Below, in pieces: positions 1 to 64,000 of a stretch of 64,000 nt of DNA. A program made the translations under genes and the position numbers. Source of the stretch: Carboxylicivirga linearis (GTDB lineage Bacteria > Bacteroidota > Bacteroidia > Bacteroidales > Marinilabiliaceae); contig NZ_JAGUCO010000001.1 of NCBI RefSeq assembly GCF_018271995.1, positions 716,180 through 780,179 on the forward strand, written 5' to 3'. How positions within the stretch are numbered: position 1 is the stretch's first letter; each line of letters starts with the position of its first letter. The notes beneath the pieces were generated by a model. That model worked only from the letters and a program-made list of their open reading frames with translations. It made no database searches and was not told the origin of the DNA.

Positions 1-2631
1 GAAGAGAACTATCTGATGGTTGGAACTGATAATGGTTGTTTTAAAGTTTGTACACAAACAGGTGAATACGAACCGTCCATTGCCCAAGGACAATATATTA
101 CACAAATTATAAAAGGGGTTGATGACGATTTTTGGATTGGAACCAAAGAAAATGGATTATTACATGTTGATAAAAACGGAAAGCAAGAAAAGTTTGTCAA
201 TAATAGATTTGATTCCTATTCAATCCCGGAAAACTATGTAACCTCTTTGTTTATTGATGACACCAATTTGCTTTGGATTGGAACTCATAATTCTGGGGTT
301 GTTAAAATGCCGTTACAACCCAATTTCTTTCAACATTATTACAACGTACCCGATGAAAGTTCAGTTTATGGAAATGCAGTATTTGCTTTTGAACAAGATG
401 TGCAGGGTAATGTATGGATTGGTACCTCTCAAGGTGTAACTAAATGGTATGTGAAGGAAAATCGATTTGAACATATCGATATTTTTAAGGATGGCAAAGA
501 TTATGCTATCTGGAGAATTTTGAGTGATCCTATTGGTATTGTATGGATTGGTTCCTCCAGTGGTTTAATAAAATATGATGTTGTACTTGATAAGGTGAAG
601 CTGTATAATAATATTCCGGGAGACTCAACTTCATTGCCAAGTAATGATGTATTTGCTTTGGAGCGCGATGCTCAGGATCGTTTATGGGTAGGTACCAATT
701 TTGGATTGTGCAGAATGGATGAAGAAAATGGTACATTTAAGGTGTATAAGCCGAGCAATAAAAAACATTCGATAAGTAGTGTCTCTATTTGGGATATAAA
801 ATGTGATTCTCAGGGTAGGCTTTGGATTGGAACAGAAGATGGATTGAATTTATACGATTATACTGCAGATCAATTTACTGTTATCAAGCATGAGGACGGT
901 AATCCAAACTCAATTTTATCCAACCGCGTTAATACAATATCAGAAGGGCTGAATAATAAAATCTGGATAAGTACAGATAAGGGAGTCGATTGTATTGATG
1001 GAGATCTAAAGGTGTCAAAACAATATACTGAAGATACTGGATTGCTTAATGGTTTTGTATATTCTGTATTTGAAAATGGAGAAAATTTATGGTTCTCAAC
1101 AAACCGGGGAATCAGTAGGTTAAATATGACAACCGGTGAAATTTTAAATTTCGACAGTAGTGATGGTGTGCAGGATTATGAATTTAATCCGGCGGCGATT
1201 GAATTATTCGACGGAAGTTATTTAATGGGTGGTATTAATGGGTTTAATAGGTTTCATCCTGATAGCTTGAAGCTTTCGAAATATGAACCACCAATATATT
1301 ATACAGGACTGTATTTGTACGGTAAAGATGGTTCAATACGCGACGCCCGTGAAAGAGAGAATGTTTTTATTAGAACGTCTTTGATAACTGCATCAAGAAT
1401 AAGACTGTCGCACGATGAGCGCTTCTTAACCTTAAAGTTTGCTTCGTTGGATTATAAAAATCCCCAAAAGATAGAGTATTACTATAGACTTAAGCCTAGC
1501 TTTCAAAACTGGATTCCATTACAAAATGAAAGCCACTTGAGTTTTGTGGATCTAAGGCCGGGTAATTATCAGTTGGAAGTTCGTTCAACCAATTCTGACG
1601 GATATTTATGTGATAATATCAGACAAATAGAGATTGTAGTGACTCCTCCATTTTGGGAGACAGCTTGGTTTATTGCTTTGTTGTCCTTTTCAGTTTTGCT
1701 TAGTGTTTTCTTCCTGGTTAGGTATCGCATACATAAGGTGCGAAAAGAAAAGGAAATACTGGCGCAAACAGTAAAGGAAAAAACGCACGATCTTCAAATA
1801 CAAAGCAGTATTGCTCATAAGCAGCGCGATGAAATTGCAAGGCAGAAAAAACAGCTCGAAGAGTTTGCTCAATCGTTAGAGGAAAAGGTACAGGAACGTA
1901 CAGCCCAATTAGAGAAAGCGAAGTTGGCTGCAGAAGAATCAGATAGGTTAAAATCAGCATTTCTGTCAAATATGAGTCATGAGATTCGTACACCAATGAA
2001 TGCAATTATCGGTTTCTCCGATCTTTTGCTCGATGCCTCTCTTAATCCGAAAGAAAGACTTGACTATGCCGAAATGATAAAATCTAATGGTGATGAATTG
2101 TTGAATCTTCTAAACGATATTATTGATATATCAATGATTGAATCTGAGCAGATTATTACCAAGGCATCAAGTTTTTCTGTGAATAGTGTAATAACAGAGG
2201 TGTTTTATTCTTTCCTTAATTCTAAGTATCTGGTTGATAAAGATGAACTCGAACTTAAATTAGATATTCCTGATACGGAATTAACAATACAAACGGACCC
2301 CTTTCGCTTAAAACAAGTTTTAAAAAACTTGGTTAATAATGCATTAAAGTTTACTTCTCATGGTCATGTTAAGCTTGGATATATTGTAATTGATGGTCAT
2401 GTTCGGTTTTTTGTTGAGGATACAGGTATTGGAATTGATGAGGTACATCAGCGGATTATTTTCGAACGCTTTTTGAAAGTAAAAAATGATGTTAGTAATT
2501 TATATAGAGGCAATGGATTGGGCTTAACGATATCAAAAAATCTGGTTGAGTTGTTAGGCGGAACAATAGGACTTTCTTCCCAGGAAGGTATAGGTTCATG
2601 TTTCTATTTTCAGATTCCAATTAAGAAATAA
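1..2631 (+). CDS. Two-component-propeller sensor histidine kinase, 5' end missing
   Basis: This is a membrane sensor kinase, open at the left edge of the window, so its true start and signal peptide are not seen. Visible residues 1 to about 430 hold repeated LWIGT/VWIGT motifs, which are two-component regulator propeller blades. A Y_Y_Y-type domain follows at about 490-550, then one membrane helix at about 557-578 and a coiled coil. The kinase core has the H-box MSHEIRTP (His about 660) and the ATP-binding motifs VEDTGIGID and GNGLGLTISK. The protein stops right after the HATPase domain, so unlike hybrid (HTCS) regulators it has no receiver or AraC domain and needs a separate partner. No partner is visible downstream. 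The family usually senses polysaccharide breakdown products; the ligand here is unknown. Confidence 0.93.
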   Translation, partial: EENYLMVGTDNGCFKVCTQTGEYEPSIAQGQYITQIIKGVDDDFWIGTKENGLLHVDKNGKQEKFVNNRFDSYSIPENYVTSLFIDDTNLLWIGTHNSGVVKMPLQPNFFQHYYNVPDESSVYGNAVFAFEQDVQGNVWIGTSQGVTKWYVKENRFEHIDIFKDGKDYAIWRILSDPIGIVWIGSSSGLIKYDVVLDKVKLYNNIPGDSTSLPSNDVFALERDAQDRLWVGTNFGLCRMDEENGTFKVYKPSNKKHSISSVSIWDIKCDSQGRLWIGTEDGLNLYDYTADQFTVIKHEDGNPNSILSNRVNTISEGLNNKIWISTDKGVDCIDGDLKVSKQYTEDTGLLNGFVYSVFENGENLWFSTNRGISRLNMTTGEILNFDSSDGVQDYEFNPAAIELFDGSYLMGGINGFNRFHPDSLKLSKYEPPIYYTGLYLYGKDGSIRDARERENVFIRTSLITASRIRLSHDERFLTLKFASLDYKNPQKIEYYYRLKPSFQNWIPLQNESHLSFVDLRPGNYQLEVRSTNSDGYLCDNIRQIEIVVTPPFWETAWFIALLSFSVLLSVFFLVRYRIHKVRKEKEILAQTVKEKTHDLQIQSSIAHKQRDEIARQKKQLEEFAQSLEEKVQERTAQLEKAKLAAEESDRLKSAFLSNMSHEIRTPMNAIIGFSDLLLDASLNPKERLDYAEMIKSNGDELLNLLNDIIDISMIESEQIITKASSFSVNSVITEVFYSFLNSKYLVDKDELELKLDIPDTELTIQTDPFRLKQVLKNLVNNALKFTSHGHVKLGYIVIDGHVRFFVEDTGIGIDEVHQRIIFERFLKVKNDVSNLYRGNGLGLTISKNLVELLGGTIGLSSQEGIGSCFYFQIPIKK

Positions 2632-2634
2632 TCT

Positions 2635-3123
2635 TTATTCCAGATGAAGTTCTGTGCCGGTTTTTATTTCGCGCATTACAAATGAGCTTTGTACATTACC
2701 AACATTGTTTACCGAAGATAATTTGTTATACACAAAGTGATGGTAAGTTTCCATATCCTCTGTTACTACCTTTAAGGTATAGTCGAACATTCCGGCAATG
2801 TGGTGGCATTCCAATACCTCAGGAAGCTCACTGATACTTTTTTCAAAGTCGCGGATTATATCGTGCGAATGTTCCTTTAACGAGACATTGCAAAAGGCTA
2901 TTAACTCTTTACCCACTTTTTCCTTATTGATGATGGCAACGTATTTTTCAATCACACCGTTTCTTTCCAACCTCTTTATTCGTTCAAACACCGGTGTGAT
3001 ACTCAAATTGAGATGATGAGCCAGTTGCTTGGTCGTCATTTTTGCATCTTTCTGAAGAAGCATAATCAGTTTTTTGTCAGTAGCATCCAACTGTATAGCC
3101 GAATATTTTTCTTTTCTAATCAT
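2635..3123 (-). CDS. Lrp/AsnC-family transcriptional regulator
   Basis: This 162-residue protein has the Lrp/AsnC layout. An N-terminal winged helix (residues about 12-65, LDATDKKLIMLLQKDAKMT and LAHHLNLSITPVFERIKRLE) is followed by a RAM/AsnC ligand-binding domain (about 70-155, with the HHIAGMFDYTLKV strand region). Such regulators bind an amino acid and form octamers. It is divergent from the PLP enzyme at 3250 with about 126 bp between them, so it probably controls that gene in response to an amino acid, possibly methionine or cysteine. That link is inference from position. The gene is tail to tail with the upstream kinase, with only 3 bp between the two stops. Confidence 0.93.
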   Translation of the reverse strand: MIRKEKYSAIQLDATDKKLIMLLQKDAKMTTKQLAHHLNLSITPVFERIKRLERNGVIEKYVAIINKEKVGKELIAFCNVSLKEHSHDIIRDFEKSISELPEVLECHHIAGMFDYTLKVVTEDMETYHHFVYNKLSSVNNVGNVQSSFVMREIKTGTELHLE

Positions 3124-3223
3124 TTTATCGCAATTGCATAGAATAAATGACTAATATATAATTAATAAATAGAAATTAAAACTATATAAATGAATATAGA
3201 TGGTATAATGAACTAGATATAGG

Positions 3224-3231
3224 TAACTTTG
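3224..3231 (+). promoter_or_regulatory. Bacteroidota -7 box for the PLP-enzyme gene
   Basis: TAACTTTG matches the Bacteroidota -7 consensus TAnnTTTG and lies 18 bp before the ATG at 3250. No clear -33 TTG is seen, so the assignment rests on the -7 box alone. It implies a very short leader. Confidence 0.4.
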
Positions 3232-3249
3232 ATAAAAAATAGTTCAGTT

Positions 3250-4527
3250 ATGAAAAAGCGAAAATTACAACCGGAAAGTTTGATGATGAGTCTTGGTTAT
3301 AATGCTCATGAGCATCAGGGAGCTGCCAAATGCCCCATATATCAAACATCAACTTTTGTTTTTAATAGTTGCGAAGAGGGAAAGGACTTTTTTGAGCTGG
3401 CGTATGGATTGCGTGACAAAAAAGAAGGTGAAGAAATGGGTATGATCTATTCTCGTTTAGATCATCCAAATATGAATATTTTGGAAAAAAGACTGGCAGC
3501 CTGGGATGAAGCTGATGCTGGTGCTTTTTTTTCAAGCGGTATGGCAGCTATTTCAACCAGTATATTAACCTTTGTAAAACCAGGTGATGTATTGTTGTTT
3601 TCTTCACCCGTATATGGAGGCACAGACCATTTTATACACCATGTTTTACCTCAATTTAATATAGGAGTTGTTGGTTTTGTGAAAGGAGAAAAAGAAGAAA
3701 CTATCATTGAGAGGGTTGAAAAGTCATATCCGGGTCGTCGACCTTCTATGATCTATGTTGAAACGCCAGGTAATCCAACTAATTCAATTATTGATATAGA
3801 AATGACTTCGCGAATAGCAAAGTATTTCAGTACTAAAGATAGCAAATGTGTTTTGGCGGTAGATAACACCTTTCTTGGTCCCGTATTTCAGCATCCATTG
3901 CAATTTGGAGCTGATTTAGTTATATATTCAGCCACTAAGTTTATAGGCGGGCACAGTGATGTGGTTGCCGGTGCCTGCACAGGTTCAGATCAACTGATTA
4001 GCCAGATTAAGGGGATGCGTACTTTTTTCGGAAGTCAGTTGGATCCGAACTCCAGTTGGTTACTGCAACGTAGCCTTGAAACAGTGAAAGTGAGGATGGA
4101 AGCTCAGGCTAAAAGTGCACAAATAATTGCAAAATATTTAAAGAACCATCCATTGGTGGAAAAAATACACTATCTTGGCTATCTGGAAAATGATTCTGAA
4201 TTGAAGGAAATCTTCGATAGACAGTGCCTTTCAACTGGTTCGATGATTGCTTTTGAAATTACTGGCGGCGAGAAAGAGGCGTTTTTGTTTCTGAATAACT
4301 TGAAATTATTTAAATTAGCAGTCAGTTTAGGATCCACCGAAAGCTTGGCAGAGCATCCTGCTACAATGACGCACGTAGACGTATCACCGGAAGACAGGGT
4401 GAAGTTAGGTATTTCACCATCACTGGTCAGACTTAGTATAGGACTGGAAAATCCACAGGATTTGATAGATCAAATAGAAAACGCCTTCGAAGTGGTTAAG
4501 AAGGCGAATAGTTCGGCCGTTTGTTAA
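3250..4527 (+). CDS. Cys/Met-metabolism PLP-dependent enzyme (cystathionine gamma-synthase / methionine gamma-lyase family)
   Basis: This 425-residue fold-type I PLP enzyme acts on sulfur amino acids. The Schiff-base lysine lies in YSATKFIGGHSD (Lys about 230). The tyrosine loop SSPVYGGTDH and the LAVDNTFLGP segment with the PLP-binding Asp are also present. The family includes cystathionine gamma-synthase, cystathionine gamma-lyase and methionine gamma-lyase, and sequence alone does not settle which one this is. ATG 3250 was chosen; a TTG start at 3229 would add seven residues but overlaps the -7 box. A divergent Lrp-type regulator suggests amino-acid control. A strong terminator follows, so the gene is monocistronic. 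Confidence 0.9.
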   Translation: MKKRKLQPESLMMSLGYNAHEHQGAAKCPIYQTSTFVFNSCEEGKDFFELAYGLRDKKEGEEMGMIYSRLDHPNMNILEKRLAAWDEADAGAFFSSGMAAISTSILTFVKPGDVLLFSSPVYGGTDHFIHHVLPQFNIGVVGFVKGEKEETIIERVEKSYPGRRPSMIYVETPGNPTNSIIDIEMTSRIAKYFSTKDSKCVLAVDNTFLGPVFQHPLQFGADLVIYSATKFIGGHSDVVAGACTGSDQLISQIKGMRTFFGSQLDPNSSWLLQRSLETVKVRMEAQAKSAQIIAKYLKNHPLVEKIHYLGYLENDSELKEIFDRQCLSTGSMIAFEITGGEKEAFLFLNNLKLFKLAVSLGSTESLAEHPATMTHVDVSPEDRVKLGISPSLVRLSIGLENPQDLIDQIENAFEVVKKANSSAVC

Positions 4528-4567
4528 AAATGGCTTGAATTTGGTTTTTATGGTTAATGTTTTGCTA

Positions 4568-4590
4568 AACCCCGCTGCGGCGGGGTTTTT
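4568..4590 (+). terminator. Rho-independent terminator after the PLP-enzyme gene
   Basis: AACCCCGC and GCGGGGTT form an 8-bp GC-rich stem with a 4-nt loop, followed by a T run. It lies 41 bp after the stop codon. Confidence 0.9.
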
Positions 4591-4675
4591 GCAATAAATA
4601 GCAAACTTCTTTTAAAAAAATATCTCAAAACTTTTACTTAGTATTATTTAAATTGTTAAAATTGTAGTCTCAAAA

Positions 4676-4705
4676 AGTAAACTAAGTAGACTAAAATAGT
4701 ATACA
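4676..4705. promoter_or_regulatory. Predicted TetR operator upstream of the tetR gene
   Basis: AGTAAACTA (4676-4684), 12 nt, then TAGTATACA (4697-4705). The same arms with the same 12-nt spacing occur before the efflux adaptor gene at 5317-5346, where the arms are a perfect inverted repeat. The left arm is also followed directly by a near-copy, AGTAGACTA (4685-4693). It ends 1 bp before the tetR start, so binding would give autorepression. Confidence 0.6.
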
Positions 4706-4706
4706 A

Positions 4707-5276
4707 ATGGCTAAAGTTGGTGATTTAGATATAGAAAACCGTGTTTTTGAAACAACAAAGGAGCTGTTGATCAATCATGGTGTGAAGGGTTGGAATATGG
4801 ACGAGCTTTCAGATGCTGTTGGTGTATCAAAGCGTACTTTGTATAAAATAATTGGCAATAAAGAGGACCTTTTATTTAAGGTTACTGAGAAAAACATTAC
4901 CAGTGATATTAAGGAGAAAACTGATTTTTTACATGGTGATTCTCCTTATCCCGAACGTTTAAATGGCTTTTGTGAATTTATCACCCGAGGGTTTGATGAG
5001 TTTGTTCTGTTAAATGCCAATCATATAGTGAAGGAATATCCGCGAATTGGCTGCGTTGTTGAGAAAGAAAAAGAAAAACTAAATCAGTCTTTTGCTACCT
5101 TTTTTACTCTTGGTCAGGAGCAAGGCTATATTAATAAGGATTTGGATGTTAATATGGTAGCTGTTTTTATACAAAGTGTAATAACCTATAATATCAGCTT
5201 TTGTAAATCCTCTATCGAATTTAAAAACAAGGCTTTCCCCGAGTTAGAAATCATTATTAAAGGTATTCAGGTTTAA
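4707..5276 (+). CDS. TetR-family transcriptional regulator of the efflux operon
   Basis: This 189-residue protein has an N-terminal TetR helix-turn-helix (residues about 10-57; the recognition part reads MDELSDAVGVSKRTLYKII). The all-helical C-terminal ligand/dimer domain is variable, as is usual. It is followed by its own terminator and then by an RND efflux operon on the same strand. A matching inverted-repeat operator before each transcription unit suggests that it represses both itself and the pump and is released by a pump substrate. The inducer cannot be told from the sequence. Confidence 0.92.
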   Translation: MAKVGDLDIENRVFETTKELLINHGVKGWNMDELSDAVGVSKRTLYKIIGNKEDLLFKVTEKNITSDIKEKTDFLHGDSPYPERLNGFCEFITRGFDEFVLLNANHIVKEYPRIGCVVEKEKEKLNQSFATFFTLGQEQGYINKDLDVNMVAVFIQSVITYNISFCKSSIEFKNKAFPELEIIIKGIQV

Positions 5277-5287
5277 AAATCACTCAT

Positions 5288-5307
5288 TGGCAGAATGCCA
5301 TTTTTTT
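5288..5307 (+). terminator. Terminator between tetR and the efflux operon
   Basis: TGGCA-GAA-TGCCA followed by seven T. It separates tetR from the pump genes, which therefore need their own promoter. Confidence 0.75.
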
Positions 5308-5316
5308 ATGATTAAA

Positions 5317-5346
5317 AGTAAACTAAATATTCAAAAGTAGTTTACT
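5317..5346. promoter_or_regulatory. Predicted TetR operator upstream of the RND efflux operon
   Basis: A perfect 9-bp inverted repeat, AGTAAACTA-N12-TAGTTTACT, centred about 66 bp before the adaptor start at 5398. It shares arms and spacing with the site before tetR at 4676-4705. Confidence 0.65.
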
Positions 5347-5397
5347 GTGTATAGTGTCGACAATTTATTAATTACATACATTTATTAATTCAATTCA

Positions 5398-6465
5398 ATG
5401 AAGAAGATTAGTTTGATGTTAATTCTGGCCAGTTTTTTATGGGCAGGATGTTCGCATTCAAAAAAAGTAGAAGAGAAAATCAGGAGTGTTAAAGTGGCGC
5501 AGGTAGTGTCGTTGAACGAAAGCAGCAATAAGCTTACTTTACCTGCCACTTTAAATGAAAGAAGAGGTGTTGATCTTGCTTTTCGGGTGGGAGGTCCTTT
5601 GGTAACTCTTAATAATATTGTAGGAGCTTATGTGAAGAAAGGAGATGTTGTGGCATCAATCGATCAGCGCGATTTTAGTGTTGGATTGGATAAAGCAGAA
5701 TCGAATTACAAACTTTCGAAAAAAGAATATGAGCGCTACAAAGAACTATTAAAGCGCAAAAGTGTGTCGCAAAGTATGTTTGATCAAATGGAGGCTCGTT
5801 ATATTCTGGCTAAAGGAAATTACGAGGATGCAAAACATGCATTTGAGGATACTCAATTAAGAGCTCCTTATTCGGGATATATTGATCGTGTTTATGTTGA
5901 GAATTTTCAGAAAGTGGTTCCTGGTCAGCCTATTATTTCTTTTATCGATTTATCGAGTTATAAAGTTACTGCCTGGATTTCGGCTGATGATGTGGCTAAA
6001 ATTGGAGATGATACGCGCTTTGTTTGTAAAGTTAAAGAAGCAGACAATACGCTAAGTTTTGATGCCAAATTTCTGGAATTAGGTTCTAAATCAGGTTTTA
6101 CAAAGCAATCGTACCCTATTTCGGTGGTTATCGAAAATACCAATGGACTAAAGTTAAGAGCTGGAACATCCATGCTATTGGAGTTGTATAACAAAGGTGA
6201 AAATGAAGGGAATACTAATGTTATCCCTGTAACATCTTTATTTACCCATGCTGGTAATACTTGTGTTTGGGTATTAAAAAATCAAAAAGTAGAACTTCGT
6301 AATATCCACGTTAATCGTGTACTGTCTGATAGCGAGGCAGTCGTAAATAAAGGTTTAAGTGAAGGTGAGGTAATTGTAAGTGCCGGTGCCAATTATTTGC
6401 AGCAAGGTGAGGAAGTAAAAGTTTATAAAGGCTTTTCAAAAACGAATAAAGGACGTCAACTCTAG
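5398..6465 (+). CDS. RND efflux periplasmic adaptor (membrane fusion protein, HlyD/AcrA type)
   Basis: This 355-residue adaptor links the inner-membrane pump to the outer-membrane channel. The N-terminus is a lipoprotein signal with lipobox LWAGC (Cys about 18), so the protein is probably lipid-anchored. A split lipoyl/biotinyl-like domain (residues about 55-90 and 160-190) flanks an alpha-helical hairpin (about 95-150, SNYKLSKKEYERYKELLKRK). A beta-barrel domain and a membrane-proximal domain follow. It is the first gene of the operon and is 9 bp from the pump gene. The length is normal for the family. Confidence 0.95.
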   Translation: MKKISLMLILASFLWAGCSHSKKVEEKIRSVKVAQVVSLNESSNKLTLPATLNERRGVDLAFRVGGPLVTLNNIVGAYVKKGDVVASIDQRDFSVGLDKAESNYKLSKKEYERYKELLKRKSVSQSMFDQMEARYILAKGNYEDAKHAFEDTQLRAPYSGYIDRVYVENFQKVVPGQPIISFIDLSSYKVTAWISADDVAKIGDDTRFVCKVKEADNTLSFDAKFLELGSKSGFTKQSYPISVVIENTNGLKLRAGTSMLLELYNKGENEGNTNVIPVTSLFTHAGNTCVWVLKNQKVELRNIHVNRVLSDSEAVVNKGLSEGEVIVSAGANYLQQGEEVKVYKGFSKTNKGRQL

Positions 6466-6474
6466 AAAAATACT

Positions 6475-9400
6475 ATGAATTTAGCGGAATATACACTAAA
6501 GAATAGGGTGTTTGTATACTTTATTCTGGCATTGGTGTTGATCGGTGGTGTTGTTTCTTACTTTAAAGTAGGTAAGTTAGAAGATGCCGAGTTCACCATT
6601 AAAACAGCATTGGTTGTTACCCGGTATCCGGGAGCATCGCAATACGAAGTAGAGCAGGAAGTAACAGAGAAACTCGAACGCGCTGCTCAACAAATGGATA
6701 ATATCGATGAGATTTACTCTAGCTCTTATGCTGGTTTGTCCATCATTCAATTGGATTTAAAAGAATCCATGCGGGCTAATCAAATGCCTCAGGAATGGGA
6801 TATTTTACGTAAGAAAATTAATGATGCACGCGGCGAATTGCCAATGGGAGCCCAAGCTCCAATGGTTATCGACGATTTTGGCGATGTTTATGGAATGTTC
6901 TATGCCTTAACAGGCGATGGTTATTCGCAGGATGAACTAAATGATTATGCCCGATTTATCAAACGTGAGTTATTAACCGTTAATCAGATTGGTAAAATCA
7001 TTTTGTTTGGTGATAGAATGGAATGTGTGGATTTGATTATTAACCACGAGAAACTATCTGAATTAGGCATAAACCCTGGAGTTATTATTCAGGCTATTAA
7101 TAATCAGTCAACCGTTGCTACAAGTGGAACGATCCAGTTAGATGCACTTAATATACGTGTAGCAGGTAATACCGCTTTTCAAAGCATTGATGATATAAAA
7201 AATACAATCGTTCAGGTAGGTGATGTACAGTTCTATGTGAAGGATTTAGTGGAGGTTAATAAATCTTACATCGAACCTGTTCAAAGCATGCAGCGATTCA
7301 ATAATCAGCAGTCTGTGGGTATTGGAATTTCTACCATTAACGGTGGAAATGTGCTGGAAATGGCTGAAGATATTAATGCAAAATTAGAGTTGGTTGAAGA
7401 GCAGCTTCCGGTTGGGTTGGAGCTTCATACTATTTATGATCAGGCACGTGAGGTTGAAAATGCAAACAATGTATTCATTGTAAATCTAATAGAATCCATT
7501 GCTATTGTAATTATTATTCTATTGGTATCAATGGGATTACGATCTGGTATTCTTATCAGTAGTGGATTGCTATTTGCCATTTTAGGAACCTTGGTGGCAA
7601 TGAAGGCTTTCAATATTTCTTTACACCGAACTTCTTTATCAGCCATTATTATTGCAATGGGAATGTTGGTTGATAATGCTATTGTGGTAACCGATGGTAT
7701 TTTGGTGGCTTTGCAACGAGGGTTAAATCTTCGAAAGTCTATTGTTAATGTGGGTAAAACAACTGCCTGGCCGTTGCTGGGAGCAACATTTATTGCTATC
7801 CTGGCATTCTTGCCTGTGTTTCTAGCACCTAATAGTGCCGGAGAAATTAATGAGGATTTATTTAAAGTGCTGGCCATTTCGTTAGGTTTGAGTTGGATAT
7901 TTGCAATGTCGCAAACTCCGTTAGTTTGTGAGCGATTTCTAAAACCAGGTAAGGAAGTAACCAACCCATACGGAGGAAAAGGGTATCGCATTTTTAAAAA
8001 TGTGTTGGAAACAATTCTGAAGTATCGTAAACTATCGTTGGGCGCATTGATGTTGATGTTGGTGATTTCAATAGTTGCTTTCGGATTTACTAAAAAGGCA
8101 TTTTTTATGCCATTGGAAAAAAACTATACTTTGGTTGATTATTGGTTGCCCGAAGGAAGTAATCTTTATAAAGTATCTGAAGATCTGTCAGAAATTGAAA
8201 CCTATTTATTGGATAGTGTTCCTCAGGTAAAAAATGTGAGCACAAGTATTGGTCAAACGCCACCACGATATATGCTGAGTGCACAAACTCAGAACTACAA
8301 TTCAGGTTTTGGACAGTTAATGATTGAAACACATGAATTGGATGAGGTTGCTGAAGTTAATGATATCGTCCAAAATACCATAGCACAAAAGTATCCAAAT
8401 GCTCGCTTACGTATTAAAGGATACATTGGTGGCCCTCCTATTGAGTACAAAGTGGAAGCTCGTTTTATTGGTCCTGATCCTGCTGTGTTAAGGGATCTAG
8501 CCGATCAGGCAGAAAAGATTTTTCATGAAGAACCCATGTGTGGAGATGTTACAAACGATTGGCGTAACGAAGTTTTGGTTTGGGAGCCTCAATATGCCGA
8601 AGCTAAAGCTGCACGTGCCGGAATTACCCGTTCTGATTTAGGTGGAGCTATTTTAAGTGCAACATCAGCCGGATTGCCAATTGGTTTGTATCGCGATAAT
8701 GATGTAATGCGTCCGATTGTTCTAAAAACAGATGAATCGGCTCAAAACAACTTAGAAAGAATTGCCAATTCAATGGTTTGGGGCCGTAATAGCAATGAGC
8801 CGGTTCCTTTAAAAGACGTAGTTGATCATCCTATTAAAGTCAATTTTGAAAATAGCGTTATTCAGCGTTACAACCGACAAAGAGCCATTACAGTACAGTG
8901 TGATCCATTGGATCCGGAAGTGAGTGGAAGTACTCTTATGTCAAAGGTTGGAGCTAAGATCGAAGCCATTCCTTTACCGGCAGGCTATTCTTTCATGTGG
9001 GATGGCGAGTATAAACCTTCGATGGAAGCCAATGAGGCCACTGGTACATATATGCCTGTTGCTATGTTATTAATTGTGCTTATTGTGGTGATGTTGTTTA
9101 ATAGTATTCGCCAGTCGTTGATTGTAATGGCTATTATTCCACTTTCAATTATAGGTGTTTCAGCCGGCTTGTTTTTAACAGGTAAAGCCTTTGGATTTAT
9201 GGCTATTACCGGATTTTTAGGATTGATTGGTATGGTTCTGAAAAATGCCATTGTAATGATGGATGAAATCAACCTTAATCTGAATAAAGAAAATAGCAGA
9301 CCGTACGATGCAGTGGTAGATGCTGCTATTAGTCGTATGCGTCCAGTGCTGTTGGCAGCGTTGACTACCATCTTTGGTATGTTTCCGCTTATAACCGATG

Positions 9401-9522
9401 CAATGTATGGATCAATGGCAGTAACCATCATTTTTGGTCTTCTGTTCGCCACATTCCTTACATTATTGGTATTGCCACTGTTGTATGTATTGTTTTATAA
9501 AATCAAACCTGAAAACAATTAA
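6475..9522 (+). CDS. RND-family efflux permease (AcrB-like)
   Basis: This 1015-residue proton-driven pump of the AcrB/HAE1 type has about 12 membrane helices in two homologous halves and two large periplasmic domains. The proton-relay region of the TM4 equivalent reads GMLVDNAIVV: the first Asp (about residue 400) is kept and the second Asp of the usual DD pair is Asn. The TM10 lysine is kept in LKNAIVMMDE (about 923). The Asn variant is, from memory, a recurring subfamily form. Substrate cannot be deduced. The gene sits between the adaptor and a crotonase-like gene, with 5-9 bp gaps, clearly in one operon. Confidence 0.95.
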   Translation: MNLAEYTLKNRVFVYFILALVLIGGVVSYFKVGKLEDAEFTIKTALVVTRYPGASQYEVEQEVTEKLERAAQQMDNIDEIYSSSYAGLSIIQLDLKESMRANQMPQEWDILRKKINDARGELPMGAQAPMVIDDFGDVYGMFYALTGDGYSQDELNDYARFIKRELLTVNQIGKIILFGDRMECVDLIINHEKLSELGINPGVIIQAINNQSTVATSGTIQLDALNIRVAGNTAFQSIDDIKNTIVQVGDVQFYVKDLVEVNKSYIEPVQSMQRFNNQQSVGIGISTINGGNVLEMAEDINAKLELVEEQLPVGLELHTIYDQAREVENANNVFIVNLIESIAIVIIILLVSMGLRSGILISSGLLFAILGTLVAMKAFNISLHRTSLSAIIIAMGMLVDNAIVVTDGILVALQRGLNLRKSIVNVGKTTAWPLLGATFIAILAFLPVFLAPNSAGEINEDLFKVLAISLGLSWIFAMSQTPLVCERFLKPGKEVTNPYGGKGYRIFKNVLETILKYRKLSLGALMLMLVISIVAFGFTKKAFFMPLEKNYTLVDYWLPEGSNLYKVSEDLSEIETYLLDSVPQVKNVSTSIGQTPPRYMLSAQTQNYNSGFGQLMIETHELDEVAEVNDIVQNTIAQKYPNARLRIKGYIGGPPIEYKVEARFIGPDPAVLRDLADQAEKIFHEEPMCGDVTNDWRNEVLVWEPQYAEAKAARAGITRSDLGGAILSATSAGLPIGLYRDNDVMRPIVLKTDESAQNNLERIANSMVWGRNSNEPVPLKDVVDHPIKVNFENSVIQRYNRQRAITVQCDPLDPEVSGSTLMSKVGAKIEAIPLPAGYSFMWDGEYKPSMEANEATGTYMPVAMLLIVLIVVMLFNSIRQSLIVMAIIPLSIIGVSAGLFLTGKAFGFMAITGFLGLIGMVLKNAIVMMDEINLNLNKENSRPYDAVVDAAISRMRPVLLAALTTIFGMFPLITDAMYGSMAVTIIFGLLFATFLTLLVLPLLYVLFYKIKPENN

Positions 9523-9527
9523 TAGTC

Positions 9528-10307
9528 ATGACTCAATTTTTAAATAATCCATATTATCAATCAGAACAAAAAGGGAGTATTCTCTTCTTGCGATTGAATT
9601 ATTGTCTTTTTCTCGAGAGCAAAACCTATGAGTATCGTGATGGATTAATCGACATGCTCGATAAAGTATCGAAAGATGAAACTGTCAAATCAGTTGTGAT
9701 AAGTAATGATCATCCTAATTTTTCATTGGAGAGTTATCAACAAGTGTGGCACTCATTTTTTAAGGATAAAAATTACGAAGAAAAGGTTTTGCGAAGCTTT
9801 AGAGTTTTCGACTTGTTGGTGTTGAAGTTATTTGCATTGAAAAAAGTGGTTGTTTCGATGTTGGTAAAACCAATGAATGCTTTTCTTTTCAATTTTAGTT
9901 TTATTGCTGATTTAAGAATTGTATCCAAAGATTTTTATCTCGACAATAACAATGTTGATATGGTTAATATTCCCAAAGGAAGTACAATGCATAAGCAGTT
10001 TATCAATGCAACTATTAATCCAATCAATGTTTATTTTCTGTCGGACAAGATTTTTCCTGATGTTTTATCGAAGCATAATATGGTCGATCGAGTGTTTAAT
10101 CCCGAGGAGTTGAACGAACGCTCAGAATCGTTGGTGCAACGTTTCGAAAATGTGCACTATGCTGAAATTGAAGCGGCAAAAATGACTAAGTCTGCTGATA
10201 ATTTCGAGGGGTTTGAAAATTTGCTTCAGCAGGAAAATACTTTTCTGTTATCGTGTATCAGAGAGAAATTTAATGAGTCATCTCAGAAAATTCAACGTTT
10301 CCAATAA
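9528..10307 (+). CDS. Crotonase-like (enoyl-CoA hydratase/isomerase superfamily) protein in the efflux operon
   Basis: This 259-residue protein resembles the crotonase fold: an SVVISNDHPNFSLES strand-loop near residues 57-72, an FSFIADLRIVSKDFYL segment near 124-140 and a helical C-terminus. The glycine-rich oxyanion-hole motif of active enoyl-CoA hydratases is not seen (the matching stretch reads KPMNAFLFNFSFIADLR), and no obvious catalytic Glu pair can be placed. It may be a non-catalytic or substrate-binding relative. It starts 5 bp after the pump gene and ends 13 bp before the channel gene, so it is co-transcribed with both. Its role in efflux is unknown; family assignment is moderate. 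Confidence 0.6.
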   Translation: MTQFLNNPYYQSEQKGSILFLRLNYCLFLESKTYEYRDGLIDMLDKVSKDETVKSVVISNDHPNFSLESYQQVWHSFFKDKNYEEKVLRSFRVFDLLVLKLFALKKVVVSMLVKPMNAFLFNFSFIADLRIVSKDFYLDNNNVDMVNIPKGSTMHKQFINATINPINVYFLSDKIFPDVLSKHNMVDRVFNPEELNERSESLVQRFENVHYAEIEAAKMTKSADNFEGFENLLQQENTFLLSCIREKFNESSQKIQRFQ

Positions 10308-10320
10308 ATTAAAAATCATA

Positions 10321-11658
10321 ATGTTAAAATATAGTTTCACAATAGTTTTCTGTTTCATTGCCTATGTGGCAATGGGGCAGGAGGTACTAACGCTCGATAG
10401 CTGTCGACACAAGGCTTTGGAGCACAGCCAGAATGTGAAGACAGCCGAAGCGGATTACTCCATTAGCAAAGCTTCGCATAAACTAAGTAAATTAGGGCGC
10501 TTACCGCAGTTCGATTTTTCGGCTACCTATAATTATATGAATAAACCTCAGATAATGGAGATTCCAGGATTTGAATTGCCAACGCTAGGAGGCTTGCCAA
10601 GTGGAGTTTATTATCCGGGTGGAGTAACTAACCTGACATATCATAACAATTATAGTGGAGGTGTCGATTTAAGTTTGCCACTTTATTTGGGTGGTAAATT
10701 AAGGCATTACGTTAAAATGTCGGAGTATGGAGTTGGTATGGCAGAGCATAATCTTACCAATACAAAAGAAAACCTCATTCTTCAGGTTGATCAGCAATAT
10801 TGGGCATTGGTTTCTTTAAAAGAAAATCTGAATGTTTTGAACAAGGCTGTTAAGATGCTTGAAGGAGTAGTAACGCAAACTCAGAACTGGGCTGATGTTG
10901 GTTTGTTAACAGGTAATGAAGTATTGAAGGTAAAAGTTGAGCTAAATAACGCTAAGTTATCAGTAATTAATCTGAACAATAATATATCGTTAGCCAAAAT
11001 GGCATTAAATCAAACCATGGGCAAAAGTATTTTGGATGATATTGTTGTGGAAGATTCGGTAGTTATAGCCAGCGACTCGCCGGTTATGGTTGCTGATATT
11101 GAACAAAAAGCAGAAGAACGCCATGAGTTACAGATTTTGGCAAATCAGGTAAATATCAGTGAAGAAGACAGAAAGGCTGTGCGATCAGATTATTTGCCTC
11201 AACTGGTTTCGTTTGCCAATTATGGATTTCAAAATCCAAACCATAAGGCACAAGACGAAACAGAAATGGCTTTTGTGGCAGGTGTGAGTGTTTCAATACC
11301 TGTTTTTCATTGGGGTGAACGTCATGTGAAGATGCAAATGAAAAATATGGAAAGTCAGAAAGCACAGTTAACTTATGATAAAGCGAAAGAAGGATTAATT
11401 CTCGAAATTCAACAATGTGTTTATCAAGTGAACGAGTCGTTGGTGAAGATTGATTTTACCGAGGAATCATTAGAGCAAGCAGATGAAAATTTACAAATGG
11501 AGCTTAATAGATTAAATGAAGGTATAGTTACAACGACTGATGTTTTGGATGCTCAAGTGCAGTGGCAAAGGGCTTATGCCGATTTTATCGACTCTAAAGT
11601 AAATTACAAAGTAAATCTCCTTCATTATAAAAAGGTAATGGGGAGTCTTAATTATTAG
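10321..11658 (+). CDS. TolC-family outer-membrane efflux channel
   Basis: This 445-residue outer-membrane factor has a signal peptide (residues 1 to about 19, ending AYVAMGQ) and two OEP repeats: long helical pairs such as LILQVDQQYWALVSLKENL and LSYDKAKEGLILEIQQ-like stretches. The common late motif LNEGIVTTTDVLDAQ, ahead of the final helices, is clear. ATG 10321 is chosen because it gives a proper signal peptide; the frame is open further upstream but would overlap the crotonase-like gene. It completes the tripartite pump. No convincing terminator follows directly; an inverted repeat lies 20 bp after the stop. Confidence 0.93.
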   Translation: MLKYSFTIVFCFIAYVAMGQEVLTLDSCRHKALEHSQNVKTAEADYSISKASHKLSKLGRLPQFDFSATYNYMNKPQIMEIPGFELPTLGGLPSGVYYPGGVTNLTYHNNYSGGVDLSLPLYLGGKLRHYVKMSEYGVGMAEHNLTNTKENLILQVDQQYWALVSLKENLNVLNKAVKMLEGVVTQTQNWADVGLLTGNEVLKVKVELNNAKLSVINLNNNISLAKMALNQTMGKSILDDIVVEDSVVIASDSPVMVADIEQKAEERHELQILANQVNISEEDRKAVRSDYLPQLVSFANYGFQNPNHKAQDETEMAFVAGVSVSIPVFHWGERHVKMQMKNMESQKAQLTYDKAKEGLILEIQQCVYQVNESLVKIDFTEESLEQADENLQMELNRLNEGIVTTTDVLDAQVQWQRAYADFIDSKVNYKVNLLHYKKVMGSLNY

Positions 11659-12272
11659 TTTTGATTGACTTAATGATAATCCATTATTTCTGACGTATTA
11701 AACACCCGAAAATCTGTTTTACAACATTTTTTGTCTTCTTAATGCGTTTTTTACTTCCGAAATAATGGATTAATCTATACATTGTGACGCGTTTTTCGGA
11801 ATGTAATAACACGATTATTTTTTAACGGTGTTTCTGAATAACGAAGTATTTACTCTTGAAATAAGATCCAAATCTATAAAATCAATTAGTATATTTTCAC
11901 TACTGAAAAAATTTAGAATTATGCATAAAGAGCTCCGGTTGTCAGATAACAAGAATTTCTTTAAGGGAGTGCAGAAAGCTAAAGAAGGTGTGGTTTATTG
12001 AAGAATTCTTCGATAGAACAATGAAAAAACAATTGATGTTTATTAATCTGCCTGCATACATTTCAGAAATGTTTCAAAATGGAATTAGTTTTCTTATTTG
12101 CCGGGAATTATGCGTAAAAGCAACTCCTGTTTATTTACTATTTTATAAAAATGCAAATAATGGTTTCTAACTTTTTTGTTTGTTTTTAATGTATTGGAAA
12201 TGAGTAGTGTTGTGATTTTAATTAGTAATGGGGAGTCAGTTGATTAAAACAACTGCTTTTAAAATATAAATT
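11659..12272. other. 614-bp gap before the ATPase operon
   Basis: No convincing gene was found. The left part holds a long imperfect inverted repeat (11675-11774, listed separately). A 26-codon frame at 11921-12001 and a 60-codon frame near 11988 lack recognisable features. Just before the ATPase start, CAGTTG-N7-CAACTG (12237-12255) forms a small hairpin in the likely leader. No clear TAnnTTTG promoter was identified. Confidence 0.5.
11675..11774. repeat. Imperfect inverted repeat, about 100 bp
   Basis: AATCCATTATTTC (11678-11690) is exactly complementary to GAAATAATGGATT (11759-11771). Pairing continues outward to GAT/ATC with a one-base bulge, and inside by a weaker GTATTAA/TTAATGC pairing. 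It could be a long RNA hairpin ending the efflux operon, or a small MITE-like remnant. No T run follows. Confidence 0.45.
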
Positions 12273-14048
12273 ATGAAGGATATCAATAAAAAAAGGACAG
12301 GAACCCTTATTTCCATCCAGGATTCGTTGGTGAAGGCACGATTCTTTGATGATGTGATAATGGGGGAGACTGCTGAGATTTCCGTCGATGGGAAATTTCT
12401 TCAGGCAGAAGTCTTGCAGATTCAACCTGATCCGAAAAATGCCGACGCTGGCATTGTTGAAATGCAGGTTTTTGAAGATTTAACCGGTGCCAAAATTGGT
12501 GATGAGGTCGTATTTAAAGGTACACCTTTGTCCGTTTTGTTAGGGCCGGGACTCTTAACCAGTGTATGGGATGGACTTCAAAACCCCTTGTATAAACTAA
12601 GTGAAGAAGATTCGTATTTGAAACCGGGTATGAATGCCCCGGCCTTAAACGAAGAGACATTATGGGACTTTACTCCAAGTGTAAAAGTTGGTGATTCAGT
12701 TTCTGGAGGCGATGTTATAGGTTCAGTTCCTGAAGGAAAAGTGGACCACAAAATTTTGGTTCCATTTAGCTTTGGTGCTTGTACGGTTGAAAGCATTATC
12801 GAAAAGAGTTCGGTAAACATCACTCAGCAAGTAGCTATTGTGGTTGATGAACTAGGTAATAAGCATGAGCTGAAATTAGCTTTTCGTCAGCCGGTAAAAG
12901 CGCCTATTCCATTTAAAGAGCGTGCTATCCCAACAAAACCTATTTCTACAGGAACCCGAGTTATTGATCTATTAGCTCCTGTTGGATATGGAGGTACAGT
13001 TGGTAACCCTGGTCCTTTTGGAGCAGGTAAAACAGTATTACAGCACTCGCTTTGTAAATATGCTGTAGCTGACATTATTATTATGGCTGCCTGTGGTGAA
13101 CGTGCCGGTGAAGCGGTTGAGGTATTTAAAGAATTTGCAGAGTTGGAAGATCCAACAACAGGTGAGTCTTTAATGAATCGTATGTGTATTTTCGGTAATA
13201 CCAGTTCAATGCCTGTAGCAGCTCGTGAGGCTTCAGTATTTATCGCATTAACAGTGGGTGAATATTACCGTTATCAAGGTAAAAAAGTAGTAATGTTAGC
13301 TGACTCAACATCTCGTTGGGCACAGGCATTACGCGAGCGTAGTGGTCGTCAGGGTGATATTCCCGGACCAGAGGCTTTCCCAATGGATATTCCAGATCAG
13401 ATTAAGGGTATGTACCAACGTGCAGGTGATGATTTAGGTACCGAAGGTTCATTAACTTTTATTGGTACTGTATCGCCAGCGGGTGGTAACTTCCAGGAGC
13501 CGGTAACACAGGCAACAATGGATGCAACCGGTGGTTTCTGGGGACTTTCTCAGGATCGTGCCGATGCTAAAAAATATCCAGCCATCGATCCTTTGGTGTA
13601 TACAACTTCGGTTTATAACGGATTTGTATCATGGAAAGATCGCCAGAACATGATTAGTGCATTAAGAACAGCAAACGATATTGATCAAACCATTAGTACC
13701 ATTGGTTTGAAAAAAGTACCTGTTTCAAATTATATACAATTTCAAAAAGGTCAAACCATCGACTTCTGTGTAATGCAGCAAGATGCTTTTGACAAAGTTG
13801 ATGCTTGTACTCGTCCCGAACGTTTAGAAGTAATCAATGAAGCGGTTCAGAATTTAATTAGCAGCAATATTGATTTTGAAGCTGGCGAAATGGATGATGA
13901 ACAATTAAAAGAGTCAATCAAGCAGAAGTTTGATGAGCTGCGTCAGTGGTGGCGCGATTGGAACTATTCAGCTACCACCGAAGAGCAATTAGCTCAGTTG
14001 CCAGGCGCAGTTAATAAATTTATTTTACAGGAGGAATACGCCGTATGA
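12273..14048 (+). CDS. atpA: A/V-type ATP synthase/ATPase catalytic subunit A
   Basis: This 591-residue catalytic subunit of the rotary A/V-type ATPase has an N-terminal beta-barrel (residues 1 to about 75), the non-homologous region typical of A subunits (about 110-190), and a nucleotide-binding domain with P-loop GPFGAGKT (Lys about 253). Catalytic stretches ACGERAGEAVE, LADSTSRWAQALRE and SGRQGDIPGPEAFP are present. Length fits the family. It is the first gene of a seven-gene operon and overlaps atpB by 4 bp. Whether the complex makes ATP or pumps ions cannot be told from the sequence. Confidence 0.98.
   Translation: MKDINKKRTGTLISIQDSLVKARFFDDVIMGETAEISVDGKFLQAEVLQIQPDPKNADAGIVEMQVFEDLTGAKIGDEVVFKGTPLSVLLGPGLLTSVWDGLQNPLYKLSEEDSYLKPGMNAPALNEETLWDFTPSVKVGDSVSGGDVIGSVPEGKVDHKILVPFSFGACTVESIIEKSSVNITQQVAIVVDELGNKHELKLAFRQPVKAPIPFKERAIPTKPISTGTRVIDLLAPVGYGGTVGNPGPFGAGKTVLQHSLCKYAVADIIIMAACGERAGEAVEVFKEFAELEDPTTGESLMNRMCIFGNTSSMPVAAREASVFIALTVGEYYRYQGKKVVMLADSTSRWAQALRERSGRQGDIPGPEAFPMDIPDQIKGMYQRAGDDLGTEGSLTFIGTVSPAGGNFQEPVTQATMDATGGFWGLSQDRADAKKYPAIDPLVYTTSVYNGFVSWKDRQNMISALRTANDIDQTISTIGLKKVPVSNYIQFQKGQTIDFCVMQQDAFDKVDACTRPERLEVINEAVQNLISSNIDFEAGEMDDEQLKESIKQKFDELRQWWRDWNYSATTEEQLAQLPGAVNKFILQEEYAV
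14029..14034 (+). promoter_or_regulatory. Strong Shine-Dalgarno site for atpB
   Basis: AGGAGG lies 10 nt before the atpB ATG, inside the last codons of atpA (Gln-Glu-Glu written CAG GAG GAA). Such sites are rare in this window outside this operon. Confidence 0.6.
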
Positions 14049-15355
14049 TAAGAAAAGAAATTAATAAGATAAGCGAAGTAGGTAAAGCTCTTATTTCTGT
14101 TGAGGGTAATCCTGGAGTAGCGCTGAATCACGTGGTTGAATTGTTAGAAGCCGATTCAGGACAAAGCTTATCATTTGCTAAAGCCATTAATATTACAGAA
14201 GATTCAACTCGATTTCAGGTATTTAATGGTACTACCGGTTTAAGTACGCGAACTAAAATTCGCATGCACGAGATTCCTTTGACTGCTGGGTTTTCAAATA
14301 AAATGTTAGGACGTAGTTTCGATGGTTCTGGTGAAGTTGCCGATGGCGGACCAGAGGTTATCTTCGAAAAACAAGTATCAACTCGTTTGGATACTTTGAA
14401 TCCTACTGTTCGTAACGTACCAAAACAAGCTTTGTGGACAGGTATTCCAATGATTGATGTTTTCAATACATTGGTAAAATCGCAAAAGATTCCAATTTTT
14501 GCGGGTCCAACAGAGCCATATAATCGCTTATTGTCGCAAATTGCACAAGGAGCTCAGGCTGACGTTATCATCTTTGCTGGTATTGGATTAAAGTTTGATG
14601 AGTATCAGTATTTTAAAGAACAATTATCGCAATCAGGTAATATTGATAAAACCATCATGTTTACTCACCTTGCCGGTGATTCGCAGATTAAAGGTTTGAT
14701 GTTGCCCGATGTTGCCTTGAGTGTGGCTCGTGAGTTTGGTGATCAGGGAAAAGACGTATTGGTACTTTTAACTGATATGACAAACTGGTCGAACATCTTA
14801 CGTAATGTTGCCAACTATCAGGATATGATTCCTTCATTGCAGGGATATCCTGGATCCTTGTACTCAGAGCTGGCAAAACGATATGAGGTAGCTGCCGATA
14901 TCGAAGGTGCTGGGTCTATTACTATTATTGGAGCAACCACTTTGGAATCATTAGAAGATCCGGTTCCTGATAACACCGGTTATATTACCGAAGGTCAGTT
15001 CTTCTTGGATGGAGGTAAATTGAAATTAGCTCGTTCGCTTTCTCGTTTGAAACAAGGGGTGAATGGTAAAACACGTAGCGACCATCGTGCTATCATGACC
15101 GCTATGGCTTCTTTATTGGCCGATGCCGAAAAAGCTTTTGAAGCATCAGAGGTTGGAGCGGCTAATGACCCTTACTCTCAAAAATTATTGCGCTATCGTA
15201 CCGACTTTATCGAGAATATCGAAGAGCCATTTGGTGAACCTATCGAGCTGGAAGCAGCTTTAGATAAATGTTGGTCTATTCTTAAACGCCATTTCGAACC
15301 TACAGAAACAGGCCTCAGTAAAAAACTGATTGAAGAATATTGGGATAAGAATTAA
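14045..15355 (+). CDS. atpB: A/V-type ATP synthase/ATPase subunit B
   Basis: This 436-residue regulatory/non-catalytic subunit alternates with A in the head hexamer. It has an N-terminal barrel, the conserved DGSGEVADGGPEV region near residues 95-110, and a nucleotide-binding domain lacking a canonical P-loop (IPIFAGPTEPYNRL), as usual for B. LLTDMTNWSNILRNV, ADIEGAGSITIIGATT and LSRLKQGVNGKTR are typical of the family. The start overlaps the atpA stop (ATGA) and is preceded by a strong Shine-Dalgarno site, which indicates translational coupling. Confidence 0.97.
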   Translation: MIRKEINKISEVGKALISVEGNPGVALNHVVELLEADSGQSLSFAKAINITEDSTRFQVFNGTTGLSTRTKIRMHEIPLTAGFSNKMLGRSFDGSGEVADGGPEVIFEKQVSTRLDTLNPTVRNVPKQALWTGIPMIDVFNTLVKSQKIPIFAGPTEPYNRLLSQIAQGAQADVIIFAGIGLKFDEYQYFKEQLSQSGNIDKTIMFTHLAGDSQIKGLMLPDVALSVAREFGDQGKDVLVLLTDMTNWSNILRNVANYQDMIPSLQGYPGSLYSELAKRYEVAADIEGAGSITIIGATTLESLEDPVPDNTGYITEGQFFLDGGKLKLARSLSRLKQGVNGKTRSDHRAIMTAMASLLADAEKAFEASEVGAANDPYSQKLLRYRTDFIENIEEPFGEPIELEAALDKCWSILKRHFEPTETGLSKKLIEEYWDKN

Positions 15356-15382
15356 GCGGTTATCTATTTAAAAGAAAAAGAA

Positions 15383-15988
15383 ATGAACGATAATAAAGAA
15401 AATCTGGAAGGGATTGTTGCCAAGCTAAAAGAGCAAGGAATTAATGCAGGAGAAGCTGAAAAGCAACGCATTATTGAAGAGGCTAAAAAACAAGCGGAAG
15501 CAATTATTTCTGATGCAGAAGCTCAAAAAAAGACCATTATAGATGAAGCCAATACAAAAGCAGAGCAAACAGGTAAAAATGCTCAAACTGCTTTAAAACA
15601 AGCTTCGCGCGATATGGTTGAAGCAACTAAAGTGGCTGTTCTTAAATACATGGAATCTATTTTTGGAGGATTGACTGAGAGTTTGTTTACTCAGGAACAA
15701 TACCTGCAAGAATTGGTAAAAGCCGTGGTAGCTTCTATCGAAGGAAACAAAACAGTATCTGTACCTGCCGACACTTTAAAAGGCATGGAGGCATTTATTA
15801 CCAGCGAAGGTTTAAAACAACAAGTTGAATTAAAACCGTTGGCTAATAGCGATGCTAAAATTGAGGTGCAGTCAAACGATAAGAGTGGCGTTCAGTTTGT
15901 TTTGAGCGATAGTGACATTCAACAAGCTATGTTTGCTTTGTTGAACAAAGATTTGGTTGAACGCATAACCCAAAGCCAGGAGGACTAA
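15383..15988 (+). CDS. atpE: A/V-type ATPase subunit E (peripheral stalk)
   Basis: This 201-residue protein has a long N-terminal coiled coil (residues about 10-85, rich in Ala, Glu, Lys and Gln: AEKQRIIEEAKKQAEAIISD) and a globular C-terminus, the layout of the E subunit of the peripheral stalk. Identification rests on composition, length and operon position, because E subunits diverge strongly. No separate G subunit gene is seen beside it, so the stalk partner is not apparent. Confidence 0.8.
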   Translation: MNDNKENLEGIVAKLKEQGINAGEAEKQRIIEEAKKQAEAIISDAEAQKKTIIDEANTKAEQTGKNAQTALKQASRDMVEATKVAVLKYMESIFGGLTESLFTQEQYLQELVKAVVASIEGNKTVSVPADTLKGMEAFITSEGLKQQVELKPLANSDAKIEVQSNDKSGVQFVLSDSDIQQAMFALLNKDLVERITQSQED

Positions 15989-15990
15989 GT

Positions 15991-16494
15991 ATGTCAAACT
16001 TGGTTTATTTAATGTCGAGTTTGCCTTCGTTGAGTTTTGGCCAGGTACCTCCTATTACGATGGAGGAGTTTACCCAGGATGCCAAAAGTCAGCTGTCGGC
16101 AAAGCACTTTAAAAAACTCGAACCGGTAGATATATATAAGGCAACCGATTCGGAAGGGAAGGTTGGTTTAAAGAGTATTAGTGTGATGTTAAACGAAATG
16201 CAAAATGATATTTCGGAAATAAGAGCAGCTAAAACTCAAAAACGAACACCCGGTTTACAGCGTCTTCCACAAGCTATTATAAATGCCAATCCGTTAGAAC
16301 GCGAAAAGCTAATTATGCGGTGGCAGTGGGAGGAATTGGATACTATACTGGCTGGCGAAATGTTTACACTAACGGATGTAATGGTTTACAAACTGCGATT
16401 GCAGATTTTAAATCGTTTGAATTCGTTTGATAAAGAACAAGGAAAGCAGGTATTGGCATCCGTTGTTAATCCACCTAAAAAGGAGGAGGTATAA
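15991..16494 (+). CDS. DUF2764 protein, ATPase-associated (possible subunit C equivalent)
   Basis: This 167-residue protein begins SNLVYLMSSLPSLSFGQVPP, which resembles the DUF2764 family found in A/V-ATPase operons of Bacteroidota and Chlamydia. No biochemical role is established from sequence. Its opening motif recalls the start of AC39/C-type subunits, and the operon lacks a normal C subunit, so replacement of C is a reasonable inference. It has a strong Shine-Dalgarno site (AGGAGG, 15978-15983, 7 nt spacing), and its stop overlaps the next start (TAATG). Confidence 0.75.
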   Translation: MSNLVYLMSSLPSLSFGQVPPITMEEFTQDAKSQLSAKHFKKLEPVDIYKATDSEGKVGLKSISVMLNEMQNDISEIRAAKTQKRTPGLQRLPQAIINANPLEREKLIMRWQWEELDTILAGEMFTLTDVMVYKLRLQILNRLNSFDKEQGKQVLASVVNPPKKEEV

Positions 16495-17102
16495 TGGCAG
16501 GACAAAAGATAAAATATACAAAAACAGAACGTGCCCGTCAGAAGAAAATTCTGAAGGTATCATTGCGTATGTTGCCATTGTTCGAAGCCATGGAGAAATC
16601 CTTAATGTCCACAATTAATACAATTGCTGAACGAATTGAGGAGATCCGTCAGGAAATAGATAAGAACAATAAGGCTGCAGAGCCATGGGTAGCTGTAATG
16701 AGTGATTCTCATGTAGATATAAAATCATTTATTTCGGTTAATAAAGTCATTACTAAGCATATTGATGTAGCCGGTGTACGTGTGGATCAATACGAGGGTG
16801 TTGATTTTAATGTAAAGCCCATTGAGGATGATACTCCTTTATGGGTGGATGATGCAATTGAACTAATGCAGGTGCAATTGCAGTTGATGGCTGAAATTGA
16901 ATGTTTGGAAGAACAGATACGATTGCTGGAGGAAGAACTTTTAGATGTTCGTGCCCGAATCAAACTGTTTGAAAACAGACGTATCCCGAATGCAAAAACG
17001 GCTATTCGTAAGATTGGTCAGAAATTGCAGGATGACGAGCGTTTGACGATTGCAACAGCAAAAGTGGTTAAAACCAGTCAAAAGGAAGGAGTGATGGTAT
17101 GA
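16494..17102 (+). CDS. atpD: A/V-type ATPase subunit D (central rotor shaft)
   Basis: This 202-residue, almost wholly helical protein has the antiparallel coiled-coil arms of subunit D: KYTKTERARQKKILKVSLRM at the start and NALEHVVIP-like VRARIKLFENRRIPNAKTAIRKI near the C-terminus. It forms the central shaft that turns inside the A3B3 head. AGGAGGAGG (16481-16489) precedes the start, and the gene overlaps the DUF2764 stop by 1 bp and the atpI start by 4 bp. No F subunit gene is visible. Confidence 0.93.
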   Translation: MAGQKIKYTKTERARQKKILKVSLRMLPLFEAMEKSLMSTINTIAERIEEIRQEIDKNNKAAEPWVAVMSDSHVDIKSFISVNKVITKHIDVAGVRVDQYEGVDFNVKPIEDDTPLWVDDAIELMQVQLQLMAEIECLEEQIRLLEEELLDVRARIKLFENRRIPNAKTAIRKIGQKLQDDERLTIATAKVVKTSQKEGVMV

Positions 17103-18916
17103 TTATAAAAATGAAAAAACTATTGCTCTTTATGTCTCATCCAACTAACGATATGGATGAAGATCTAACTGTTTTAGGGCAATTGGGATTAGTGCATATT
17201 AAGCCATTTCAACCCGCTAAGGATGATTCAATTGATCGTGTTCAGGACCGTATAAAGCAGTTGGAGAAAGCCATCTCAATATTAGATAATTGTGAAGAAG
17301 AAACAAATGCATCGGTTGATGTAAGCAATTATAAAAAGATTGAGAGAGGTGATATTGCGTTGTTGGATAAAGTTTTAGATATCAACAAGGTGAATAAACA
17401 TCTTGAAAGGCAAATTGCTGAATACACCAAAGCGCAGGAATGGTATGATACCTGGGGAAAAATCTCGCTTGATGACATTCAGGCCATCAATAATAAAGGA
17501 GTGTATCTAAAGCTTTACGAAGTGTCTGAGAAGGATATGAAAACTATCCATAATCAGCAAAACGTAAAGGTGGTAGGGCAGTTCAATGGTGTAAATCAGG
17601 TTGCGCTTATCTCTGAGGATAAAGAAGCTTCGTTGAATTTTCGTGAGATAGAATTTTCTAAGTATTCTCAAGCGGAAATAGAACTTGCCATCACAGAAAA
17701 GACAGCTCAATTGAAAGAAGGCAAGGGGCATCTATTTCAACTTAGTAAGCAGAATGATTTGTTGAAAGAAGCATTAGCTGAAAGAGAGCGTCGTTTAAAA
17801 GTACGCACCGTTCAGTATGGAGGAATTGCTTTTCATGATAAAGTTCGTTGTTGGGAAGGATTTGTTCCGGAAGATAAAGTTGAAAGTGTAGTTGAAGTAG
17901 CTGATCAAAATGGTTGGGGGTATGTGGTTAAAGAACCTCGTCCTGATGAATATGATCAAGTGCCAACTTTGTTGAAGAATCCAACGTGGTCGCACAAAAT
18001 AAAGCCCGTAATGAGCTTTATGGGCTTGGTTCCTGGTTACGATGAGATCGATGTGTCAAAAGTATTTTTAATCTTCTTTACCTTCTTTACAGGTATATTG
18101 GTTGGAGATGCTGGTTACGGTCTGATCTTTTTCGCCTTGACACTTTTTGCTCACTGGAAAACAGGCTTTGCCAAGAAGATTGAGTTCGGATTGTTTTATA
18201 CGCTTTCGGTATCCGTTATGATCTGGGGTGTTCTTACAGGAACCTACTTTGGAGCTGAAGCCATTGCAAATATTCCATTTTTAAGTCAATTAAAAGTGCA
18301 GCAATTGGCAAGTTTCGGAGGAGATAACCTGAAGATTCAGCAGTTCATGTTCATGATTGGTGCTATTCATCTTACCATTGGTCATATACAAAAAGGTTGG
18401 AAATACCTAAATACTGTATTGGTTATTGCTCAGGTGGGTTGGATTGCTATTATCTGGGGGCTTTATTTTCTGGTAAGTCAAATGGTATTGGCCATTCCAG
18501 GGCCCGATTATATGGTGTGGTTATTTGCTGGAGGTTCTGTTTTGGTAGCACTGTTTTCAAGCCCTGGCCATCCTATTTATAAAGGCATCTTGTCTTCATT
18601 GGGTAATTTACCCTTGAATGTAATAAATGGTTTTTCAGATGTTATTTCATATATCCGTTTATATGCGGTAGGGTTATCTACAGTTTTGATGGCAAGTAGT
18701 TTTAACGATATGGCCATTGGTGATGGTATCACTACCATAGCGTCAGGAATTGGAGCTGTTTTGGTTCTTATTCTTGGGCACGGATTAAATATGACACTTG
18801 CAGCAATGGCTGTCCTGGTTCATGGTGTTCGCTTAAATATGTTGGAATATGCAGGCCATGCCAGTGTTGAGTTTTCGGGTAGTGATTACAACCCATTTAA
18901 ATTAAAAAATAAGTAA
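17099..18916 (+). CDS. atpI: A/V-type ATPase subunit I (membrane stator, a-subunit equivalent)
   Basis: This 605-residue protein has a cytoplasmic N-terminal half (residues 1 to about 310, with coiled-coil stretches) and a membrane half with about seven or eight helices. The essential stator arginine lies in SYIRLYAVGLS (Arg about 520), and the GLVPGYDEIDVSKVFLIFF and GDAGYGLIFF segments are typical of the family. It provides the ion half-channels against the K ring. AAGGAAGGAG (17082-17091) acts as its Shine-Dalgarno site. It overlaps atpD by 4 bp and is 21 bp from atpK. Confidence 0.96.
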   Translation: MIIKMKKLLLFMSHPTNDMDEDLTVLGQLGLVHIKPFQPAKDDSIDRVQDRIKQLEKAISILDNCEEETNASVDVSNYKKIERGDIALLDKVLDINKVNKHLERQIAEYTKAQEWYDTWGKISLDDIQAINNKGVYLKLYEVSEKDMKTIHNQQNVKVVGQFNGVNQVALISEDKEASLNFREIEFSKYSQAEIELAITEKTAQLKEGKGHLFQLSKQNDLLKEALAERERRLKVRTVQYGGIAFHDKVRCWEGFVPEDKVESVVEVADQNGWGYVVKEPRPDEYDQVPTLLKNPTWSHKIKPVMSFMGLVPGYDEIDVSKVFLIFFTFFTGILVGDAGYGLIFFALTLFAHWKTGFAKKIEFGLFYTLSVSVMIWGVLTGTYFGAEAIANIPFLSQLKVQQLASFGGDNLKIQQFMFMIGAIHLTIGHIQKGWKYLNTVLVIAQVGWIAIIWGLYFLVSQMVLAIPGPDYMVWLFAGGSVLVALFSSPGHPIYKGILSSLGNLPLNVINGFSDVISYIRLYAVGLSTVLMASSFNDMAIGDGITTIASGIGAVLVLILGHGLNMTLAAMAVLVHGVRLNMLEYAGHASVEFSGSDYNPFKLKNK

Positions 18917-18937
18917 AATCTAATAAAATTAAATACG

Positions 18938-19396
18938 ATGACATTATTAACAGTAGTAAACGGATTTGGTGGTCACGCCATCGCTTTAGGAATCGCAGGA
19001 GTAGGTTCAGCAATCGGAACCGGTATTGCTGCCATGGGTGCAATGGGACTTTGGAAGCAATCTATTAAGGATAAAAAGAAGTTACCTTCATTGGCTTTAG
19101 CAATGGTTGGTATGCCTTTAAGTCAGGTGATTTATGGTATGATTTTTATGAATTCGTTAATGGGTGCGGATTTGAATCCTGATAGCTATATGAACCAAAT
19201 GGTTTTTGCTTTATTTGTTGGTATTGCAATTGCTGCATCTGCTATTATGCAAGGAAAAGCAGGAGCTGCTGCCTGTTCAAACTTAGCAGTTGATGATAAG
19301 CAAGGTGCAGGTATGTATATTGCTGCTATGGGTATTATCGAAACAGTTGCTCTTCTTGCCATGGTATTTGGTATGGGCGGTATCCCAGGAGCATAA
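18938..19396 (+). CDS. atpK: A/V-type ATPase subunit K (proteolipid, c-ring)
   Basis: This 152-residue four-helix proteolipid is a duplicated hairpin. The single carboxylate is Glu about 135 in IIETVALL; the first hairpin has no acidic partner. MPLSQVIYG (Ser62, Gln63) and MQGKAG (Gln105) match the positions of the Na+ ligands Thr64, Gln65, Gln110 and Glu139 known from Enterococcus NtpK, so Na+ coupling is likely, by analogy. One carboxylate per four helices is the usual pump-type arrangement. A terminator follows the stop. Confidence 0.95.
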   Translation: MTLLTVVNGFGGHAIALGIAGVGSAIGTGIAAMGAMGLWKQSIKDKKKLPSLALAMVGMPLSQVIYGMIFMNSLMGADLNPDSYMNQMVFALFVGIAIAASAIMQGKAGAAACSNLAVDDKQGAGMYIAAMGIIETVALLAMVFGMGGIPGA

Positions 19397-19429
19397 TCTA
19401 AGATATTAGTAAGAAGTGTTTTTTATAAA

Positions 19430-19460
19430 AGAGTTGGTATATTTGCCAGCTCTTTTTTTT
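19430..19460 (+). terminator. Terminator of the ATPase operon
   Basis: AGAGTTGG and CCAGCTCT pair with one G-T wobble around an 8-nt loop and are followed by a T run. Confidence 0.85.
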
Positions 19461-19523
19461 ATTGATTGGTTTAAGGTTGTTCTTTAATACAAATCTTAAC
19501 CTGATAAACTATTAAATTTTAAT

Positions 19524-19883
19524 ATGGATCTGACAGGGCAATGGAGTTTTTTTGAGCAATTTGAAGCCGGATTTGATATGGGATATGCGCTGTTGAAACA
19601 AGACGGAAATAAGATAACCGGTTCCTTGATTTATACAGAGTATATTTATGATGATGGTCAATTTATGATTGACATAGAAGTGGCTGGTGAATTGGATAAT
19701 AATCAATTGCTTTTAAAAGGAGTTTGCTATACTGTTTTAGAGAGTCCATATGAGATTGAGTATTGTTTGGATGATAGAATTGCTGAAATAAGTGACCCTT
19801 ATAGAATTGAAGGGCATAGTGTAGATGATCAGGATCTTGAGGGACGCTTTGTTCTTAGGCGCTTGAGTCTGAAAGTATCTTAA
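19524..19883 (+). CDS. Hypothetical protein, beta-rich
   Basis: This 119-residue cytosolic-looking protein has no signal peptide or membrane helix. It starts MDLTGQWSFFEQF and continues with alternating short hydrophobic strands (YALLKQDGNKITGSLIY), a pattern that recalls small lipocalin-like or calycin beta-barrels, but no family is recognised. It is acidic (many Asp/Glu). It stands alone between two terminators. Codon use looks like that of the neighbours. Confidence 0.7.
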   Translation: MDLTGQWSFFEQFEAGFDMGYALLKQDGNKITGSLIYTEYIYDDGQFMIDIEVAGELDNNQLLLKGVCYTVLESPYEIEYCLDDRIAEISDPYRIEGHSVDDQDLEGRFVLRRLSLKVS

Positions 19884-20025
19884 AGGGTTAATTACTCTGT
19901 ACAACGGATTTGAGTTACACATAATTGATCAAAATGCATTTAATATTGATTAAATGTGGATTATCTTACATTAAAATTCTAACCAAAATCCAGCATCATT
20001 CGTATACTATATAAGTAACGTTCTC

Positions 20026-20048
20026 AAAAAAGGAATTATTCCTTTTTA
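20026..20048. terminator. A/T-flanked hairpin before the Usp gene
   Basis: AAAAAGGAAT and ATTCCTTTTT are fully complementary with T and A runs on both sides, so the hairpin can act in either direction. It probably ends the transcript of the hypothetical gene at 19524. Confidence 0.5.
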
Positions 20049-20168
20049 TTCTTACCGTTTTATTGATATTACAGTCATTGCTCATCGAAAAAGTTCGAAT
20101 GAGAGTCTTCCTAAGCCAACAGCGGCCATTGTACAAGAAAAACTTTGAAATTGAAAAAGTTTTGAATT

Positions 20169-20975
20169 ATGAAAAGGATTTTATTATTGACCGACTTTTC
20201 AGATACAGCCAGGAATGCCGCTATTTATGCTCTCAAGATGTTTGAAAATGAAAAGGTTTATTTCGACTTATTAAATTCCTACGATCTTGAGTTTAGCGGT
20301 AGCCCATATATTATGCAGGTAAAAGAAGAGTTGGCACAGGAAAGCCTGAAAGGCTTAAAAAATGAATTGTCTGTTTTGCACAGGCGCTTCCCGAATGCTC
20401 GTATTGAACTCGCTTCCCGATTTGGTTCTTTGCTTGATGTTGTAAAAAATGAAGTTTCTGATTTTAAACCCGAGTTGATTGTTTTAGGATGTAGAGGAGA
20501 AACAGCGCTTGAAAACTTCTTGTTAGGTAGCAATGCCTATGAGGTGGTTAAAAATGTAGAAGCTGCCATGTTAGTTGTTCCTAAACATGCTAAGTTTAAA
20601 AAACCAGAAAAAATTGTATTTGCAACCGATTTAAAGGATGTGAAATTGGATGATGTTGTTCAACCACTGCGTGATATTGCACATCAATTTGATGCCGGAA
20701 TTAGTTTTGTCAATGTTTTAGAAGATGAATACGTTAATCGTTTAGATGCAGAAGAAAAAATTGCAGGTCACTTTGAGGGAGTTGATTTGAATTTTAATTT
20801 TATTGAAGGGGAAAATGTTAGTAAAGGTATTTTAAAATTCATGGATGAACATGATTTTGACATGGTGACATTAGTCCGACATAACGAGAGTTTCTTCGAA
20901 CGTTTGTTCCATCCTAGTACTACCAGGCAAATGGTATTGCATCCCGAGCATCCAATGCTTATCCTTCACGATTAA
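20169..20975 (+). CDS. Tandem universal stress protein (UspA family)
   Basis: This 268-residue protein has two Usp domains in a row (residues about 1-140 and 150-268). The first has the full fold, starting MKRILLLTDFSDTARNAAIYAL and ending with ELIVLGCRGETALENFLLGSNAYEVV, close to the G-2X-G-9X-G(S/T) nucleotide-binding pattern. The second starts KIVFATDLKDVKLDDVV and is more divergent; its end (HDFDMVTLVRHNESFFERLFHPSTTRQMV) is the typical second-domain form. Such proteins are stress-linked, often nucleotide-binding; the trigger is unknown. A terminator follows. Confidence 0.93.
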   Translation: MKRILLLTDFSDTARNAAIYALKMFENEKVYFDLLNSYDLEFSGSPYIMQVKEELAQESLKGLKNELSVLHRRFPNARIELASRFGSLLDVVKNEVSDFKPELIVLGCRGETALENFLLGSNAYEVVKNVEAAMLVVPKHAKFKKPEKIVFATDLKDVKLDDVVQPLRDIAHQFDAGISFVNVLEDEYVNRLDAEEKIAGHFEGVDLNFNFIEGENVSKGILKFMDEHDFDMVTLVRHNESFFERLFHPSTTRQMVLHPEHPMLILHD

Positions 20976-20980
20976 GAATA

Positions 20981-21008
20981 AAAAAAAGCGGCCTCGGTCG
21001 CTTTTTTT
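20981..21008 (+). terminator. Terminator of the Usp gene
   Basis: A GCGGC/GTCGC stem with loop CTCG is flanked by an A run and a T run, 6 bp after the stop. Confidence 0.85.
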
Positions 21009-21055
21009 ATAATACATGTAATCTTAATCCTATAATTCAGTTTTAAGCATAATAA

Positions 21056-21082
21056 AGCCGGCTTGTTATAAACAAACCGGCT
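21056..21082 (-). terminator. Terminator of the POT transporter gene
   Basis: AGCCGGCTTGTT and AACAAACCGGCT form a 12-bp stem with one mismatch and a 3-nt loop; on the minus strand it is followed by TTTATTA. It lies 23 bp after the transporter stop. Confidence 0.75.
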
Positions 21083-21105
21083 GAGATATATTTTAAAACG
21101 AGCTA

Positions 21106-22632
21106 CTAGTGAACTCCTTTCATCATTTTATTCAGTTTTGGAGCAACAGCAAATGCTACACCTGCCAAAATAATTGAATAGATAGCAATAAAATAGAAAG
21201 TAGGTAAGCCTAACCAGTTACAAAAGGCGGTCATAGCAGCTGCCAGGTAGTTACCTAAAGCAATAGATGCAAACCATGTACCCATCATTACTGATGTGAT
21301 TTTTTGAGGTGATAGTTTGGTTATCATTGATAAGCCAACGGGCGACATGCAAAGTTCACCCATAGTATGTAAAAGGTAAACCAATACAAGCCAGAATGGA
21401 CTTACTAATGAAGTTGCTGCATAGTCGTTTGCAATAGCAATAATTAGGAAGCCTATTGATAAGAATACCAATGAAAACCCAAATTTGTTAGGCGTACGAG
21501 GATTCATTTTTTTGGCTGATAATTTATCCCACACAATGGTAAATACTGGTGCTAGTAATACAATAAATAGCGCATTTACTGATTGAAACCATGATGCAGG
21601 GATTTCCCAACCAAAAACAACCCTGTCGGTAAGGTCTTTGGCAAAAGTATTAAAAGATGTACCAGCTTGCTCAAATCCCGACCAGAAAGCTATGTTGAAT
21701 AGTGCTAATACTAAGATAACACCCACACGACTCCATTCTGTTTTGCCAGAGGTACCTTTGTAAATAGTCACTCCTAAATAACTAAATCCAATAACAGCTG
21801 CCGAGATTGCAATAATGTTGGTAACAAGGCTAGGTAATGATAAAATACCGTATACAATAACCAAGATCATGGCACTAATTCCCAACGCGTACATTACAAT
21901 TTTACCCCAGTCGGTGCCATTAAGTCTTTTCTTGTTCATTACGTCATCATTAGGACGTAATCCAATATTTTTACCAGTTTCTCTTTGTTGTACTGAAGTC
22001 TCACGGATGAAGAACCAGATTGTTGAAGCAACCATACCCATACCGGCAGCTACAAATCCCCAGTGCCAACCAATTTTTTCGGCAAGAGTTCCTCCAATAA
22101 AGTTAGTTACTAAGGCTCCAAGGTTAATACCCATATAAAAAATGGTGAAGCCATTATCTCTTTCGTTATCGCCTTCCTGATATAAACCTCCAACCATAGT
22201 TGAGATAACAGGTTTAAAGAATCCATTACCTAAAATTAAAAGACCTAATCCGGCAAAAAGCATAAATTGCTGAATATGTTGTAATTCACCGGTGTGAGTA
22301 ACCTTTCCATAGTATGAGCCTGCAGCCATGGCAAACTGACCAAGGGCCATCATTAAGGCTCCTACATATATTGAAAATCTTTGTCCCCAAAGTTTATCGG
22401 CAATAATACCACCGGCAATTGGGGTTAGGTATACAAGAGAAGTAAATAATCCATAAATGGCGTAGGCACCAGTTTCATCAAGGCCAAATCCACCTGTTGC
22501 TAATTCAGCAGTTAAAAAGAGGACAAAGAAGCCTCTCATTCCATAATAACTAAAACGTTCCCAAAACTCGGTAGCAAAAAGCGTGGATAATCCTAACGGG
22601 TGTCCGAAAAATGCTCTATCTTTATTACTCAT
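21106..22632 (-). CDS. Proton-dependent oligopeptide transporter (POT/PTR family, MFS)
   Basis: This 508-residue MFS transporter imports di- and tripeptides with protons. The POT signature FWERFSYYGMRG (ExxERFxYYG) lies in the first helix near residues 23-35. FYMGINLGALVTNFIGGTLAEKIGWHWGF is the second POT signature region, and about 12-14 helices can be counted. It probably feeds intracellular peptidases such as PepD, encoded 3 kb away; this link is inference. A -7 box lies 63 bp upstream and a terminator lies just after the stop, so it is a single-gene unit. Confidence 0.95.
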   Translation of the reverse strand: MSNKDRAFFGHPLGLSTLFATEFWERFSYYGMRGFFVLFLTAELATGGFGLDETGAYAIYGLFTSLVYLTPIAGGIIADKLWGQRFSIYVGALMMALGQFAMAAGSYYGKVTHTGELQHIQQFMLFAGLGLLILGNGFFKPVISTMVGGLYQEGDNERDNGFTIFYMGINLGALVTNFIGGTLAEKIGWHWGFVAAGMGMVASTIWFFIRETSVQQRETGKNIGLRPNDDVMNKKRLNGTDWGKIVMYALGISAMILVIVYGILSLPSLVTNIIAISAAVIGFSYLGVTIYKGTSGKTEWSRVGVILVLALFNIAFWSGFEQAGTSFNTFAKDLTDRVVFGWEIPASWFQSVNALFIVLLAPVFTIVWDKLSAKKMNPRTPNKFGFSLVFLSIGFLIIAIANDYAATSLVSPFWLVLVYLLHTMGELCMSPVGLSMITKLSPQKITSVMMGTWFASIALGNYLAAAMTAFCNWLGLPTFYFIAIYSIILAGVAFAVAPKLNKMMKGVH

Positions 22633-22694
22633 GTTACTTAATTTGATGTCAATTTTATTTGGTTTATTTTTTATTTTCTAAATTTTCGAATTGG

Positions 22695-22702
22695 CAAATG
22701 TA
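22695..22702 (-). promoter_or_regulatory. -7 box for the POT transporter gene
   Basis: On the minus strand TACATTTG matches TAnnTTTG, 62 bp before the ATG. The -33 region is only T-rich, not a clear TTG. Confidence 0.45.
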
Positions 22703-22774
22703 GTCATTAATATCATTTTAAATAATGTGATTTCTCATTCTTAATAGTATAAAATTGGATTTCTCTTTAAAAAA

Positions 22775-24283
22775 ATGACAAAAATTTTAGAAGCACAACA
22801 AATAAGAGGGGTTGATAAGGCGACGATTGAAAATGAACCTATTGCCTCTATAGATTTAATGGAGCGAGCAGCGGAAGCTTTTTTTAAAAGAGTTGCAGAG
22901 TTGAGTCCAAATGATCCTGTGGTTGTTTTGGCAGGGCCAGGTAATAATGGAGGCGACGCTTTGGCTGTGGCCAGAATGCTGATTCAACAAGAGAGAGAGG
23001 TGCGGATTTTTCTTGTTAAGAGCTCAAGTGGTAAATTATCACCTGATGCTGAGATTAACTTTAAGCGATTAAGAAATACTAATTGCTCAATAACAGAAGT
23101 TGAAAAATCAACTAAAATAAACTTGCAATCTAATGAATGGATTGTTGATGGTTTGTTTGGTAGTGGATTAAATAAACCGGTTTCTGGTGCTTTTGCCCAA
23201 TTGATATCAGAAGTAAATGAAATGGATAATAAGGTTGTGTCCATTGATGTGCCTTCGGGTTTATACTGTGAGTATAATACAGATGAGAATTTAAAATCTT
23301 GCATTAAAGCTGATTATACAATTAGTTTTCAGTTACCTAAATTGGCTTTTTTGCTGGCTGATAATTACTCGTTTGTAGGTGATTGGGAAGTTGTGGATAT
23401 TGGATTGGACCAGAAAGCAATTGTTGATGCCGAATCACCATTTTTTTTAACAGATCATACCGAAATTAGTAGGTTATCAAAATCGAGAAATAAATTTGAT
23501 CATAAAGGTACTTTCGGTCATGCATTATTATTGGCAGGTTCATACGGAAAAATGGGTGCTGCTGTTTTGGCATCTAAAGCTTGTTTAAGATCGGGTGTAG
23601 GATTGCTAACCACTCATATTCCTCGGTTGGGGTATGAAATTATGCAAAGTTCCGTTCCTGAAGCAATGGTTAATATTGATCGATCCGATATTCTAATATC
23701 CGAGCATCCCGATCTTGAGGATTATAAAGCTATTGGTATTGGCCCGGGAATAGGGACAAAACCAAATACTATAACAGCATTGTTTGAATTGTTGCAGGAG
23801 GTGGGAAGTAAAGCACTGGTTTTAGATGCGGACGCCATCAATATAATAAGTAAAGATGAGCGCAGTTGGAAGTTGTTACCTGAAAATGCGATTCTAACTC
23901 CACATCCCGGAGAGTTTGATCGCTTAGTTGGTAAATCTGCTAATGCATCTGAAAGATTACAAAAGGCTGTTGTATTGGCTAAAGAGAAACAGATTGTTTT
24001 AATATTAAAAGGCGCATATACAGCTGTAATAAATAAAGATGGAAAATGCTATTTTAATCCAACAGGAAATCCAGGAATGGCTACTGCAGGAAGTGGAGAT
24101 GTTTTAACTGGAATTGTATTGTCCTTTCTAGCTCAAGGGTATCCTTCAATAGATGCTGCTCGTTTAGCTGTGTATATTCATGGTTTAGCTGCGGATATTT
24201 TCGTAGAAGATGGTTATGTAGAATCGTTGATTGCAAGTGATATTATTAATCATTTAAAAGCTGCATTTAGATTTTTGCATTGA
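22775..24283 (+). CDS. nnr: Bifunctional ADP-dependent NAD(P)H-hydrate dehydratase / NAD(P)HX epimerase
   Basis: This 502-residue metabolite-repair enzyme returns damaged, hydrated NAD(P)H to use. The N-terminal YjeF_N epimerase domain (residues about 1-215) has VVLAGPGNNGGDALAVARML and VDGLFGSGLNKPV. The C-terminal ribokinase-like dehydratase domain (about 225-500) has KGTFGHALLLAGSYGKMGAA, LTPHPGEFDRL and the catalytic-region motif GNPGMATAGSGDVLTGI. Both domains look intact and the length matches E. coli Nnr. It stands alone, and its expression signals were not found. Confidence 0.97.
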   Translation: MTKILEAQQIRGVDKATIENEPIASIDLMERAAEAFFKRVAELSPNDPVVVLAGPGNNGGDALAVARMLIQQEREVRIFLVKSSSGKLSPDAEINFKRLRNTNCSITEVEKSTKINLQSNEWIVDGLFGSGLNKPVSGAFAQLISEVNEMDNKVVSIDVPSGLYCEYNTDENLKSCIKADYTISFQLPKLAFLLADNYSFVGDWEVVDIGLDQKAIVDAESPFFLTDHTEISRLSKSRNKFDHKGTFGHALLLAGSYGKMGAAVLASKACLRSGVGLLTTHIPRLGYEIMQSSVPEAMVNIDRSDILISEHPDLEDYKAIGIGPGIGTKPNTITALFELLQEVGSKALVLDADAINIISKDERSWKLLPENAILTPHPGEFDRLVGKSANASERLQKAVVLAKEKQIVLILKGAYTAVINKDGKCYFNPTGNPGMATAGSGDVLTGIVLSFLAQGYPSIDAARLAVYIHGLAADIFVEDGYVESLIASDIINHLKAAFRFLH

Positions 24284-24337
24284 GTATAAAGTTGTAGAAT
24301 AAACTGTTTTGAGGGTTGTTGCAGTTGGTCAATAGCC

Positions 24338-24368
24338 TTGGTGATTCATTTTTTTTCGTTTACCTTTG
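24338..24368 (+). promoter_or_regulatory. Promoter of the DUF4831 gene
   Basis: TTG (24338-24340), 20 nt, then TACCTTTG (24361-24368): a full Bacteroidota -33/-7 match, 61 bp before the start codon. The same spacing is seen for the sigma-factor gene at 37913-37943. Confidence 0.65.
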
Positions 24369-24429
24369 ATGCTTACCGCTTCCCTAATAGTATTAATCGA
24401 TAATAGACTGTTTTGAAAATTATTGAAGA

Positions 24430-25539
24430 ATGAAGAAGTTTTTGTTTGTTTTATCAACAGTAGCTCTGTTGGCATCATGCGCCGGAGAGAAAACTATTCC
24501 ATCCAAAGTTAATGTTAAGGCTGTTTCGTCCATGCAGAATGCAACGACAAACAATATTATATATAGCCTGCCAACAACCCATCTCAAGGTGGCCGTAACC
24601 GTAGAAAAAACCATTTTTAAAGTAGGTCCTTTTTATAGGTATTCGCAGAAGATGTTAAATGTAACAGATGTTGTTACCGAAGATAAAGTAGAGTGGAAAA
24701 TAAAGGATGTGGATATTTCATCTTATGGTTTGCCTGATCCCTCAAAGCAATTCGCAATTAGTTATGAAGGAAATAATGTTGCACCTTTGATTAATTTAAC
24801 TGGTGATGGTGTTTTGTATGGCATTAATTCAGATGTAGTTATAGAACAGTCTTCGGCGTTAAAGAAATATGATTATATCCCTCTTCCAGATGTTGATGAT
24901 GTTAATTTTAATGATGTTGCAATGCTAGGCAAACAACTCGAAAAAACATCAACGGCAGCAATGGCACAGGAAGCAGCCAACTTTATTTACAAGTTACGAA
25001 AGCGTAGATTTAAAATATTGGCAAGTGATTTTGAGCAACTACCTCCTGATGGACAGGCGTATGAAGTAATGATACAGGAGTTAAATGATCTTGAGCAATC
25101 GTTTTTAGAGTTATTTGTAGGAAAAAAAGTGAACGTAACGGAAACTAAAATATTTGATCTGGAGCCAAGTAGTTTAAGTGCCGAATCAGATGTGTTATTT
25201 CGCTTCTCTTCCGTAAAAGGTATAGTTGATAAAATGGATGTAAGTGGAGCTCCTGTATATATTGAAATAAAAGCTGAGGAGCAACCTAAAATACCTGATG
25301 CTCCGCTACCTCCTTCAAAAGATGAAGTAAGAAACGGATTGTTTTACTGTAAGCCTGGCAAGGTCATTGTGAAATTAATCGATCGTAATCAATTGATTAA
25401 AGAGCAAGAAGTTTATCTTGGACAGTATGGACAATTAATTAGCTTGCCATCAACCATCCTGGAAGAGGAAAGAGTTTCCATACAATTAGATGAAAAAACA
25501 GGTGCCTTGCAATCAATTAAAAGAAGTGCGAAATTATAA
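24430..25539 (+). CDS. DUF4831 family lipoprotein
   Basis: This 369-residue protein has a lipoprotein signal (MKKFLFVLSTVALLASCAG, Cys about 17). The opening of the mature part, IIYSLPTTHLKVAVTVEKTIFKVGPFYRYSQKML, is characteristic of DUF4831, a family seen in Bacteroidota and without known function. LASDFEQLPPDGQAYEVMIQELNDLEQSFLELFVGK is a conserved central helix region. It likely sits in the cell envelope. It has its own promoter and is followed 40 bp later by pepD; whether the two are co-transcribed is unclear. Confidence 0.85.
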   Translation: MKKFLFVLSTVALLASCAGEKTIPSKVNVKAVSSMQNATTNNIIYSLPTTHLKVAVTVEKTIFKVGPFYRYSQKMLNVTDVVTEDKVEWKIKDVDISSYGLPDPSKQFAISYEGNNVAPLINLTGDGVLYGINSDVVIEQSSALKKYDYIPLPDVDDVNFNDVAMLGKQLEKTSTAAMAQEAANFIYKLRKRRFKILASDFEQLPPDGQAYEVMIQELNDLEQSFLELFVGKKVNVTETKIFDLEPSSLSAESDVLFRFSSVKGIVDKMDVSGAPVYIEIKAEEQPKIPDAPLPPSKDEVRNGLFYCKPGKVIVKLIDRNQLIKEQEVYLGQYGQLISLPSTILEEERVSIQLDEKTGALQSIKRSAKL

Positions 25540-25579
25540 CAATATTCAATAATATACTCCCCCAAATAAATAGATTATT

Positions 25580-27040
25580 ATGAGTAACGAAATAGCTAAG
25601 TTAGCTCCACAAGGATTATGGGAAAGTTTTTACCAGCTAACTCAGATTCCCCGACCATCAAAGAAAGAAGGAAAAGCCATTGATTTTATCGAAAACTTTG
25701 GAAAAGATTTAGGATTTGAAACCATTCGTGATGAAGTGGGTAATGTTATTATTAGAAAGCCTGCCACGCCGGGGATGGAAAATAGAAAAGGTGTGATACT
25801 GCAGGGGCATATTGATATGGTGCCTCAAAAGAATAGCGATAAACAGCATAATTTCGAAACTGATCCGATTGAAACATATATTGAAGACGGCTGGGTAACT
25901 GCCAATGGAACTACTCTAGGTGCTGATAATGGTATTGGGGTTGCAGCGGCAATGGCTGTTCTGAAGGCAACGGATATTCAACATGGGCCGGTTGAAGCTT
26001 TGATAACAATGGATGAAGAAGCTGGAATGACTGGAGCCAATGCTTTAAAAGCTGGGTTACTGCAAGGTGATATTCTGTTGAATATGGATTCGGAAGATGA
26101 AGGTGAATTATATGTTGGATGTGCGGGTGGAACTGATGCTAATATTGTGTTTAAATATGCAGAAGAGGCTGTTCCAGAAGGTTCGGTTGCATATAAGTTA
26201 AACCTAACTGGATTAAAAGGTGGTCATTCGGGATTGGATATCAATAGAGGCAGAGGGAATGCTAATAAATTAATGATCCGCTTTTTAAAATTTGCAATCG
26301 CAAATCTTGATGTCCGTTTGGCTTCAATAGATGGAGGAAGTTTACGAAACGCTATTCCACGTGAAGCTTTTGCAGTAATAACGTTACCTGCCGATAATGC
26401 TGACGAGCTATTAGAATCGATAGAAGAATTTGAAGATATATACAAAGAAGAGTATAAAGGTGTTGAGCCTTCTATTTCCTTTTTGGCTGATGCAGTGGAT
26501 ATACCTTCGGGGGTGATAAATGAAGTAGTGCAGGATGATTTAATAAATGCTGTTCAGGCATGTCCTAATGGGGTTATTCGATTTAGTAATGATATGGAAG
26601 GTCTGGTTGAAACATCTACTAACCTGGCATCGGTTAAGTCTGGTGATGGAGTTATTGAAGCCAAATGCTTAATTCGAAGTTCTGTTGATACCGCAAAGGA
26701 AGATGTGGAGTCGTCAATTGAAAGTACATTCCGTCTGGCAGGTGCTGAAGTAACTTTCGGAGGTCAATATCCTGGCTGGAAACCTAATATGGATTCGCCC
26801 ATTTTAAAAACAATGCAGGAAGTTTATAATAAGAAATGGGGAAAGATTCCGGAAATTAAAGCAATTCATGCAGGGTTAGAATGTGGTATTCTAGGTAGCG
26901 CATATCCACATTGGGATATGATCTCTTTTGGGCCAACCATACGATTTCCTCACTCTCCGGATGAAAAAGTAAATATTGAAACGGTTGAAAAGTTTTGGGA
27001 GTTTCTAGTTGAAACTTTACAGGACATTCCTGAAAAGTAA
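25580..27040 (+). CDS. pepD: Aminoacyl-histidine dipeptidase (peptidase D, M20 family)
   Basis: This 486-residue cytosolic zinc dipeptidase (PepD, M20C) splits Xaa-His and other dipeptides. Metal and catalytic motifs are in place: LQGHIDMVPQ (His and Asp near residues 80-82), TTLGADNGIG (bridging Asp), TMDEEAGMTGA (catalytic Glu and ligand), LNMDSEDEGE and IHAGLECGILG. A lid/dimerisation domain lies between about 210 and 390. With the POT importer at 21106 it would complete peptide uptake and breakdown. A terminator follows 24 bp after the stop. Confidence 0.96.
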   Translation: MSNEIAKLAPQGLWESFYQLTQIPRPSKKEGKAIDFIENFGKDLGFETIRDEVGNVIIRKPATPGMENRKGVILQGHIDMVPQKNSDKQHNFETDPIETYIEDGWVTANGTTLGADNGIGVAAAMAVLKATDIQHGPVEALITMDEEAGMTGANALKAGLLQGDILLNMDSEDEGELYVGCAGGTDANIVFKYAEEAVPEGSVAYKLNLTGLKGGHSGLDINRGRGNANKLMIRFLKFAIANLDVRLASIDGGSLRNAIPREAFAVITLPADNADELLESIEEFEDIYKEEYKGVEPSISFLADAVDIPSGVINEVVQDDLINAVQACPNGVIRFSNDMEGLVETSTNLASVKSGDGVIEAKCLIRSSVDTAKEDVESSIESTFRLAGAEVTFGGQYPGWKPNMDSPILKTMQEVYNKKWGKIPEIKAIHAGLECGILGSAYPHWDMISFGPTIRFPHSPDEKVNIETVEKFWEFLVETLQDIPEK

Positions 27041-27064
27041 GATGTTATACATCTATATATCGTC

Positions 27065-27095
27065 AAAACCCGGTTGTAACGCAATCGGGTTTTTT
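27065..27095 (+). terminator. Terminator of pepD
   Basis: AAAACCCGGTTG and CAATCGGGTTTT form a 12-bp stem with one wobble and a 5-nt loop, with six T at its 3' side. Confidence 0.85.
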
Positions 27096-27345
27096 ATTTC
27101 TATCTATAGGATACGTCTTAATAGTATAGTATCGATTTATGTATTTTATTTACTTGAAAGGTTGATTCTGAGCTTTTATTTTGTGGAATTTTCAAAAAAA
27201 ATCACAAAAGGTATTGTGAAAAATAGGGGTACTAAAATTTTAAAAACTTTTTTTTCTCAAAAAGGTTATATCTTTGGATTAGTGAAAATAACAATTTGTA
27301 TTATTTTAATAAACATCGTTCTTTATAATTTCTTGAAAATGAGAG

Positions 27346-27423
27346 GACCAAATGGTCGGTTGTTAAAATAGATAACATATCTAGTTTTAACAATTTAAGT
27401 AGCAAAAACATGACAGATGTCAT
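27346..27423. promoter_or_regulatory. Cluster of three dyad symmetries upstream of susC
   Basis: Three elements follow one another. GACCA-AA-TGGTC (27346-27357) is perfect. TTGTTAAAA-TAGAT, loop AACAT, ATCTA-(G)-TTTTAACAA (27360-27393) has 14 paired bases and one bulge. ATGACA-GA-TGTCAT (27410-27423) is perfect. They could be operators, a structured leader RNA or a small RNA gene. Confidence 0.5.
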
Positions 27424-27572
27424 AAAAGAGTTGTTTATTATAGGTTTCTCGTCCTTAGTTAGGAAAGTAAAGTAAAAATACAATGTTAAAAAGTTTTAAA
27501 AATTAATACAGATTGTTATTTTTACATTAGAATTGAATAATTGTCCTATTTATTAATTTAAACCTTTAGTCT

Positions 27573-30500
27573 ATGAAGAAAGTACTTTTAGCGCTTTCGT
27601 TTATGGTTATTGTGGGATTGCAGGCACTTTTTGCCCAAACTACAAATATAACCGGTAAAGTAACTGATGCAAATGATGGTATGGCTATACCTGGTGTATC
27701 AGTTTTTGTAAAAGGAACAACTGTTGGTACTGTAACAAAACCTGACGGTACATACAGTTTAGCCGTTCCTAATGATGCAACAACTTTAGTATTCTCGTTT
27801 GTAGGGATGACTACGCAAGAAGTTGAAATTGCTGGTCAATCAACAATCAGTGTCTCAATGTCTAGCGATGCTGAGGATATTGATGAAGTAATTGTGGTTG
27901 CATATGGTACATCAACAAAAGGATCTTATACTGGATCTGCTGCAGTAGTTGATGCAGAAGCGATTGAGAAACGCCAAGTCTCTAATATATCGCAGGCTTT
28001 GGCAGGTTCAGCTGCTGGAGTTCAGGTTCTTAGTAATAATGGTCAGCCTGGTGCAGATGCAACTATACGTATTAGGGGAGTTGGTTCTATTAATGCAGAC
28101 TCAGATCCTTTATACGTTTTAGATGGGGTTCCATTTGATGGGGATTTATCATCAATTAACTCATCTGATATCGAATCGATGACTGTTTTAAAAGATGCAG
28201 CCTCAACTGCACTTTATGGATCGCGAGGAGCCAATGGTATTATCATGATCACAACTAAAAAAGGTAAAGCAGGTAGAGTTGTAGTTAATTTTGATGCAAA
28301 GTACGGAATGAACTCACGTGCTCTTGAAAACTATGATGTGTTAACTAGTCCACAGAATTATTACGAGAGAGCTTACGAGTCAATTTATAATGCAGGATTA
28401 GGTATGAATCTAACGCCTGTTGAAGCGAATATTTATGCTAATGAAACTATTACCTCAAATGGTGATGGAGGATTAGGATATCAAGTTTATACCGTTCCTG
28501 ATGGAGAGAATCTGATTGGGGCTAATGGAAAACTAAATCCTAACGCGACTTTGGGATATAGTGATGGACAGTACTATTATACTCCTGATAATTGGGCTGA
28601 TGAAACTTTTACTTCAAATCCTAGACAGGAATATAATCTATCTATTTCTGCTGGTTCACAAAGTAACTCTTTCTATATGTCTTTTGGATATTTAGATGAT
28701 AATGGTGTTGTCGATGGGTCTGGATTCACTCGTTTTTCTGGACGGTTAAAAGGTGATCAAAAGATTAATGATTGGTTAAAAGTGGGAGCTAACGTTAATA
28801 TTAATAGCATAGAAAGTAACTATCCTTCAGAACAAACTGAAGTTAGTTCTAGTGGAAATGCATTCTTTATTGCTAATTACATTGCTCCAATTTACCCAAT
28901 ATATGTAAGAGATTCTGAGACTATGCAAATTTTGCAGAATAATGGTCGTAATTTATATGACTATGGTGATGGTGTAAGTACTAATTTTGATCGTCCATTT
29001 ATGTCTATTGCTAACCCTGCAGGAGATCTTAAGTACAATAAGAGAGACTACATAATGGATGTTGTAAATTCTAGTTGGTTTGCAGAAATTTCTCCTATTG
29101 AAGGTCTTAAGATAAATGCACGTTATGGTTTGAATGTAGATAATACACGCTATAATGATCTTGGAAATGCATATATGGGCCAGAGCGCCGCATATGGAGG
29201 TACCGCTTGGCAACAAGCATACAGGACTGTTGGATTTAACCAACAATATGTTGCAAATTATCAATTCTCAATACAAGATGAGAATCAGATAGATATTACA
29301 GCTGGTTATGATGGATATAATTATACTTATGAGTATAATTTTGCTTCTGGACAAAACCTATACAATCCTGAATCTTATTATGTAAGTAATGCCATTGACC
29401 AATTACGTGGAGGTGGTAAGAAGGATGAATATGCAACTCAAGGTATCTTTGGACGTGTAAATTATTCATTAAGAGACACCTATTTCTTTAATGTGGCTTA
29501 CAGAAGGGATGCTTCATCTCGTTTTCATCCTGATAATCGTTGGGGTAATTTCTATTCGGCAAGTGCAGCTTGGATGATTACTAATGAGTCATTTATGAGT
29601 TCTCTGTCTTGGATTAATATGTTAAAATTGAAAGCTTCTTATGGAGAGCAAGGAAATGATGCTATAGGTAATTATTATGCCTATATGGATCAATTTGAAG
29701 TAGGTGGTGCAGATGGCGTTTTCTCAGATGGAGCGCTAGCATATAAAGGTAATCCAGATTTAACATGGGAGACATCAACTACTTATAATGTAGGAGTTGA
29801 TTTTGCTTTTCTTGCTCACAGGTTATCAGGTACAGTCGAGTATTTTGGACGTAAATCAACCGATATGTTATACTATAAGCCAGTGAATCCTAGTGCCGGT
29901 TTTCCTGAAATTCCAATGAATATTGGCTCAATGACAAATTCAGGTTTAGAAGTAGCTTTATCTTATGACATTATTAAAACTTCTAATTTAAATTGGAATT
30001 TTAATGCTAATGGTACCTTTATTAAGAACAAAATTAATGAACTACATCCGGATCTTAACGGAAGCTTTGTTGATGGAACAAGGATTTATGAAGAAGGTCA
30101 ATCAATGTACCGTATGAATCTGGTTGAGTATGCTGGAGTTAATGATGAGACTGGAGAAGCTATGTATATTGCTTTAGACGAGAACGGAGACGAGTTTGAA
30201 ACTGCTGATTATGCCTTAGCTAGTACTTATAAAAAGCCTTCTGATGATTTATTGCCAACCGTATATGGTGGATTTGGTACGTCTTTAGATTTTTACGGTT
30301 TTGATGTTTCCGTACAGGCCTCTTACCAGTTAGGTGGTGAAATCTATGACGCTGGTTATAGACGTTTAATGCATGGAGGATACTCAAGTAGTGCTGGTCA
30401 GAATTGGCATAAAGATATTTACAATGCCTGGACACCTGAAAATCAAACAACTGATGTACCTCGTTTAAATGCTAATGATAGGTATACTAATTCTATATCG

Positions 30501-30743
30501 ACACGTTGGTTAACAAGTTCAGATTATTTAAGTCTTAACAATATTACAATTGGATATTCATTACCGAATAATCTTATTAGTCGAGTGAATATTTCAAAAG
30601 TTAGAATTTATTTAGCGGCAGAAAATGTTGCTTTGTGGACAAAACGAAAAGGTTTAGATCCTCGTCAGAGTTTTACCACTGCTACAACAGCACGTTATAC
30701 ACCAATTCGTACAATATCAGGAGGTCTTAACTTATCCTTTTAA
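27573..30743 (+). CDS. SusC/RagA-family TonB-linked outer-membrane transporter
   Basis: This 1056-residue outer-membrane beta-barrel imports ligands captured by SusD, using TonB energy. It has a signal peptide (residues 1 to about 22, ending LQALFAQ), a carboxypeptidase-regulatory-like domain (about 25-105, ITGKVTDANDGMAIPGVSV), the link DEVIVVAYGTSTKGSYTGS, the plug domain (about 125-230: IRIRGVGSINADSDPLYVLDGVPF and DAASTALYGSRGANGII), and the barrel. It has no STN domain, so control through an anti-sigma/ECF signal is not expected. It forms an operon with susD and a lipoprotein. The substrate cannot be read directly; a protease nearby suggests peptides. Confidence 0.97.
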   Translation: MKKVLLALSFMVIVGLQALFAQTTNITGKVTDANDGMAIPGVSVFVKGTTVGTVTKPDGTYSLAVPNDATTLVFSFVGMTTQEVEIAGQSTISVSMSSDAEDIDEVIVVAYGTSTKGSYTGSAAVVDAEAIEKRQVSNISQALAGSAAGVQVLSNNGQPGADATIRIRGVGSINADSDPLYVLDGVPFDGDLSSINSSDIESMTVLKDAASTALYGSRGANGIIMITTKKGKAGRVVVNFDAKYGMNSRALENYDVLTSPQNYYERAYESIYNAGLGMNLTPVEANIYANETITSNGDGGLGYQVYTVPDGENLIGANGKLNPNATLGYSDGQYYYTPDNWADETFTSNPRQEYNLSISAGSQSNSFYMSFGYLDDNGVVDGSGFTRFSGRLKGDQKINDWLKVGANVNINSIESNYPSEQTEVSSSGNAFFIANYIAPIYPIYVRDSETMQILQNNGRNLYDYGDGVSTNFDRPFMSIANPAGDLKYNKRDYIMDVVNSSWFAEISPIEGLKINARYGLNVDNTRYNDLGNAYMGQSAAYGGTAWQQAYRTVGFNQQYVANYQFSIQDENQIDITAGYDGYNYTYEYNFASGQNLYNPESYYVSNAIDQLRGGGKKDEYATQGIFGRVNYSLRDTYFFNVAYRRDASSRFHPDNRWGNFYSASAAWMITNESFMSSLSWINMLKLKASYGEQGNDAIGNYYAYMDQFEVGGADGVFSDGALAYKGNPDLTWETSTTYNVGVDFAFLAHRLSGTVEYFGRKSTDMLYYKPVNPSAGFPEIPMNIGSMTNSGLEVALSYDIIKTSNLNWNFNANGTFIKNKINELHPDLNGSFVDGTRIYEEGQSMYRMNLVEYAGVNDETGEAMYIALDENGDEFETADYALASTYKKPSDDLLPTVYGGFGTSLDFYGFDVSVQASYQLGGEIYDAGYRRLMHGGYSSSAGQNWHKDIYNAWTPENQTTDVPRLNANDRYTNSISTRWLTSSDYLSLNNITIGYSLPNNLISRVNISKVRIYLAAENVALWTKRKGLDPRQSFTTATTARYTPIRTISGGLNLSF

Positions 30744-30759
30744 TTTTTAAATGATTGAT

Positions 30760-32379
30760 ATGAAAAGAAAATATTTATATACTCTATTAGCACCTGTTTT
30801 GATGTTTTTTTATGGGTGTGAAGATAGTTTAAATACGGCACCTGAAGGGGATGAGATTACCCAAGGTACAAAAGAGGAGGTTTATGCAAATGATCCTGCT
30901 AAAGCTAAAGCTAGTGTAAATTCAATTTTTGCTCAGTTTACACAATACGCACCAAATTATACAGCTCTTGGTGATGTAACTCGCCATAATGACTTCGGTT
31001 ATCCATCAGTAATGATGTTTACTGATGCAAATGGTGAAGATATGGTAATGGAAGTTATTGGATACAACTGGGCTAATAGTAGTCTTGATTTCTCTGATAG
31101 AGAGTTCGACTCTAACGAAGCTCAGATTGTATGGAATGACATGTATTCAATTATTTATAATTGTAATAGCGTAATTGGATCAATTGATGAGGAAACGGAA
31201 GAAACTCCTTCCCAGTTTTATCTTGCTCAAGGATTAGCTGTTCGTGCTTTTAGCTACTGGAACCTAGCTCAACTATATCAGTTTAACTATAAAGGTAACG
31301 AAGCAAAACCATGTGTACCTATTGTTACTCATTTAAACGCTAACGAGGTAGCTCTTGCAGGTGCTCCACGAGCAACTGTTCAGGAGGTTTATAATCTGAT
31401 GTTAGCTGATATTAATTCTGCTATTGCACTACTTAGTGATGCGGAAGAAGCTGAAGAACCTGTTGTACGCGATGATAAGCGTTATGTTAGTCTTGCAGTT
31501 GCTTATGGGTTAAGAGCTCGTATCAACCTGACTATGCATAATTACGCTGAGGCTGCTGCTGATGCTCAAAGTGCCATAGATGCAAGTGATGCAACTCCAG
31601 GTACAATGGAAGATGTAGGTAAGCCTTCGTTTATGTCTGTTAACGAATCTAATTGGATGTGGGGTATCATTATTAATGAAACAGATGGAGTAGTTACTTC
31701 AGGTATCGTTAACTGGATTTCACATTTAGGATCTCTTAACTGGGGGTACTGTAATTATAATGGTGGAAGACAGATAAGTAAAAAACTTTTTAATACTATT
31801 CCTGATACTGATATTCGTAAAGGATGGTTTTTAGATGAAAATGGTGAATCGGCTAATCTAAATGCAGCTCAAGCAGCTCAAATGGTTGAAGTTGGTTACC
31901 GTCCATATACACATGTGAAATTTGCTCCCTATAATAATGAAGTTGCTACAACAACAAACTCCAACGATGTTCCATTAATGCGAATAGAGGAAATGTACCT
32001 TATCAAAGCTGAAGCTCTTGCGATGAGCGGAGGAGATGGTAAAGGAGCATTAGAAACGTTTGTGAAGTCTTATCGTGATCCTAGTTATGTTTGTAATGCA
32101 AGTAGTCCTGAAGGTATTCAAGAGGAAGTTTATCATCAACGTCGTGTTGAGTTATGGGGTGAAGGTATGAATTGGTTTGATATAATGCGTTTAAATAAAG
32201 GAGTAGACAGAAGAGGTGCTGGTTTTATTAATGCATCTGTTATATTTAATATTCCATCAAATAGTGATATACTTTTATGGAGAATATCAGAACCGGAAAT
32301 AGAAGCCAACCCATTAATCGGTCATGGAGATAATAATCCTGCTGCACCAGCTCCAGAGCCTGTTGCTGATATTGACTAA
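30760..32379 (+). CDS. SusD/RagB-family nutrient-binding surface lipoprotein
   Basis: This 539-residue surface lipoprotein is the lid and binding partner of the SusC transporter. The lipobox is FFYGC (Cys about 20), followed by EDSLNTAPEGD. Helical TPR-like segments (FYLAQGLAVRAFSYWNLAQLYQ near residue 155, and YGLRARINLTMHNYAEAAADAQSAID) are typical of SusD, as is the C-terminal EEVYHQRRVELWGEGMNWFD. ATG 30760 gives the better signal peptide; an ATG at 30751 would add MID. It begins 16 bp after susC. Confidence 0.95.
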   Translation: MKRKYLYTLLAPVLMFFYGCEDSLNTAPEGDEITQGTKEEVYANDPAKAKASVNSIFAQFTQYAPNYTALGDVTRHNDFGYPSVMMFTDANGEDMVMEVIGYNWANSSLDFSDREFDSNEAQIVWNDMYSIIYNCNSVIGSIDEETEETPSQFYLAQGLAVRAFSYWNLAQLYQFNYKGNEAKPCVPIVTHLNANEVALAGAPRATVQEVYNLMLADINSAIALLSDAEEAEEPVVRDDKRYVSLAVAYGLRARINLTMHNYAEAAADAQSAIDASDATPGTMEDVGKPSFMSVNESNWMWGIIINETDGVVTSGIVNWISHLGSLNWGYCNYNGGRQISKKLFNTIPDTDIRKGWFLDENGESANLNAAQAAQMVEVGYRPYTHVKFAPYNNEVATTTNSNDVPLMRIEEMYLIKAEALAMSGGDGKGALETFVKSYRDPSYVCNASSPEGIQEEVYHQRRVELWGEGMNWFDIMRLNKGVDRRGAGFINASVIFNIPSNSDILLWRISEPEIEANPLIGHGDNNPAAPAPEPVADID

Positions 32380-32406
32380 TTTTGTTTTACTATAAATATT
32401 AATTAT

Positions 32407-34404
32407 ATGAAGTTTAATAAATTATATATAGCTTTTCTTTTTGCACTATCTACTTTGTTTGTAGGGTGTAGTGAATGGGAAGATAAAGTTACACCTAGTC
32501 CTTCTGCTCCAGAAGGCTGTCAAGGTGTATATTTCCCAACATCAAATCAGGCCTTATTTGAATTAGAGCCTAATGATGAAAAGGAATTGACGTTAACAAT
32601 ATCTCGTACCGTATCAACAGGTAGTGTTGATGTACCTATCGTTGTTGAAATGAATACAGATGATATATTTGTTGTTCCTAGTTCAATTAGTTTTGCAGAT
32701 GGAGAAACCGATGTAGAATTTACAATTACATTCCCGACTGCGGCAGAAGGTGTTGCGTATAATTTGAAATTGGCAGTTGAAGGTGATGCTTTTGTAAACC
32801 CTTATGCTTCAACAATACCTTATGTTGAAACTTCTGTTTCTCGTATAAAATGGGAAGCCATAGAAGAACCAATGGTTTATGTAGATGGTACTTTCTCAAC
32901 TTTTTATGGAGTAAGCATTGTACCTATGTATGTTGAAGCCGAAAAAGCACAATTAGGTGAATCTGTTCGCTACCGCTTTAAAAATGCTTATAAACCAGCT
33001 TCTGGAGCATGGGATGGTGATGATTGGGTTGCTGTACCTGATGCAGACGGTATATATGATGGGTATTATGCAACTTGGCCAGGTGAAATGGATGAAAGCC
33101 AAGATTGGTATACAACTATTGAGATATATAATCCTTCAGGTACATCAGGAGATGTATTTATGTCCGCACATGATTTAGGCGTAGCATGGTCATATGGAAT
33201 GTTTTCAATAGGATCAATTTATGGGAATTTATCAGATGATCTTTCATCCTATCCTTTAGGAACATTAGCAGATGGTGTGATTACATTTCCAGCTAGTTCA
33301 TTGTATATTAAGATGGCTGATTATAATGATGGTGCTGAAAGTGTTTGTTCTACTCCAACTTATATCTACCTAACAAAAGAGGCTTATATTGCTGCAAATC
33401 TTAAAATTGAGGACTATAATGATGTTGAGTATGAAACTATAGAAGGTGAGGTAGGTGAATTTGCTTCTGCTGCATATGGAGATGAGTGGAATCAAACTAT
33501 TGCTAAAGCCATTGATGCCGACCCCGATAATGTTGATAGTGATTATAAAAATCTATATTATCTTGCTGATTTGTATGCTGGAGGAAAGGGACTTGCTTTT
33601 TATTATGAAGAAGAAGGTAGTGTGAAAATACCCGAAAATCAACCAACAGGAGCTGAAGTATTTGGTCAAGAGGTTTTTGTTTCTCAAAGTGAGGATATTG
33701 AATCATCAGTTGAAACAACAGAAAAAGGTGTTACAGTTTATACTCTTGGTTTAGTATTTCATTATGCTGATGGTACAATAGTTGGTGAATTTGCTGAGAA
33801 ATTCTTTTATTCATTAGAGGCCGTTTCTTATACAAAAGATGATTTCATTGGTGCTTTCACTATGTCAGGAGTTAGTCCATTTGGAGATCCTGATGCAGAT
33901 TTTGATGTGATGATCTCGGAAGGAACAGAAGCTGGTACATTAGCTATTTCTGGTATTGCATATTCAGGTGATGTGATTGCTACTTATGATAAAGCTACTA
34001 GTACGATATCGATTGCTCCACAAGTTTTAGACGATTTTGTTTCTGGTGAAACAGTTTATGATATGACTCTTTATACTTTTGATGGAGGTTCATATTATAC
34101 AGATGCACCATTAGTTATGAGATTTAATATGTCAGGTAATATTGTGCCAGATGAAACTAGTGCTCCAACTGGATATCTGATCCGTAGTGAGACTGCTGGG
34201 GGTTGGGTTGATGGTTATTCTGATGTAATGTTTGAACCTGTTATGGAAACTGCCTCATCAATGATGGTACCAATTTATAATCTTATTGCTCGTGATTTGG
34301 TAAGTGTTGAAAAATCGAGTGCACCTATAAGTAATTTTGAGATTCAAGGGAAACGAAGTTCAAAACAATTAAGAAAGTCTGTTTCTAGTACTGTGATATT
34401 CTGA
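32407..34404 (+). CDS. Surface lipoprotein with Calx-beta-like domain, third gene of the Sus-type operon
   Basis: This 665-residue protein has a lipobox LFVGC (Cys about 21) followed by SEWEDKVTPSPSAP. Residues about 40-130 (FELEPNDEKELTLTISRTVSTGSVDVPIVVE and SFADGETDVEFTITFP) look like a Calx-beta-type domain. The rest is beta-rich, with repeated blocks of the form FIGAFTMSGVSPFGDPDADFDVMI. Position and anchor fit a SusE/SusF-like accessory binding protein; no glycan-binding domain is recognised. It starts 27 bp after susD and is ended by a strong terminator. Surface location is inferred. Confidence 0.85.
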   Translation: MKFNKLYIAFLFALSTLFVGCSEWEDKVTPSPSAPEGCQGVYFPTSNQALFELEPNDEKELTLTISRTVSTGSVDVPIVVEMNTDDIFVVPSSISFADGETDVEFTITFPTAAEGVAYNLKLAVEGDAFVNPYASTIPYVETSVSRIKWEAIEEPMVYVDGTFSTFYGVSIVPMYVEAEKAQLGESVRYRFKNAYKPASGAWDGDDWVAVPDADGIYDGYYATWPGEMDESQDWYTTIEIYNPSGTSGDVFMSAHDLGVAWSYGMFSIGSIYGNLSDDLSSYPLGTLADGVITFPASSLYIKMADYNDGAESVCSTPTYIYLTKEAYIAANLKIEDYNDVEYETIEGEVGEFASAAYGDEWNQTIAKAIDADPDNVDSDYKNLYYLADLYAGGKGLAFYYEEEGSVKIPENQPTGAEVFGQEVFVSQSEDIESSVETTEKGVTVYTLGLVFHYADGTIVGEFAEKFFYSLEAVSYTKDDFIGAFTMSGVSPFGDPDADFDVMISEGTEAGTLAISGIAYSGDVIATYDKATSTISIAPQVLDDFVSGETVYDMTLYTFDGGSYYTDAPLVMRFNMSGNIVPDETSAPTGYLIRSETAGGWVDGYSDVMFEPVMETASSMMVPIYNLIARDLVSVEKSSAPISNFEIQGKRSSKQLRKSVSSTVIF

Positions 34405-34427
34405 GACGATTATAAATTAAAATAAAG

Positions 34428-34456
34428 AAAAGGATGTCGTAAGGCATCCTTTTTTT
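34428..34456 (+). terminator. Terminator of the susCD operon
   Basis: AAAAGGATG and CATCCTTTT form a 9-bp stem with an 8-nt loop and a long T run, 24 bp after the lipoprotein stop. Confidence 0.9.
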
Positions 34457-34697
34457 ATAGATTGTTTGCTGAATGTCAATACGACCAATTTATTTCTCTT
34501 TCAAATAAGTCGAACACTCACCAATTTTGAAAAACTTCACTCACTGCCTGACTTAAGGTATCAAAAACATATCAGCATTCTTGTTATTAATTAAAGAACT
34601 CATTCAAATGAAGTTGTTCATTTGTTAAAGTAGCTGTATTTTTACAGCCTATTAGACCTTTAAAGCCGCATTTTTTGTTGGCATAAAACCTGTACTT

Positions 34698-37600
34698 ATG
34701 AAGAAATTTTATAGAGAGTTGTTTATAGGCCTTTGGATTCTGTTTATGATTTCAAACCAGGCTTATTCGCAAATCAGTTTTGGAGGGACTCCTCCAAGTT
34801 TTATAAAAGGAAAGGCGTTGCCTGAAATCAATAACATTCAAGTTAATTTGAATGTCGAGAAGCTTAAGGCAGAAAATCTTTTACGTAAAAAAGAGTCCAA
34901 TAATCCTCCCTGCATAGCCAGAGCCATACCTGTTTCATTTGATATGGAAAATTCTGGAGAATGGACACAATTGGGTAATGGTGGTGAAATGTGGCAATTG
35001 CGATTGAAAGCAGAAGGAGCCTTAGCCATTCTGTTATCATATGATGATTTCTATATTCCAGAGTCAGCAGAACTTTATATTTACAATGCTGATAGAACCC
35101 ATGTTTTGGGTGCATATACTAATGCTACACACCCGAAATCAGGGGCTTTCTCTACAGAAATGGTTGTTGGCGACGATATTATCATTGAATATGTATCTAC
35201 TAACAACCATAAAGTTCTATTAGATAACGGCAATTTTGATGGAATTCCTGTAATTTCAATAGACAATATTGGTTATGTTTTCGACAATGTTGTGATTAAG
35301 CATCTTCCAAGAGCCACTGTGAATACAGAAATAGGTGGATCAGAAGCTTGTATGATCAATATAAACTGTAGTGAAGGAAACGATTGGCAAACTGAGAAAA
35401 ACGGAGTTTGTCAAATGACAATGTATATTTCAACTGGATCAGCCCCGGGATGGTACGTTTGTTCAGGAGACTTAATTAACAATACTGCTCAAGATTTAAC
35501 TCCCTATGTCATCTCTGCTTTCCACTGTTATGAAGGCGCTACAACGGAAGACTTAGCCCGATGGCAGTTTATGTTCGGATACGAATCGCCAGGATGTGAA
35601 GATGAAGAACCTCTTCAAACATATACAATAACAGGTTGCTATTTAAGAGTAGCCAGCCCTATTGATGGAGGATCAGATGGCTTGCTTGTTGAGTTGGCAG
35701 ACGATATCCCGGCCGAATGGGGTGTTTATTATAATGGCTGGGATAGACGTAATGAAGTAAATCCTGGAGTTGGTGTTGGTATTCATCACCCTGCCGGAGA
35801 CATAAAAAAAATATCTACTTTTGAAACGTATGAAACTGGAACATGGCCCGGAGAAGTTACAGGAGCAACAGATGCTCACTGGAACCTGCAATTTGTAGCA
35901 ACCGAAAATGGTCATTCCGTAACAGAGGGAGGATCTTCCGGTTCGTCCTTGTTTGATTCTAATCACTTGATTATAGGAACATTGACTGGTGGAAATTCAT
36001 CTTGTGCTAATTCTATAGGAAGCAACTATTATGGTAAATTATGGTACCATTGGGATCAATTTGGAACAGATGCAACAACACAAATGAAAACCTGGCTTGA
36101 TCCACTGAATTTAGGGGTTGAAACTTTAGCAGGTACAGCCTTTAATCCAACAAGTCCAAGGATCAGCTTTGATAGTCAAAACGTGACTGTAGAAGGAACC
36201 ACTAATTTGGGAGGTGCAGGACCAGCTACCACAATCAGTATTGAGGGCCATAATCTTGATAATGAAATTACGGCTTCCATTGAAGGAAATTTTGAAATTT
36301 CATTAGACGGAGTTAATTGGACGCAAAGCGCCAATCTACCAAAAGAAGGTGGTTTGCTGTACGTACATTTTATACCTACAGTTATAGGGCATTCAACAGG
36401 GCGCATCACATTATCAAACGATTTAACATCTGACTATTACATAAACACTAAGGCATCAAGCTGTCCTGATGTTACGTTTGAAAATGCTGTTTTAACGCCT
36501 GCAACTTATGATGAGTTTTATTCGTCAGTAATTACAGTTCTTAACGCAACCACAGAGGTGATTAATTATGAGATTACTGAAGGACAGCTTCCATTAGGGA
36601 TAGAACTTAAACAATTAACCGGAGAAATTTCAGGTATTCCAATGGAATCAGGAGTATTTACCTTCACTTTGGTGGTAACTGACGATAATGGTTGTTTTGT
36701 AACTGCAAATTTCGAATTAGATGTGCAATGCAAACCATTTAGTAGTTTCCCATATACTGAAAGTTTTGAATATGGTTTCCCTTCATGCTGGTCACAAGAA
36801 TACGAAACAGGTTCTGTTGGTTGGGTAAATCAAACAGGTGGATACGCAGGGAATGAAAATCCAGATAAAGCCTTTGATGGAGCCTTCAATATGGTATTCA
36901 GAAGTGAGAATTACGAAGGTAATACTACATATCTTGTAACCCCTCAATTTGACATCTCTTTATTGACAAATCCAGTTTTATCGTTTGCTCATGCTCAAGT
37001 ATCTTGGGAAGGAGATCAGGATATTTTGACTGTTAATTACAAAATATCCGCAGACGGAGAATGGAAACAATTGGCCACCTACACTAAAGAAATTCCTGAA
37101 TGGAAAATTGAAAATATTCCTCTACCTGAGCTTAGTTCAGAATTATTTATTGGTTTTAAAGCTGAAGCCAATTATGCATATGGTGTTGTTTTAGATAAAA
37201 TAATTGTTGGAAGTCCATCTATCATATCACAAAAGGAGACTGTCTTATTAAGTGATTTTAATTTAATCAATAACCAACCGGTTGCTGAAATAGGAATTGA
37301 TGCTTCATTATTATCTGAAGATATCACGGTGACATGTTCCGCTCCGTTTGCTGTATCATCAGATAACATTAATTGGGGCTCATCCTGTCAATTGAGTAAA
37401 GATGGAGGCATACTCTATATTACCTATGATACAGAATCCCAAATTAGTAGTGAATCTGAAATATTACTTCAGAGCACAGCTACTGAAATTACCATAAAAA
37501 TATCGGATGGTATGACAGGAGTTGATGATATTGCCAATGAAGGATCAAGTATCAAAGCACTGAGTCCTTTTTCAAATGAACTTACACTTACTTGGTCTTT

Positions 37601-37778
37601 ACCATTTTCTGACATTGAAATCACAGATCTCTCTGGCAGAAGTGTTTATTCTTCTGCTTCGATTTTAGGTATGAAATCAATTAACATCCCAACTGGCTCA
37701 TGGGGATCCGGATTGTATTGTATCAAGATGAAAGGTGATGAAACCGTTGATCAAGTAATTAAAGTATTTAAGAAATAG
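34698..37778 (+). CDS. Secreted trypsin-like serine protease with T9SS sorting domain
   Basis: This 1026-residue exported protein carries a signal peptide (residues 1 to about 25, ending NQAYSQ) and an S1-type protease domain related to lysyl endopeptidases (about 210-470). The likely triad is His276 in ISAFHCYEG, Asp327 in GSDGLLVEL and Ser414 in GGSSGSSLFD. Next come beta-sandwich regions, a putative Ig (He_PIG-like) domain near 590-675 (QLPLGIELKQLTGEISGIP), and a cleaved-adhesin/choice-of-anchor-J domain near 680-845 (FPYTESFEYGFPSCWSQE). The C-terminus (about 945-1026) is a type A T9SS sorting domain ending QVIKVFKK. It is probably surface-released and supplies peptides to the upstream SusCD pair (inference). 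A terminator lies on each side. Confidence 0.93.
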   Translation: MKKFYRELFIGLWILFMISNQAYSQISFGGTPPSFIKGKALPEINNIQVNLNVEKLKAENLLRKKESNNPPCIARAIPVSFDMENSGEWTQLGNGGEMWQLRLKAEGALAILLSYDDFYIPESAELYIYNADRTHVLGAYTNATHPKSGAFSTEMVVGDDIIIEYVSTNNHKVLLDNGNFDGIPVISIDNIGYVFDNVVIKHLPRATVNTEIGGSEACMININCSEGNDWQTEKNGVCQMTMYISTGSAPGWYVCSGDLINNTAQDLTPYVISAFHCYEGATTEDLARWQFMFGYESPGCEDEEPLQTYTITGCYLRVASPIDGGSDGLLVELADDIPAEWGVYYNGWDRRNEVNPGVGVGIHHPAGDIKKISTFETYETGTWPGEVTGATDAHWNLQFVATENGHSVTEGGSSGSSLFDSNHLIIGTLTGGNSSCANSIGSNYYGKLWYHWDQFGTDATTQMKTWLDPLNLGVETLAGTAFNPTSPRISFDSQNVTVEGTTNLGGAGPATTISIEGHNLDNEITASIEGNFEISLDGVNWTQSANLPKEGGLLYVHFIPTVIGHSTGRITLSNDLTSDYYINTKASSCPDVTFENAVLTPATYDEFYSSVITVLNATTEVINYEITEGQLPLGIELKQLTGEISGIPMESGVFTFTLVVTDDNGCFVTANFELDVQCKPFSSFPYTESFEYGFPSCWSQEYETGSVGWVNQTGGYAGNENPDKAFDGAFNMVFRSENYEGNTTYLVTPQFDISLLTNPVLSFAHAQVSWEGDQDILTVNYKISADGEWKQLATYTKEIPEWKIENIPLPELSSELFIGFKAEANYAYGVVLDKIIVGSPSIISQKETVLLSDFNLINNQPVAEIGIDASLLSEDITVTCSAPFAVSSDNINWGSSCQLSKDGGILYITYDTESQISSESEILLQSTATEITIKISDGMTGVDDIANEGSSIKALSPFSNELTLTWSLPFSDIEITDLSGRSVYSSASILGMKSINIPTGSWGSGLYCIKMKGDETVDQVIKVFKK

Positions 37779-37788
37779 TTTTGACTTA

Positions 37789-37816
37789 AAAGAGGTTATC
37801 TGGAGATAACCTCTTT
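37789..37816 (+). terminator. Terminator of the protease gene
   Basis: A perfect 12-bp stem, AAAGAGGTTATC and GATAACCTCTTT, with loop TGGA. The T tract after it is short. Confidence 0.8.
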
Positions 37817-37912
37817 GTTTGTTTAAGATGTTGTGGAATAGATTATTAAGGTTAAATGTTAGTTTGTTTAACTTTTTTTATTCCCTAAAAGAGAAAAAAA
37901 GGTCTTAATATA

Positions 37913-37943
37913 TTGCAATGCGTTTATATTTTGCGTACATTTG
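37913..37943 (+). promoter_or_regulatory. Promoter of the sigma-factor gene
   Basis: TTG (37913-37915), 20 nt, TACATTTG (37936-37943). It matches the Bacteroidota housekeeping consensus and lies 36 bp before the ATG at 37979. It also argues against the longer reading frame that starts at 37913. Confidence 0.7.
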
Positions 37944-37978
37944 TTCAACAAAACGAACGTAAAATTAAACTCATTGAT

Positions 37979-38479
37979 ATGACCGCAAAAAAGTTTGACC
38001 AGCAATTGTTAAGCCTTCAAGATAAGCTTCTATATTTTGCATTGAGCTTAACTGCGAATGATGATGATGCCCGTGATTTATTACAGGAGACAACATTAAA
38101 AGCTTTAACCTATAGAAATCAATTTGTAAATAATACCAACTTCAAAGCTTGGGTGTTTACAATCATGAAAAATACCTTTATAAACAATTATCGTCGCGAT
38201 CAGAAAACACGTAATACATTTGATAGTACTGAAGATGCAATACGAGTAGCTTACAAACACAATTATGCATCGGAAACTCCTGAGAATGTTTATGCAGTTA
38301 ATGAAATGTCTTCAAAGGTTGAGAAGTTAGATGATGATTTCCGTATTCCATTTAAAATGCATACGCAAGGATTTAAATATAAGGAGATTGCTGAGAAGCT
38401 GGATCTTCCAATAGGAACAGTGAAGAGTAGAATCTTTTTTACCAGAAAGAAACTTCAGGAAATGTTAAAAGATAAATAG
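37979..38479 (+). CDS. ECF-type sigma-70 family RNA polymerase sigma factor
   Basis: This 166-residue protein has sigma region 2 (DDDARDLLQETTLKALTYRNQF, then FKAWVFTIMKNTFINNYRRD, residues about 28-75) and region 4 (FKYKEIAEKLDLPIGTVKSRIFFTRKKL, about 130-160), with no region 1 or 3, so it is an ECF-type factor. No anti-sigma factor or FecR gene lies beside it, so control must come from elsewhere or be transcriptional. It has a good vegetative promoter and its own terminator. The start is the ATG 36 bp after the -7 box. Confidence 0.93.
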   Translation: MTAKKFDQQLLSLQDKLLYFALSLTANDDDARDLLQETTLKALTYRNQFVNNTNFKAWVFTIMKNTFINNYRRDQKTRNTFDSTEDAIRVAYKHNYASETPENVYAVNEMSSKVEKLDDDFRIPFKMHTQGFKYKEIAEKLDLPIGTVKSRIFFTRKKLQEMLKDK

Positions 38480-38504
38480 ATATCATTAATAAGAATTGTT
38501 TTTC

Positions 38505-38541
38505 AAAGCCGATGTTAATTAGTAATTTTCATCGGTTTTTT
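38505..38541 (+). terminator. Terminator of the sigma-factor gene
   Basis: GCCGATG and CATCGGT pair (one G-T) around a 15-nt A/T-rich loop, with flanking A and T runs. It lies 26 bp after the stop and 28 bp before msrC. Confidence 0.75.
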
Positions 38542-38568
38542 ATTAAACAAAAAAAGGGTAAAATATCT

Positions 38569-39030
38569 ATGAAGAAAGATTCAAAAGCAAAGCGCTACGA
38601 AAGAATATATGAGCAGGTAAAAGGTTTGGTTGAAGCAACACCATATCCAATATCCAGAATGGCTACAATCAATGCTTTATTACATCACAAGTTCAATTAT
38701 TATTATTGGACTGGTTTCTATGAATTAGTAGATGGTAATTTAGTAGTGAGTGCCTATCAAGGACCAGTGGCCTGCTTAAAACTAAAGAAAGATACAGGGG
38801 TGTGCTGGGCTGGAATAAATACTGAGGAAACAGTTATTGTTGAAAATGTTCATGAATTTCCCGGACACATTGCATGTTCATCGGCCAGTAATTCAGAAAT
38901 TGTTGTGCCTGTAAAAAATGCAAAAGGTGAAACAGTTGCAGTATTGGATGTAGATAGTAAAGAATATGGATCATTTGATGAGATAGATAAAGCAGGTCTG
39001 GAAAAATTGGTATCACTAATTTATTGTTAA
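38569..39030 (+). CDS. msrC: Free methionine-(R)-sulfoxide reductase (GAF-domain fRMsr)
   Basis: This 153-residue single GAF domain enzyme reduces free Met-R-sulfoxide. All three functional cysteines are present: Cys69 (GPVACLKL), Cys79 (TGVCWAG) and Cys103 (GHIACSSASNSEIVVPV). Their 10- and 24-residue spacing equals that of E. coli Cys84, Cys94 and Cys118. ATG 38569 is preferred; an in-frame start at 38512 would run through the upstream terminator. The stop lies 2 bp before the folM-like start, so the gene appears to head a pterin operon. Confidence 0.93.
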   Translation: MKKDSKAKRYERIYEQVKGLVEATPYPISRMATINALLHHKFNYYYWTGFYELVDGNLVVSAYQGPVACLKLKKDTGVCWAGINTEETVIVENVHEFPGHIACSSASNSEIVVPVKNAKGETVAVLDVDSKEYGSFDEIDKAGLEKLVSLIYC

Positions 39031-39032
39031 CG

Positions 39033-39749
39033 ATGAAAACAGCATTAATAACAGGAGGAGCAAAGCGAGTTGGGAAAAGTATGGTTGAGTATCTGGCTTC
39101 AAGAGGTTGGAATGTAGTAATTCATGCCAATAGAAGTATCAAGGATGCAGAGGAACTTGCTCATTTACTTGATGGTAAATATCCATCACAGTCTTTTGAT
39201 GCTGTTTCGTTTAATTTGAGTGATTGGAAAAATGCAAGAAAATTTATTGATGATCTTTTAAAAAAGCATAAGAAGATTGATTTGCTCATTAATAATGCAA
39301 GTAAGTACTCACCTGGTAAATTAGAAAAAACCGAAGAGCTCCTTTTAGAAGAAATGACGGCTATACATTATTATTCACCTTTATTAATGTCAAAACAACT
39401 AGTTTCTATTGTAAAGGAGACTATAATAGTTAATTTTCTGGATGCTGCCATTGTAAATAATCATACAGAGCATAGTGCCTATTTGTTAGCTAAAAAAAAT
39501 CTCACAGAATTTACCAAAATGGCTGCTGTTGAATGGGCTCCAAATGTTAGAGTAAATGCCATCGCCCCTGGTCCGGTATTGCCAGTTGCGGGTAAAGAAG
39601 ATGCTGTTTTTGAAGAAGTGGTGAAAAAAACACCATTACAAATACCTGTTGATTTAAGTTCGATTTTAAAAACACTTGATTTTATATTAGATAATAATAA
39701 CATCACTGGTCAAGTACTGTTTTGTGATTCAGGTCAACATTTACTGTAA
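39033..39749 (+). CDS. folM: Short-chain dehydrogenase, pteridine reductase/FolM-like
   Basis: This 238-residue Rossmann enzyme of the SDR family has the N-terminal NADP motif TGGAKRVGKSM, with the Arg typical of pteridine reductases, plus NNAS (residues about 85-88), the YLLAKK catalytic Tyr/Lys, the IAPGPVLPV loop and a C-terminus, FCDSGQHL, close to the FolM ending. FolM reduces dihydromonapterin and, weakly, dihydrofolate. The call is strengthened by the folX and folK genes directly downstream. The usual SDR Ser of the triad is not clear (NFLDAAIVNN region), as in some pteridine reductases. The start is ATG 39033. Confidence 0.82.
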   Translation: MKTALITGGAKRVGKSMVEYLASRGWNVVIHANRSIKDAEELAHLLDGKYPSQSFDAVSFNLSDWKNARKFIDDLLKKHKKIDLLINNASKYSPGKLEKTEELLLEEMTAIHYYSPLLMSKQLVSIVKETIIVNFLDAAIVNNHTEHSAYLLAKKNLTEFTKMAAVEWAPNVRVNAIAPGPVLPVAGKEDAVFEEVVKKTPLQIPVDLSSILKTLDFILDNNNITGQVLFCDSGQHLL

Positions 39750-39786
39750 TTTTTGTATTTTAGATTAAAACATACAAAAAACGCTA

Positions 39787-40137
39787 ATGAGTACACTCAA
39801 AATAAAAAATTTACTGCTTCGAACCTGTGTGGGTTTTAATCCTCATGAAATAGGTAAACGTCAGGATGTTAATATAAATATTACAATAGATTACGATACT
39901 TCTAAAGAAGAGCAAAGTGATAAGCCTGAAGATGCCTTAGATTACCGCACAATCACAAAAGAAATCATTAATAAGGTAGAAAAAAGTCAGTTTAATTTGA
40001 TTGAAGCTCTGGGAAGGATGGTATTGGATTGTATAATGGCCAACGAAAGGGTTAAATATGCAGAAGTAGAAATTGATAAGTTACATGCCTTACGTTTTTC
40101 TGAGAGTGTTTCAATGACCTTGTCACAATCGAGATAG
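39787..40137 (+). CDS. folX: Dihydroneopterin triphosphate 2'-epimerase (FolX), FolB/FolX family
   Basis: This 116-residue tunnelling-fold protein starts with LRTCVGFNPHEIGKRQDVNI and ends YAEVEIDKLHALRFSESVSM. The last stretch agrees almost residue for residue with E. coli FolX (recalled, not searched) rather than FolB. FolX converts dihydroneopterin triphosphate to the dihydromonapterin form and has some aldolase activity. Next to a FolM-like reductase this predicts tetrahydromonapterin synthesis. A dual or replacing FolB role is possible, because folK follows 3 bp later. Confidence 0.85.
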   Translation: MSTLKIKNLLLRTCVGFNPHEIGKRQDVNINITIDYDTSKEEQSDKPEDALDYRTITKEIINKVEKSQFNLIEALGRMVLDCIMANERVKYAEVEIDKLHALRFSESVSMTLSQSR

Positions 40138-40140
40138 TTT

Positions 40141-40521
40141 ATGCATACTGCTATTCTTGGAATAGGATCTAATATTAATCCAAATGAAAATATTCATCAG
40201 GCAATTATCTTGTTGTCTGAAGTGGGACATGTTGATCAGTTATCGGAAATTAAAGTTACAAAACCAATTGGTATTACCGATCAACCCGATTTTAGTAATG
40301 GTGCAGTTTTAATTACAACAGATCTTAATGAAAGTGAGTTAACAGATCAATTAAAGTTGATTGAAAATAAATTGGGTAGAGATCGTTCAAGACCTAAATT
40401 TGGGCCACGCGAAATAGATCTTGATATTGTTATTTTTGATGATGTAATTGTTGATGAAGATTATCACTCAAGAGACTTTCTGAAAGAACTTGTGGATAGC
40501 GTGTGGTTTAGAAATACATAG
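40141..40521 (+). CDS. folK: 2-amino-4-hydroxy-6-hydroxymethyldihydropteridine pyrophosphokinase (HPPK)
   Basis: This 126-residue protein starts AILGIGSNINPNENI. It has NGAVLITTDLNESEL, LGRDRSRPKFGPREIDLDIVIFDD (the HPPK signature with two metal-binding Asp) and a shortened C-terminus; typical HPPKs are about 150-160 residues. The catalytic core looks complete, so the loss concerns only the last helix/strand region. It pyrophosphorylates the pterin for dihydropteroate synthesis. Last gene of the msrC-folM-folX-folK run. Confidence 0.92.
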   Translation: MHTAILGIGSNINPNENIHQAIILLSEVGHVDQLSEIKVTKPIGITDQPDFSNGAVLITTDLNESELTDQLKLIENKLGRDRSRPKFGPREIDLDIVIFDDVIVDEDYHSRDFLKELVDSVWFRNT

Positions 40522-40545
40522 AGCCGGTTCGCCAAAACCAGCTCT
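40520..40545 (+). terminator. Possible terminator hairpin after folK
   Basis: AGAGCCGGTT and AACCAGCTCT pair with one mismatch around a 6-nt loop. No T run follows, so function as an intrinsic terminator is uncertain. Confidence 0.4.
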
Positions 40546-41099
40546 ACACCTTTATCACCATTATTAACCTAACCTTTGTCAGGAGAAAATCTTAATATTT
40601 TGTTTGTCCTATTTCTTAAAAAAAATACTTTAATAAGAAAGGATAATTCTATTTTTAGTCGTGTTTATTGATTGTCATCTTATTTGACATTACAAATGTA
40701 AGTTCTTTGACGAAATAATTAATGATAAAAATCGCTAATTTTTAAATATTATTTTCCTAAAAATGTATTGGGTGTGAAATGTATTGATACATAGTTTGAT
40801 AGTTTATGTTGAAATTTCGAACAATTTATTCTATTTGATAAAAGTCATGGTTACAGTTTGATATCAACACTGCAAAATTTGTCAAAGCTCACAGATCTTA
40901 CTAAGGTAATTGTAAATTCAATAATCAATTATACATTAATAATATAAGGAGGTTTATAATATTTAGGTTAAGTCGGCCTAATACTATCTAAATCATTAAG
41001 CCAAATCAAGCTAATTAAGTAATGGATATAGGTGGGATTTATTCTTTATTTTATTTTGCTATTTTTATACTAAAATAAGCTAATCTTTAATCGCTCTTA
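40522..41099. other. 578-bp non-coding gap before the TPR histidine kinase
   Basis: A/T-rich, with no gene found on either strand. Small dyads are present: TCCTATTTCTTA with TAAGAAAGGA (near 40605-40641), CTTATTTG with CAAATGTAAG (40679-40702) and the palindrome TTGATATCAA (40858-40867). AAGGAGG at 40946-40952 resembles a Shine-Dalgarno site but no start codon follows it. No full promoter match was seen. Confidence 0.45.
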
Positions 41100-43199
41100 A
41101 TGGATTTAGTAATCCCAAAAACCAGAATTCCTCAGTTATTTCTGTTTGTACTTTTCCTTTGTGTCTCAACACATATTACTGCACAAAACGATCAAGCCAA
41201 TGAGTTACTTAGCAGGTTGAAAAATGCTTCAACCAAAGAGCAGGTTGACATTTACAATCAGTTATCAAAAACTTATTTGTATAACGACCCGCAAATGGCT
41301 ATTAAATATGCTAGGCAGGCATTGCAGTTAGCCCTTCAATTGAAAGATAAAAGAGGAGAAGCTGAAGCCTATAACAATCTGGGTATGGGTTATTATTTTG
41401 TAAATGATTATGAACAGTTACTAGCATCTTACCGTAAATCGTTGAGTTCATATCGAGATATTGGTGATGACAGAAGTATCACAATGCTCTCATCAACTTA
41501 CTTCAGATTAAAGCAATCAGAGAAAGCGTTAAAGAGTTATAAACGTTCGCTAAATCTATATATTAAGGACAAAGATTGGATTAAAATAGCTGAGACCTAT
41601 AAAAAAATGGCTGATGTTTATAAGAATATTGCCGATTACAGAATGGCTCTTTCCTATTATAAACAAGCACTAGATTTGGTGGAAGATGGTGAGGGTGAAG
41701 ATGCTCAGGGTGATAGAGTTATATTGTTAGGTGAGATAGCAGAGATTTTCTTCTATCAAGAGCAATATGATACAGCATTGGTTTATTATCATCGGATGGA
41801 ATCAATCCTTAATGAATTAGGTGACCACCGAAGCAAATCCATTCTATTAAGCAATATTGCTAATGCCTATTTCTATAAAGGCGATTTGGATGAGTCCTTC
41901 AAATCCTATCAAAATGTATTAAAATATCAAATAGAGAATAATGAACATTGGGAGGCAGCCATGAGCCTTTTAAATATAGGGATGATTTATTCACGAAGAG
42001 GTGATTATAATAATGCGATTAAAAGTCATAAGAAAAGCTTAGCGGTGGCTCAAAGTATTGAGAAAGCAAATGATTTAATACGAGATAACTATTTAGCTCT
42101 TTCACAAATTTATGAAGAGTTGAAGGACTTTAAAAAAGCATATCAATACCGAATAATGTACTCCAAGTTGTCGGAATCATTAATGATGGAGGAGAATGTG
42201 AGTAATTTTGTAGATGTATTGGGTTTGCAGGAGCTGGAAGAAAAGAAAAAAGAAAATGAAATTCTTCAGGCTAAAAACAAGAATTATCTGCTTGAGTTAG
42301 AGAAAGAGAATTTGGTGCGATGGAGATTGTTGTTTGGATCCACAATTTTGATCATTTCAATCTTGGTTTTCGTTATTTATTATCGGTATTACTTAAAAAG
42401 AGAAGAAAATAAAAATCTTGAGAAACGAATTGCAGAGGCTCTTAAAAAGCAGGAAGAGCAACAGCAAATAATTATGCATCAATCTAGTTTAACTTCGTTA
42501 GGAGAGTTGGCTGCCGGAATAGCTCATGAGATTAACCAACCTATGCAAAATATCTCTTTGTCAACAGAAAGTATTAAGTACGAGTTAGCTGAATCTACTC
42601 CAAATAAAGGATTTATCAATCAGTCTGTTGAAGAAATTTTCGAAGATATTGTCAGAGTAAGGCAAATTGTTGATCACATTCGAATTTTTAGTAGTGGGCA
42701 AAAAGATGAAGTTGAAGAAGAATTTAATGTTAGTGAATGTGTAAGAAATGCTGTTTCAATGATAGGAAACCAATATGCCAATCACCATATTAAATTGCGC
42801 CTTGATCTGATTGATTCAATTCCATTAGTATTGGGTAATCCTCACAGGTTGGAACAGGTTATTCATAATCTTTTATCTAACGCCCGTGATGCAGTTGAAG
42901 AGAGGAGATTAGCGGAGGAACAACTACAAATGGAGGTTGCCATTAGAACACATACTGATCAAAAACAGGTTTATCTCGAAATTGCTGATAACGGAATAGG
43001 TATACCAGCAAACCGGAAGACTGATATTTTTTTACCTTTTGTTACCAGTAAGCAATTGGGCAAAGGAACGGGCTTAGGCTTATCAATTTCTTATAGTTTG
43101 ATAAAAGAGATGAATGGTCGTATTGAGGTCGAAAGCGAACATGGAGAAGGAACCCGAATGATTGTTGTACTTCCAGTCTTTAAAAAACGAATGGATTAA
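41100..43199 (+). CDS. TPR-containing sensor histidine kinase
   Basis: This 699-residue kinase begins with a signal peptide or signal anchor (residues 1 to about 28, ending THITAQ). A periplasmic array of tetratricopeptide repeats follows (about 35-385; for example AEAYNNLGMGYYFVNDYEQLL). One membrane helix (about 406-428) and a short coiled coil lead to a HisKA-like domain with GELAAGIAHEINQPMQNI. The HATPase domain has NLLSNARDAVEE, LEIADNGIGIP and GKGTGLGLSISYSL. The LGELAAGIAHEINQPL type of H-box is common in kinases paired with NtrC regulators, and the next gene, 10 bp downstream, is one. Confidence 0.95.
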   Translation: MDLVIPKTRIPQLFLFVLFLCVSTHITAQNDQANELLSRLKNASTKEQVDIYNQLSKTYLYNDPQMAIKYARQALQLALQLKDKRGEAEAYNNLGMGYYFVNDYEQLLASYRKSLSSYRDIGDDRSITMLSSTYFRLKQSEKALKSYKRSLNLYIKDKDWIKIAETYKKMADVYKNIADYRMALSYYKQALDLVEDGEGEDAQGDRVILLGEIAEIFFYQEQYDTALVYYHRMESILNELGDHRSKSILLSNIANAYFYKGDLDESFKSYQNVLKYQIENNEHWEAAMSLLNIGMIYSRRGDYNNAIKSHKKSLAVAQSIEKANDLIRDNYLALSQIYEELKDFKKAYQYRIMYSKLSESLMMEENVSNFVDVLGLQELEEKKKENEILQAKNKNYLLELEKENLVRWRLLFGSTILIISILVFVIYYRYYLKREENKNLEKRIAEALKKQEEQQQIIMHQSSLTSLGELAAGIAHEINQPMQNISLSTESIKYELAESTPNKGFINQSVEEIFEDIVRVRQIVDHIRIFSSGQKDEVEEEFNVSECVRNAVSMIGNQYANHHIKLRLDLIDSIPLVLGNPHRLEQVIHNLLSNARDAVEERRLAEEQLQMEVAIRTHTDQKQVYLEIADNGIGIPANRKTDIFLPFVTSKQLGKGTGLGLSISYSLIKEMNGRIEVESEHGEGTRMIVVLPVFKKRMD

Positions 43200-43209
43200 A
43201 ATTATCTGA

Positions 43210-44607
43210 ATGCAAATTATGAACGAACTAAAAGTGTTGATTCTTGATGATGAATCAAGAATTACTGAAAAGCTGAAATATCATCTGGAGAAACGAAATT
43301 TTAAGGTTACCACGGCTAATACCCCTAAAGAAGGATTAGAAAAGTTGCATGAAGAGAAACCTGGAGTTTTAATATTGGATGTGATGTTACCCGGTATGAA
43401 TGGGTTGGATATTTTGGAAAAAGTAAAAGCTGAATACCCCAATCTTGAAATTATCATGATAAGTGGATATGGCGATATGGACATGGTTATTCAGGCAATG
43501 CGTAAAGGGGCTTCAGATTTTATTCGCAAACCATTTCAGATAATGGATATTCAGCTGGCCATTGAACGTACCGAAAAGTTCTTGATGATGCAATCTAAAC
43601 TGACTGAAGCAGAAGATCGAGAAGTACTGGTTTCAAAAGAACTGGAAAGTATGATTGAAAAGGATTTTATTGGCGATAGTCCTCAAATCAAACAAGTTCT
43701 TAAAATGGCATTGAAAGCTGCTGAAGATGGCGATGTTAATGTGTTAGTGACCGGTGAGAATGGAACAGGAAAAGAGATTATATCCCGAATTATTCATTTT
43801 GGAAGCCCGCGTAAAAAGAAAGTATTTGCACCTGTAAATAGTTCTGCGATACCTGCTACCCTATTGGAGAGTGAGTTTTTTGGACATGTTAAAGGGGCTT
43901 TTACCGATGCCAAAGAAGAAAAGAAAGGGTACTTTGAATTGGCAAATAAAGGAACACTTTTTTTAGATGAAATTGCTGATATGCCCTATTCCTTGCAGGC
44001 TAAATTACTTAGAGCCATTGAAGAGAATAAAATAAAGAGAGTGGGAAGTAATCAAGAGATTCCTGTAGATGTTCGTATTATTTCAGCGACCAATAAAAAT
44101 ATTGAACAACTGATAGATGACAATAAATTCAGAATTGATTTATTTCATCGGATCAACACTATTGAGATAAATATTCCTCCTCTTCGTGAAAGGAGAGAAG
44201 ATATCCGCCCATTACTAAATCATTTTGTAGAGAGTTTTGCCCGTAAGAAAGGAAAGACTAAGCCTGGAATTTCCGAAGCGTTGGTTTCTAAATTGGAACG
44301 ATATCACTACCCTGGTAATGTACGTGAATTGCGGAATATGGTTGAACGAGCCATGATATTATCGGATAATGATACTTTACAACCCGATGATTTTCTGATA
44401 AAAGAAGATAGTCATGCAAAAACAGATAAATCGGTACCGATTGGAGGTCTTAATTTGGATGATAATGAGAAGCTACTGATAGAGCAAGCTTTAAAAGAAA
44501 CGGATCTGAATCAGACAAAAGCTGCTACATTATTAGGTATCAGCCGTGATGCAATGAAACGTAAAATAAAGAAATTTGGTATTGAAATAGTAAGGGATCT
44601 GCAATAA
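43210..44607 (+). CDS. NtrC-family sigma-54-dependent response regulator
   Basis: This 465-residue regulator has a receiver domain (phospho-Asp about 57 in LILDVMLPG), a sigma-54 AAA+ domain with Walker A GENGTGKE and Walker B GTLFLDEIAD, and a Fis-type HTH (NQTKAATLLGISRDAMKRKI). The loop that contacts sigma-54 reads GAFTDA instead of the usual GAFTGA. It follows its cognate kinase by 10 bp. An ATG at 43219 (MNELKVLILDDE) is an equally good start. Targets are unknown; sigma-54-like promoters occur elsewhere in this window. Confidence 0.95.
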   Translation: MQIMNELKVLILDDESRITEKLKYHLEKRNFKVTTANTPKEGLEKLHEEKPGVLILDVMLPGMNGLDILEKVKAEYPNLEIIMISGYGDMDMVIQAMRKGASDFIRKPFQIMDIQLAIERTEKFLMMQSKLTEAEDREVLVSKELESMIEKDFIGDSPQIKQVLKMALKAAEDGDVNVLVTGENGTGKEIISRIIHFGSPRKKKVFAPVNSSAIPATLLESEFFGHVKGAFTDAKEEKKGYFELANKGTLFLDEIADMPYSLQAKLLRAIEENKIKRVGSNQEIPVDVRIISATNKNIEQLIDDNKFRIDLFHRINTIEINIPPLRERREDIRPLLNHFVESFARKKGKTKPGISEALVSKLERYHYPGNVRELRNMVERAMILSDNDTLQPDDFLIKEDSHAKTDKSVPIGGLNLDDNEKLLIEQALKETDLNQTKAATLLGISRDAMKRKIKKFGIEIVRDLQ

Positions 44608-44645
44608 AAAAAAGCCCCATTCGAAACGTTTCTCGAATGGGCTCT
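44606..44645. terminator. Bidirectional terminator between convergent genes
   Basis: AGCCCCATTCGA and TCGAATGGGCT pair with a one-base bulge. On the minus strand the hairpin is followed by eight T and would end the hydrogenase operon well; on the plus strand the tail is weaker. Confidence 0.8.
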
Positions 44646-44684
44646 TCTAACCTAGGAATGTATATAAACAACGGCTATGTTGTA

Positions 44685-46139
44685 CTATTTCATTGCGGGC
44701 TCTGGAGCTAATTCATCCATCACCTTCTGCAAATTGTTTTGGCTGAAGCCATGAGTAGCAATATTACCCGGACCACTTATACAGCCTCCTTCGCAAGCCA
44801 TAACTTCAATAAAATCGAAGTTGGGTTCTTTTTTTGTGTAAGCTTTTAAAAGCTTAATGCTTTTCTTATTTAATCCATTAATTATATGGGTTCTAATTTG
44901 TGCATCTTTATTGAGGTTAAGCAGAATAGATTGATGCACACCTCCAGAAGCGGCAAATCCCCTGTTTTGAGGTTTCAGTTGTTGATTCACTATTTCAGAA
45001 TCAGTAAAAGAGGTCGGGTCAATTTGCAAAGCCGTCCAAATGGATCCTAATTCTTCAGTTGTGATAACAAAATCAACCAAACCAGAAATATATGCTTCTT
45101 GTCTTTTAGCCAGGCAAGGGCCGATAAATACCGTAGCATGATCAGGATAAGTTTCCTTGGCTTGTTTAGCCGTAAAGTACATTGGTGTTGGAGTGTGGCT
45201 AATATGCTCTTTTAATTTAGGCAGATGCTTTTCAGCCAATGAAACGTAAGCAGGACAGCAAGAGGTTGTCATAAACGGTTTTTGCTGATTTATGTTTTCC
45301 ATTAATTCTTTTGTTTCCTCCTGGGTAGTAACTTCAGCTCCTTCGGCTACCTCAACTACTTTATCGAAACCAATTGACTTTATCGCTTCTAATATTTGAC
45401 TACTCGATGCTTTGTACTGGCTTAAAACAGCTGGAGCAACCAAAGCAACCATTTTTTGTTTCTTTAATTTTAAAGTATTATAGAAATGAAGTATCTGAGA
45501 TTTTTCAGCAATGGCACCAAACGGACACGAGGTCATACATTTACCACAATGTATGCATTTGTCGAAGTCAATTTTCTCAATTCCATATTCATCTTTTCTA
45601 ATAGCCTTTACCGGACATGATTCTTCACAAGGAACAGGTAAGTAGGCAATTGCATGAAAAGGGCATGCTTTCTGACATAATCCACAGTTCACGCATTTAT
45701 GGTGGTCGATATTAGCTTTACCATTAATAACTGTTATGGCATCTTTAGGACAATTTACCTGGCATGGTCGACCTTCACATCCCTGACAGAGATTACTTAC
45801 AGTGTAATTTACCTGCACACACGAACTACAAGCCTCATCAACAACCGTTAAAAATTCTCCGTTTGAATCAATCCCTTCAATAGCCTTCAATGCATAATCG
45901 CGTAAAGGTGTTAATTCATCTTCTTCATCGCTGATGTTAAATCCCATTGCTGCCATTAATTTGTATTTGATCACGGCGCGATCTTTATGAACGCAGCACC
46001 GAATAGGAGCTTTGGTTTTAGGGCGCATGTCTAATGGAATTCGGTCGATGTGTTCAAACAGTTGATTGGAATCAAGCAATTGAATCAATCGAATTAATAA
46101 TTCCCTTTTGGTTCTGACAGCGTTGTTGAAATAGGTCAT
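44685..46139 (-). CDS. Monomeric [FeFe]-hydrogenase, group-B-like
   Basis: This 484-residue enzyme has an N-terminal region with IRCCVHKDRAVIKYK, an array of Fe-S cysteine motifs (residues about 104-205: CSSCVQ, CQGCEGRPCQVNC, CVNCGLCQKACP, CEESCP and CIHCGKCMTSCP), and an H-cluster domain. The H-cluster motifs are TTSCCPAYV (Cys294, Cys295), FIGPCLAKRQE (Cys342) and VMACEGGCISGPG (Cys449, Cys453), so all four ligands and the proton-transfer Cys are kept. The layout resembles group B enzymes thought to make or use H2 with ferredoxin. No hydE, hydF or hydG maturase gene is in the window. It is the last gene of the operon, 28 bp after the phosphatase gene. Confidence 0.9.
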   Translation of the reverse strand: MTYFNNAVRTKRELLIRLIQLLDSNQLFEHIDRIPLDMRPKTKAPIRCCVHKDRAVIKYKLMAAMGFNISDEEDELTPLRDYALKAIEGIDSNGEFLTVVDEACSSCVQVNYTVSNLCQGCEGRPCQVNCPKDAITVINGKANIDHHKCVNCGLCQKACPFHAIAYLPVPCEESCPVKAIRKDEYGIEKIDFDKCIHCGKCMTSCPFGAIAEKSQILHFYNTLKLKKQKMVALVAPAVLSQYKASSSQILEAIKSIGFDKVVEVAEGAEVTTQEETKELMENINQQKPFMTTSCCPAYVSLAEKHLPKLKEHISHTPTPMYFTAKQAKETYPDHATVFIGPCLAKRQEAYISGLVDFVITTEELGSIWTALQIDPTSFTDSEIVNQQLKPQNRGFAASGGVHQSILLNLNKDAQIRTHIINGLNKKSIKLLKAYTKKEPNFDFIEVMACEGGCISGPGNIATHGFSQNNLQKVMDELAPEPAMK

Positions 46140-46167
46140 TTGTTATATAAGTTGATTTTGGTTCTAT

Positions 46168-47355
46168 TTATAAGTATTCGATAGTTACCGATTTTAAAAA
46201 CTTGTTCTCAAGGGTATGGGCTATCTTTTTAATTACATTTCTTCTTATTTCGAGTTCTACAGGAAGATTAGGATCCTGATGCGCATTGTTTATCTGAGTT
46301 CCTGCCAATATTAGAATAGAATCGCTTGTTAATAATAACCGAACCATATCCTCTGCGGGACCATGGCCTTCAACTACATTTAATTTAGTTTTCTCCAGAA
46401 GAGCAGAAACTTTGCCCAAGGTTAAAATTCCTTCGGTAATTAAATCCACACCTTCCATACTTGCTTCAGGAGGTAAATCAAGTTGATTGTTGCTGATTTT
46501 TACTTCTACCGGTCGGTTTAATTCGCGCGATATTATTTTAGATGTGGTTCCTCCGCATATTATTTTCTTTCCCTCGAAGGTGGCAAGTCTTTCTGCCATC
46601 ACACTATCGTAGTTTTTGTAATATGGAGGCCCGGATGCTAATACTAATTTTCTGGGTTCGCGACAGTAAACTACCTGACAAGTAGCATCGTCTTTTAATT
46701 GATTGGCATCATTGGCTTTGGCTCGATCTAAGATCTTACTTGCCAGTTGATGGGCTGATATCGCAGGTTTATCTTCAATGGTATTTGTAATGAATTCTTT
46801 TAGTCCTATCTCTCCCCACCCTGATGGATGAACTCTTGTGCCCATTCCGGATTGGGTAATGCCATCTGATACAATAACGATGCGATCTTCCTTCTCTAAC
46901 TTCAGCCTTGAAGTTTTCACTATGGCCTCTATCTGGTCTGGTCTGTTTATTTTAAGATTTGTATATGTCAGATCTATAAAGTGTCCATCTCGGTAAATAA
47001 GAACACCAGGATTATCATATTCAACCAAATGAGCTTCGCCAGAACAATTGATATCAATAATGCTAAATGTTGAATAACTCATTTTACGCTCAGGATCAAT
47101 CGGTAGGGTACGCATTATAAATTCAGAGGCGTGCTCCAATGAATTATTTTGTGATGTAAACTGTAATGCCATACCGGTTGTCATGGTTGAAACAACATTG
47201 GCTTTAATTCCGGATCCCAATCCATCAGACAAAACCGTGATGAACCGGTCTTCATCCTTTATTTTGCGCGATTGGCATGAGTCGCCACAAACATTTTGCT
47301 TGTGTTTATTAGCCTGACAGGTTTCTGATTCTATGTAGAAATGTTTATTCTGCAT
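46168..47355 (-). CDS. SpoIIE-type PP2C phosphatase linked to sensory hydrogenase
   Basis: This 395-residue protein has a PP2C/SpoIIE phosphatase domain (residues about 35-235) with metal-binding motifs VLSDGLGSGIKA, IVSDGITQSG and DDATCQVV. Before it lies a cysteine cluster, Cys13, Cys23 and Cys27 (CQANKHKQNVCGDSC), which could bind a metal or react to redox change. The C-terminal 150 residues (ICGGTTSKIISRELNRPVEV and following) match nothing I recognise. The start overlaps the end of the hydS-like gene by 11 bp, so the two are translationally coupled. Such phosphatases are reported near sensory [FeFe]-hydrogenases. The phosphoprotein target is unknown. Confidence 0.88.
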   Translation of the reverse strand: MQNKHFYIESETCQANKHKQNVCGDSCQSRKIKDEDRFITVLSDGLGSGIKANVVSTMTTGMALQFTSQNNSLEHASEFIMRTLPIDPERKMSYSTFSIIDINCSGEAHLVEYDNPGVLIYRDGHFIDLTYTNLKINRPDQIEAIVKTSRLKLEKEDRIVIVSDGITQSGMGTRVHPSGWGEIGLKEFITNTIEDKPAISAHQLASKILDRAKANDANQLKDDATCQVVYCREPRKLVLASGPPYYKNYDSVMAERLATFEGKKIICGGTTSKIISRELNRPVEVKISNNQLDLPPEASMEGVDLITEGILTLGKVSALLEKTKLNVVEGHGPAEDMVRLLLTSDSILILAGTQINNAHQDPNLPVELEIRRNVIKKIAHTLENKFLKSVTIEYL

Positions 47356-49066
47356 CTTTCTTTTCCTGTGTTTCTAGAATTGAATTCAATAAAGAGTCGG
47401 TATAAGAGGCATTCTCTCCTAATAAAAGGGCAATTTTTTGTACCGTCTCCATATTTTTATTTATCACCTCGCGTGTTCTTTTCTCGATAATATCTTTTTG
47501 AAATTCGGGTTGAGCAACACTTTGCAGAATACCGGTAACCAGTTTGTGCTTTTGAACATTAAAGATGGATAGCTGAAGTTGCTTACCATTTTCTATAATA
47601 GGCATCTCGTAATATTCTTTACCGGTAAGTAAAGCCGTTTTAAACAAAGACCCAAAGGATCCAATTTTATCAATATGAGCACCTCTCATTCCTGGATTGG
47701 CATCGTAACATAGTTGAATATCCTCACCCAAAATACGGGCACAACCTGCATTCATTTCAACTACTTGATAAGCATCGTCTAAAACAATAACTCCTGAAGG
47801 AATTTTTTGTAATAGTATAGTGGCTTTATGATGTGCAACATGTCGCATATACGATACGCACATTTCTGGTTCGGCATGATTCTGCAACATGGCTTTTGCA
47901 AAATCTCTGCAACTGTCGTATCCGCATCCACTGCAGTTTAACTCATCACTAATTTCTGTTTTACCAATCGTATGCAGAGCTTCTTTAATTTGTTTTTCTG
48001 AGAAGCTTTTTTTGTCAAAGGATGGTATGTTAAAGAAATCTCTTTCAATGTTTAAACCTTGAATTTCTACAGTTTCAATATCTTCAGTACTCCTTTGTTT
48101 GCAGGTATTTCTTAAAGACAATTGTTTACTGATGGAAATCTTTTGATCAGACATGCCGGGACCATTAATACAGCCTGTTTCGCAAGCCAACAACTCCAGA
48201 AATACCAGATCGTCATTTTTTTCTGAATCCAGGTTGTCAAGTAAGTTTTTAATGTTTTTAAGTCCGCTAAAATACATGTATTCAGCCTTTGTGTCTGATT
48301 CCTTTTTGTTGATGGTCTCAATCATTCCACCATCTATTGGATAGATGGTTCCATGCTGCGCTTTTTGTGGAATGAAGGTTTCGCTATTACAGTTTAGTTG
48401 ATCATTTATGGAAATCTTTTCTTTCTCCAGCCAATTATTCAACTCCTTAAAAGTTAAAGCAACATCTATGCATTGAGCAGCCGAATCAGCTTCCGATTTT
48501 TTACCGATGCATGGACCAATAAATACAATGCCTATATCATTACCGTATAGATTCCTTAATTGCTTTGCATGAGTTAACATGGGCGACATAAAAGGGGTAA
48601 TGGATAATGAGTGTTGAGGATAATGCTTGCGAATTAGCTCAACAACCACAGGGCAGGCAGATGAGATATAAGTACCACCCTGCCTGATATTTAAAAACTG
48701 ATGAACTTGTTTTGAAACCTCCTGAGCGCCTAAGGCAGTTTCAGATACACCTTTGAATCCTAATTTTTTAATAGCTGATATTAGCGCTTCAGAGTTTGTT
48801 CCATATTCAGCAATATATGAAGGAGCTAATGATACGTATACCTCTTTTTTGTTTTTGATTAACAGTCGGGCTCGTGAAATACCATCTCTAACTTTCTTGG
48901 CTTGAGTAGGACAAACGGATACACAGCGGCCACAATACACGCACATTGAATCGATAATAGATGCCTTGTTATCGGTAACTTTAATTGCTTTGTTAGGGCA
49001 TTCTCTGATGCACTTATAGCAATCTTTACAATCGTTGGTTTCGGTGTATATGGGTTGTAAGTTCAT
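47345..49066 (-). CDS. Putative sensory [FeFe]-hydrogenase with PAS domain (HydS/group-C-like)
   Basis: This 573-residue protein has two 4Fe-4S motifs (CKDCYKCIRECP, CVYCGRCVSVCP; residues 13-52) and an H-cluster domain: SSACPVVV (Ala137, Cys138), FIGPCIGKKSE (Cys186) and LLACETGCINGPG (Cys295, Cys299). A further Fe-S motif is CSGCGYDSC...C (378-403), and a PAS domain lies at about 415-520. All four H-cluster ligands remain, but the proton-transfer Cys is Ala, as reported for Thermotoga maritima HydS. This favours H2 or redox sensing over turnover. It has no kinase or DNA-binding output; the coupled phosphatase gene is the likely output. First gene of the operon, behind a sigma-54-type promoter. 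Confidence 0.88.
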   Translation of the reverse strand: MNLQPIYTETNDCKDCYKCIRECPNKAIKVTDNKASIIDSMCVYCGRCVSVCPTQAKKVRDGISRARLLIKNKKEVYVSLAPSYIAEYGTNSEALISAIKKLGFKGVSETALGAQEVSKQVHQFLNIRQGGTYISSACPVVVELIRKHYPQHSLSITPFMSPMLTHAKQLRNLYGNDIGIVFIGPCIGKKSEADSAAQCIDVALTFKELNNWLEKEKISINDQLNCNSETFIPQKAQHGTIYPIDGGMIETINKKESDTKAEYMYFSGLKNIKNLLDNLDSEKNDDLVFLELLACETGCINGPGMSDQKISISKQLSLRNTCKQRSTEDIETVEIQGLNIERDFFNIPSFDKKSFSEKQIKEALHTIGKTEISDELNCSGCGYDSCRDFAKAMLQNHAEPEMCVSYMRHVAHHKATILLQKIPSGVIVLDDAYQVVEMNAGCARILGEDIQLCYDANPGMRGAHIDKIGSFGSLFKTALLTGKEYYEMPIIENGKQLQLSIFNVQKHKLVTGILQSVAQPEFQKDIIEKRTREVINKNMETVQKIALLLGENASYTDSLLNSILETQEKKDAE

Positions 49067-49163
49067 AGCTATTTTATCTTGAATACATGTTCTACCACGA
49101 TGAATTACAATATTGTGAATCGGCCTTTTTATCTATTATGAATTAGATATATGTTTTTTTTAT

Positions 49164-49179
49164 TGCGAAAGGTGTGCCT
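49164..49179 (-). promoter_or_regulatory. Sigma-54-type promoter of the hydrogenase operon
   Basis: Reading the minus strand, AGGCAC-ACCTT-TCGCA compares with TGGCAC-N5-TTGCA. The GG and GC doublets are 10 bp apart, as required. It lies 98 bp before the hydS-like start and downstream of three palindromes that fit enhancer sites. Confidence 0.6.
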
Positions 49180-49254
49180 ATAGTTGTAATGATCAGTACA
49201 TCAAGGAGAAAAGAAATGCTAAGGTGGAGCTGCTAAAAATGATATCTGTAATAA

Positions 49255-49321
49255 TGTCCTAAAGTAGGACAAATAAATATCAATAACGTACTAATATAGG
49301 ACAATGTCAGATAATAGGACG
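49255..49321. promoter_or_regulatory. Three enhancer-like palindromes (TGTCCTA-N3-TAGGACA)
   Basis: Site 1 (49255-49271) is perfect, TGTCCTAAAGTAGGACA. Site 2 (49287-49303) has an intact right half TAGGACA and a left half with two changes. Site 3 (49305-49321) keeps TGTC and TAGGAC and overlaps the activator's stop codon. Centres are about 110, 142 and 160 bp upstream of the start predicted from the sigma-54 promoter. Confidence 0.7.
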
Positions 49322-51091
49322 CTCTTTGACGAGGGGAATATTGTATGATTTAGCTTTTAAATACAATGTGTTTCTGCTGATTCCTAATGATTCTGCAGAT
49401 TTAGTAACATTATAATTAAAATGCGTTAAGGTATTTGTAATTAACTGCCGTTCCATTTCCTTAACTGTTCCTAAAAGAGTCGATTTTGAATCATCATCAG
49501 ACACATAAAGTTCGTCTGATTGAACTTTCTTTTGGTTCAATGTTAATTGATCAAACTCAATGTTACCGTCTAAATTGACATATTGCTCAATGGCATTCTC
49601 CAGTTCTCTGATATTACCTGGCCAGTTATAATTAAGAAACTGTTGTAGGGTTGAATACTTTAGTTGTGGAACATTCTTTTGAAGATGTATTGATTTTTTA
49701 TTCAGAAAGAAACGTATGAGCGAGGGTAAGTCTTCCATCCGTTCCGATAATGAAGGGATGCGTAAAGGAATAACGCTTAGCCTGTAATACAAGTCCAATC
49801 TAAACCGGCCTTCTTCCACTTCTTTCTTTAAATTTTTATTGGTAGCCGCAATAATCCGAACATCAACAGGTCTGTTTTTATTTCCTCCCAATCGCGTAAT
49901 GGCATTTTCCTGAATAGCTCGTAATAGCTTTACCTGCAGTTCTGGTTTCATATCACCAATTTCATCCAGGAATAAAGTACCTCCATTTGCCAACTCAAAC
50001 TTTCCGGGATGACCTCCTTTTTTAGCTCCTGTAAAAGCTCCGTCGTCGTAACCAAATAACTCACTTTCAATTAAGCTTTCGCTGATGGCAGCGCAGTTAA
50101 TAGCCACAAATCCATGGTCTTTTCTACTGCTTGCATTATGCATACTCTGTGCAAAAACTTCCTTACCGGTTCCGCTTTCCGCTTCAATTAAAACGGTTGA
50201 AGGACTATTGGCTATATTTTTAGCATATTCAACCAATTTACGCATCACCTTGCTTTTGGCAATAATATCGTTAAACGTAAACCGGGCCTGCATTCCGGTA
50301 TATTTGTTAACAAGGTTATATACATTTTCAAGCTTGCGAATAGTCAGTACCAAACCAATCAATTTTGATTGTGCCTGATTCATAATCGGACTAACGCTGA
50401 CATTATATTTTGCTATGCCATCGGATGTAGATATAGCTACTTCTTCATTAACAAACTTTTCTCCGGAACTAACTACCTTAAAAATATTTTTCCATTGCGA
50501 TACTAATTTTTGAATAGGTATGGTCAGCAAATCTCTTCGTCTGATATTGACCCAACGGCAGGCTAAATTATTGGCATAAAGAATCTCACCATTAGTATTA
50601 ACTGATAAAATACCAATACGCAAAGCATTCATCATGGCAAAAGTATACTGATTGGTGTCTTCTATCTTTTGCTGCATGGTTGCATCATGAAATTCAGCAT
50701 GAATAGCCTTTTCAATAGCAGCACTGGCAAAATTTAACCAGGTAAAGTCAATATCAAGAGATGAAATTAAATAAACACTAAAAGGTACTTCATGATCTTG
50801 TTGGTGACAACTAATAATATTATATGCTGCTGTAATTGTGGTAACAATTCCTTTGTGATGAGGCGAATCATTCCAATCGATTTTTTGCTCAAACTGATTC
50901 CAGTTTCTACCCTTAGTTAAATTTAAATCCGAATTTTTCTGACTTGAATAAGAAGCTGCAATTATATTTTGTCGATTCACTGCAACTAAATAAAAAAAGG
51001 TGTTTTTCATGCTACCGGAAAAATCATCAAGAACCTGATGTAACAAATGTAATCCGCTATCCTGACTATTGTTCGCTTTTACTTCCGGCAT
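49307..51091 (-). CDS. Sigma-54-dependent transcriptional activator of the hydrogenase operon
   Basis: This 594-residue AcoR-like activator has an N-terminal GAF-like sensor region (residues about 10-140), a PAS domain (about 150-260: ALRIGILSVNTNGEILYAN), a sigma-54 AAA+ domain (about 270-500) and a Fis-type HTH at the end (NVTKSAESLGISRNTLYLKA). The AAA+ domain has Walker A AESGTGKE, a canonical GAFTGA loop (YDDGAFTGAKKGG) and GTLFLDEIGD. It has no receiver domain, so it senses a signal directly or through a partner protein. Its gene ends among the three palindromes that precede the hydS-like operon, which makes it the obvious regulator of that operon. Confidence 0.93.
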   Translation of the reverse strand: MPEVKANNSQDSGLHLLHQVLDDFSGSMKNTFFYLVAVNRQNIIAASYSSQKNSDLNLTKGRNWNQFEQKIDWNDSPHHKGIVTTITAAYNIISCHQQDHEVPFSVYLISSLDIDFTWLNFASAAIEKAIHAEFHDATMQQKIEDTNQYTFAMMNALRIGILSVNTNGEILYANNLACRWVNIRRRDLLTIPIQKLVSQWKNIFKVVSSGEKFVNEEVAISTSDGIAKYNVSVSPIMNQAQSKLIGLVLTIRKLENVYNLVNKYTGMQARFTFNDIIAKSKVMRKLVEYAKNIANSPSTVLIEAESGTGKEVFAQSMHNASSRKDHGFVAINCAAISESLIESELFGYDDGAFTGAKKGGHPGKFELANGGTLFLDEIGDMKPELQVKLLRAIQENAITRLGGNKNRPVDVRIIAATNKNLKKEVEEGRFRLDLYYRLSVIPLRIPSLSERMEDLPSLIRFFLNKKSIHLQKNVPQLKYSTLQQFLNYNWPGNIRELENAIEQYVNLDGNIEFDQLTLNQKKVQSDELYVSDDDSKSTLLGTVKEMERQLITNTLTHFNYNVTKSAESLGISRNTLYLKAKSYNIPLVKERPII

Positions 51092-51153
51092 ATATAACAG
51101 CTAATTAGATCTCATACAAAAGTACTCATTTTTCGAAAACGCCCTATTGTTTG

Positions 51154-51167
51154 CGCCCAATTGGGCG
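51154..51167. promoter_or_regulatory. Palindrome CGCCCAATTGGGCG, copy 1
   Basis: A perfect 14-bp palindrome; with its flanks the shared block is GCGCCCAATTGGGCGG. An identical copy at 52292-52305 precedes the second tonB-like gene. Each copy is about 125 bp upstream of a TGGTAC-N5-TTG element, an enhancer-like distance. Confidence 0.6.
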
Positions 51168-51292
51168 GATTGATTCCTGTACATCAGAAATGAAAAAAGT
51201 AGTTGTAAATTTTTGTTGAGATGTTGTAAGGTGCAGTATTATAGATTAAAAGGGAGTATGTGTGGGGCCTGTTTTATTTGGGGATGATGGAC

Positions 51293-51308
51293 TGGTACAG
51301 CAATTGGA
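51293..51308 (+). promoter_or_regulatory. Sigma-54-like promoter of tonB-like gene 1
   Basis: TGGTAC-AGCAA-TTGGA compares with TGGCAC-N5-TTGCA. The -24 side is good, but the -12 GC is GG. The same arrangement occurs at 52429-52444, and conservation between the two leaders is the main support. Confidence 0.45.
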
Positions 51309-51407
51309 TATAAGTAAATGAACGCATCATTTCTTGGGGATATTGAGCCAGGAGTAATTAAAATATTACGCAAGTGATGCAAATAATAACCTTTAAATCA
51401 TTTGCCT

Positions 51408-52091
51408 ATGGAAGTAAAAAAAAGTAAAAAGGCTGACCTCGAACGAAAAAGGTCCATGTTTTTTCAGATAGGTTTAATTGTCACCTTAAGTGCCGTTTTT
51501 GTAGCATTTGAATGGACAACTTCTGATGTGGTAACTGCCGATACGGGATGGATAGAGGAAGAAGTGCTTGAAGAAGAAGCTCCTCCTATTACCCGACAAG
51601 AAGAGGTAAAACCACCTCCACCACCTCCACCACCAAAAATGTCTGATATAATTGAGATAGTTGATGATGATGTGGAATTGGATGAAGAGTTGGATATTGA
51701 AGATACAGAAATGGATCAGGAACTGGAAGTCGACCTTAGTCAGTTTGATTCATCCGAAGAAGAATCGGGAGATCCGATACCTTTTTTCATATTAGAGGAT
51801 AAACCGGAATTTCCGGGTGGCGAACAAGCTTTATTGAAGTTCTTGGCCAAAAACGTTAAGTACCCGGTTATTTGTCAGGAAAATGGCATACAAGGTATGG
51901 TTACAGTATCCTTTGTAATAGACGAAAAAGGTAAGGTTAGCAATGTAAAAGCAACTAGTGCACGCGATGCCAACTTAGAAAGAGAAGCGGTAAGAGTTGT
52001 GAAGCTAATGCCTGACTGGAAGCCCGGTAAACAGTGTGGGAGACCTGTAAAAGTAACTTACAGTGTACCCGTACGATTTAGATTACAATAA
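51408..52091 (+). CDS. TonB-like energy transducer, paralogue 1
   Basis: This 227-residue protein has a short cytoplasmic N-terminus (KKADLERKRSMFFQIG), one membrane helix (residues about 20-38) and an acidic, Pro-rich periplasmic linker with a run of eight prolines near residue 70. The C-terminal TonB domain spans about 135-227 (PEFPGGEQALLKFLAKNVKYP and VRFRLQ at the end). It passes proton-motive force from ExbB/ExbD to outer-membrane receptors; no exbB or exbD lies here. The paralogue 0.4 kb downstream shares the N-terminus and C-terminal domain. The ATG at 51408 is preferred over an upstream TTG. Confidence 0.92.
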   Translation: MEVKKSKKADLERKRSMFFQIGLIVTLSAVFVAFEWTTSDVVTADTGWIEEEVLEEEAPPITRQEEVKPPPPPPPPKMSDIIEIVDDDVELDEELDIEDTEMDQELEVDLSQFDSSEEESGDPIPFFILEDKPEFPGGEQALLKFLAKNVKYPVICQENGIQGMVTVSFVIDEKGKVSNVKATSARDANLEREAVRVVKLMPDWKPGKQCGRPVKVTYSVPVRFRLQ

Positions 52092-52160
52092 TTAATTAGA
52101 TTATTACTGTTGTTCCTTAATTTTTCAATGAGATAACGATCTCGTTTTTTTCAGAAAACA

Positions 52161-52236
52161 AAAAGCCGGTCTGTCCTGAATGACCCTGCAAACTTCCGAT
52201 TTAAGTCGATCAATCAGGACTCACTGGCTTTTTTGT
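52161..52236 (+). terminator. Long terminator hairpin after tonB-like gene 1
   Basis: AAAAGCCGGTCTGTCCTGA and TCAGGACTCACTGGCTTTT pair over about 19 positions with a few mismatches around a 34-nt loop, followed by T. The second tonB-like gene is also followed by a long-loop hairpin. Confidence 0.7.
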
Positions 52237-52291
52237 GTCTTATTGTTAGTGGGCGATTCTAATCACCCGGATAAAAATGATGTAATAAAAG

Positions 52292-52305
52292 CGCCCAATT
52301 GGGCG
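52292..52305. promoter_or_regulatory. Palindrome CGCCCAATTGGGCG, copy 2
   Basis: Identical to copy 1 at 51154-51167, 123 bp before the TGGTAC element of the second tonB-like gene. Confidence 0.6.
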
Positions 52306-52428
52306 GGTGAATAGACTTTTGTTTGCAACTAAAAAATACTCAAAATAAAATATAAATGAATATAAAGTGCATGTATACAGGGTGTATGAAGTTGTTTAGG
52401 TAGTTGTATTCAAGAACGGATTCTGTTC

Positions 52429-52444
52429 TGGTACAAGCATTGAT
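52429..52444 (+). promoter_or_regulatory. Sigma-54-like promoter of tonB-like gene 2
   Basis: TGGTAC-AAGCA-TTGAT aligns exactly with the element before gene 1 (shared TGGTACA, GCA and TTG). The -12 GC is GA here. It lies 43 bp before the start codon. Confidence 0.45.
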
Positions 52445-52487
52445 TTAAGAAAGACAGAAACATTATTAACTCTTAAACCTTCGCATT

Positions 52488-53168
52488 ATGAAAGTAAAAA
52501 AATATAAACACGCCGATTTAGAACGCAAGCGTTCCATGTTTTTTCAAATAGGTTTAATTGTTGCTTTGGCAGCTTCGCTTGCTGCATTTGAATGGAGCAC
52601 AGAAGAAGTCTTAGTTCCTGAAGATTTGGCTGGGCAAATAGATCCATACGAAGAAGACTTGATTTTACCAGAGAACATAAAACTAGAAGAAAAACAGCCC
52701 CAGCCAGTTCAGCCACAAAAGATTTTGGAACCTATTATTAAAGAAACAAATAATAATGATCCGAATGCCGGGGAGATGAACTTTTCATCAGAAGATTGGC
52801 CCGAGGTTCCGGTTGACATTCCTGAACTACCAGACGAGCCTGTTGAAGATAATTCGGTTTACATCTTTGTAGAGAGAATGCCTGAACCTCCCGGAGGAAT
52901 GAAGGGCCTGATGAAGTATTTTGCTGAAAATATCAGGTTTCCGGTTATTTGTGCAGAATTAGGAATTGAAGGAAGAGTGTACGTTGGGTTTGTTGTGGAT
53001 AAGGATGGTAGTGTTACCGATGTTAAGGTTCTTCGAAGCCCTGATGCAAATTTATCGAAAGAAGCTATTAGAGTAGTTCAAAACATGCCAGCCTGGAAAC
53101 CGGGTAGGCAAGGTGGAAAACCTGTTAAGGTATCGTATACCGTTCCTGTAAACTTTAAATTACAATAG
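52488..53168 (+). CDS. TonB-like energy transducer, paralogue 2
   Basis: This 226-residue protein is the paralogue of the gene at 51408. Its N-terminus, KHADLERKRSMFFQIGLIV, is nearly identical to that of paralogue 1, followed by one membrane helix, an acidic linker with Gln/Pro (KQPQPVQPQKI) in place of the polyproline run, and a C-terminal TonB domain (about 132-226: PEPPGGMKGLMKYFAENIRFP). The divergent linker and conserved ends suggest duplication followed by change in reach or partner receptor. It has its own palindrome and promoter-like element, so the two genes may be separate but co-regulated units. Confidence 0.92.
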   Translation: MKVKKYKHADLERKRSMFFQIGLIVALAASLAAFEWSTEEVLVPEDLAGQIDPYEEDLILPENIKLEEKQPQPVQPQKILEPIIKETNNNDPNAGEMNFSSEDWPEVPVDIPELPDEPVEDNSVYIFVERMPEPPGGMKGLMKYFAENIRFPVICAELGIEGRVYVGFVVDKDGSVTDVKVLRSPDANLSKEAIRVVQNMPAWKPGRQGGKPVKVSYTVPVNFKLQ

Positions 53169-53211
53169 TTGAATGTCTTTCTTCAGCTATTCCTTAACCT
53201 ATATATAATCA

Positions 53212-53300
53212 AGTACCGTACAAGGATAATAAGTTTATTAATAATCCGTGCCTAAAGTGATAGCAACACATAAAAAGGATTCCTTGTGCGGTACTTTTAA
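53212..53300 (+). terminator. Long-loop hairpin after tonB-like gene 2
   Basis: AAGTACCGTACAAGGA (53212-53227) and TCCTTGTGCGGTACTT (53282-53297) pair over 16 bp with one wobble; the loop is 54 nt, and TT then A follows. It ends 12 bp before the DUF4837 start, so it may be a terminator or a leader structure. Confidence 0.55.
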
Positions 53301-53311
53301 TCTCTTCAATC

Positions 53312-54325
53312 ATGCGTAATTATCTTTCAAAATCTAATTTAATCTTGCTTTCTATTGCTATTTTTTTCACTTCGGTGTTTGTAGCAGTATCGTGTAAAAA
53401 TACAGTTAGTAATATTAAACCAAGACCTTTAGGTGCTCCCGGAGAGGTTTTGTTAGTAATAAATAATGATAACTGGAACTCAAAGGTGGGCAATACAATA
53501 GATGTTTTGCTCGAAGATATTTTTCCTGCCTTACCACAGGCTGAAACCATGTTTAAAAGAACCAGAATTGAATTTTCAGACTTTCAACGCCATTTTCGAA
53601 CATACCGAAATATATTATTGGTTTCTATCAGACCCGACGTCTCAACTAATAAAGTTGAATTTAGACGAAATGAATGGGCTTTACATCAGCAAGTAGCCGA
53701 GGTAATAGCTAAAGATGCTAAAGATCTGGAAAATCTGTTCGTTCAAAAATGGCCCAAAATAAAAAGCTTTTTTTATAATGGTGATATTGATGCTTTGGTT
53801 AATTCATACAATAGAGTGTTTGAACCATCGGTTGTAAATCTGGTAAAAAACCAATATCCTTTTAGTCTACATTTCCCCAAAGGATATCAACTTAAAAAGA
53901 AAGACAACAACTTTACCTGGATTGTAAACGAAAGATTAGATAGCCATCTGGGAGTTTTTGTTTATCAGTTTTCACTCGATTCTATTGAAGATACAAATGC
54001 TAATGCTTTACTTGAATTACGAAACAAGTTGCTATACGAACAGGTTCCCGGAGAATATCCCGGATCATTTATGACAACAGAAGAAGAATTTCCGGTACAA
54101 GTGAGAAAAAGTAAATTTGCCGGCCGAAGATGGACTGAATTAAGAGGTTTGTGGAAAGTACAAGGTGATTTTATGGGTGGTCCTTTTGTAGATTATTTTT
54201 ATGTTGATTTTGAAAACAATCAGCTAATTATGCTCGAAGGTTATGTGTACGCTCCCGCTAAGCCCAATAAAGCAGTTTTTGTTCGTGAAGTGGAAGCGGT
54301 TCTAAAAACATTTATGCCAGTATAA
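53312..54325 (+). CDS. DUF4837 family lipoprotein
   Basis: This 337-residue protein has an N-terminal signal with a lipobox-like VAVSC (Cys about 28). The mature part has GAPGEVLLVINNDNWNSKVGNTI, ALPQAETMFKRTRIEFSDF and RTYRNILLVSI, the pattern I associate with DUF4837, a Bacteroidota envelope family of unknown function. YPGSFMTTEEEFPVQVRKSKFAGRRWTELRGLWKVQGDFMGGPFVDYF is the conserved late block. It probably resides in the periplasm or outer membrane. The frame is intact and the length is as expected. Confidence 0.85.
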   Translation: MRNYLSKSNLILLSIAIFFTSVFVAVSCKNTVSNIKPRPLGAPGEVLLVINNDNWNSKVGNTIDVLLEDIFPALPQAETMFKRTRIEFSDFQRHFRTYRNILLVSIRPDVSTNKVEFRRNEWALHQQVAEVIAKDAKDLENLFVQKWPKIKSFFYNGDIDALVNSYNRVFEPSVVNLVKNQYPFSLHFPKGYQLKKKDNNFTWIVNERLDSHLGVFVYQFSLDSIEDTNANALLELRNKLLYEQVPGEYPGSFMTTEEEFPVQVRKSKFAGRRWTELRGLWKVQGDFMGGPFVDYFYVDFENNQLIMLEGYVYAPAKPNKAVFVREVEAVLKTFMPV

Positions 54326-54430
54326 ATTCAAAATATATGTACAATTGATTCGAAAAAGGAGGTTGTTAAAATATCTTAATCTTAAGTGTTATTTATTGAA
54401 ATAGATGTAAGAAAACCATATACTTACATC

Positions 54431-55447
54431 ATGAAAAAATTTTCTTTAATAGTTTTGGGTTGGATGATATTCTGCTCTGCCTTTGCTCAGCAGGAAGAGG
54501 TTGATAACTTAATAGAACAAGGCGTTGTATTACAAAGTCATGGTTTGTACAACGATGCACTCACCAAATATAATCAAGCATTAGCAAAAGATAAAAATAA
54601 CCTGAGAGCCAAATATGAAATGGCCTATGCTTATTTACAATTAGAGAATTGGGATGATGCTATCTATTATAGTTTTGAGGTGATAAAAGAAAAGTCGGCC
54701 TATTATTTAGAATCTTGTCTCATATATGGAGCAGCTCTTGATTATAACGGTAAAACCAAAGGCGCCATACGATTCTATAAAAAAATATTAAAAGAACATC
54801 CAAATGAGTACCTGTTACATTATAATCTGGCACTTGTTTATTACAAAATAGACCAAATAGAAGAAGCTGAAAAGTGTGTGGAAAAAGCTATTCAGTTGAA
54901 CAAACTACATATGAGTAGTCATCTTTTGTTATCTTCTATTATGCAGGTTAAAGGCGAACGATTAAAAAGTATGTTACCTCTTTACTATTTTTTATTGTTT
55001 GAACAAGACAGTAAAAGAAGTATAGATGCCTACAATCAATTGCAAAATATATGGACGCATTCAGCCATGCACAAAGGAAATTCAATTGCTATTTCAGTAG
55101 GATTAAATGGTTCAAATGCGGGAATGTCGGCTCTGGAGCTTGGTGTTGGTACTATAGCTGCAACCTATATGATGGATGAAGAGAAAAATGAATCGGAAGG
55201 TTTAAAAAGAATGGCAGATCAAACTCAGGATTTATTTACTCTGATGAAAGAAGTGAAGGTAGAAGAGCTTGATTTTTTTGCTATTACTTATATTGATTTT
55301 TTTAACCTTCTTACTCATAACGAACATGAATATGTGTATTCGTATTATATAAGTAATTGTGTTTATAAAGAAAAAGTATTGGCATGGTTAACCGAAAATA
55401 ATGGTCCTTTTTCGGAGTTTATGGAATGGATGGAGCTACAGCAATAA
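54431..55447 (+). CDS. Exported TPR protein
   Basis: This 338-residue protein has a signal peptide (residues 1 to about 20, IFCSAFAQ) and at least three tetratricopeptide repeats (about 28-165: GLYNDALTKYNQALAKDKNNLRAKYEMAYAYLQ, then GKTKGAIRFYKKILKEHPNEYLLHYNLALVYY). A helical C-terminal region without a known family follows. TPR arrays mediate protein contacts, and the partner is unknown. ATG 54431 is chosen because an upstream GTG at 54386 would bury the signal peptide. Confidence 0.85.
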   Translation: MKKFSLIVLGWMIFCSAFAQQEEVDNLIEQGVVLQSHGLYNDALTKYNQALAKDKNNLRAKYEMAYAYLQLENWDDAIYYSFEVIKEKSAYYLESCLIYGAALDYNGKTKGAIRFYKKILKEHPNEYLLHYNLALVYYKIDQIEEAEKCVEKAIQLNKLHMSSHLLLSSIMQVKGERLKSMLPLYYFLLFEQDSKRSIDAYNQLQNIWTHSAMHKGNSIAISVGLNGSNAGMSALELGVGTIAATYMMDEEKNESEGLKRMADQTQDLFTLMKEVKVEELDFFAITYIDFFNLLTHNEHEYVYSYYISNCVYKEKVLAWLTENNGPFSEFMEWMELQQ

Positions 55448-55548
55448 GCTCTGAATACTTTGGTCAAAAAATAACGATTTTTGTGTATCTAAAATGCAGG
55501 CTGCTCGTAGTAGAAGTAAATAATTGTTGAATTTTAATTGATGAATTT

Positions 55549-55740
55549 ATGAGCAATATTATTACTAAGCATTTTCAATATACTGGTACGGATGATTTTG
55601 ATGAATCATTGGACGACCAAATCAACAAATTCATTGTGAAGGAAGGAATAACTACCGATCAGTTGATTGACATTAAATTTAACGGACACTCAGATCAAAC
55701 AGTAACTGTATATTCAGCATTGCTTATTTATAAGAAATAA
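55549..55740 (+). CDS. Small protein, Cse60-like
   Basis: This 63-residue protein reads ITKHFQYTGTDDFDESLDDQINKFI near its start and QLIDIKFN...VYSALLIYKK at its end. This layout (acidic helix, then a DIKF strand and an ALLIYK C-terminus) recalls the small Cse60 family of Bacillus, known by sequence only; the match is from memory and weak. No membrane helix is present. It stands 100 bp after the TPR gene and is followed by a bidirectional terminator. Confidence 0.65.
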   Translation: MSNIITKHFQYTGTDDFDESLDDQINKFIVKEGITTDQLIDIKFNGHSDQTVTVYSALLIYKK

Positions 55741-55781
55741 AATTTTACTTGACGATTTTTATGTGAGCAAGTTAAAATATA

Positions 55782-55813
55782 AGAGGTAATCAGATTCTGG
55801 TTGCCTCTTTTTA
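55782..55813. terminator. Bidirectional terminator between the small gene and the GH1 gene
   Basis: AGAGGTAATCAG, loop ATT, CTGGTTGCCTCT: 12 bp with two G-T wobbles, with a T run on the plus-strand side. The plus-strand T run overlaps the stop codon of the convergent beta-glucosidase. Confidence 0.75.
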
Positions 55814-57148
55814 TTGTTTGGATGTCAGGAATTGTTGAAACCATAAACCAGAATCTTTAATAGTGCGCTTTTGTGTTTCAAAATCATTGTGAACCAAACC
55901 AAAACGAGGTTCAAAACCTTCTTTCCATTCGAAGTTATCAACCAAGGTCCAAACAAAATATCCCTTCACAGGAATGTTTTTGTCTTGAGCTTTTCTAACC
56001 TGTTTTAATATCTTTTGATGATACTTCATTCGTCTGGCATCATGCACATGTCCGGCAACTAAAAAATCAGGGTAGCAAACACCACTTTCGGTTATGATGA
56101 TTTTTTTTATTTGAGGATACGAATTGTAAAATTTAAGCAAAGGGTATAAACCTTTGGGGTATACATCCAGATTCATAGCATTTAAATTAGCTTTTCGCTG
56201 AGTAGGATGCACCTCGTTGGCAAATAAAACAGGTGGGGTCAGACTATGCTTAGCAACTACCCTAAAATAATATTGAATGCCAATAAAGTCGAAATCAAAA
56301 GCCATCTTTTCATCATCACCTCGTTTAAAAAAAGTTCGGATAGTATTTAAAACCGGCATTACATCGGTAGGATAGCCCATTCCCAATAAAGGCTCCAGAA
56401 AGAATCGATTTAGTAAGGCTTCAATACGTTTAGCAGCTCTTTTGTGTTTAGGGAGCTTGTTAAGCGGTTTGACATAGGAACATGAGAGAGCAATTCCAAT
56501 ATTAGAATCTGGCTGCAGTTTTCGTATGGTTCTTCCTCCATCGGCAATACTTAACACAACATGATGGGCGGCTTTTAAAAAGGTAGCCACGCCTTTTCTT
56601 TCTGGTGCATGATAACCCATAAAATGTCCTAATCCAACAAATGTCATGGGTTCATTCATTACAATCCAATTGCTCACTTTGTATTTAAACTCGTTAATAC
56701 ATATCTTAACATATCTACCAAACCACTCAATAATATTTCGGTTAGTCCAGCCACCTTTATTTTCAATTGCCTGAGGTAAATCCCAGTGATATAAGGTGAT
56801 GTAAGGTGTTAATCCATAATTCAAACAGATGTCAATAACTTTATGATAAAACTCCAATCCGTCCAAATTTACCGCTCCCGTTCCGTCGGGTATAATGCGC
56901 GGCCAACTAATCGAAAAGCGAAAAACATTCAGCCCTAAAGATTTGGCAGTGGCAATATCCTGTTCGTAAAGTGTATAAAACGAAGAGGTTTCTCCGATTA
57001 CATCATTATTATTGATGTTGTTGGGATCCGAAGTAAAGGTGTCCCAAATGGAAGAACCTTTGCCATCAGCATCTGAGCAACCTTCGTTTTGAAATGCACT
57101 TATTGTTGTTCCCCATTGAAAATCATCTCCGAAATCCTTTTTCTTCAT
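55811..57148 (-). CDS. Glycoside hydrolase family 1 beta-glucosidase
   Basis: This 445-residue (beta/alpha)8-barrel enzyme removes terminal beta-linked glucose or related sugars. It opens with the GH1 start FQWGTTISAFQNEG. The acid/base Glu166 is in IVMNEPMTF and the nucleophile Glu354 is in IITESGVCYP (a TESG variant of the usual TENG). GYFVWTLVDNFEWKEGFEPRFGLV is the conserved C-terminal block. There is no signal peptide, so it is cytosolic and acts on imported disaccharides or glycosides. It stands alone; no sugar transporter lies beside it. A long tandem repeat lies upstream. Confidence 0.96.
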   Translation of the reverse strand: MKKKDFGDDFQWGTTISAFQNEGCSDADGKGSSIWDTFTSDPNNINNNDVIGETSSFYTLYEQDIATAKSLGLNVFRFSISWPRIIPDGTGAVNLDGLEFYHKVIDICLNYGLTPYITLYHWDLPQAIENKGGWTNRNIIEWFGRYVKICINEFKYKVSNWIVMNEPMTFVGLGHFMGYHAPERKGVATFLKAAHHVVLSIADGGRTIRKLQPDSNIGIALSCSYVKPLNKLPKHKRAAKRIEALLNRFFLEPLLGMGYPTDVMPVLNTIRTFFKRGDDEKMAFDFDFIGIQYYFRVVAKHSLTPPVLFANEVHPTQRKANLNAMNLDVYPKGLYPLLKFYNSYPQIKKIIITESGVCYPDFLVAGHVHDARRMKYHQKILKQVRKAQDKNIPVKGYFVWTLVDNFEWKEGFEPRFGLVHNDFETQKRTIKDSGLWFQQFLTSKQ

Positions 57149-57598
57149 TCTTATTATATCAAAACAGCGAAAATACTCGAATGGATCATCTATGAGGTTA
57201 ATTCATTATTAAGAATGAGATTGGCAGGAGTACACTTTTCACTGACAGATGCGTACCTGAGACTGTCAGCGTCATACTTGAGGTAGGCAGGAGCTTACCT
57301 TACAGTGTCAGCTTGTTGCCAGATACAGGCAGATGAATACATTTACACTGACAGATGCCTACTTGAGACTGTCAGCGTCATACTTGATGTAGACAGGAGC
57401 TTACCTTACTGTGTCAGCTTGTTGCCAGATACAGGCAGATGAATACATTTACACTGACAGATGCGTACCTGAGACTGTCAGCATCTTACTTGAGGTAGAC
57501 AGGAGCTTACCTTTCGTCAACTGCAAAAATCAAAAAGGAATAATTAAATGGATAATCAGAATAAACATAAGATTGTGTTAAAACCTTATCTTAGCGCT
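57149..57598. other. Gap between the GH1 and PAP2 genes, mostly tandem repeat
   Basis: About 300 of the 450 bp are a hierarchical tandem repeat (57219-57515). The rest is short A/T-rich flanks before each divergent start codon. On the minus strand TATTTTCG near the GH1 start is a near-match to a -7 box. No gene was found here. Confidence 0.6.
57219..57515. repeat. Hierarchical tandem repeat: about 21-bp units inside a 106-bp period
   Basis: ACTGACAGATGC recurs at 57241, 57347 and 57453, exactly 106 bp apart, giving about 2.6 copies at high identity. Each 106-bp copy itself splits into five related units of 21, 21, 21, 21 and 22 bp with a core of CTGtCAG, a spacer, then TACyTGAG. Units 1 and 2 carry CTGACAG and CTGTCAG, which are complementary. 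A partial unit (GGCAGGAGTACAC) precedes the array at about 57223. Confidence 0.9.
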
Positions 57599-58312
57599 AT
57601 GAAGCAAATGCTGTTATTCGTATTGGTATTATTCAGTTTGAATAGTATAGCGCAGGTCAGACCGGAAAATAGTAAACGCAATTATGAGTCGGATCTGATT
57701 TATTACAGAAAAAATGTTACTAAAATATCGGCCATTGTTGGAGCTAGCGCGGTTCTGGCTTTTGCATTGGATGAATCTATGCAGCGTTTTTTGCAAAATA
57801 ATCAGAATGGATTTGCCGATGGTTTTGCTAATGGAGCCAATGTTTTTGGTGAGAAAATGTTTATTGTGCCAGCGGTTGGATTAAGCTGGGGAGCTGGTTA
57901 TGTTTTTAAAGATGATAAGCTACGCCAAACTTCGTGGAATGCAATAAAATCAATAGCAGTTACAGCTGTTTCTACCGAAGTAATTAAAATCTCGGCTGGT
58001 CGGGCACGTCCTTTTATGGATGAGGGAGCTTATTCGTTTTATCCATTCGATAACGAGGATCATTATAAATCGTTGCCATCAGGCCATACCTCACTTGCCT
58101 TTGCGGCTTTTACTCCCTTTGCCGAAACTTATAGTCGATGGTTGTATGTGGTGCCGGCCTCCGTTGCTTTTGCACGGATATATAAAAACAAACACTGGTT
58201 TTCGGATGTGGTTATCGGTGGAGGTTTGGGACTTATCAGTGGATGGATATTTACACATCACCCAAAAAGTAAATTGCAGGTAGCGTCAAATGGAATCATT
58301 TTCTATTTTTGA
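57599..58312 (+). CDS. PAP2-family phosphatase
   Basis: This 237-residue membrane-associated protein has the three PAP2 (type 2 phosphatidic acid phosphatase) motifs: KISAGRARPF (K-x6-RP form), LPSGHTSLAF (PSGH) and RIYKNKHWFSDVVIGG (R-x5-H-x3-D). The catalytic His is in the last two. The substrate is probably a lipid phosphate such as undecaprenyl diphosphate, phosphatidate or phosphatidylglycerophosphate, which cannot be told apart by sequence. ATG 57599 gives a normal signal peptide (ending LNSIAQ); an ATG at 57548 would add 17 polar residues. The patatin-like gene follows after 18 bp. Confidence 0.92.
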   Translation: MKQMLLFVLVLFSLNSIAQVRPENSKRNYESDLIYYRKNVTKISAIVGASAVLAFALDESMQRFLQNNQNGFADGFANGANVFGEKMFIVPAVGLSWGAGYVFKDDKLRQTSWNAIKSIAVTAVSTEVIKISAGRARPFMDEGAYSFYPFDNEDHYKSLPSGHTSLAFAAFTPFAETYSRWLYVVPASVAFARIYKNKHWFSDVVIGGGLGLISGWIFTHHPKSKLQVASNGIIFYF

Positions 58313-58330
58313 GAAATAAATAACTCAACA

Positions 58331-59128
58331 ATGAAACAGCTTAAATCGATAGAAGAATTCAAAGTAGGCATTGCCCTAAGTGGAGGTGCCGCTCGTGGCA
58401 TTGCTCACATTGGAGTGTTAAAGGCTTTGGAAGAGAATGGAATTTACCCCGAAGTTGTTTCCGGCACCAGTATGGGAGCTATTGTAGGTTTGTTTTATAC
58501 GGCAGGATTTTCCCCCGATGAGATGCATACCATTCTTCGCGAAGAAAAGTTTTATAAGATATTGGGAATTAATTTGAAGGGAGCTGGATTATTTAATCTT
58601 AAGCCATTAAAAGAAATATTTGAGAATAAGATTGAAGAGAATAATTTTTCAGTGCTCAAAAAAAAGTTTTTTGTGGCTGTATCTAATCTTAATACTGCGC
58701 GTGTTGAAGTAATTAGTAGAGGTCCTAATTTGTTTGAGTATGTAATTGCCTCGGCATCCATTCCTTTTGTTTTCCCGGCTCAGCATATCAATGGTCAAAC
58801 ATATATTGATGGCGGATTATTCAATAACTTACCTGCAGAGTGTTTGTTAGGGCGTTGCGATAGGGTGATTGGTGTAAATGTTAATCATAACGGTATTGTT
58901 GATGAGGTAAAAGGAGCACGAGCTATAGCTGAGCGATCTTTCTCTTTGGCTTTGGAGCAAAATGTTAAGTTAAGTCGTAATTATTGCGATTTTTATATTG
59001 AACCAAGAAAGTTGCGAAAATTCTCATCGTGGGAATACGATAAAGTAGATGAGCTAGTGGAGATTGGTTATAAGAAAGCCAAAAAAAGTGTTGAGCAGTA
59101 TATTGTGCCCGAATTACAAAGTCATTAA
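58331..59128 (+). CDS. Patatin-like phospholipase (RssA type)
   Basis: This 265-residue lipid acyl hydrolase has the oxyanion-hole motif SGGAARGIAHIGVL (residues about 17-30), the nucleophile elbow GTSMGAIVG (Ser about 47) and the dyad Asp in YIDGGLFNN (about 159-161). Hydrolase fold and dyad are complete. It lacks a signal peptide. The gene follows the PAP2 gene by 18 bp, which points to joint use in membrane-lipid turnover (inference). Confidence 0.94.
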   Translation: MKQLKSIEEFKVGIALSGGAARGIAHIGVLKALEENGIYPEVVSGTSMGAIVGLFYTAGFSPDEMHTILREEKFYKILGINLKGAGLFNLKPLKEIFENKIEENNFSVLKKKFFVAVSNLNTARVEVISRGPNLFEYVIASASIPFVFPAQHINGQTYIDGGLFNNLPAECLLGRCDRVIGVNVNHNGIVDEVKGARAIAERSFSLALEQNVKLSRNYCDFYIEPRKLRKFSSWEYDKVDELVEIGYKKAKKSVEQYIVPELQSH

Positions 59129-59172
59129 TCTCCCATTTAGTCTATCGTCTAAGAGTCTAGAATTCTAATTGT

Positions 59173-60351
59173 CTATTTAATAATTCCCCAGGCAGCAAAT
59201 TGCTGATTGGGGCCAAACGAACTAAGGGGAATAAATCCTTCAACAATCTTTCCATCCTTCATCTTTAGTGGATATTCTTTCATTTGTTGAGTAAAGAATT
59301 CTCTGGCTTTTCCAGGTTTGAATGTATCAATTTGCCAGAAACCAGTACTATTTTTGGCAATACGATCTTTAAGTTTCATGTTAATCAAACCCATATTGCA
59401 GCGGAGGTTGGCCTCTATTATCGGGTGAAATCGTACATTTTCATCATCCTCAAATAAAAAAATAGCATCCACTCCAACGGGGCCCGAATATTTCTTATGC
59501 AGATCTAATGCTTGCATTGAAGCAATTACTCTATCAGCAGCTTCTTGAATCCATTCGTCATTTTCAGGAAGTAACACTTTTATGTTTTCGGGAATTCCAA
59601 TGTGTTCCTTGGCAAATTTTCCTTTACCATCAGAGTCGAAATAGTTTAGGCCTAAAAACTGATATTCGCTGTTCTCAATTACAAACTGCAGCGAAGCATC
59701 CTGTATTTTATTATAAATCGGCTCGGCAATAACATAGCCATGGGCTTTAATTTTAGCTTCTATCCAATTCCTATTCTGAGTAATTTCTTTTTTTTGCTTG
59801 ATAAATAGCAAACCTCTGCCCGAAGAACTGTAAAGAGTTTTGAGAATAATACCTTTAGTATGCTGCTTTAATAATTCTTCGACTTTTAAGATGTTATCAA
59901 CTTTAATAGGAGACTTTGGCACAAAGTTTATGGGGTATTGTGGTGCGGGTTGATGAATATACTCAGTTATTATATCCAAACTGGTTTGTCTGCTGAATAA
60001 TTGTCGTGTTGCAGGCAGTTTAAAATCATATTCTATTCCGAATTGTCTTAATCGATGAGCAATTACCGGACTCCAGCCCCATGGAGAAACGTTGTAATCT
60101 TTGTTCAGAGTCTTTATAGATTCCCAATTAATATAGGTGGGTTGTTCAAATCCTGCTTCATTCCAGAAATCTACAAATTCAGTATAGGATTGATTATTGG
60201 TTATTAATATATCCTTTGCCGAAGCCATCAATGATACTAATGGTGAGATATCTTCTTCAAATTTCCTGAGTAGGGTTGATGGCATATAGCTTAATGTGCC
60301 ATTTTCAACTGCCATGTCGCAGGTAGGATTATAAATATATATTGAGTTCAT
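59173..60351 (-). CDS. ATP-grasp-like protein of unknown function
   Basis: This 392-residue protein starts MNSIYIYNPTCDMAVENGT. The central and C-terminal parts look like an ATP-grasp fold: IILKTLYSSSGRGLLFIKQ (Lys and Gly-rich ATP loop), YVIAEPIYNK, GVDAIFLFEDDENVRFHPIIEANLRCNMG (Glu/Asn metal site). ATP-grasp enzymes join an acid to an amine or thiol through an acyl phosphate; the substrates here are unknown. An ATG at 60498 is in frame but would add 49 residues over the probable promoter, so 60351 is chosen. Family assignment is moderate. Confidence 0.75.
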   Translation of the reverse strand: MNSIYIYNPTCDMAVENGTLSYMPSTLLRKFEEDISPLVSLMASAKDILITNNQSYTEFVDFWNEAGFEQPTYINWESIKTLNKDYNVSPWGWSPVIAHRLRQFGIEYDFKLPATRQLFSRQTSLDIITEYIHQPAPQYPINFVPKSPIKVDNILKVEELLKQHTKGIILKTLYSSSGRGLLFIKQKKEITQNRNWIEAKIKAHGYVIAEPIYNKIQDASLQFVIENSEYQFLGLNYFDSDGKGKFAKEHIGIPENIKVLLPENDEWIQEAADRVIASMQALDLHKKYSGPVGVDAIFLFEDDENVRFHPIIEANLRCNMGLINMKLKDRIAKNSTGFWQIDTFKPGKAREFFTQQMKEYPLKMKDGKIVEGFIPLSSFGPNQQFAAWGIIK

Positions 60352-60357
60352 TGCGTA

Positions 60358-60365
60358 CAAAGGTA
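60358..60365 (-). promoter_or_regulatory. -7 box directly before the ATP-grasp-like gene
   Basis: On the minus strand TACCTTTG matches TAnnTTTG and ends 6 nt before the chosen ATG, implying a nearly leaderless mRNA. No clear -33 element was seen at the usual distance. Confidence 0.4.
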
Positions 60366-60638
60366 AATAGTACCTGCAAGAAAACTCTACCATGCATAAA
60401 AAATAATAAAGCTTACTTGATGAAATAGAGCCTGTCTGTAAAATGGTGTGCATGAATACCAGAACACTGGCGAATTTGAGTGTCGGGATTTTGAGCAATA
60501 ACGTAGCTGTTATACTTCGTTTGCAAACAAATTAATTTCTTCATTTTTAGGGAAGTTAACTGTTATTACCATGTTAAAAGTTGATATAGCCTTGTAAATA
60601 CCTGATATTATTTATTCTTTTGTTGTCGACTAAGAGCT

Positions 60639-61103
60639 ATGAAAAGCAGAAAAATAAAATATCAGGTAATGGGTTGGGCATTGTTGTTAACAATGCTACC
60701 ATCATTGATTGGATATAGTATTATTCAGCATCATTGCTACACCTGTCAATCAAACGAATTAATTACTGCATTCTCCGATTTCCATATCGAGCATCATCAC
60801 CACGAGCACATTTGCTGTTCGGCGAATGACGAGCACGAGAGTTATCACCTTCAAAACCCTGGAGACTGTTGTCATATTTCTACTTCATGTAAAGAGGATA
60901 TAAAAAGAATAACATTTGAAAACAGTATTATCAGTTCGTCGTTAGAGTTAAAGGTTGCAATGTTTCATTTACCTTACACAACGTATGATGATAATGTTTT
61001 AGTTGATTTTGTTACTAACCATTCAAATAGAAATTTCCACAATGTAGTTCTCTACGAGCCTGACGAACCAACGTTAGAGGAGAATTGCGTTTTTCTTTTA
61101 TAG
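60639..61103 (+). CDS. His/Cys-rich exported protein, probable metal binding
   Basis: This 154-residue protein has an N-terminal signal/membrane segment (residues about 8-28). The mature part holds HHCYTCQSNE, HIEHHHHEHICC and NPGDCCHISTSCK. The pattern (HxCxxC, then CC twice) recalls the HYC_CC_PP proteins of Bacteroidota encoded beside metal-related TonB receptors. Metal binding is likely from composition; copper or zinc cannot be told apart. It is the first gene of a three-gene run with a TonB-dependent receptor and an HMA protein, which supports a role in metal capture or export across the envelope. Confidence 0.8.
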   Translation: MKSRKIKYQVMGWALLLTMLPSLIGYSIIQHHCYTCQSNELITAFSDFHIEHHHHEHICCSANDEHESYHLQNPGDCCHISTSCKEDIKRITFENSIISSSLELKVAMFHLPYTTYDDNVLVDFVTNHSNRNFHNVVLYEPDEPTLEENCVFLL

Positions 61104-61192
61104 ATACTTCAGAAAGATTTGACTTTAAGATTTAGAAGTCAGCAAGGTAGATTAATAAAAATTAATTGAAGTATTTATAATTTTCAAATAAC

Positions 61193-63430
61193 ATGTTAAG
61201 AATAAGATTGGGACTGTTGGCTCTCATCTTCTCTTGTAGTGTTTTTGCACAAGTTTCTGATGTTTTAAAAGGAAGTGTAAACGCAAAGGAGAAAGATGGT
61301 ATTGTTGAGTTAGTGGGAGCAAATGTGTATTGGTTAAATACTCAGAATGGAACTATTACACAAGCAGATGGAAGCTTTAGCCTACCGTATGTCAATGGTA
61401 AAGGGCAATTGGTAATTAGTTATATAGGTTATATTTCAGATACAGTAGATGTCGTTAGTCGAGATTATGTAGAGGTTATTTTGCAACCTGACCAGGAGCT
61501 AGATGAAATTCAGGTATCGGGAAGAAAGGCAGGTACTCATATCTCGCGCATTGATCCGATGTCAACAGTTAAAGTTACTGGTGAGGAGTTGTGTAAAGCG
61601 GCTTGCTGTAATCTTAGCGAGAGTTTCGAAACCAATGCATCGGTTGATGTGGCTTATTCCGATGCCGCAACGGGGGCCAAGCAGATTCAGCTTTTAGGAT
61701 TGTCGGGTAATTATGTGCAAATGATGACGGAGAACATCCCCAACTTCAGAGGTTTGGCTACTCCTTACGGATTAACTTACATCCCTGGTCCGTGGATGGA
61801 TGGTATTCAAATTTCGAAAGGAACATCAAGTGTAATTAACGGATACGAAGCCTTGACAGGACAGATTAATGTAGAGTATAAAAAGCCTGTTAATGCCGAG
61901 AAGTTTTATCTCAATTTGTTTGGCACAGACATGGGACGTGCCGAGGTCAATACACATGGTTCTATCCATATTAATGATAAACTAAAAACGGCCGTCCTGG
62001 CACATTATTCAAAAGATATGATATCTAATGATTTGAATGATGACGGATTTAGAGATGAGCCACTGCTGAATCAGGTGAATGTGATGAACCGGTGGGAGTA
62101 TAATAACAAAAAAGGATGGGTTACTCAGTTAGGATTCAAATATATTGGAGAGGAACGTTTAGGGGGGCAGATGGATTTTGATGATGATGTACCGTCGGCA
62201 GATTTGTATGGTATAAATATCGATACCAAAAGATTGGAAGGTTTCTTTAAATCAGGATATGTTTTTGATGATGACTTTACCAGTCTGGCTATTGTTGCCA
62301 ATGCCTCAAAGCACGACCAAAATTCGTTTTATGGACTTAAAACTTATGATGCAGCTCAAACCTCCTTGTACTTTAATCTGATTTTTCAATCGTATTTAGG
62401 CAATGAGAATAATAAGTTCAGTACCGGTATGTCGTATCAAATGGATGATTTCGACGAAGATTTGTTAATAGATTTTCAACATCCAGAACTGATGACTAAT
62501 TATTCGCGACGCGAATCGGTACCTGGTTTATATTTTCAGTATACATATGTATTGCCCGAGAAATTTACATTGATTGCAGGTGTGCGATCAGATTTTCATA
62601 ACTTATACGGAACTCTTTTTACTCCACGATTACATCTGAAGTATAATATAACGCCTAATACAATTCTTAGAGCATCGGCAGGTAAAGGTTTCAGAAGCCC
62701 CAATGTGCTAGCTGAGAATAGTTACCTGCTGGCTAGTTCGCGCGACATATATATTACTGATGACATCGAGATGGAAGAAGCCTGGAATTATGGAGCGAAT
62801 GTTACTCAATACATTCCTGTAAACGGAAAAGAGCTCACTATTAATATGGAGTATTATCGAACCGACTTTATTAATCAGTTGGTGGCTGATGCTGATATAA
62901 GCGCACGTTCCATAAGTTTCTATAATCTGGATGGAGATTCGTATGCCAATAATTTTCAGGTCGAAGCAAAATACGAATTATTAAAAGGATTGGATGTGGT
63001 TGGAGCTTTTCGATATAACGATGTAAAAACTACTTACCACGGCCAGTTGATGAAACGTCCATTGATAAGTGATTACAAAGGATTGGTTACTCTTTCCTAT
63101 GCCACACCGCTCAAAAAGTGGCAGTTTGACTATACATTACAAATGAATGGAGGAGGTCGTGTGCCTTCTACTCAGGAAAACTCCATAGGAAACCAACGCC
63201 CTGATTCGTTCGATTCTTATCAGATTATGAATGCTCAGGTAACTAAGTTTTTCAGAAAGTGGAATGTGTATGTAGGAGCTGAGAATCTGGCAAATTTCAC
63301 TCAGGCTAACCCGATTATTGCTGGTGATAATCCTTTTGGTAATGAGTTTGATAGTTCATTAACCTGGGGGCCAGTACTTGGTCGAAGAATATATTTTGGA
63401 ATGAGATTCTTTATTGATAGAGATGAATAG
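61193..63430 (+). CDS. TonB-dependent outer-membrane receptor, probably for metal
   Basis: This 745-residue receptor has a signal peptide (residues 1 to about 20, CSVFAQ), a carboxypeptidase-regulatory-like domain (about 25-100, LKGSVNAKEKDGIVELVGANVYW), a plug (about 105-220) and a beta-barrel ending in FGMRFFIDRDE. The plug carries CKAACCNLSESFETNASVDVAYSDA; the CC motif is typical of a subfamily found next to copper/heavy-metal genes. Neighbours on both sides are metal-binding proteins, so a metal or metallophore is the likely substrate (inference). It is clearly separate from the SusC type. Confidence 0.93.
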   Translation: MLRIRLGLLALIFSCSVFAQVSDVLKGSVNAKEKDGIVELVGANVYWLNTQNGTITQADGSFSLPYVNGKGQLVISYIGYISDTVDVVSRDYVEVILQPDQELDEIQVSGRKAGTHISRIDPMSTVKVTGEELCKAACCNLSESFETNASVDVAYSDAATGAKQIQLLGLSGNYVQMMTENIPNFRGLATPYGLTYIPGPWMDGIQISKGTSSVINGYEALTGQINVEYKKPVNAEKFYLNLFGTDMGRAEVNTHGSIHINDKLKTAVLAHYSKDMISNDLNDDGFRDEPLLNQVNVMNRWEYNNKKGWVTQLGFKYIGEERLGGQMDFDDDVPSADLYGINIDTKRLEGFFKSGYVFDDDFTSLAIVANASKHDQNSFYGLKTYDAAQTSLYFNLIFQSYLGNENNKFSTGMSYQMDDFDEDLLIDFQHPELMTNYSRRESVPGLYFQYTYVLPEKFTLIAGVRSDFHNLYGTLFTPRLHLKYNITPNTILRASAGKGFRSPNVLAENSYLLASSRDIYITDDIEMEEAWNYGANVTQYIPVNGKELTINMEYYRTDFINQLVADADISARSISFYNLDGDSYANNFQVEAKYELLKGLDVVGAFRYNDVKTTYHGQLMKRPLISDYKGLVTLSYATPLKKWQFDYTLQMNGGGRVPSTQENSIGNQRPDSFDSYQIMNAQVTKFFRKWNVYVGAENLANFTQANPIIAGDNPFGNEFDSSLTWGPVLGRRIYFGMRFFIDRDE

Positions 63431-63452
63431 GTATAAAATAAAAACAATAACA

Positions 63453-63791
63453 ATGAAAAAGTTACTCGTAATTGTATTTATGGCAATGATGGTATTTAAT
63501 ATTAATGCCAAGGATAAGAAAAAAACAGCTGAAGTTATATTTAAAGTAGAAATGGATTGTCAGGGCTGTGTAAAAAAAATCAATAAGAATATACCTTTCG
63601 AGAAAGGTGTTAAAGGATTAAAGGTTGATCTGGAAGGGCAAAAAGTTACTGTCAATTACAGAGAGGATAAGACTAATAAAGAAGCATTGAAAAAAGCATT
63701 TGAAGAATTGGGATATAAAGCTGTGGAAATAAAAGAAGAAGATCACAAGGCTGATAGTGCTGGTAACGATCATCATAACCACAAGCATTAA
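63453..63791 (+). CDS. Exported heavy-metal-associated (HMA) domain protein with His-rich tail
   Basis: This 112-residue protein has a signal peptide (residues 1 to about 20, MVFNINAK) and one HMA domain (about 25-95) with the metal site MDCQGCVKKI (CxxC). The C-terminus is His-rich (DHHNHKH). HMA domains carry Cu(I), Zn or similar ions; here the protein would act in the periplasm, receiving from or giving to the receptor encoded 22 bp upstream. ATG 63453 is used, not the upstream in-frame ATG at 63414, which overlaps the receptor gene. Confidence 0.93.
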   Translation: MKKLLVIVFMAMMVFNINAKDKKKTAEVIFKVEMDCQGCVKKINKNIPFEKGVKGLKVDLEGQKVTVNYREDKTNKEALKKAFEELGYKAVEIKEEDHKADSAGNDHHNHKH

Positions 63792-63820
63792 TAAAGCATT
63801 TTCTGATGCCAAATAAAGGT

Positions 63821-63851
63821 AAAGACTATTCTCAGCGGATAGTCTTTATTG
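63821..63851. terminator. Terminator of the metal operon
   Basis: AAAGACTATTC and GGATAGTCTTT pair over 11 bp with one wobble around a 5-nt loop, followed by ATTGTTTTC. Confidence 0.7.
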
Positions 63852-63873
63852 TTTTCTTAGGTGGTGGAATTTC

Positions 63874-64000
63874 TTATTGTAAGTGATTCTTAAAAAAGTC
63901 CATTTTATTTTTGCCCCTAACCACCTCGTGTTTAATCCCGAAACACAAATTAACATACCTTACCTTCAAAAAGATTGGTTTTTGATTTGGACGTTCCAAA
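63874..64000 (-). CDS. Possible 3' end of a minus-strand gene, cut by the window edge
   Basis: The minus strand is open from the right edge to a stop at 63874, 41 codons ending KMDFFKNHLQ. The stretch is too short to identify, and the open frame may be chance. A bidirectional-looking terminator 23 bp further on is in keeping with a convergent gene end. Confidence 0.25.
   Translation of the reverse strand, partial: LERPNQKPIFLKVRYVNLCFGIKHEVVRGKNKMDFFKNHLQ

What the first reader, a model, noticed from the sequence alone, without database searches (positions are those of the whole stretch)
44685..51091. Two different [FeFe]-hydrogenases, a PP2C phosphatase and a sigma-54 activator in one circuit
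Seen: a group-B-like hydrogenase with all H-cluster ligands and the proton-transfer Cys, a HydS-like hydrogenase with a PAS domain, and a SpoIIE phosphatase whose gene overlaps the HydS-like gene, all on one strand behind a sigma-54 activator gene. Known: group C hydrogenases are considered sensory and often lie near PP2C phosphatases. Inference: the HydS-like protein senses H2 or redox state, the phosphatase is the output, and the activator and group-B enzyme close a feedback loop. The complete circuit in a Bacteroidota with an in-cis sigma-54 activator may be undescribed.
Basis: partly seen in the sequence, partly recalled or inferred. Interest (0 to 1): 0.75.

Follow-up and report, generated by a model that had tools for sequence, protein, structure and literature searches.

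The report
σ54 switch driving hydrogen-sensor hydrogenase operon
This Bacteroidota genome carries, side by side, the gene of a hydrogenase of the kind thought to sense hydrogen gas, a protein phosphatase gene and a second hydrogenase gene that likely serves hydrogen release, and in front of them lie three spaced repeats and a σ54-type promoter sequence, so the neighbouring regulator gene is predicted to switch them on, which would make the control of fermentative hydrogen release testable in this phylum.

Summary
On the minus strand lie a PAS-containing σ54 activator (49307-51091), hydS (47345-49066), a SpoIIE/PP2C phosphatase overlapping it by 11 bp (46168-47355) and a group B [FeFe]-hydrogenase (44685-46139). 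Maturases HydE, HydF, HydG and σ54 are in the genome. The hydS-spoIIE-hydB core is not new: Ruminococcus albus plasmid pRUMAL01 has the same order (32%, 31%, 38% identity), and a review reports its hydA2 transcript 90-fold lower beside an H2 consumer. I saw no report of the control layer: between activator and hydS sit three TGT-N11-ACA-type sites spaced 18 and 32 bp, then a σ54-type promoter 92 bp on. The triplet recurs in 19 of 22 related loci with the activator in cis and 3 of 57 without (shuffled expectation 0 and 0.05); in 13 fresh loci the link is weaker (2 of 3, 3 of 10). It resembles the layout of AdhR, the clostridial activator of alcohol dehydrogenase; in four other loci the sites precede an Fe-alcohol dehydrogenase gene at the head of a longer gene row ending in hydS. 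Best reading: an AdhR-like σ54 input switches on a hydrogen-disposal operon whose HydS-phosphatase pair likely reports H2. A closed loop onto the activator is not supported.

The parts
49307..51091 (-). sigma-54-dependent activator, AdhR/DhaR-like: N-terminal region of GAF-like predicted fold, PAS, AAA+ (GAFTGA), Fis-type HTH
   Evidence: Pfam (no GAF hit); motifs; model of residues 1-272 best matches DhaR(N) 4lrx
49305..49321 (-). candidate enhancer (UAS) site 1, CGTCCTATTATCTGACA, overlaps the activator's stop codon
49287..49303 (-). candidate enhancer site 2, TGTCCTATATTAGTACG, 18 bp after site 1
49255..49271 (-). candidate enhancer site 3, TGTCCTACTTTAGGACA, 32 bp after site 2; best match of this palindrome in the own genome (one mismatch)
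49164..49179 (-). candidate sigma-54 -24/-12 promoter AGGCACACCTTTCGCA, 92 bp after site 3
   Evidence: C and A of GGCA in 25 of 25 loci compared (GG was required by the scan). By consensus alone it is no better than chance
47345..49066 (-). hydS: sensory-type [FeFe]-hydrogenase, group C-like (two N-terminal 4Fe-4S, H-cluster domain, C-terminal FeS, PAS), Ala at the proton-transfer position
46168..47355 (-). SpoIIE/PP2C-type phosphatase with a conserved C-terminal domain (about residues 234-395) without a listed fold match
44685..46139 (-). hydB: monomeric group B [FeFe]-hydrogenase, 38% identical over residues 34-405 to the hydrogenase after hydS-SpoIIE on the R. albus plasmid
44616..44641 (-). 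intrinsic-terminator-like hairpin after hydB (11 pairs, then a T run)

Best explanation
The locus is a gene row hydS-spoIIE-hydB, likely one operon, that starts behind three spaced TGT-N11-ACA-type sites and a sigma-54-type promoter sequence next to the gene of a PAS-AAA+-HTH activator; that activator is predicted to bind the three sites and switch the row on, and HydS likely senses H2 and would pass the signal to the SpoIIE phosphatase while HydB would release excess reductant as H2. Shown by sequence: the genes, their overlap and spacing, the terminator-like hairpin, the three sites, the promoter sequence, their recurrence with the activator gene, and maturases and sigma-54 in the genome. 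Inferred: co-transcription, binding of the activator, its signal (a fermentation signal of the AdhR or DhaR kind), H2 sensing by HydS (from R. albus and Thermoanaerobacterium work), and the phosphatase's substrate, which is probably not the activator but another phosphoprotein that sets the H2/alcohol/NADH balance.
For: Order kept in 18 of 18 close loci and widely beyond. Enhancer triplet (>= 16 of 18 core bases, spacing 18 and 32-34) in 19 of 22 loci with cis activator against 3 of 57 without, one too short dropped, shuffled expectation 0.0 and 0.05; an earlier criterion gave 18 of 22 against 2 of 54, four too short dropped, Fisher p 1e-11 uncorrected for kinship. Promoter 80-92 bp after site 3 in 22 of 25 loci, regions of four of them chosen by hand. 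Best genome match of the palindrome is this site. AdhR of C. beijerinckii: GAF, PAS, three UAS of the TGT-N10-12-ACA type, each needed for normal activity (PMC7017808, PMC6615313; passages). Sites and promoter precede Fe-ADH at the head of the row in L105 (ADH, NfnA/B-type, Rex-like, then hydS), L136 (ADH), L209 (ADH, Nfn) and L210 (ADH, Rex-like). R. albus: rex, adhE, hydS, SpoIIE, hydrogenase in one row; hydA2 transcript 90-fold lower beside an H2 consumer (PMC10838669, passage). hfsB deletion raises ethanol and adhE transcript, rex tracking ethanol (PMC5707799, passages).
Against: No expression, binding or H2 data for this organism. In 13 fresh loci the link is weaker: triplet in 2 of 3 with cis activator and 3 of 10 without; two of those three (L204, L206, one genus) have it at the start of a longer row. 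Of 11 Fe-ADH loci among the 80 only 3 have the activator in cis, and 7 have neither activator nor triplet, so the alcohol link does not depend on it. Palindrome halves do not covary significantly (p 0.06 and 0.09 at best). The window promoter has two mismatches, at chance level by itself. Pfam finds no GAF in the window activator; that reading rests on a model of pLDDT 79.6. In the group D enzyme TamHydS the C-terminal cluster was found unresponsive to H2 (PMC13104023, abstract), which leaves the signalling path of HydS open.
Confidence: 0.6

Rival explanations
1. Closed loop: the HydS-controlled phosphatase (or HydS itself) acts on the activator's sensor half, as partner proteins act on DhaR by contact, so H2 feeds back on transcription of the row itself.
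For: The activator's sensor half is predicted to fold best like DhaR(N), solved in complexes with DhaK and DhaL; regulatory regions with Fe_hyd_lg_C, Fer4 and FeS domains are reported among sigma-54 activators of Clostridiales (PMC6615313, passages), so a hydrogenase-type domain can feed a sigma-54 activator directly.
Against: 48 of the 70 loci with at least 2.5 kb upstream show no activator in cis; the sensor half of the activator varies strongly (20-79% identity to the window in 19 others).
Confidence: 0.18
2. HydS is not a sensor but a low-rate redox enzyme or electron-transfer subunit, once served by two thioredoxin-like ferredoxins, and the phosphatase regulates something else.
For: Two small thioredoxin-like [2Fe-2S] genes flank hydS and hydB in most relatives (first in 68 of 80 loci, second in 47 of 53 with hydB and room downstream).
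Against: Both are missing beside hydS in the window genome and two sister species while hydS and the phosphatase stay; HydS has a PAS-like part and a conserved C-terminal end next to a PP2C gene; R. albus transcripts and hfsB genetics point to regulation.
Confidence: 0.15
3. The promoter is of the housekeeping kind and the activator serves other genes; the neighbour relation is inherited synteny.
For: Flanking genes are syntenic in much of the genus; 16 sigma-70-like matches lie in the region, though fewer than in shuffles (25.5).
Against: In L057 the four genes keep their order without the usual flanks; no better enhancer match elsewhere in the own genome; triplet and promoter move with the head of the row in L105, L136 and L209.
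Confidence: 0.07

Closest known systems
Ruminococcus albus 7 pRUMAL01 hydS-spoIIE-hydA2 row (with rex, adhE and two 2Fe-2S ferredoxin genes upstream)
   Same: Same order hydS, SpoIIE phosphatase, group B hydrogenase (TIGR04105 577 bits); 32%, 31% and 38% identity, phosphatase C-terminal part included. That its hydrogenase is HydA2 follows from PMC10838669 (HydA2 and HydS one unit on this plasmid, passage)
   Different: No sigma-54 activator annotated and no enhancer triplet in the 7 kb before hydS (best 13 of 18); rex and adhE in cis; ferredoxin genes kept; Cys where window HydS has Ala137
Thermoanaerobacterium hfsABCD
   Same: HfsB has a PAS domain and is likened to HydS, HfsC resembles serine phosphatases, HfsD resembles HydA2 (PMC11837493, passages)
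   Different: Extra hfsA; sequences not compared here; no sigma-54 control mentioned in the passages seen
AdhR of Clostridium beijerinckii, sigma-54 activator of Fe-alcohol dehydrogenases
   Same: PAS-AAA+-HTH, three UAS of the TGT-N10-12-ACA type before a sigma-54 promoter (PMC7017808, PMC6615313, passages)
   Different: Target in the window is hydS-spoIIE-hydB; no close Fe-ADH in the genome (best 34%); GAF not recognised by Pfam; spacing of AdhR's sites not seen; orthology to AdhR not tested
Group B [FeFe]-hydrogenase of gut bacteria
   Same: Same hydrogenase group (TIGR04105); paper reports it as the main driver of gut H2 (PMC12578642, start of abstract and passages)
   Different: The passages seen describe no regulator for it

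Membership tests
HydS, sensory group C [FeFe]-hydrogenase | H-cluster cysteines and two N-terminal 4Fe-4S clusters | tested here: met
   Cys 13, 16, 19, 23, 42, 45, 48, 52, 138, 186, 295, 299 invariant in 16 orthologues
HydS, sensory group C [FeFe]-hydrogenase | C-terminal 4Fe-4S domain followed by PAS (PAS marks group C against D, PMC13104023, passages) | tested here: met
   PF04060 E 2.4e-9; PAS_8 in 15 of 16 orthologues at E <= 1, the window protein itself 0.017 and under the cut-off
HydS, sensory group C [FeFe]-hydrogenase | H2-dependent signalling | not testable with these tools
   needs protein
Group B [FeFe]-hydrogenase | TIGR04105 over its cut-off | tested here: met
   508.2 bits, cut-off 450
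R. albus-type hydS-spoIIE-hydA2 row | gene order and homology of all three products | tested here: met
   the hydB alignment covers residues 34-405 of 484
R. albus-type hydS-spoIIE-hydA2 row | rex, adhE and 2Fe-2S ferredoxin genes in cis | tested here: not met
   not between activator and hydB in the window
R. albus-type hydS-spoIIE-hydA2 row | transcript level follows H2 | not testable with these tools
   needs RNA from cultures
AdhR-type sigma-54 activator | three UAS of TGT-N10-12-ACA before a sigma-54 promoter | tested here: met
   16 of 18 core bases, the first site starts CGT and the second ends ACG
AdhR-type sigma-54 activator | GAF plus PAS sensor half | tested here: inconclusive
   PAS met, GAF not found by Pfam; model resembles DhaR(N); GAF found in L105 and L140, not in L130 or L059
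AdhR-type sigma-54 activator | alcohol dehydrogenase as target | tested here: not met
   best Fe-ADH in own genome 34% identical, none behind the sites; met in L105, L136, L209, L210
AdhR-type sigma-54 activator | sequence orthology to C. beijerinckii AdhR | not tested
   that sequence was not fetched
hfsBCD | sequence homology of products | not tested
   likeness taken from passages

The most novel reading that the evidence does not exclude
Some Bacteroidota run a hydrogen-versus-alcohol fork as one sigma-54 regulon: an AdhR-like activator drives, from a fixed three-site enhancer, either a long operon (Fe-alcohol dehydrogenase, Nfn, Rex, hydS, phosphatase, group B hydrogenase) or, in Carboxylicivirga, its trimmed hydrogen-only form, and the HydS-phosphatase pair tells the activator's sensor half about H2 by contact or dephosphorylation, much as partner proteins control DhaR.
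Probability: 0.18. Interest if true: 0.8.

Novelty: new variant of a known kind. Interest (0 to 1): 0.55.

Why it matters
Group B hydrogenases are reported as the main H2 producers of the gut, and that paper calls for understanding what drives the varying hydrogenase expression (PMC12578642, passages); how HydS-type sensors signal is unproven. This locus puts sensor, phosphatase, enzyme, a σ54 activator and its candidate enhancer into 6.4 kb with a sharp, cheap test (three sites, one promoter, one activator). The company of alcohol dehydrogenase and Rex in R. albus and in several Bacteroidota loci points to one redox-disposal switch.

Tried and rejected
Rejected: a σ54 promoter by consensus alone (15 matches in the window, 14.6 expected). 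Rejected: the palindrome match near hydE (C159:27481, 3 mismatches), which lies inside an open frame of 686 codons. Rejected: a wider regulon in the own genome by this palindrome; 19 matches against 41 for the reversed control, only the window site with one mismatch. Rejected: palindrome covariation as evidence (not significant). Rejected: the convergent TPR-kinase and NtrC-type regulator (41100-44607) as the cis activator, since it lies on the other strand behind the terminator and its distance to hydB varies. Led nowhere: a fold match for the phosphatase C-terminal domain; the 50 hits listed are described as PP2C-type phosphatases, their complexes or related signalling proteins. PDB sequence search of HydS found catalytic hydrogenases, ferredoxins and other Fe-S proteins, no entry named as a sensory hydrogenase. 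A phosphatase substrate was not searched for.
Full report
Observation. Domain searches give a group B hydrogenase (508.2 bits, cut-off 450), a SpoIIE phosphatase, a HydS-type hydrogenase with a C-terminal FeS domain, and a PAS-AAA+-HTH σ54 activator. HydS keeps sixteen cluster cysteines and has Ala137 at the proton-transfer position in the 16 orthologues aligned. PAS is weak in the window protein (0.017) and clearer in orthologues (15 of 16 at E <= 1). hydS and spoIIE overlap by 11 bp, spoIIE and hydB are 28 bp apart, and a terminator-like hairpin follows hydB at 44641-44616. The genome holds six Fe_hyd_lg_C proteins; the other four are in one cluster on C92.

Distribution. In 60 genomes searched (own included; 39 have some match, many only a distant paralogue of about 30% identity) I read full-length orthologues in 14 of 14 of the genus, 5 of 22 of the rest of the family and 1 of 24 of the rest of the order. 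A wider even draw gave 18 of 247 genomes of the order, own included, one of them a partial match. Several records of the genus are named Carboxylicivirga, others only Marinilabiliaceae or Saccharicrinis; NCBI places Carboxylicivirga in Marinilabiliaceae. hydS-spoIIE-hydB is in 18 of 18 loci of genus and family, the activator in 17 of 18 (one contig ends); of two further loci fetched, L060 (order) has activator, hydS and spoIIE but no hydB hit, and L061 is no close orthologue. One scan of named genomes kept the best 80 of 520 relatives: SpoIIE is next to hydS in 78 of 80, hydB follows in 53 of 73 with at least 3 kb downstream, a HydABC-type gene is found instead in 8, and 12 have neither.

Missing ferredoxins. 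In most relatives a thioredoxin-like [2Fe-2S] gene (PF01257, two examples tested) precedes hydS and another precedes hydB. In the window genome and two sisters (G001, G006) both are missing there: leaders of 181-240 bp where the other loci with a full leader have 420-516, and spoIIE-hydB gaps of 26-35 bp where most have 250-298 (the order locus L060 aside); the second gap is also short (31-65 bp) in four other loci. Own-genome PF01257 matches lie on C92, C104 and C169.

Control region. Between activator and hydS lie three sites, 49321-49305, 49303-49287 and 49271-49255, spaced 18 and 32 bp, the first over the activator's stop codon, and 92 bp on a GGCAC promoter element at 49179-49164. Leaders of the relatives align on the same elements. 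I tested this in the 80 loci. With a first criterion (two sites of 10 of 14 at a fitting spacing) 18 of 22 loci with a cis activator pass and 2 of 54 without, four too short dropped. With only the TGT/ACA cores and the full triplet (16 of 18), 19 of 22 against 3 of 57, one dropped. The motif came from the window and its near relatives, so near loci are not independent; further out L105, L108, L117, L130, L136, L140, L142 and L151 pass the second criterion and L126 fails; L087 and L093 fail among the nearer ones. Of the three without activator, L134 has under 1 kb upstream and L131 has its triplet before an Fe-ADH gene. In 13 further loci 2 of 3 with cis activator pass and 3 of 10 without; L204 and L206, of one genus, have the triplet before an Nfn-hydS row, so an activator elsewhere would be needed there. 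The two palindrome halves do not covary significantly.

Longer rows. In L105, L136, L209 and L210 the activator is followed by triplet and promoter-like sequence and then an iron alcohol dehydrogenase gene, directly in L105, L209 and L210 and after one more gene in L136; NfnA/NfnB-type genes (L105, L209) and a Rex-like gene (L105, L210) lie between it and hydS. The names rest on Pfam for L105 only (Fe-ADH; Fer4_20 with Pyr_redox_2; CoA_binding, with the Rex-type N-terminus just under its cut-off) and on BLAST to those for the rest. Within 9 kb before hydS, Fe-ADH is in 11 of 80 loci, Nfn in 10 and Rex-like in 16; only 3 of the 11 Fe-ADH loci have the activator in cis and 7 have neither activator nor triplet. 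R. albus has rex, adhE, a phosphotransferase, two ferredoxins, hydS, SpoIIE and the group B hydrogenase in one row.

Proteins. The phosphatase model (pLDDT 87) has a PP2C part like SpoIIE (5mqh, 5ucg) and a C-terminal domain (about 234-395) without a match of its own among the 50 hits listed; this part is conserved in the 34 sequences aligned and in R. albus, so it goes with HydS-linked phosphatases. The activator's first 272 residues (pLDDT 79.6, pTM 0.52) match the sensor half of DhaR best (TM 0.57). That DhaR(N) is a GAF-PAS pair is recalled.

Literature, all from an open-access library. AdhR: disrupting any of three UAS severely impairs σ54 promoters of two ADH genes (PMC7017808, passages; PMC6615313, passages). 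HydS work: R. albus hydA2 transcript 90-fold lower beside an H2 consumer (PMC10838669, passage); hfsB deletion raises ethanol and adhE transcript (PMC5707799, passages); hfs proteins (PMC11837493, passages); TamHydS C-terminal cluster unresponsive to H2 (PMC13104023, abstract and passages). Group C3 genes lie by A3 hydrogenases in Hydrogenedentota (PMC11406978, passages). A σ54 survey names NiFe-hydrogenase and formate-hydrogenlyase genes but no [FeFe]-hydrogenase in the passages seen (PMC12316311). Zheng et al. 2014 was not read, only met as a citation. In the listings of searches I saw no paper on σ54 control of a hydS operon in Bacteroidota; most subscription papers are not in that library.

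Mechanism. I commit to an AdhR-like σ54 input on a hydrogen-disposal operon, with HydS-SpoIIE as a separate H2 reporter whose target lies elsewhere. Shown: anatomy, recurrence, layout. Inferred: co-transcription, binding, signal, H2 sensing, target.

Noticed in passing
L007:8234-10033 (own genome C92): A HydABC-type HydA (NADH-dependent A6 by NCBIfam) reads TTSCSPGW where its neighbour in L008 reads LTSCCPGW, i.e. Ser at a cysteine position of the H-cluster motif.
   Followed up: no
L007:10526-12385 (own genome C92): A second HydS next to a SpoIIE gene has SSKCP and FYCKGCIMGPG, a shortened third H-cluster motif; 8 of 9 related loci scanned carry FYCEGCIMGPG, so the altered site is conserved.
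   Followed up: partly
46171-46656: C-terminal domain of the HydS-linked phosphatase (about residues 234-395) with conserved GGTT, EGILT and NxAHQDPNLP-like stretches, no Pfam hit and no listed PDB match.
   Followed up: partly
41100-44607: TPR-containing histidine kinase and NtrC-type response regulator, convergent to the operon; kept in synteny in many relatives.
   Followed up: partly
49067-49306 and 46140-46167: Both thioredoxin-like ferredoxin genes of the ancestral-looking row are missing in the window genome and two sister species.
   Followed up: partly
51402-52091 and 52488-53168: Two similar neighbouring genes, TonB-like by eye, divergent from the activator.
   Followed up: no
L126:4707-7598 and 8953-11876: Two hydS-spoIIE pairs in a row; L107, L111, L118 and relatives pair the window-type with the C92-type HydS.
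   Followed up: no
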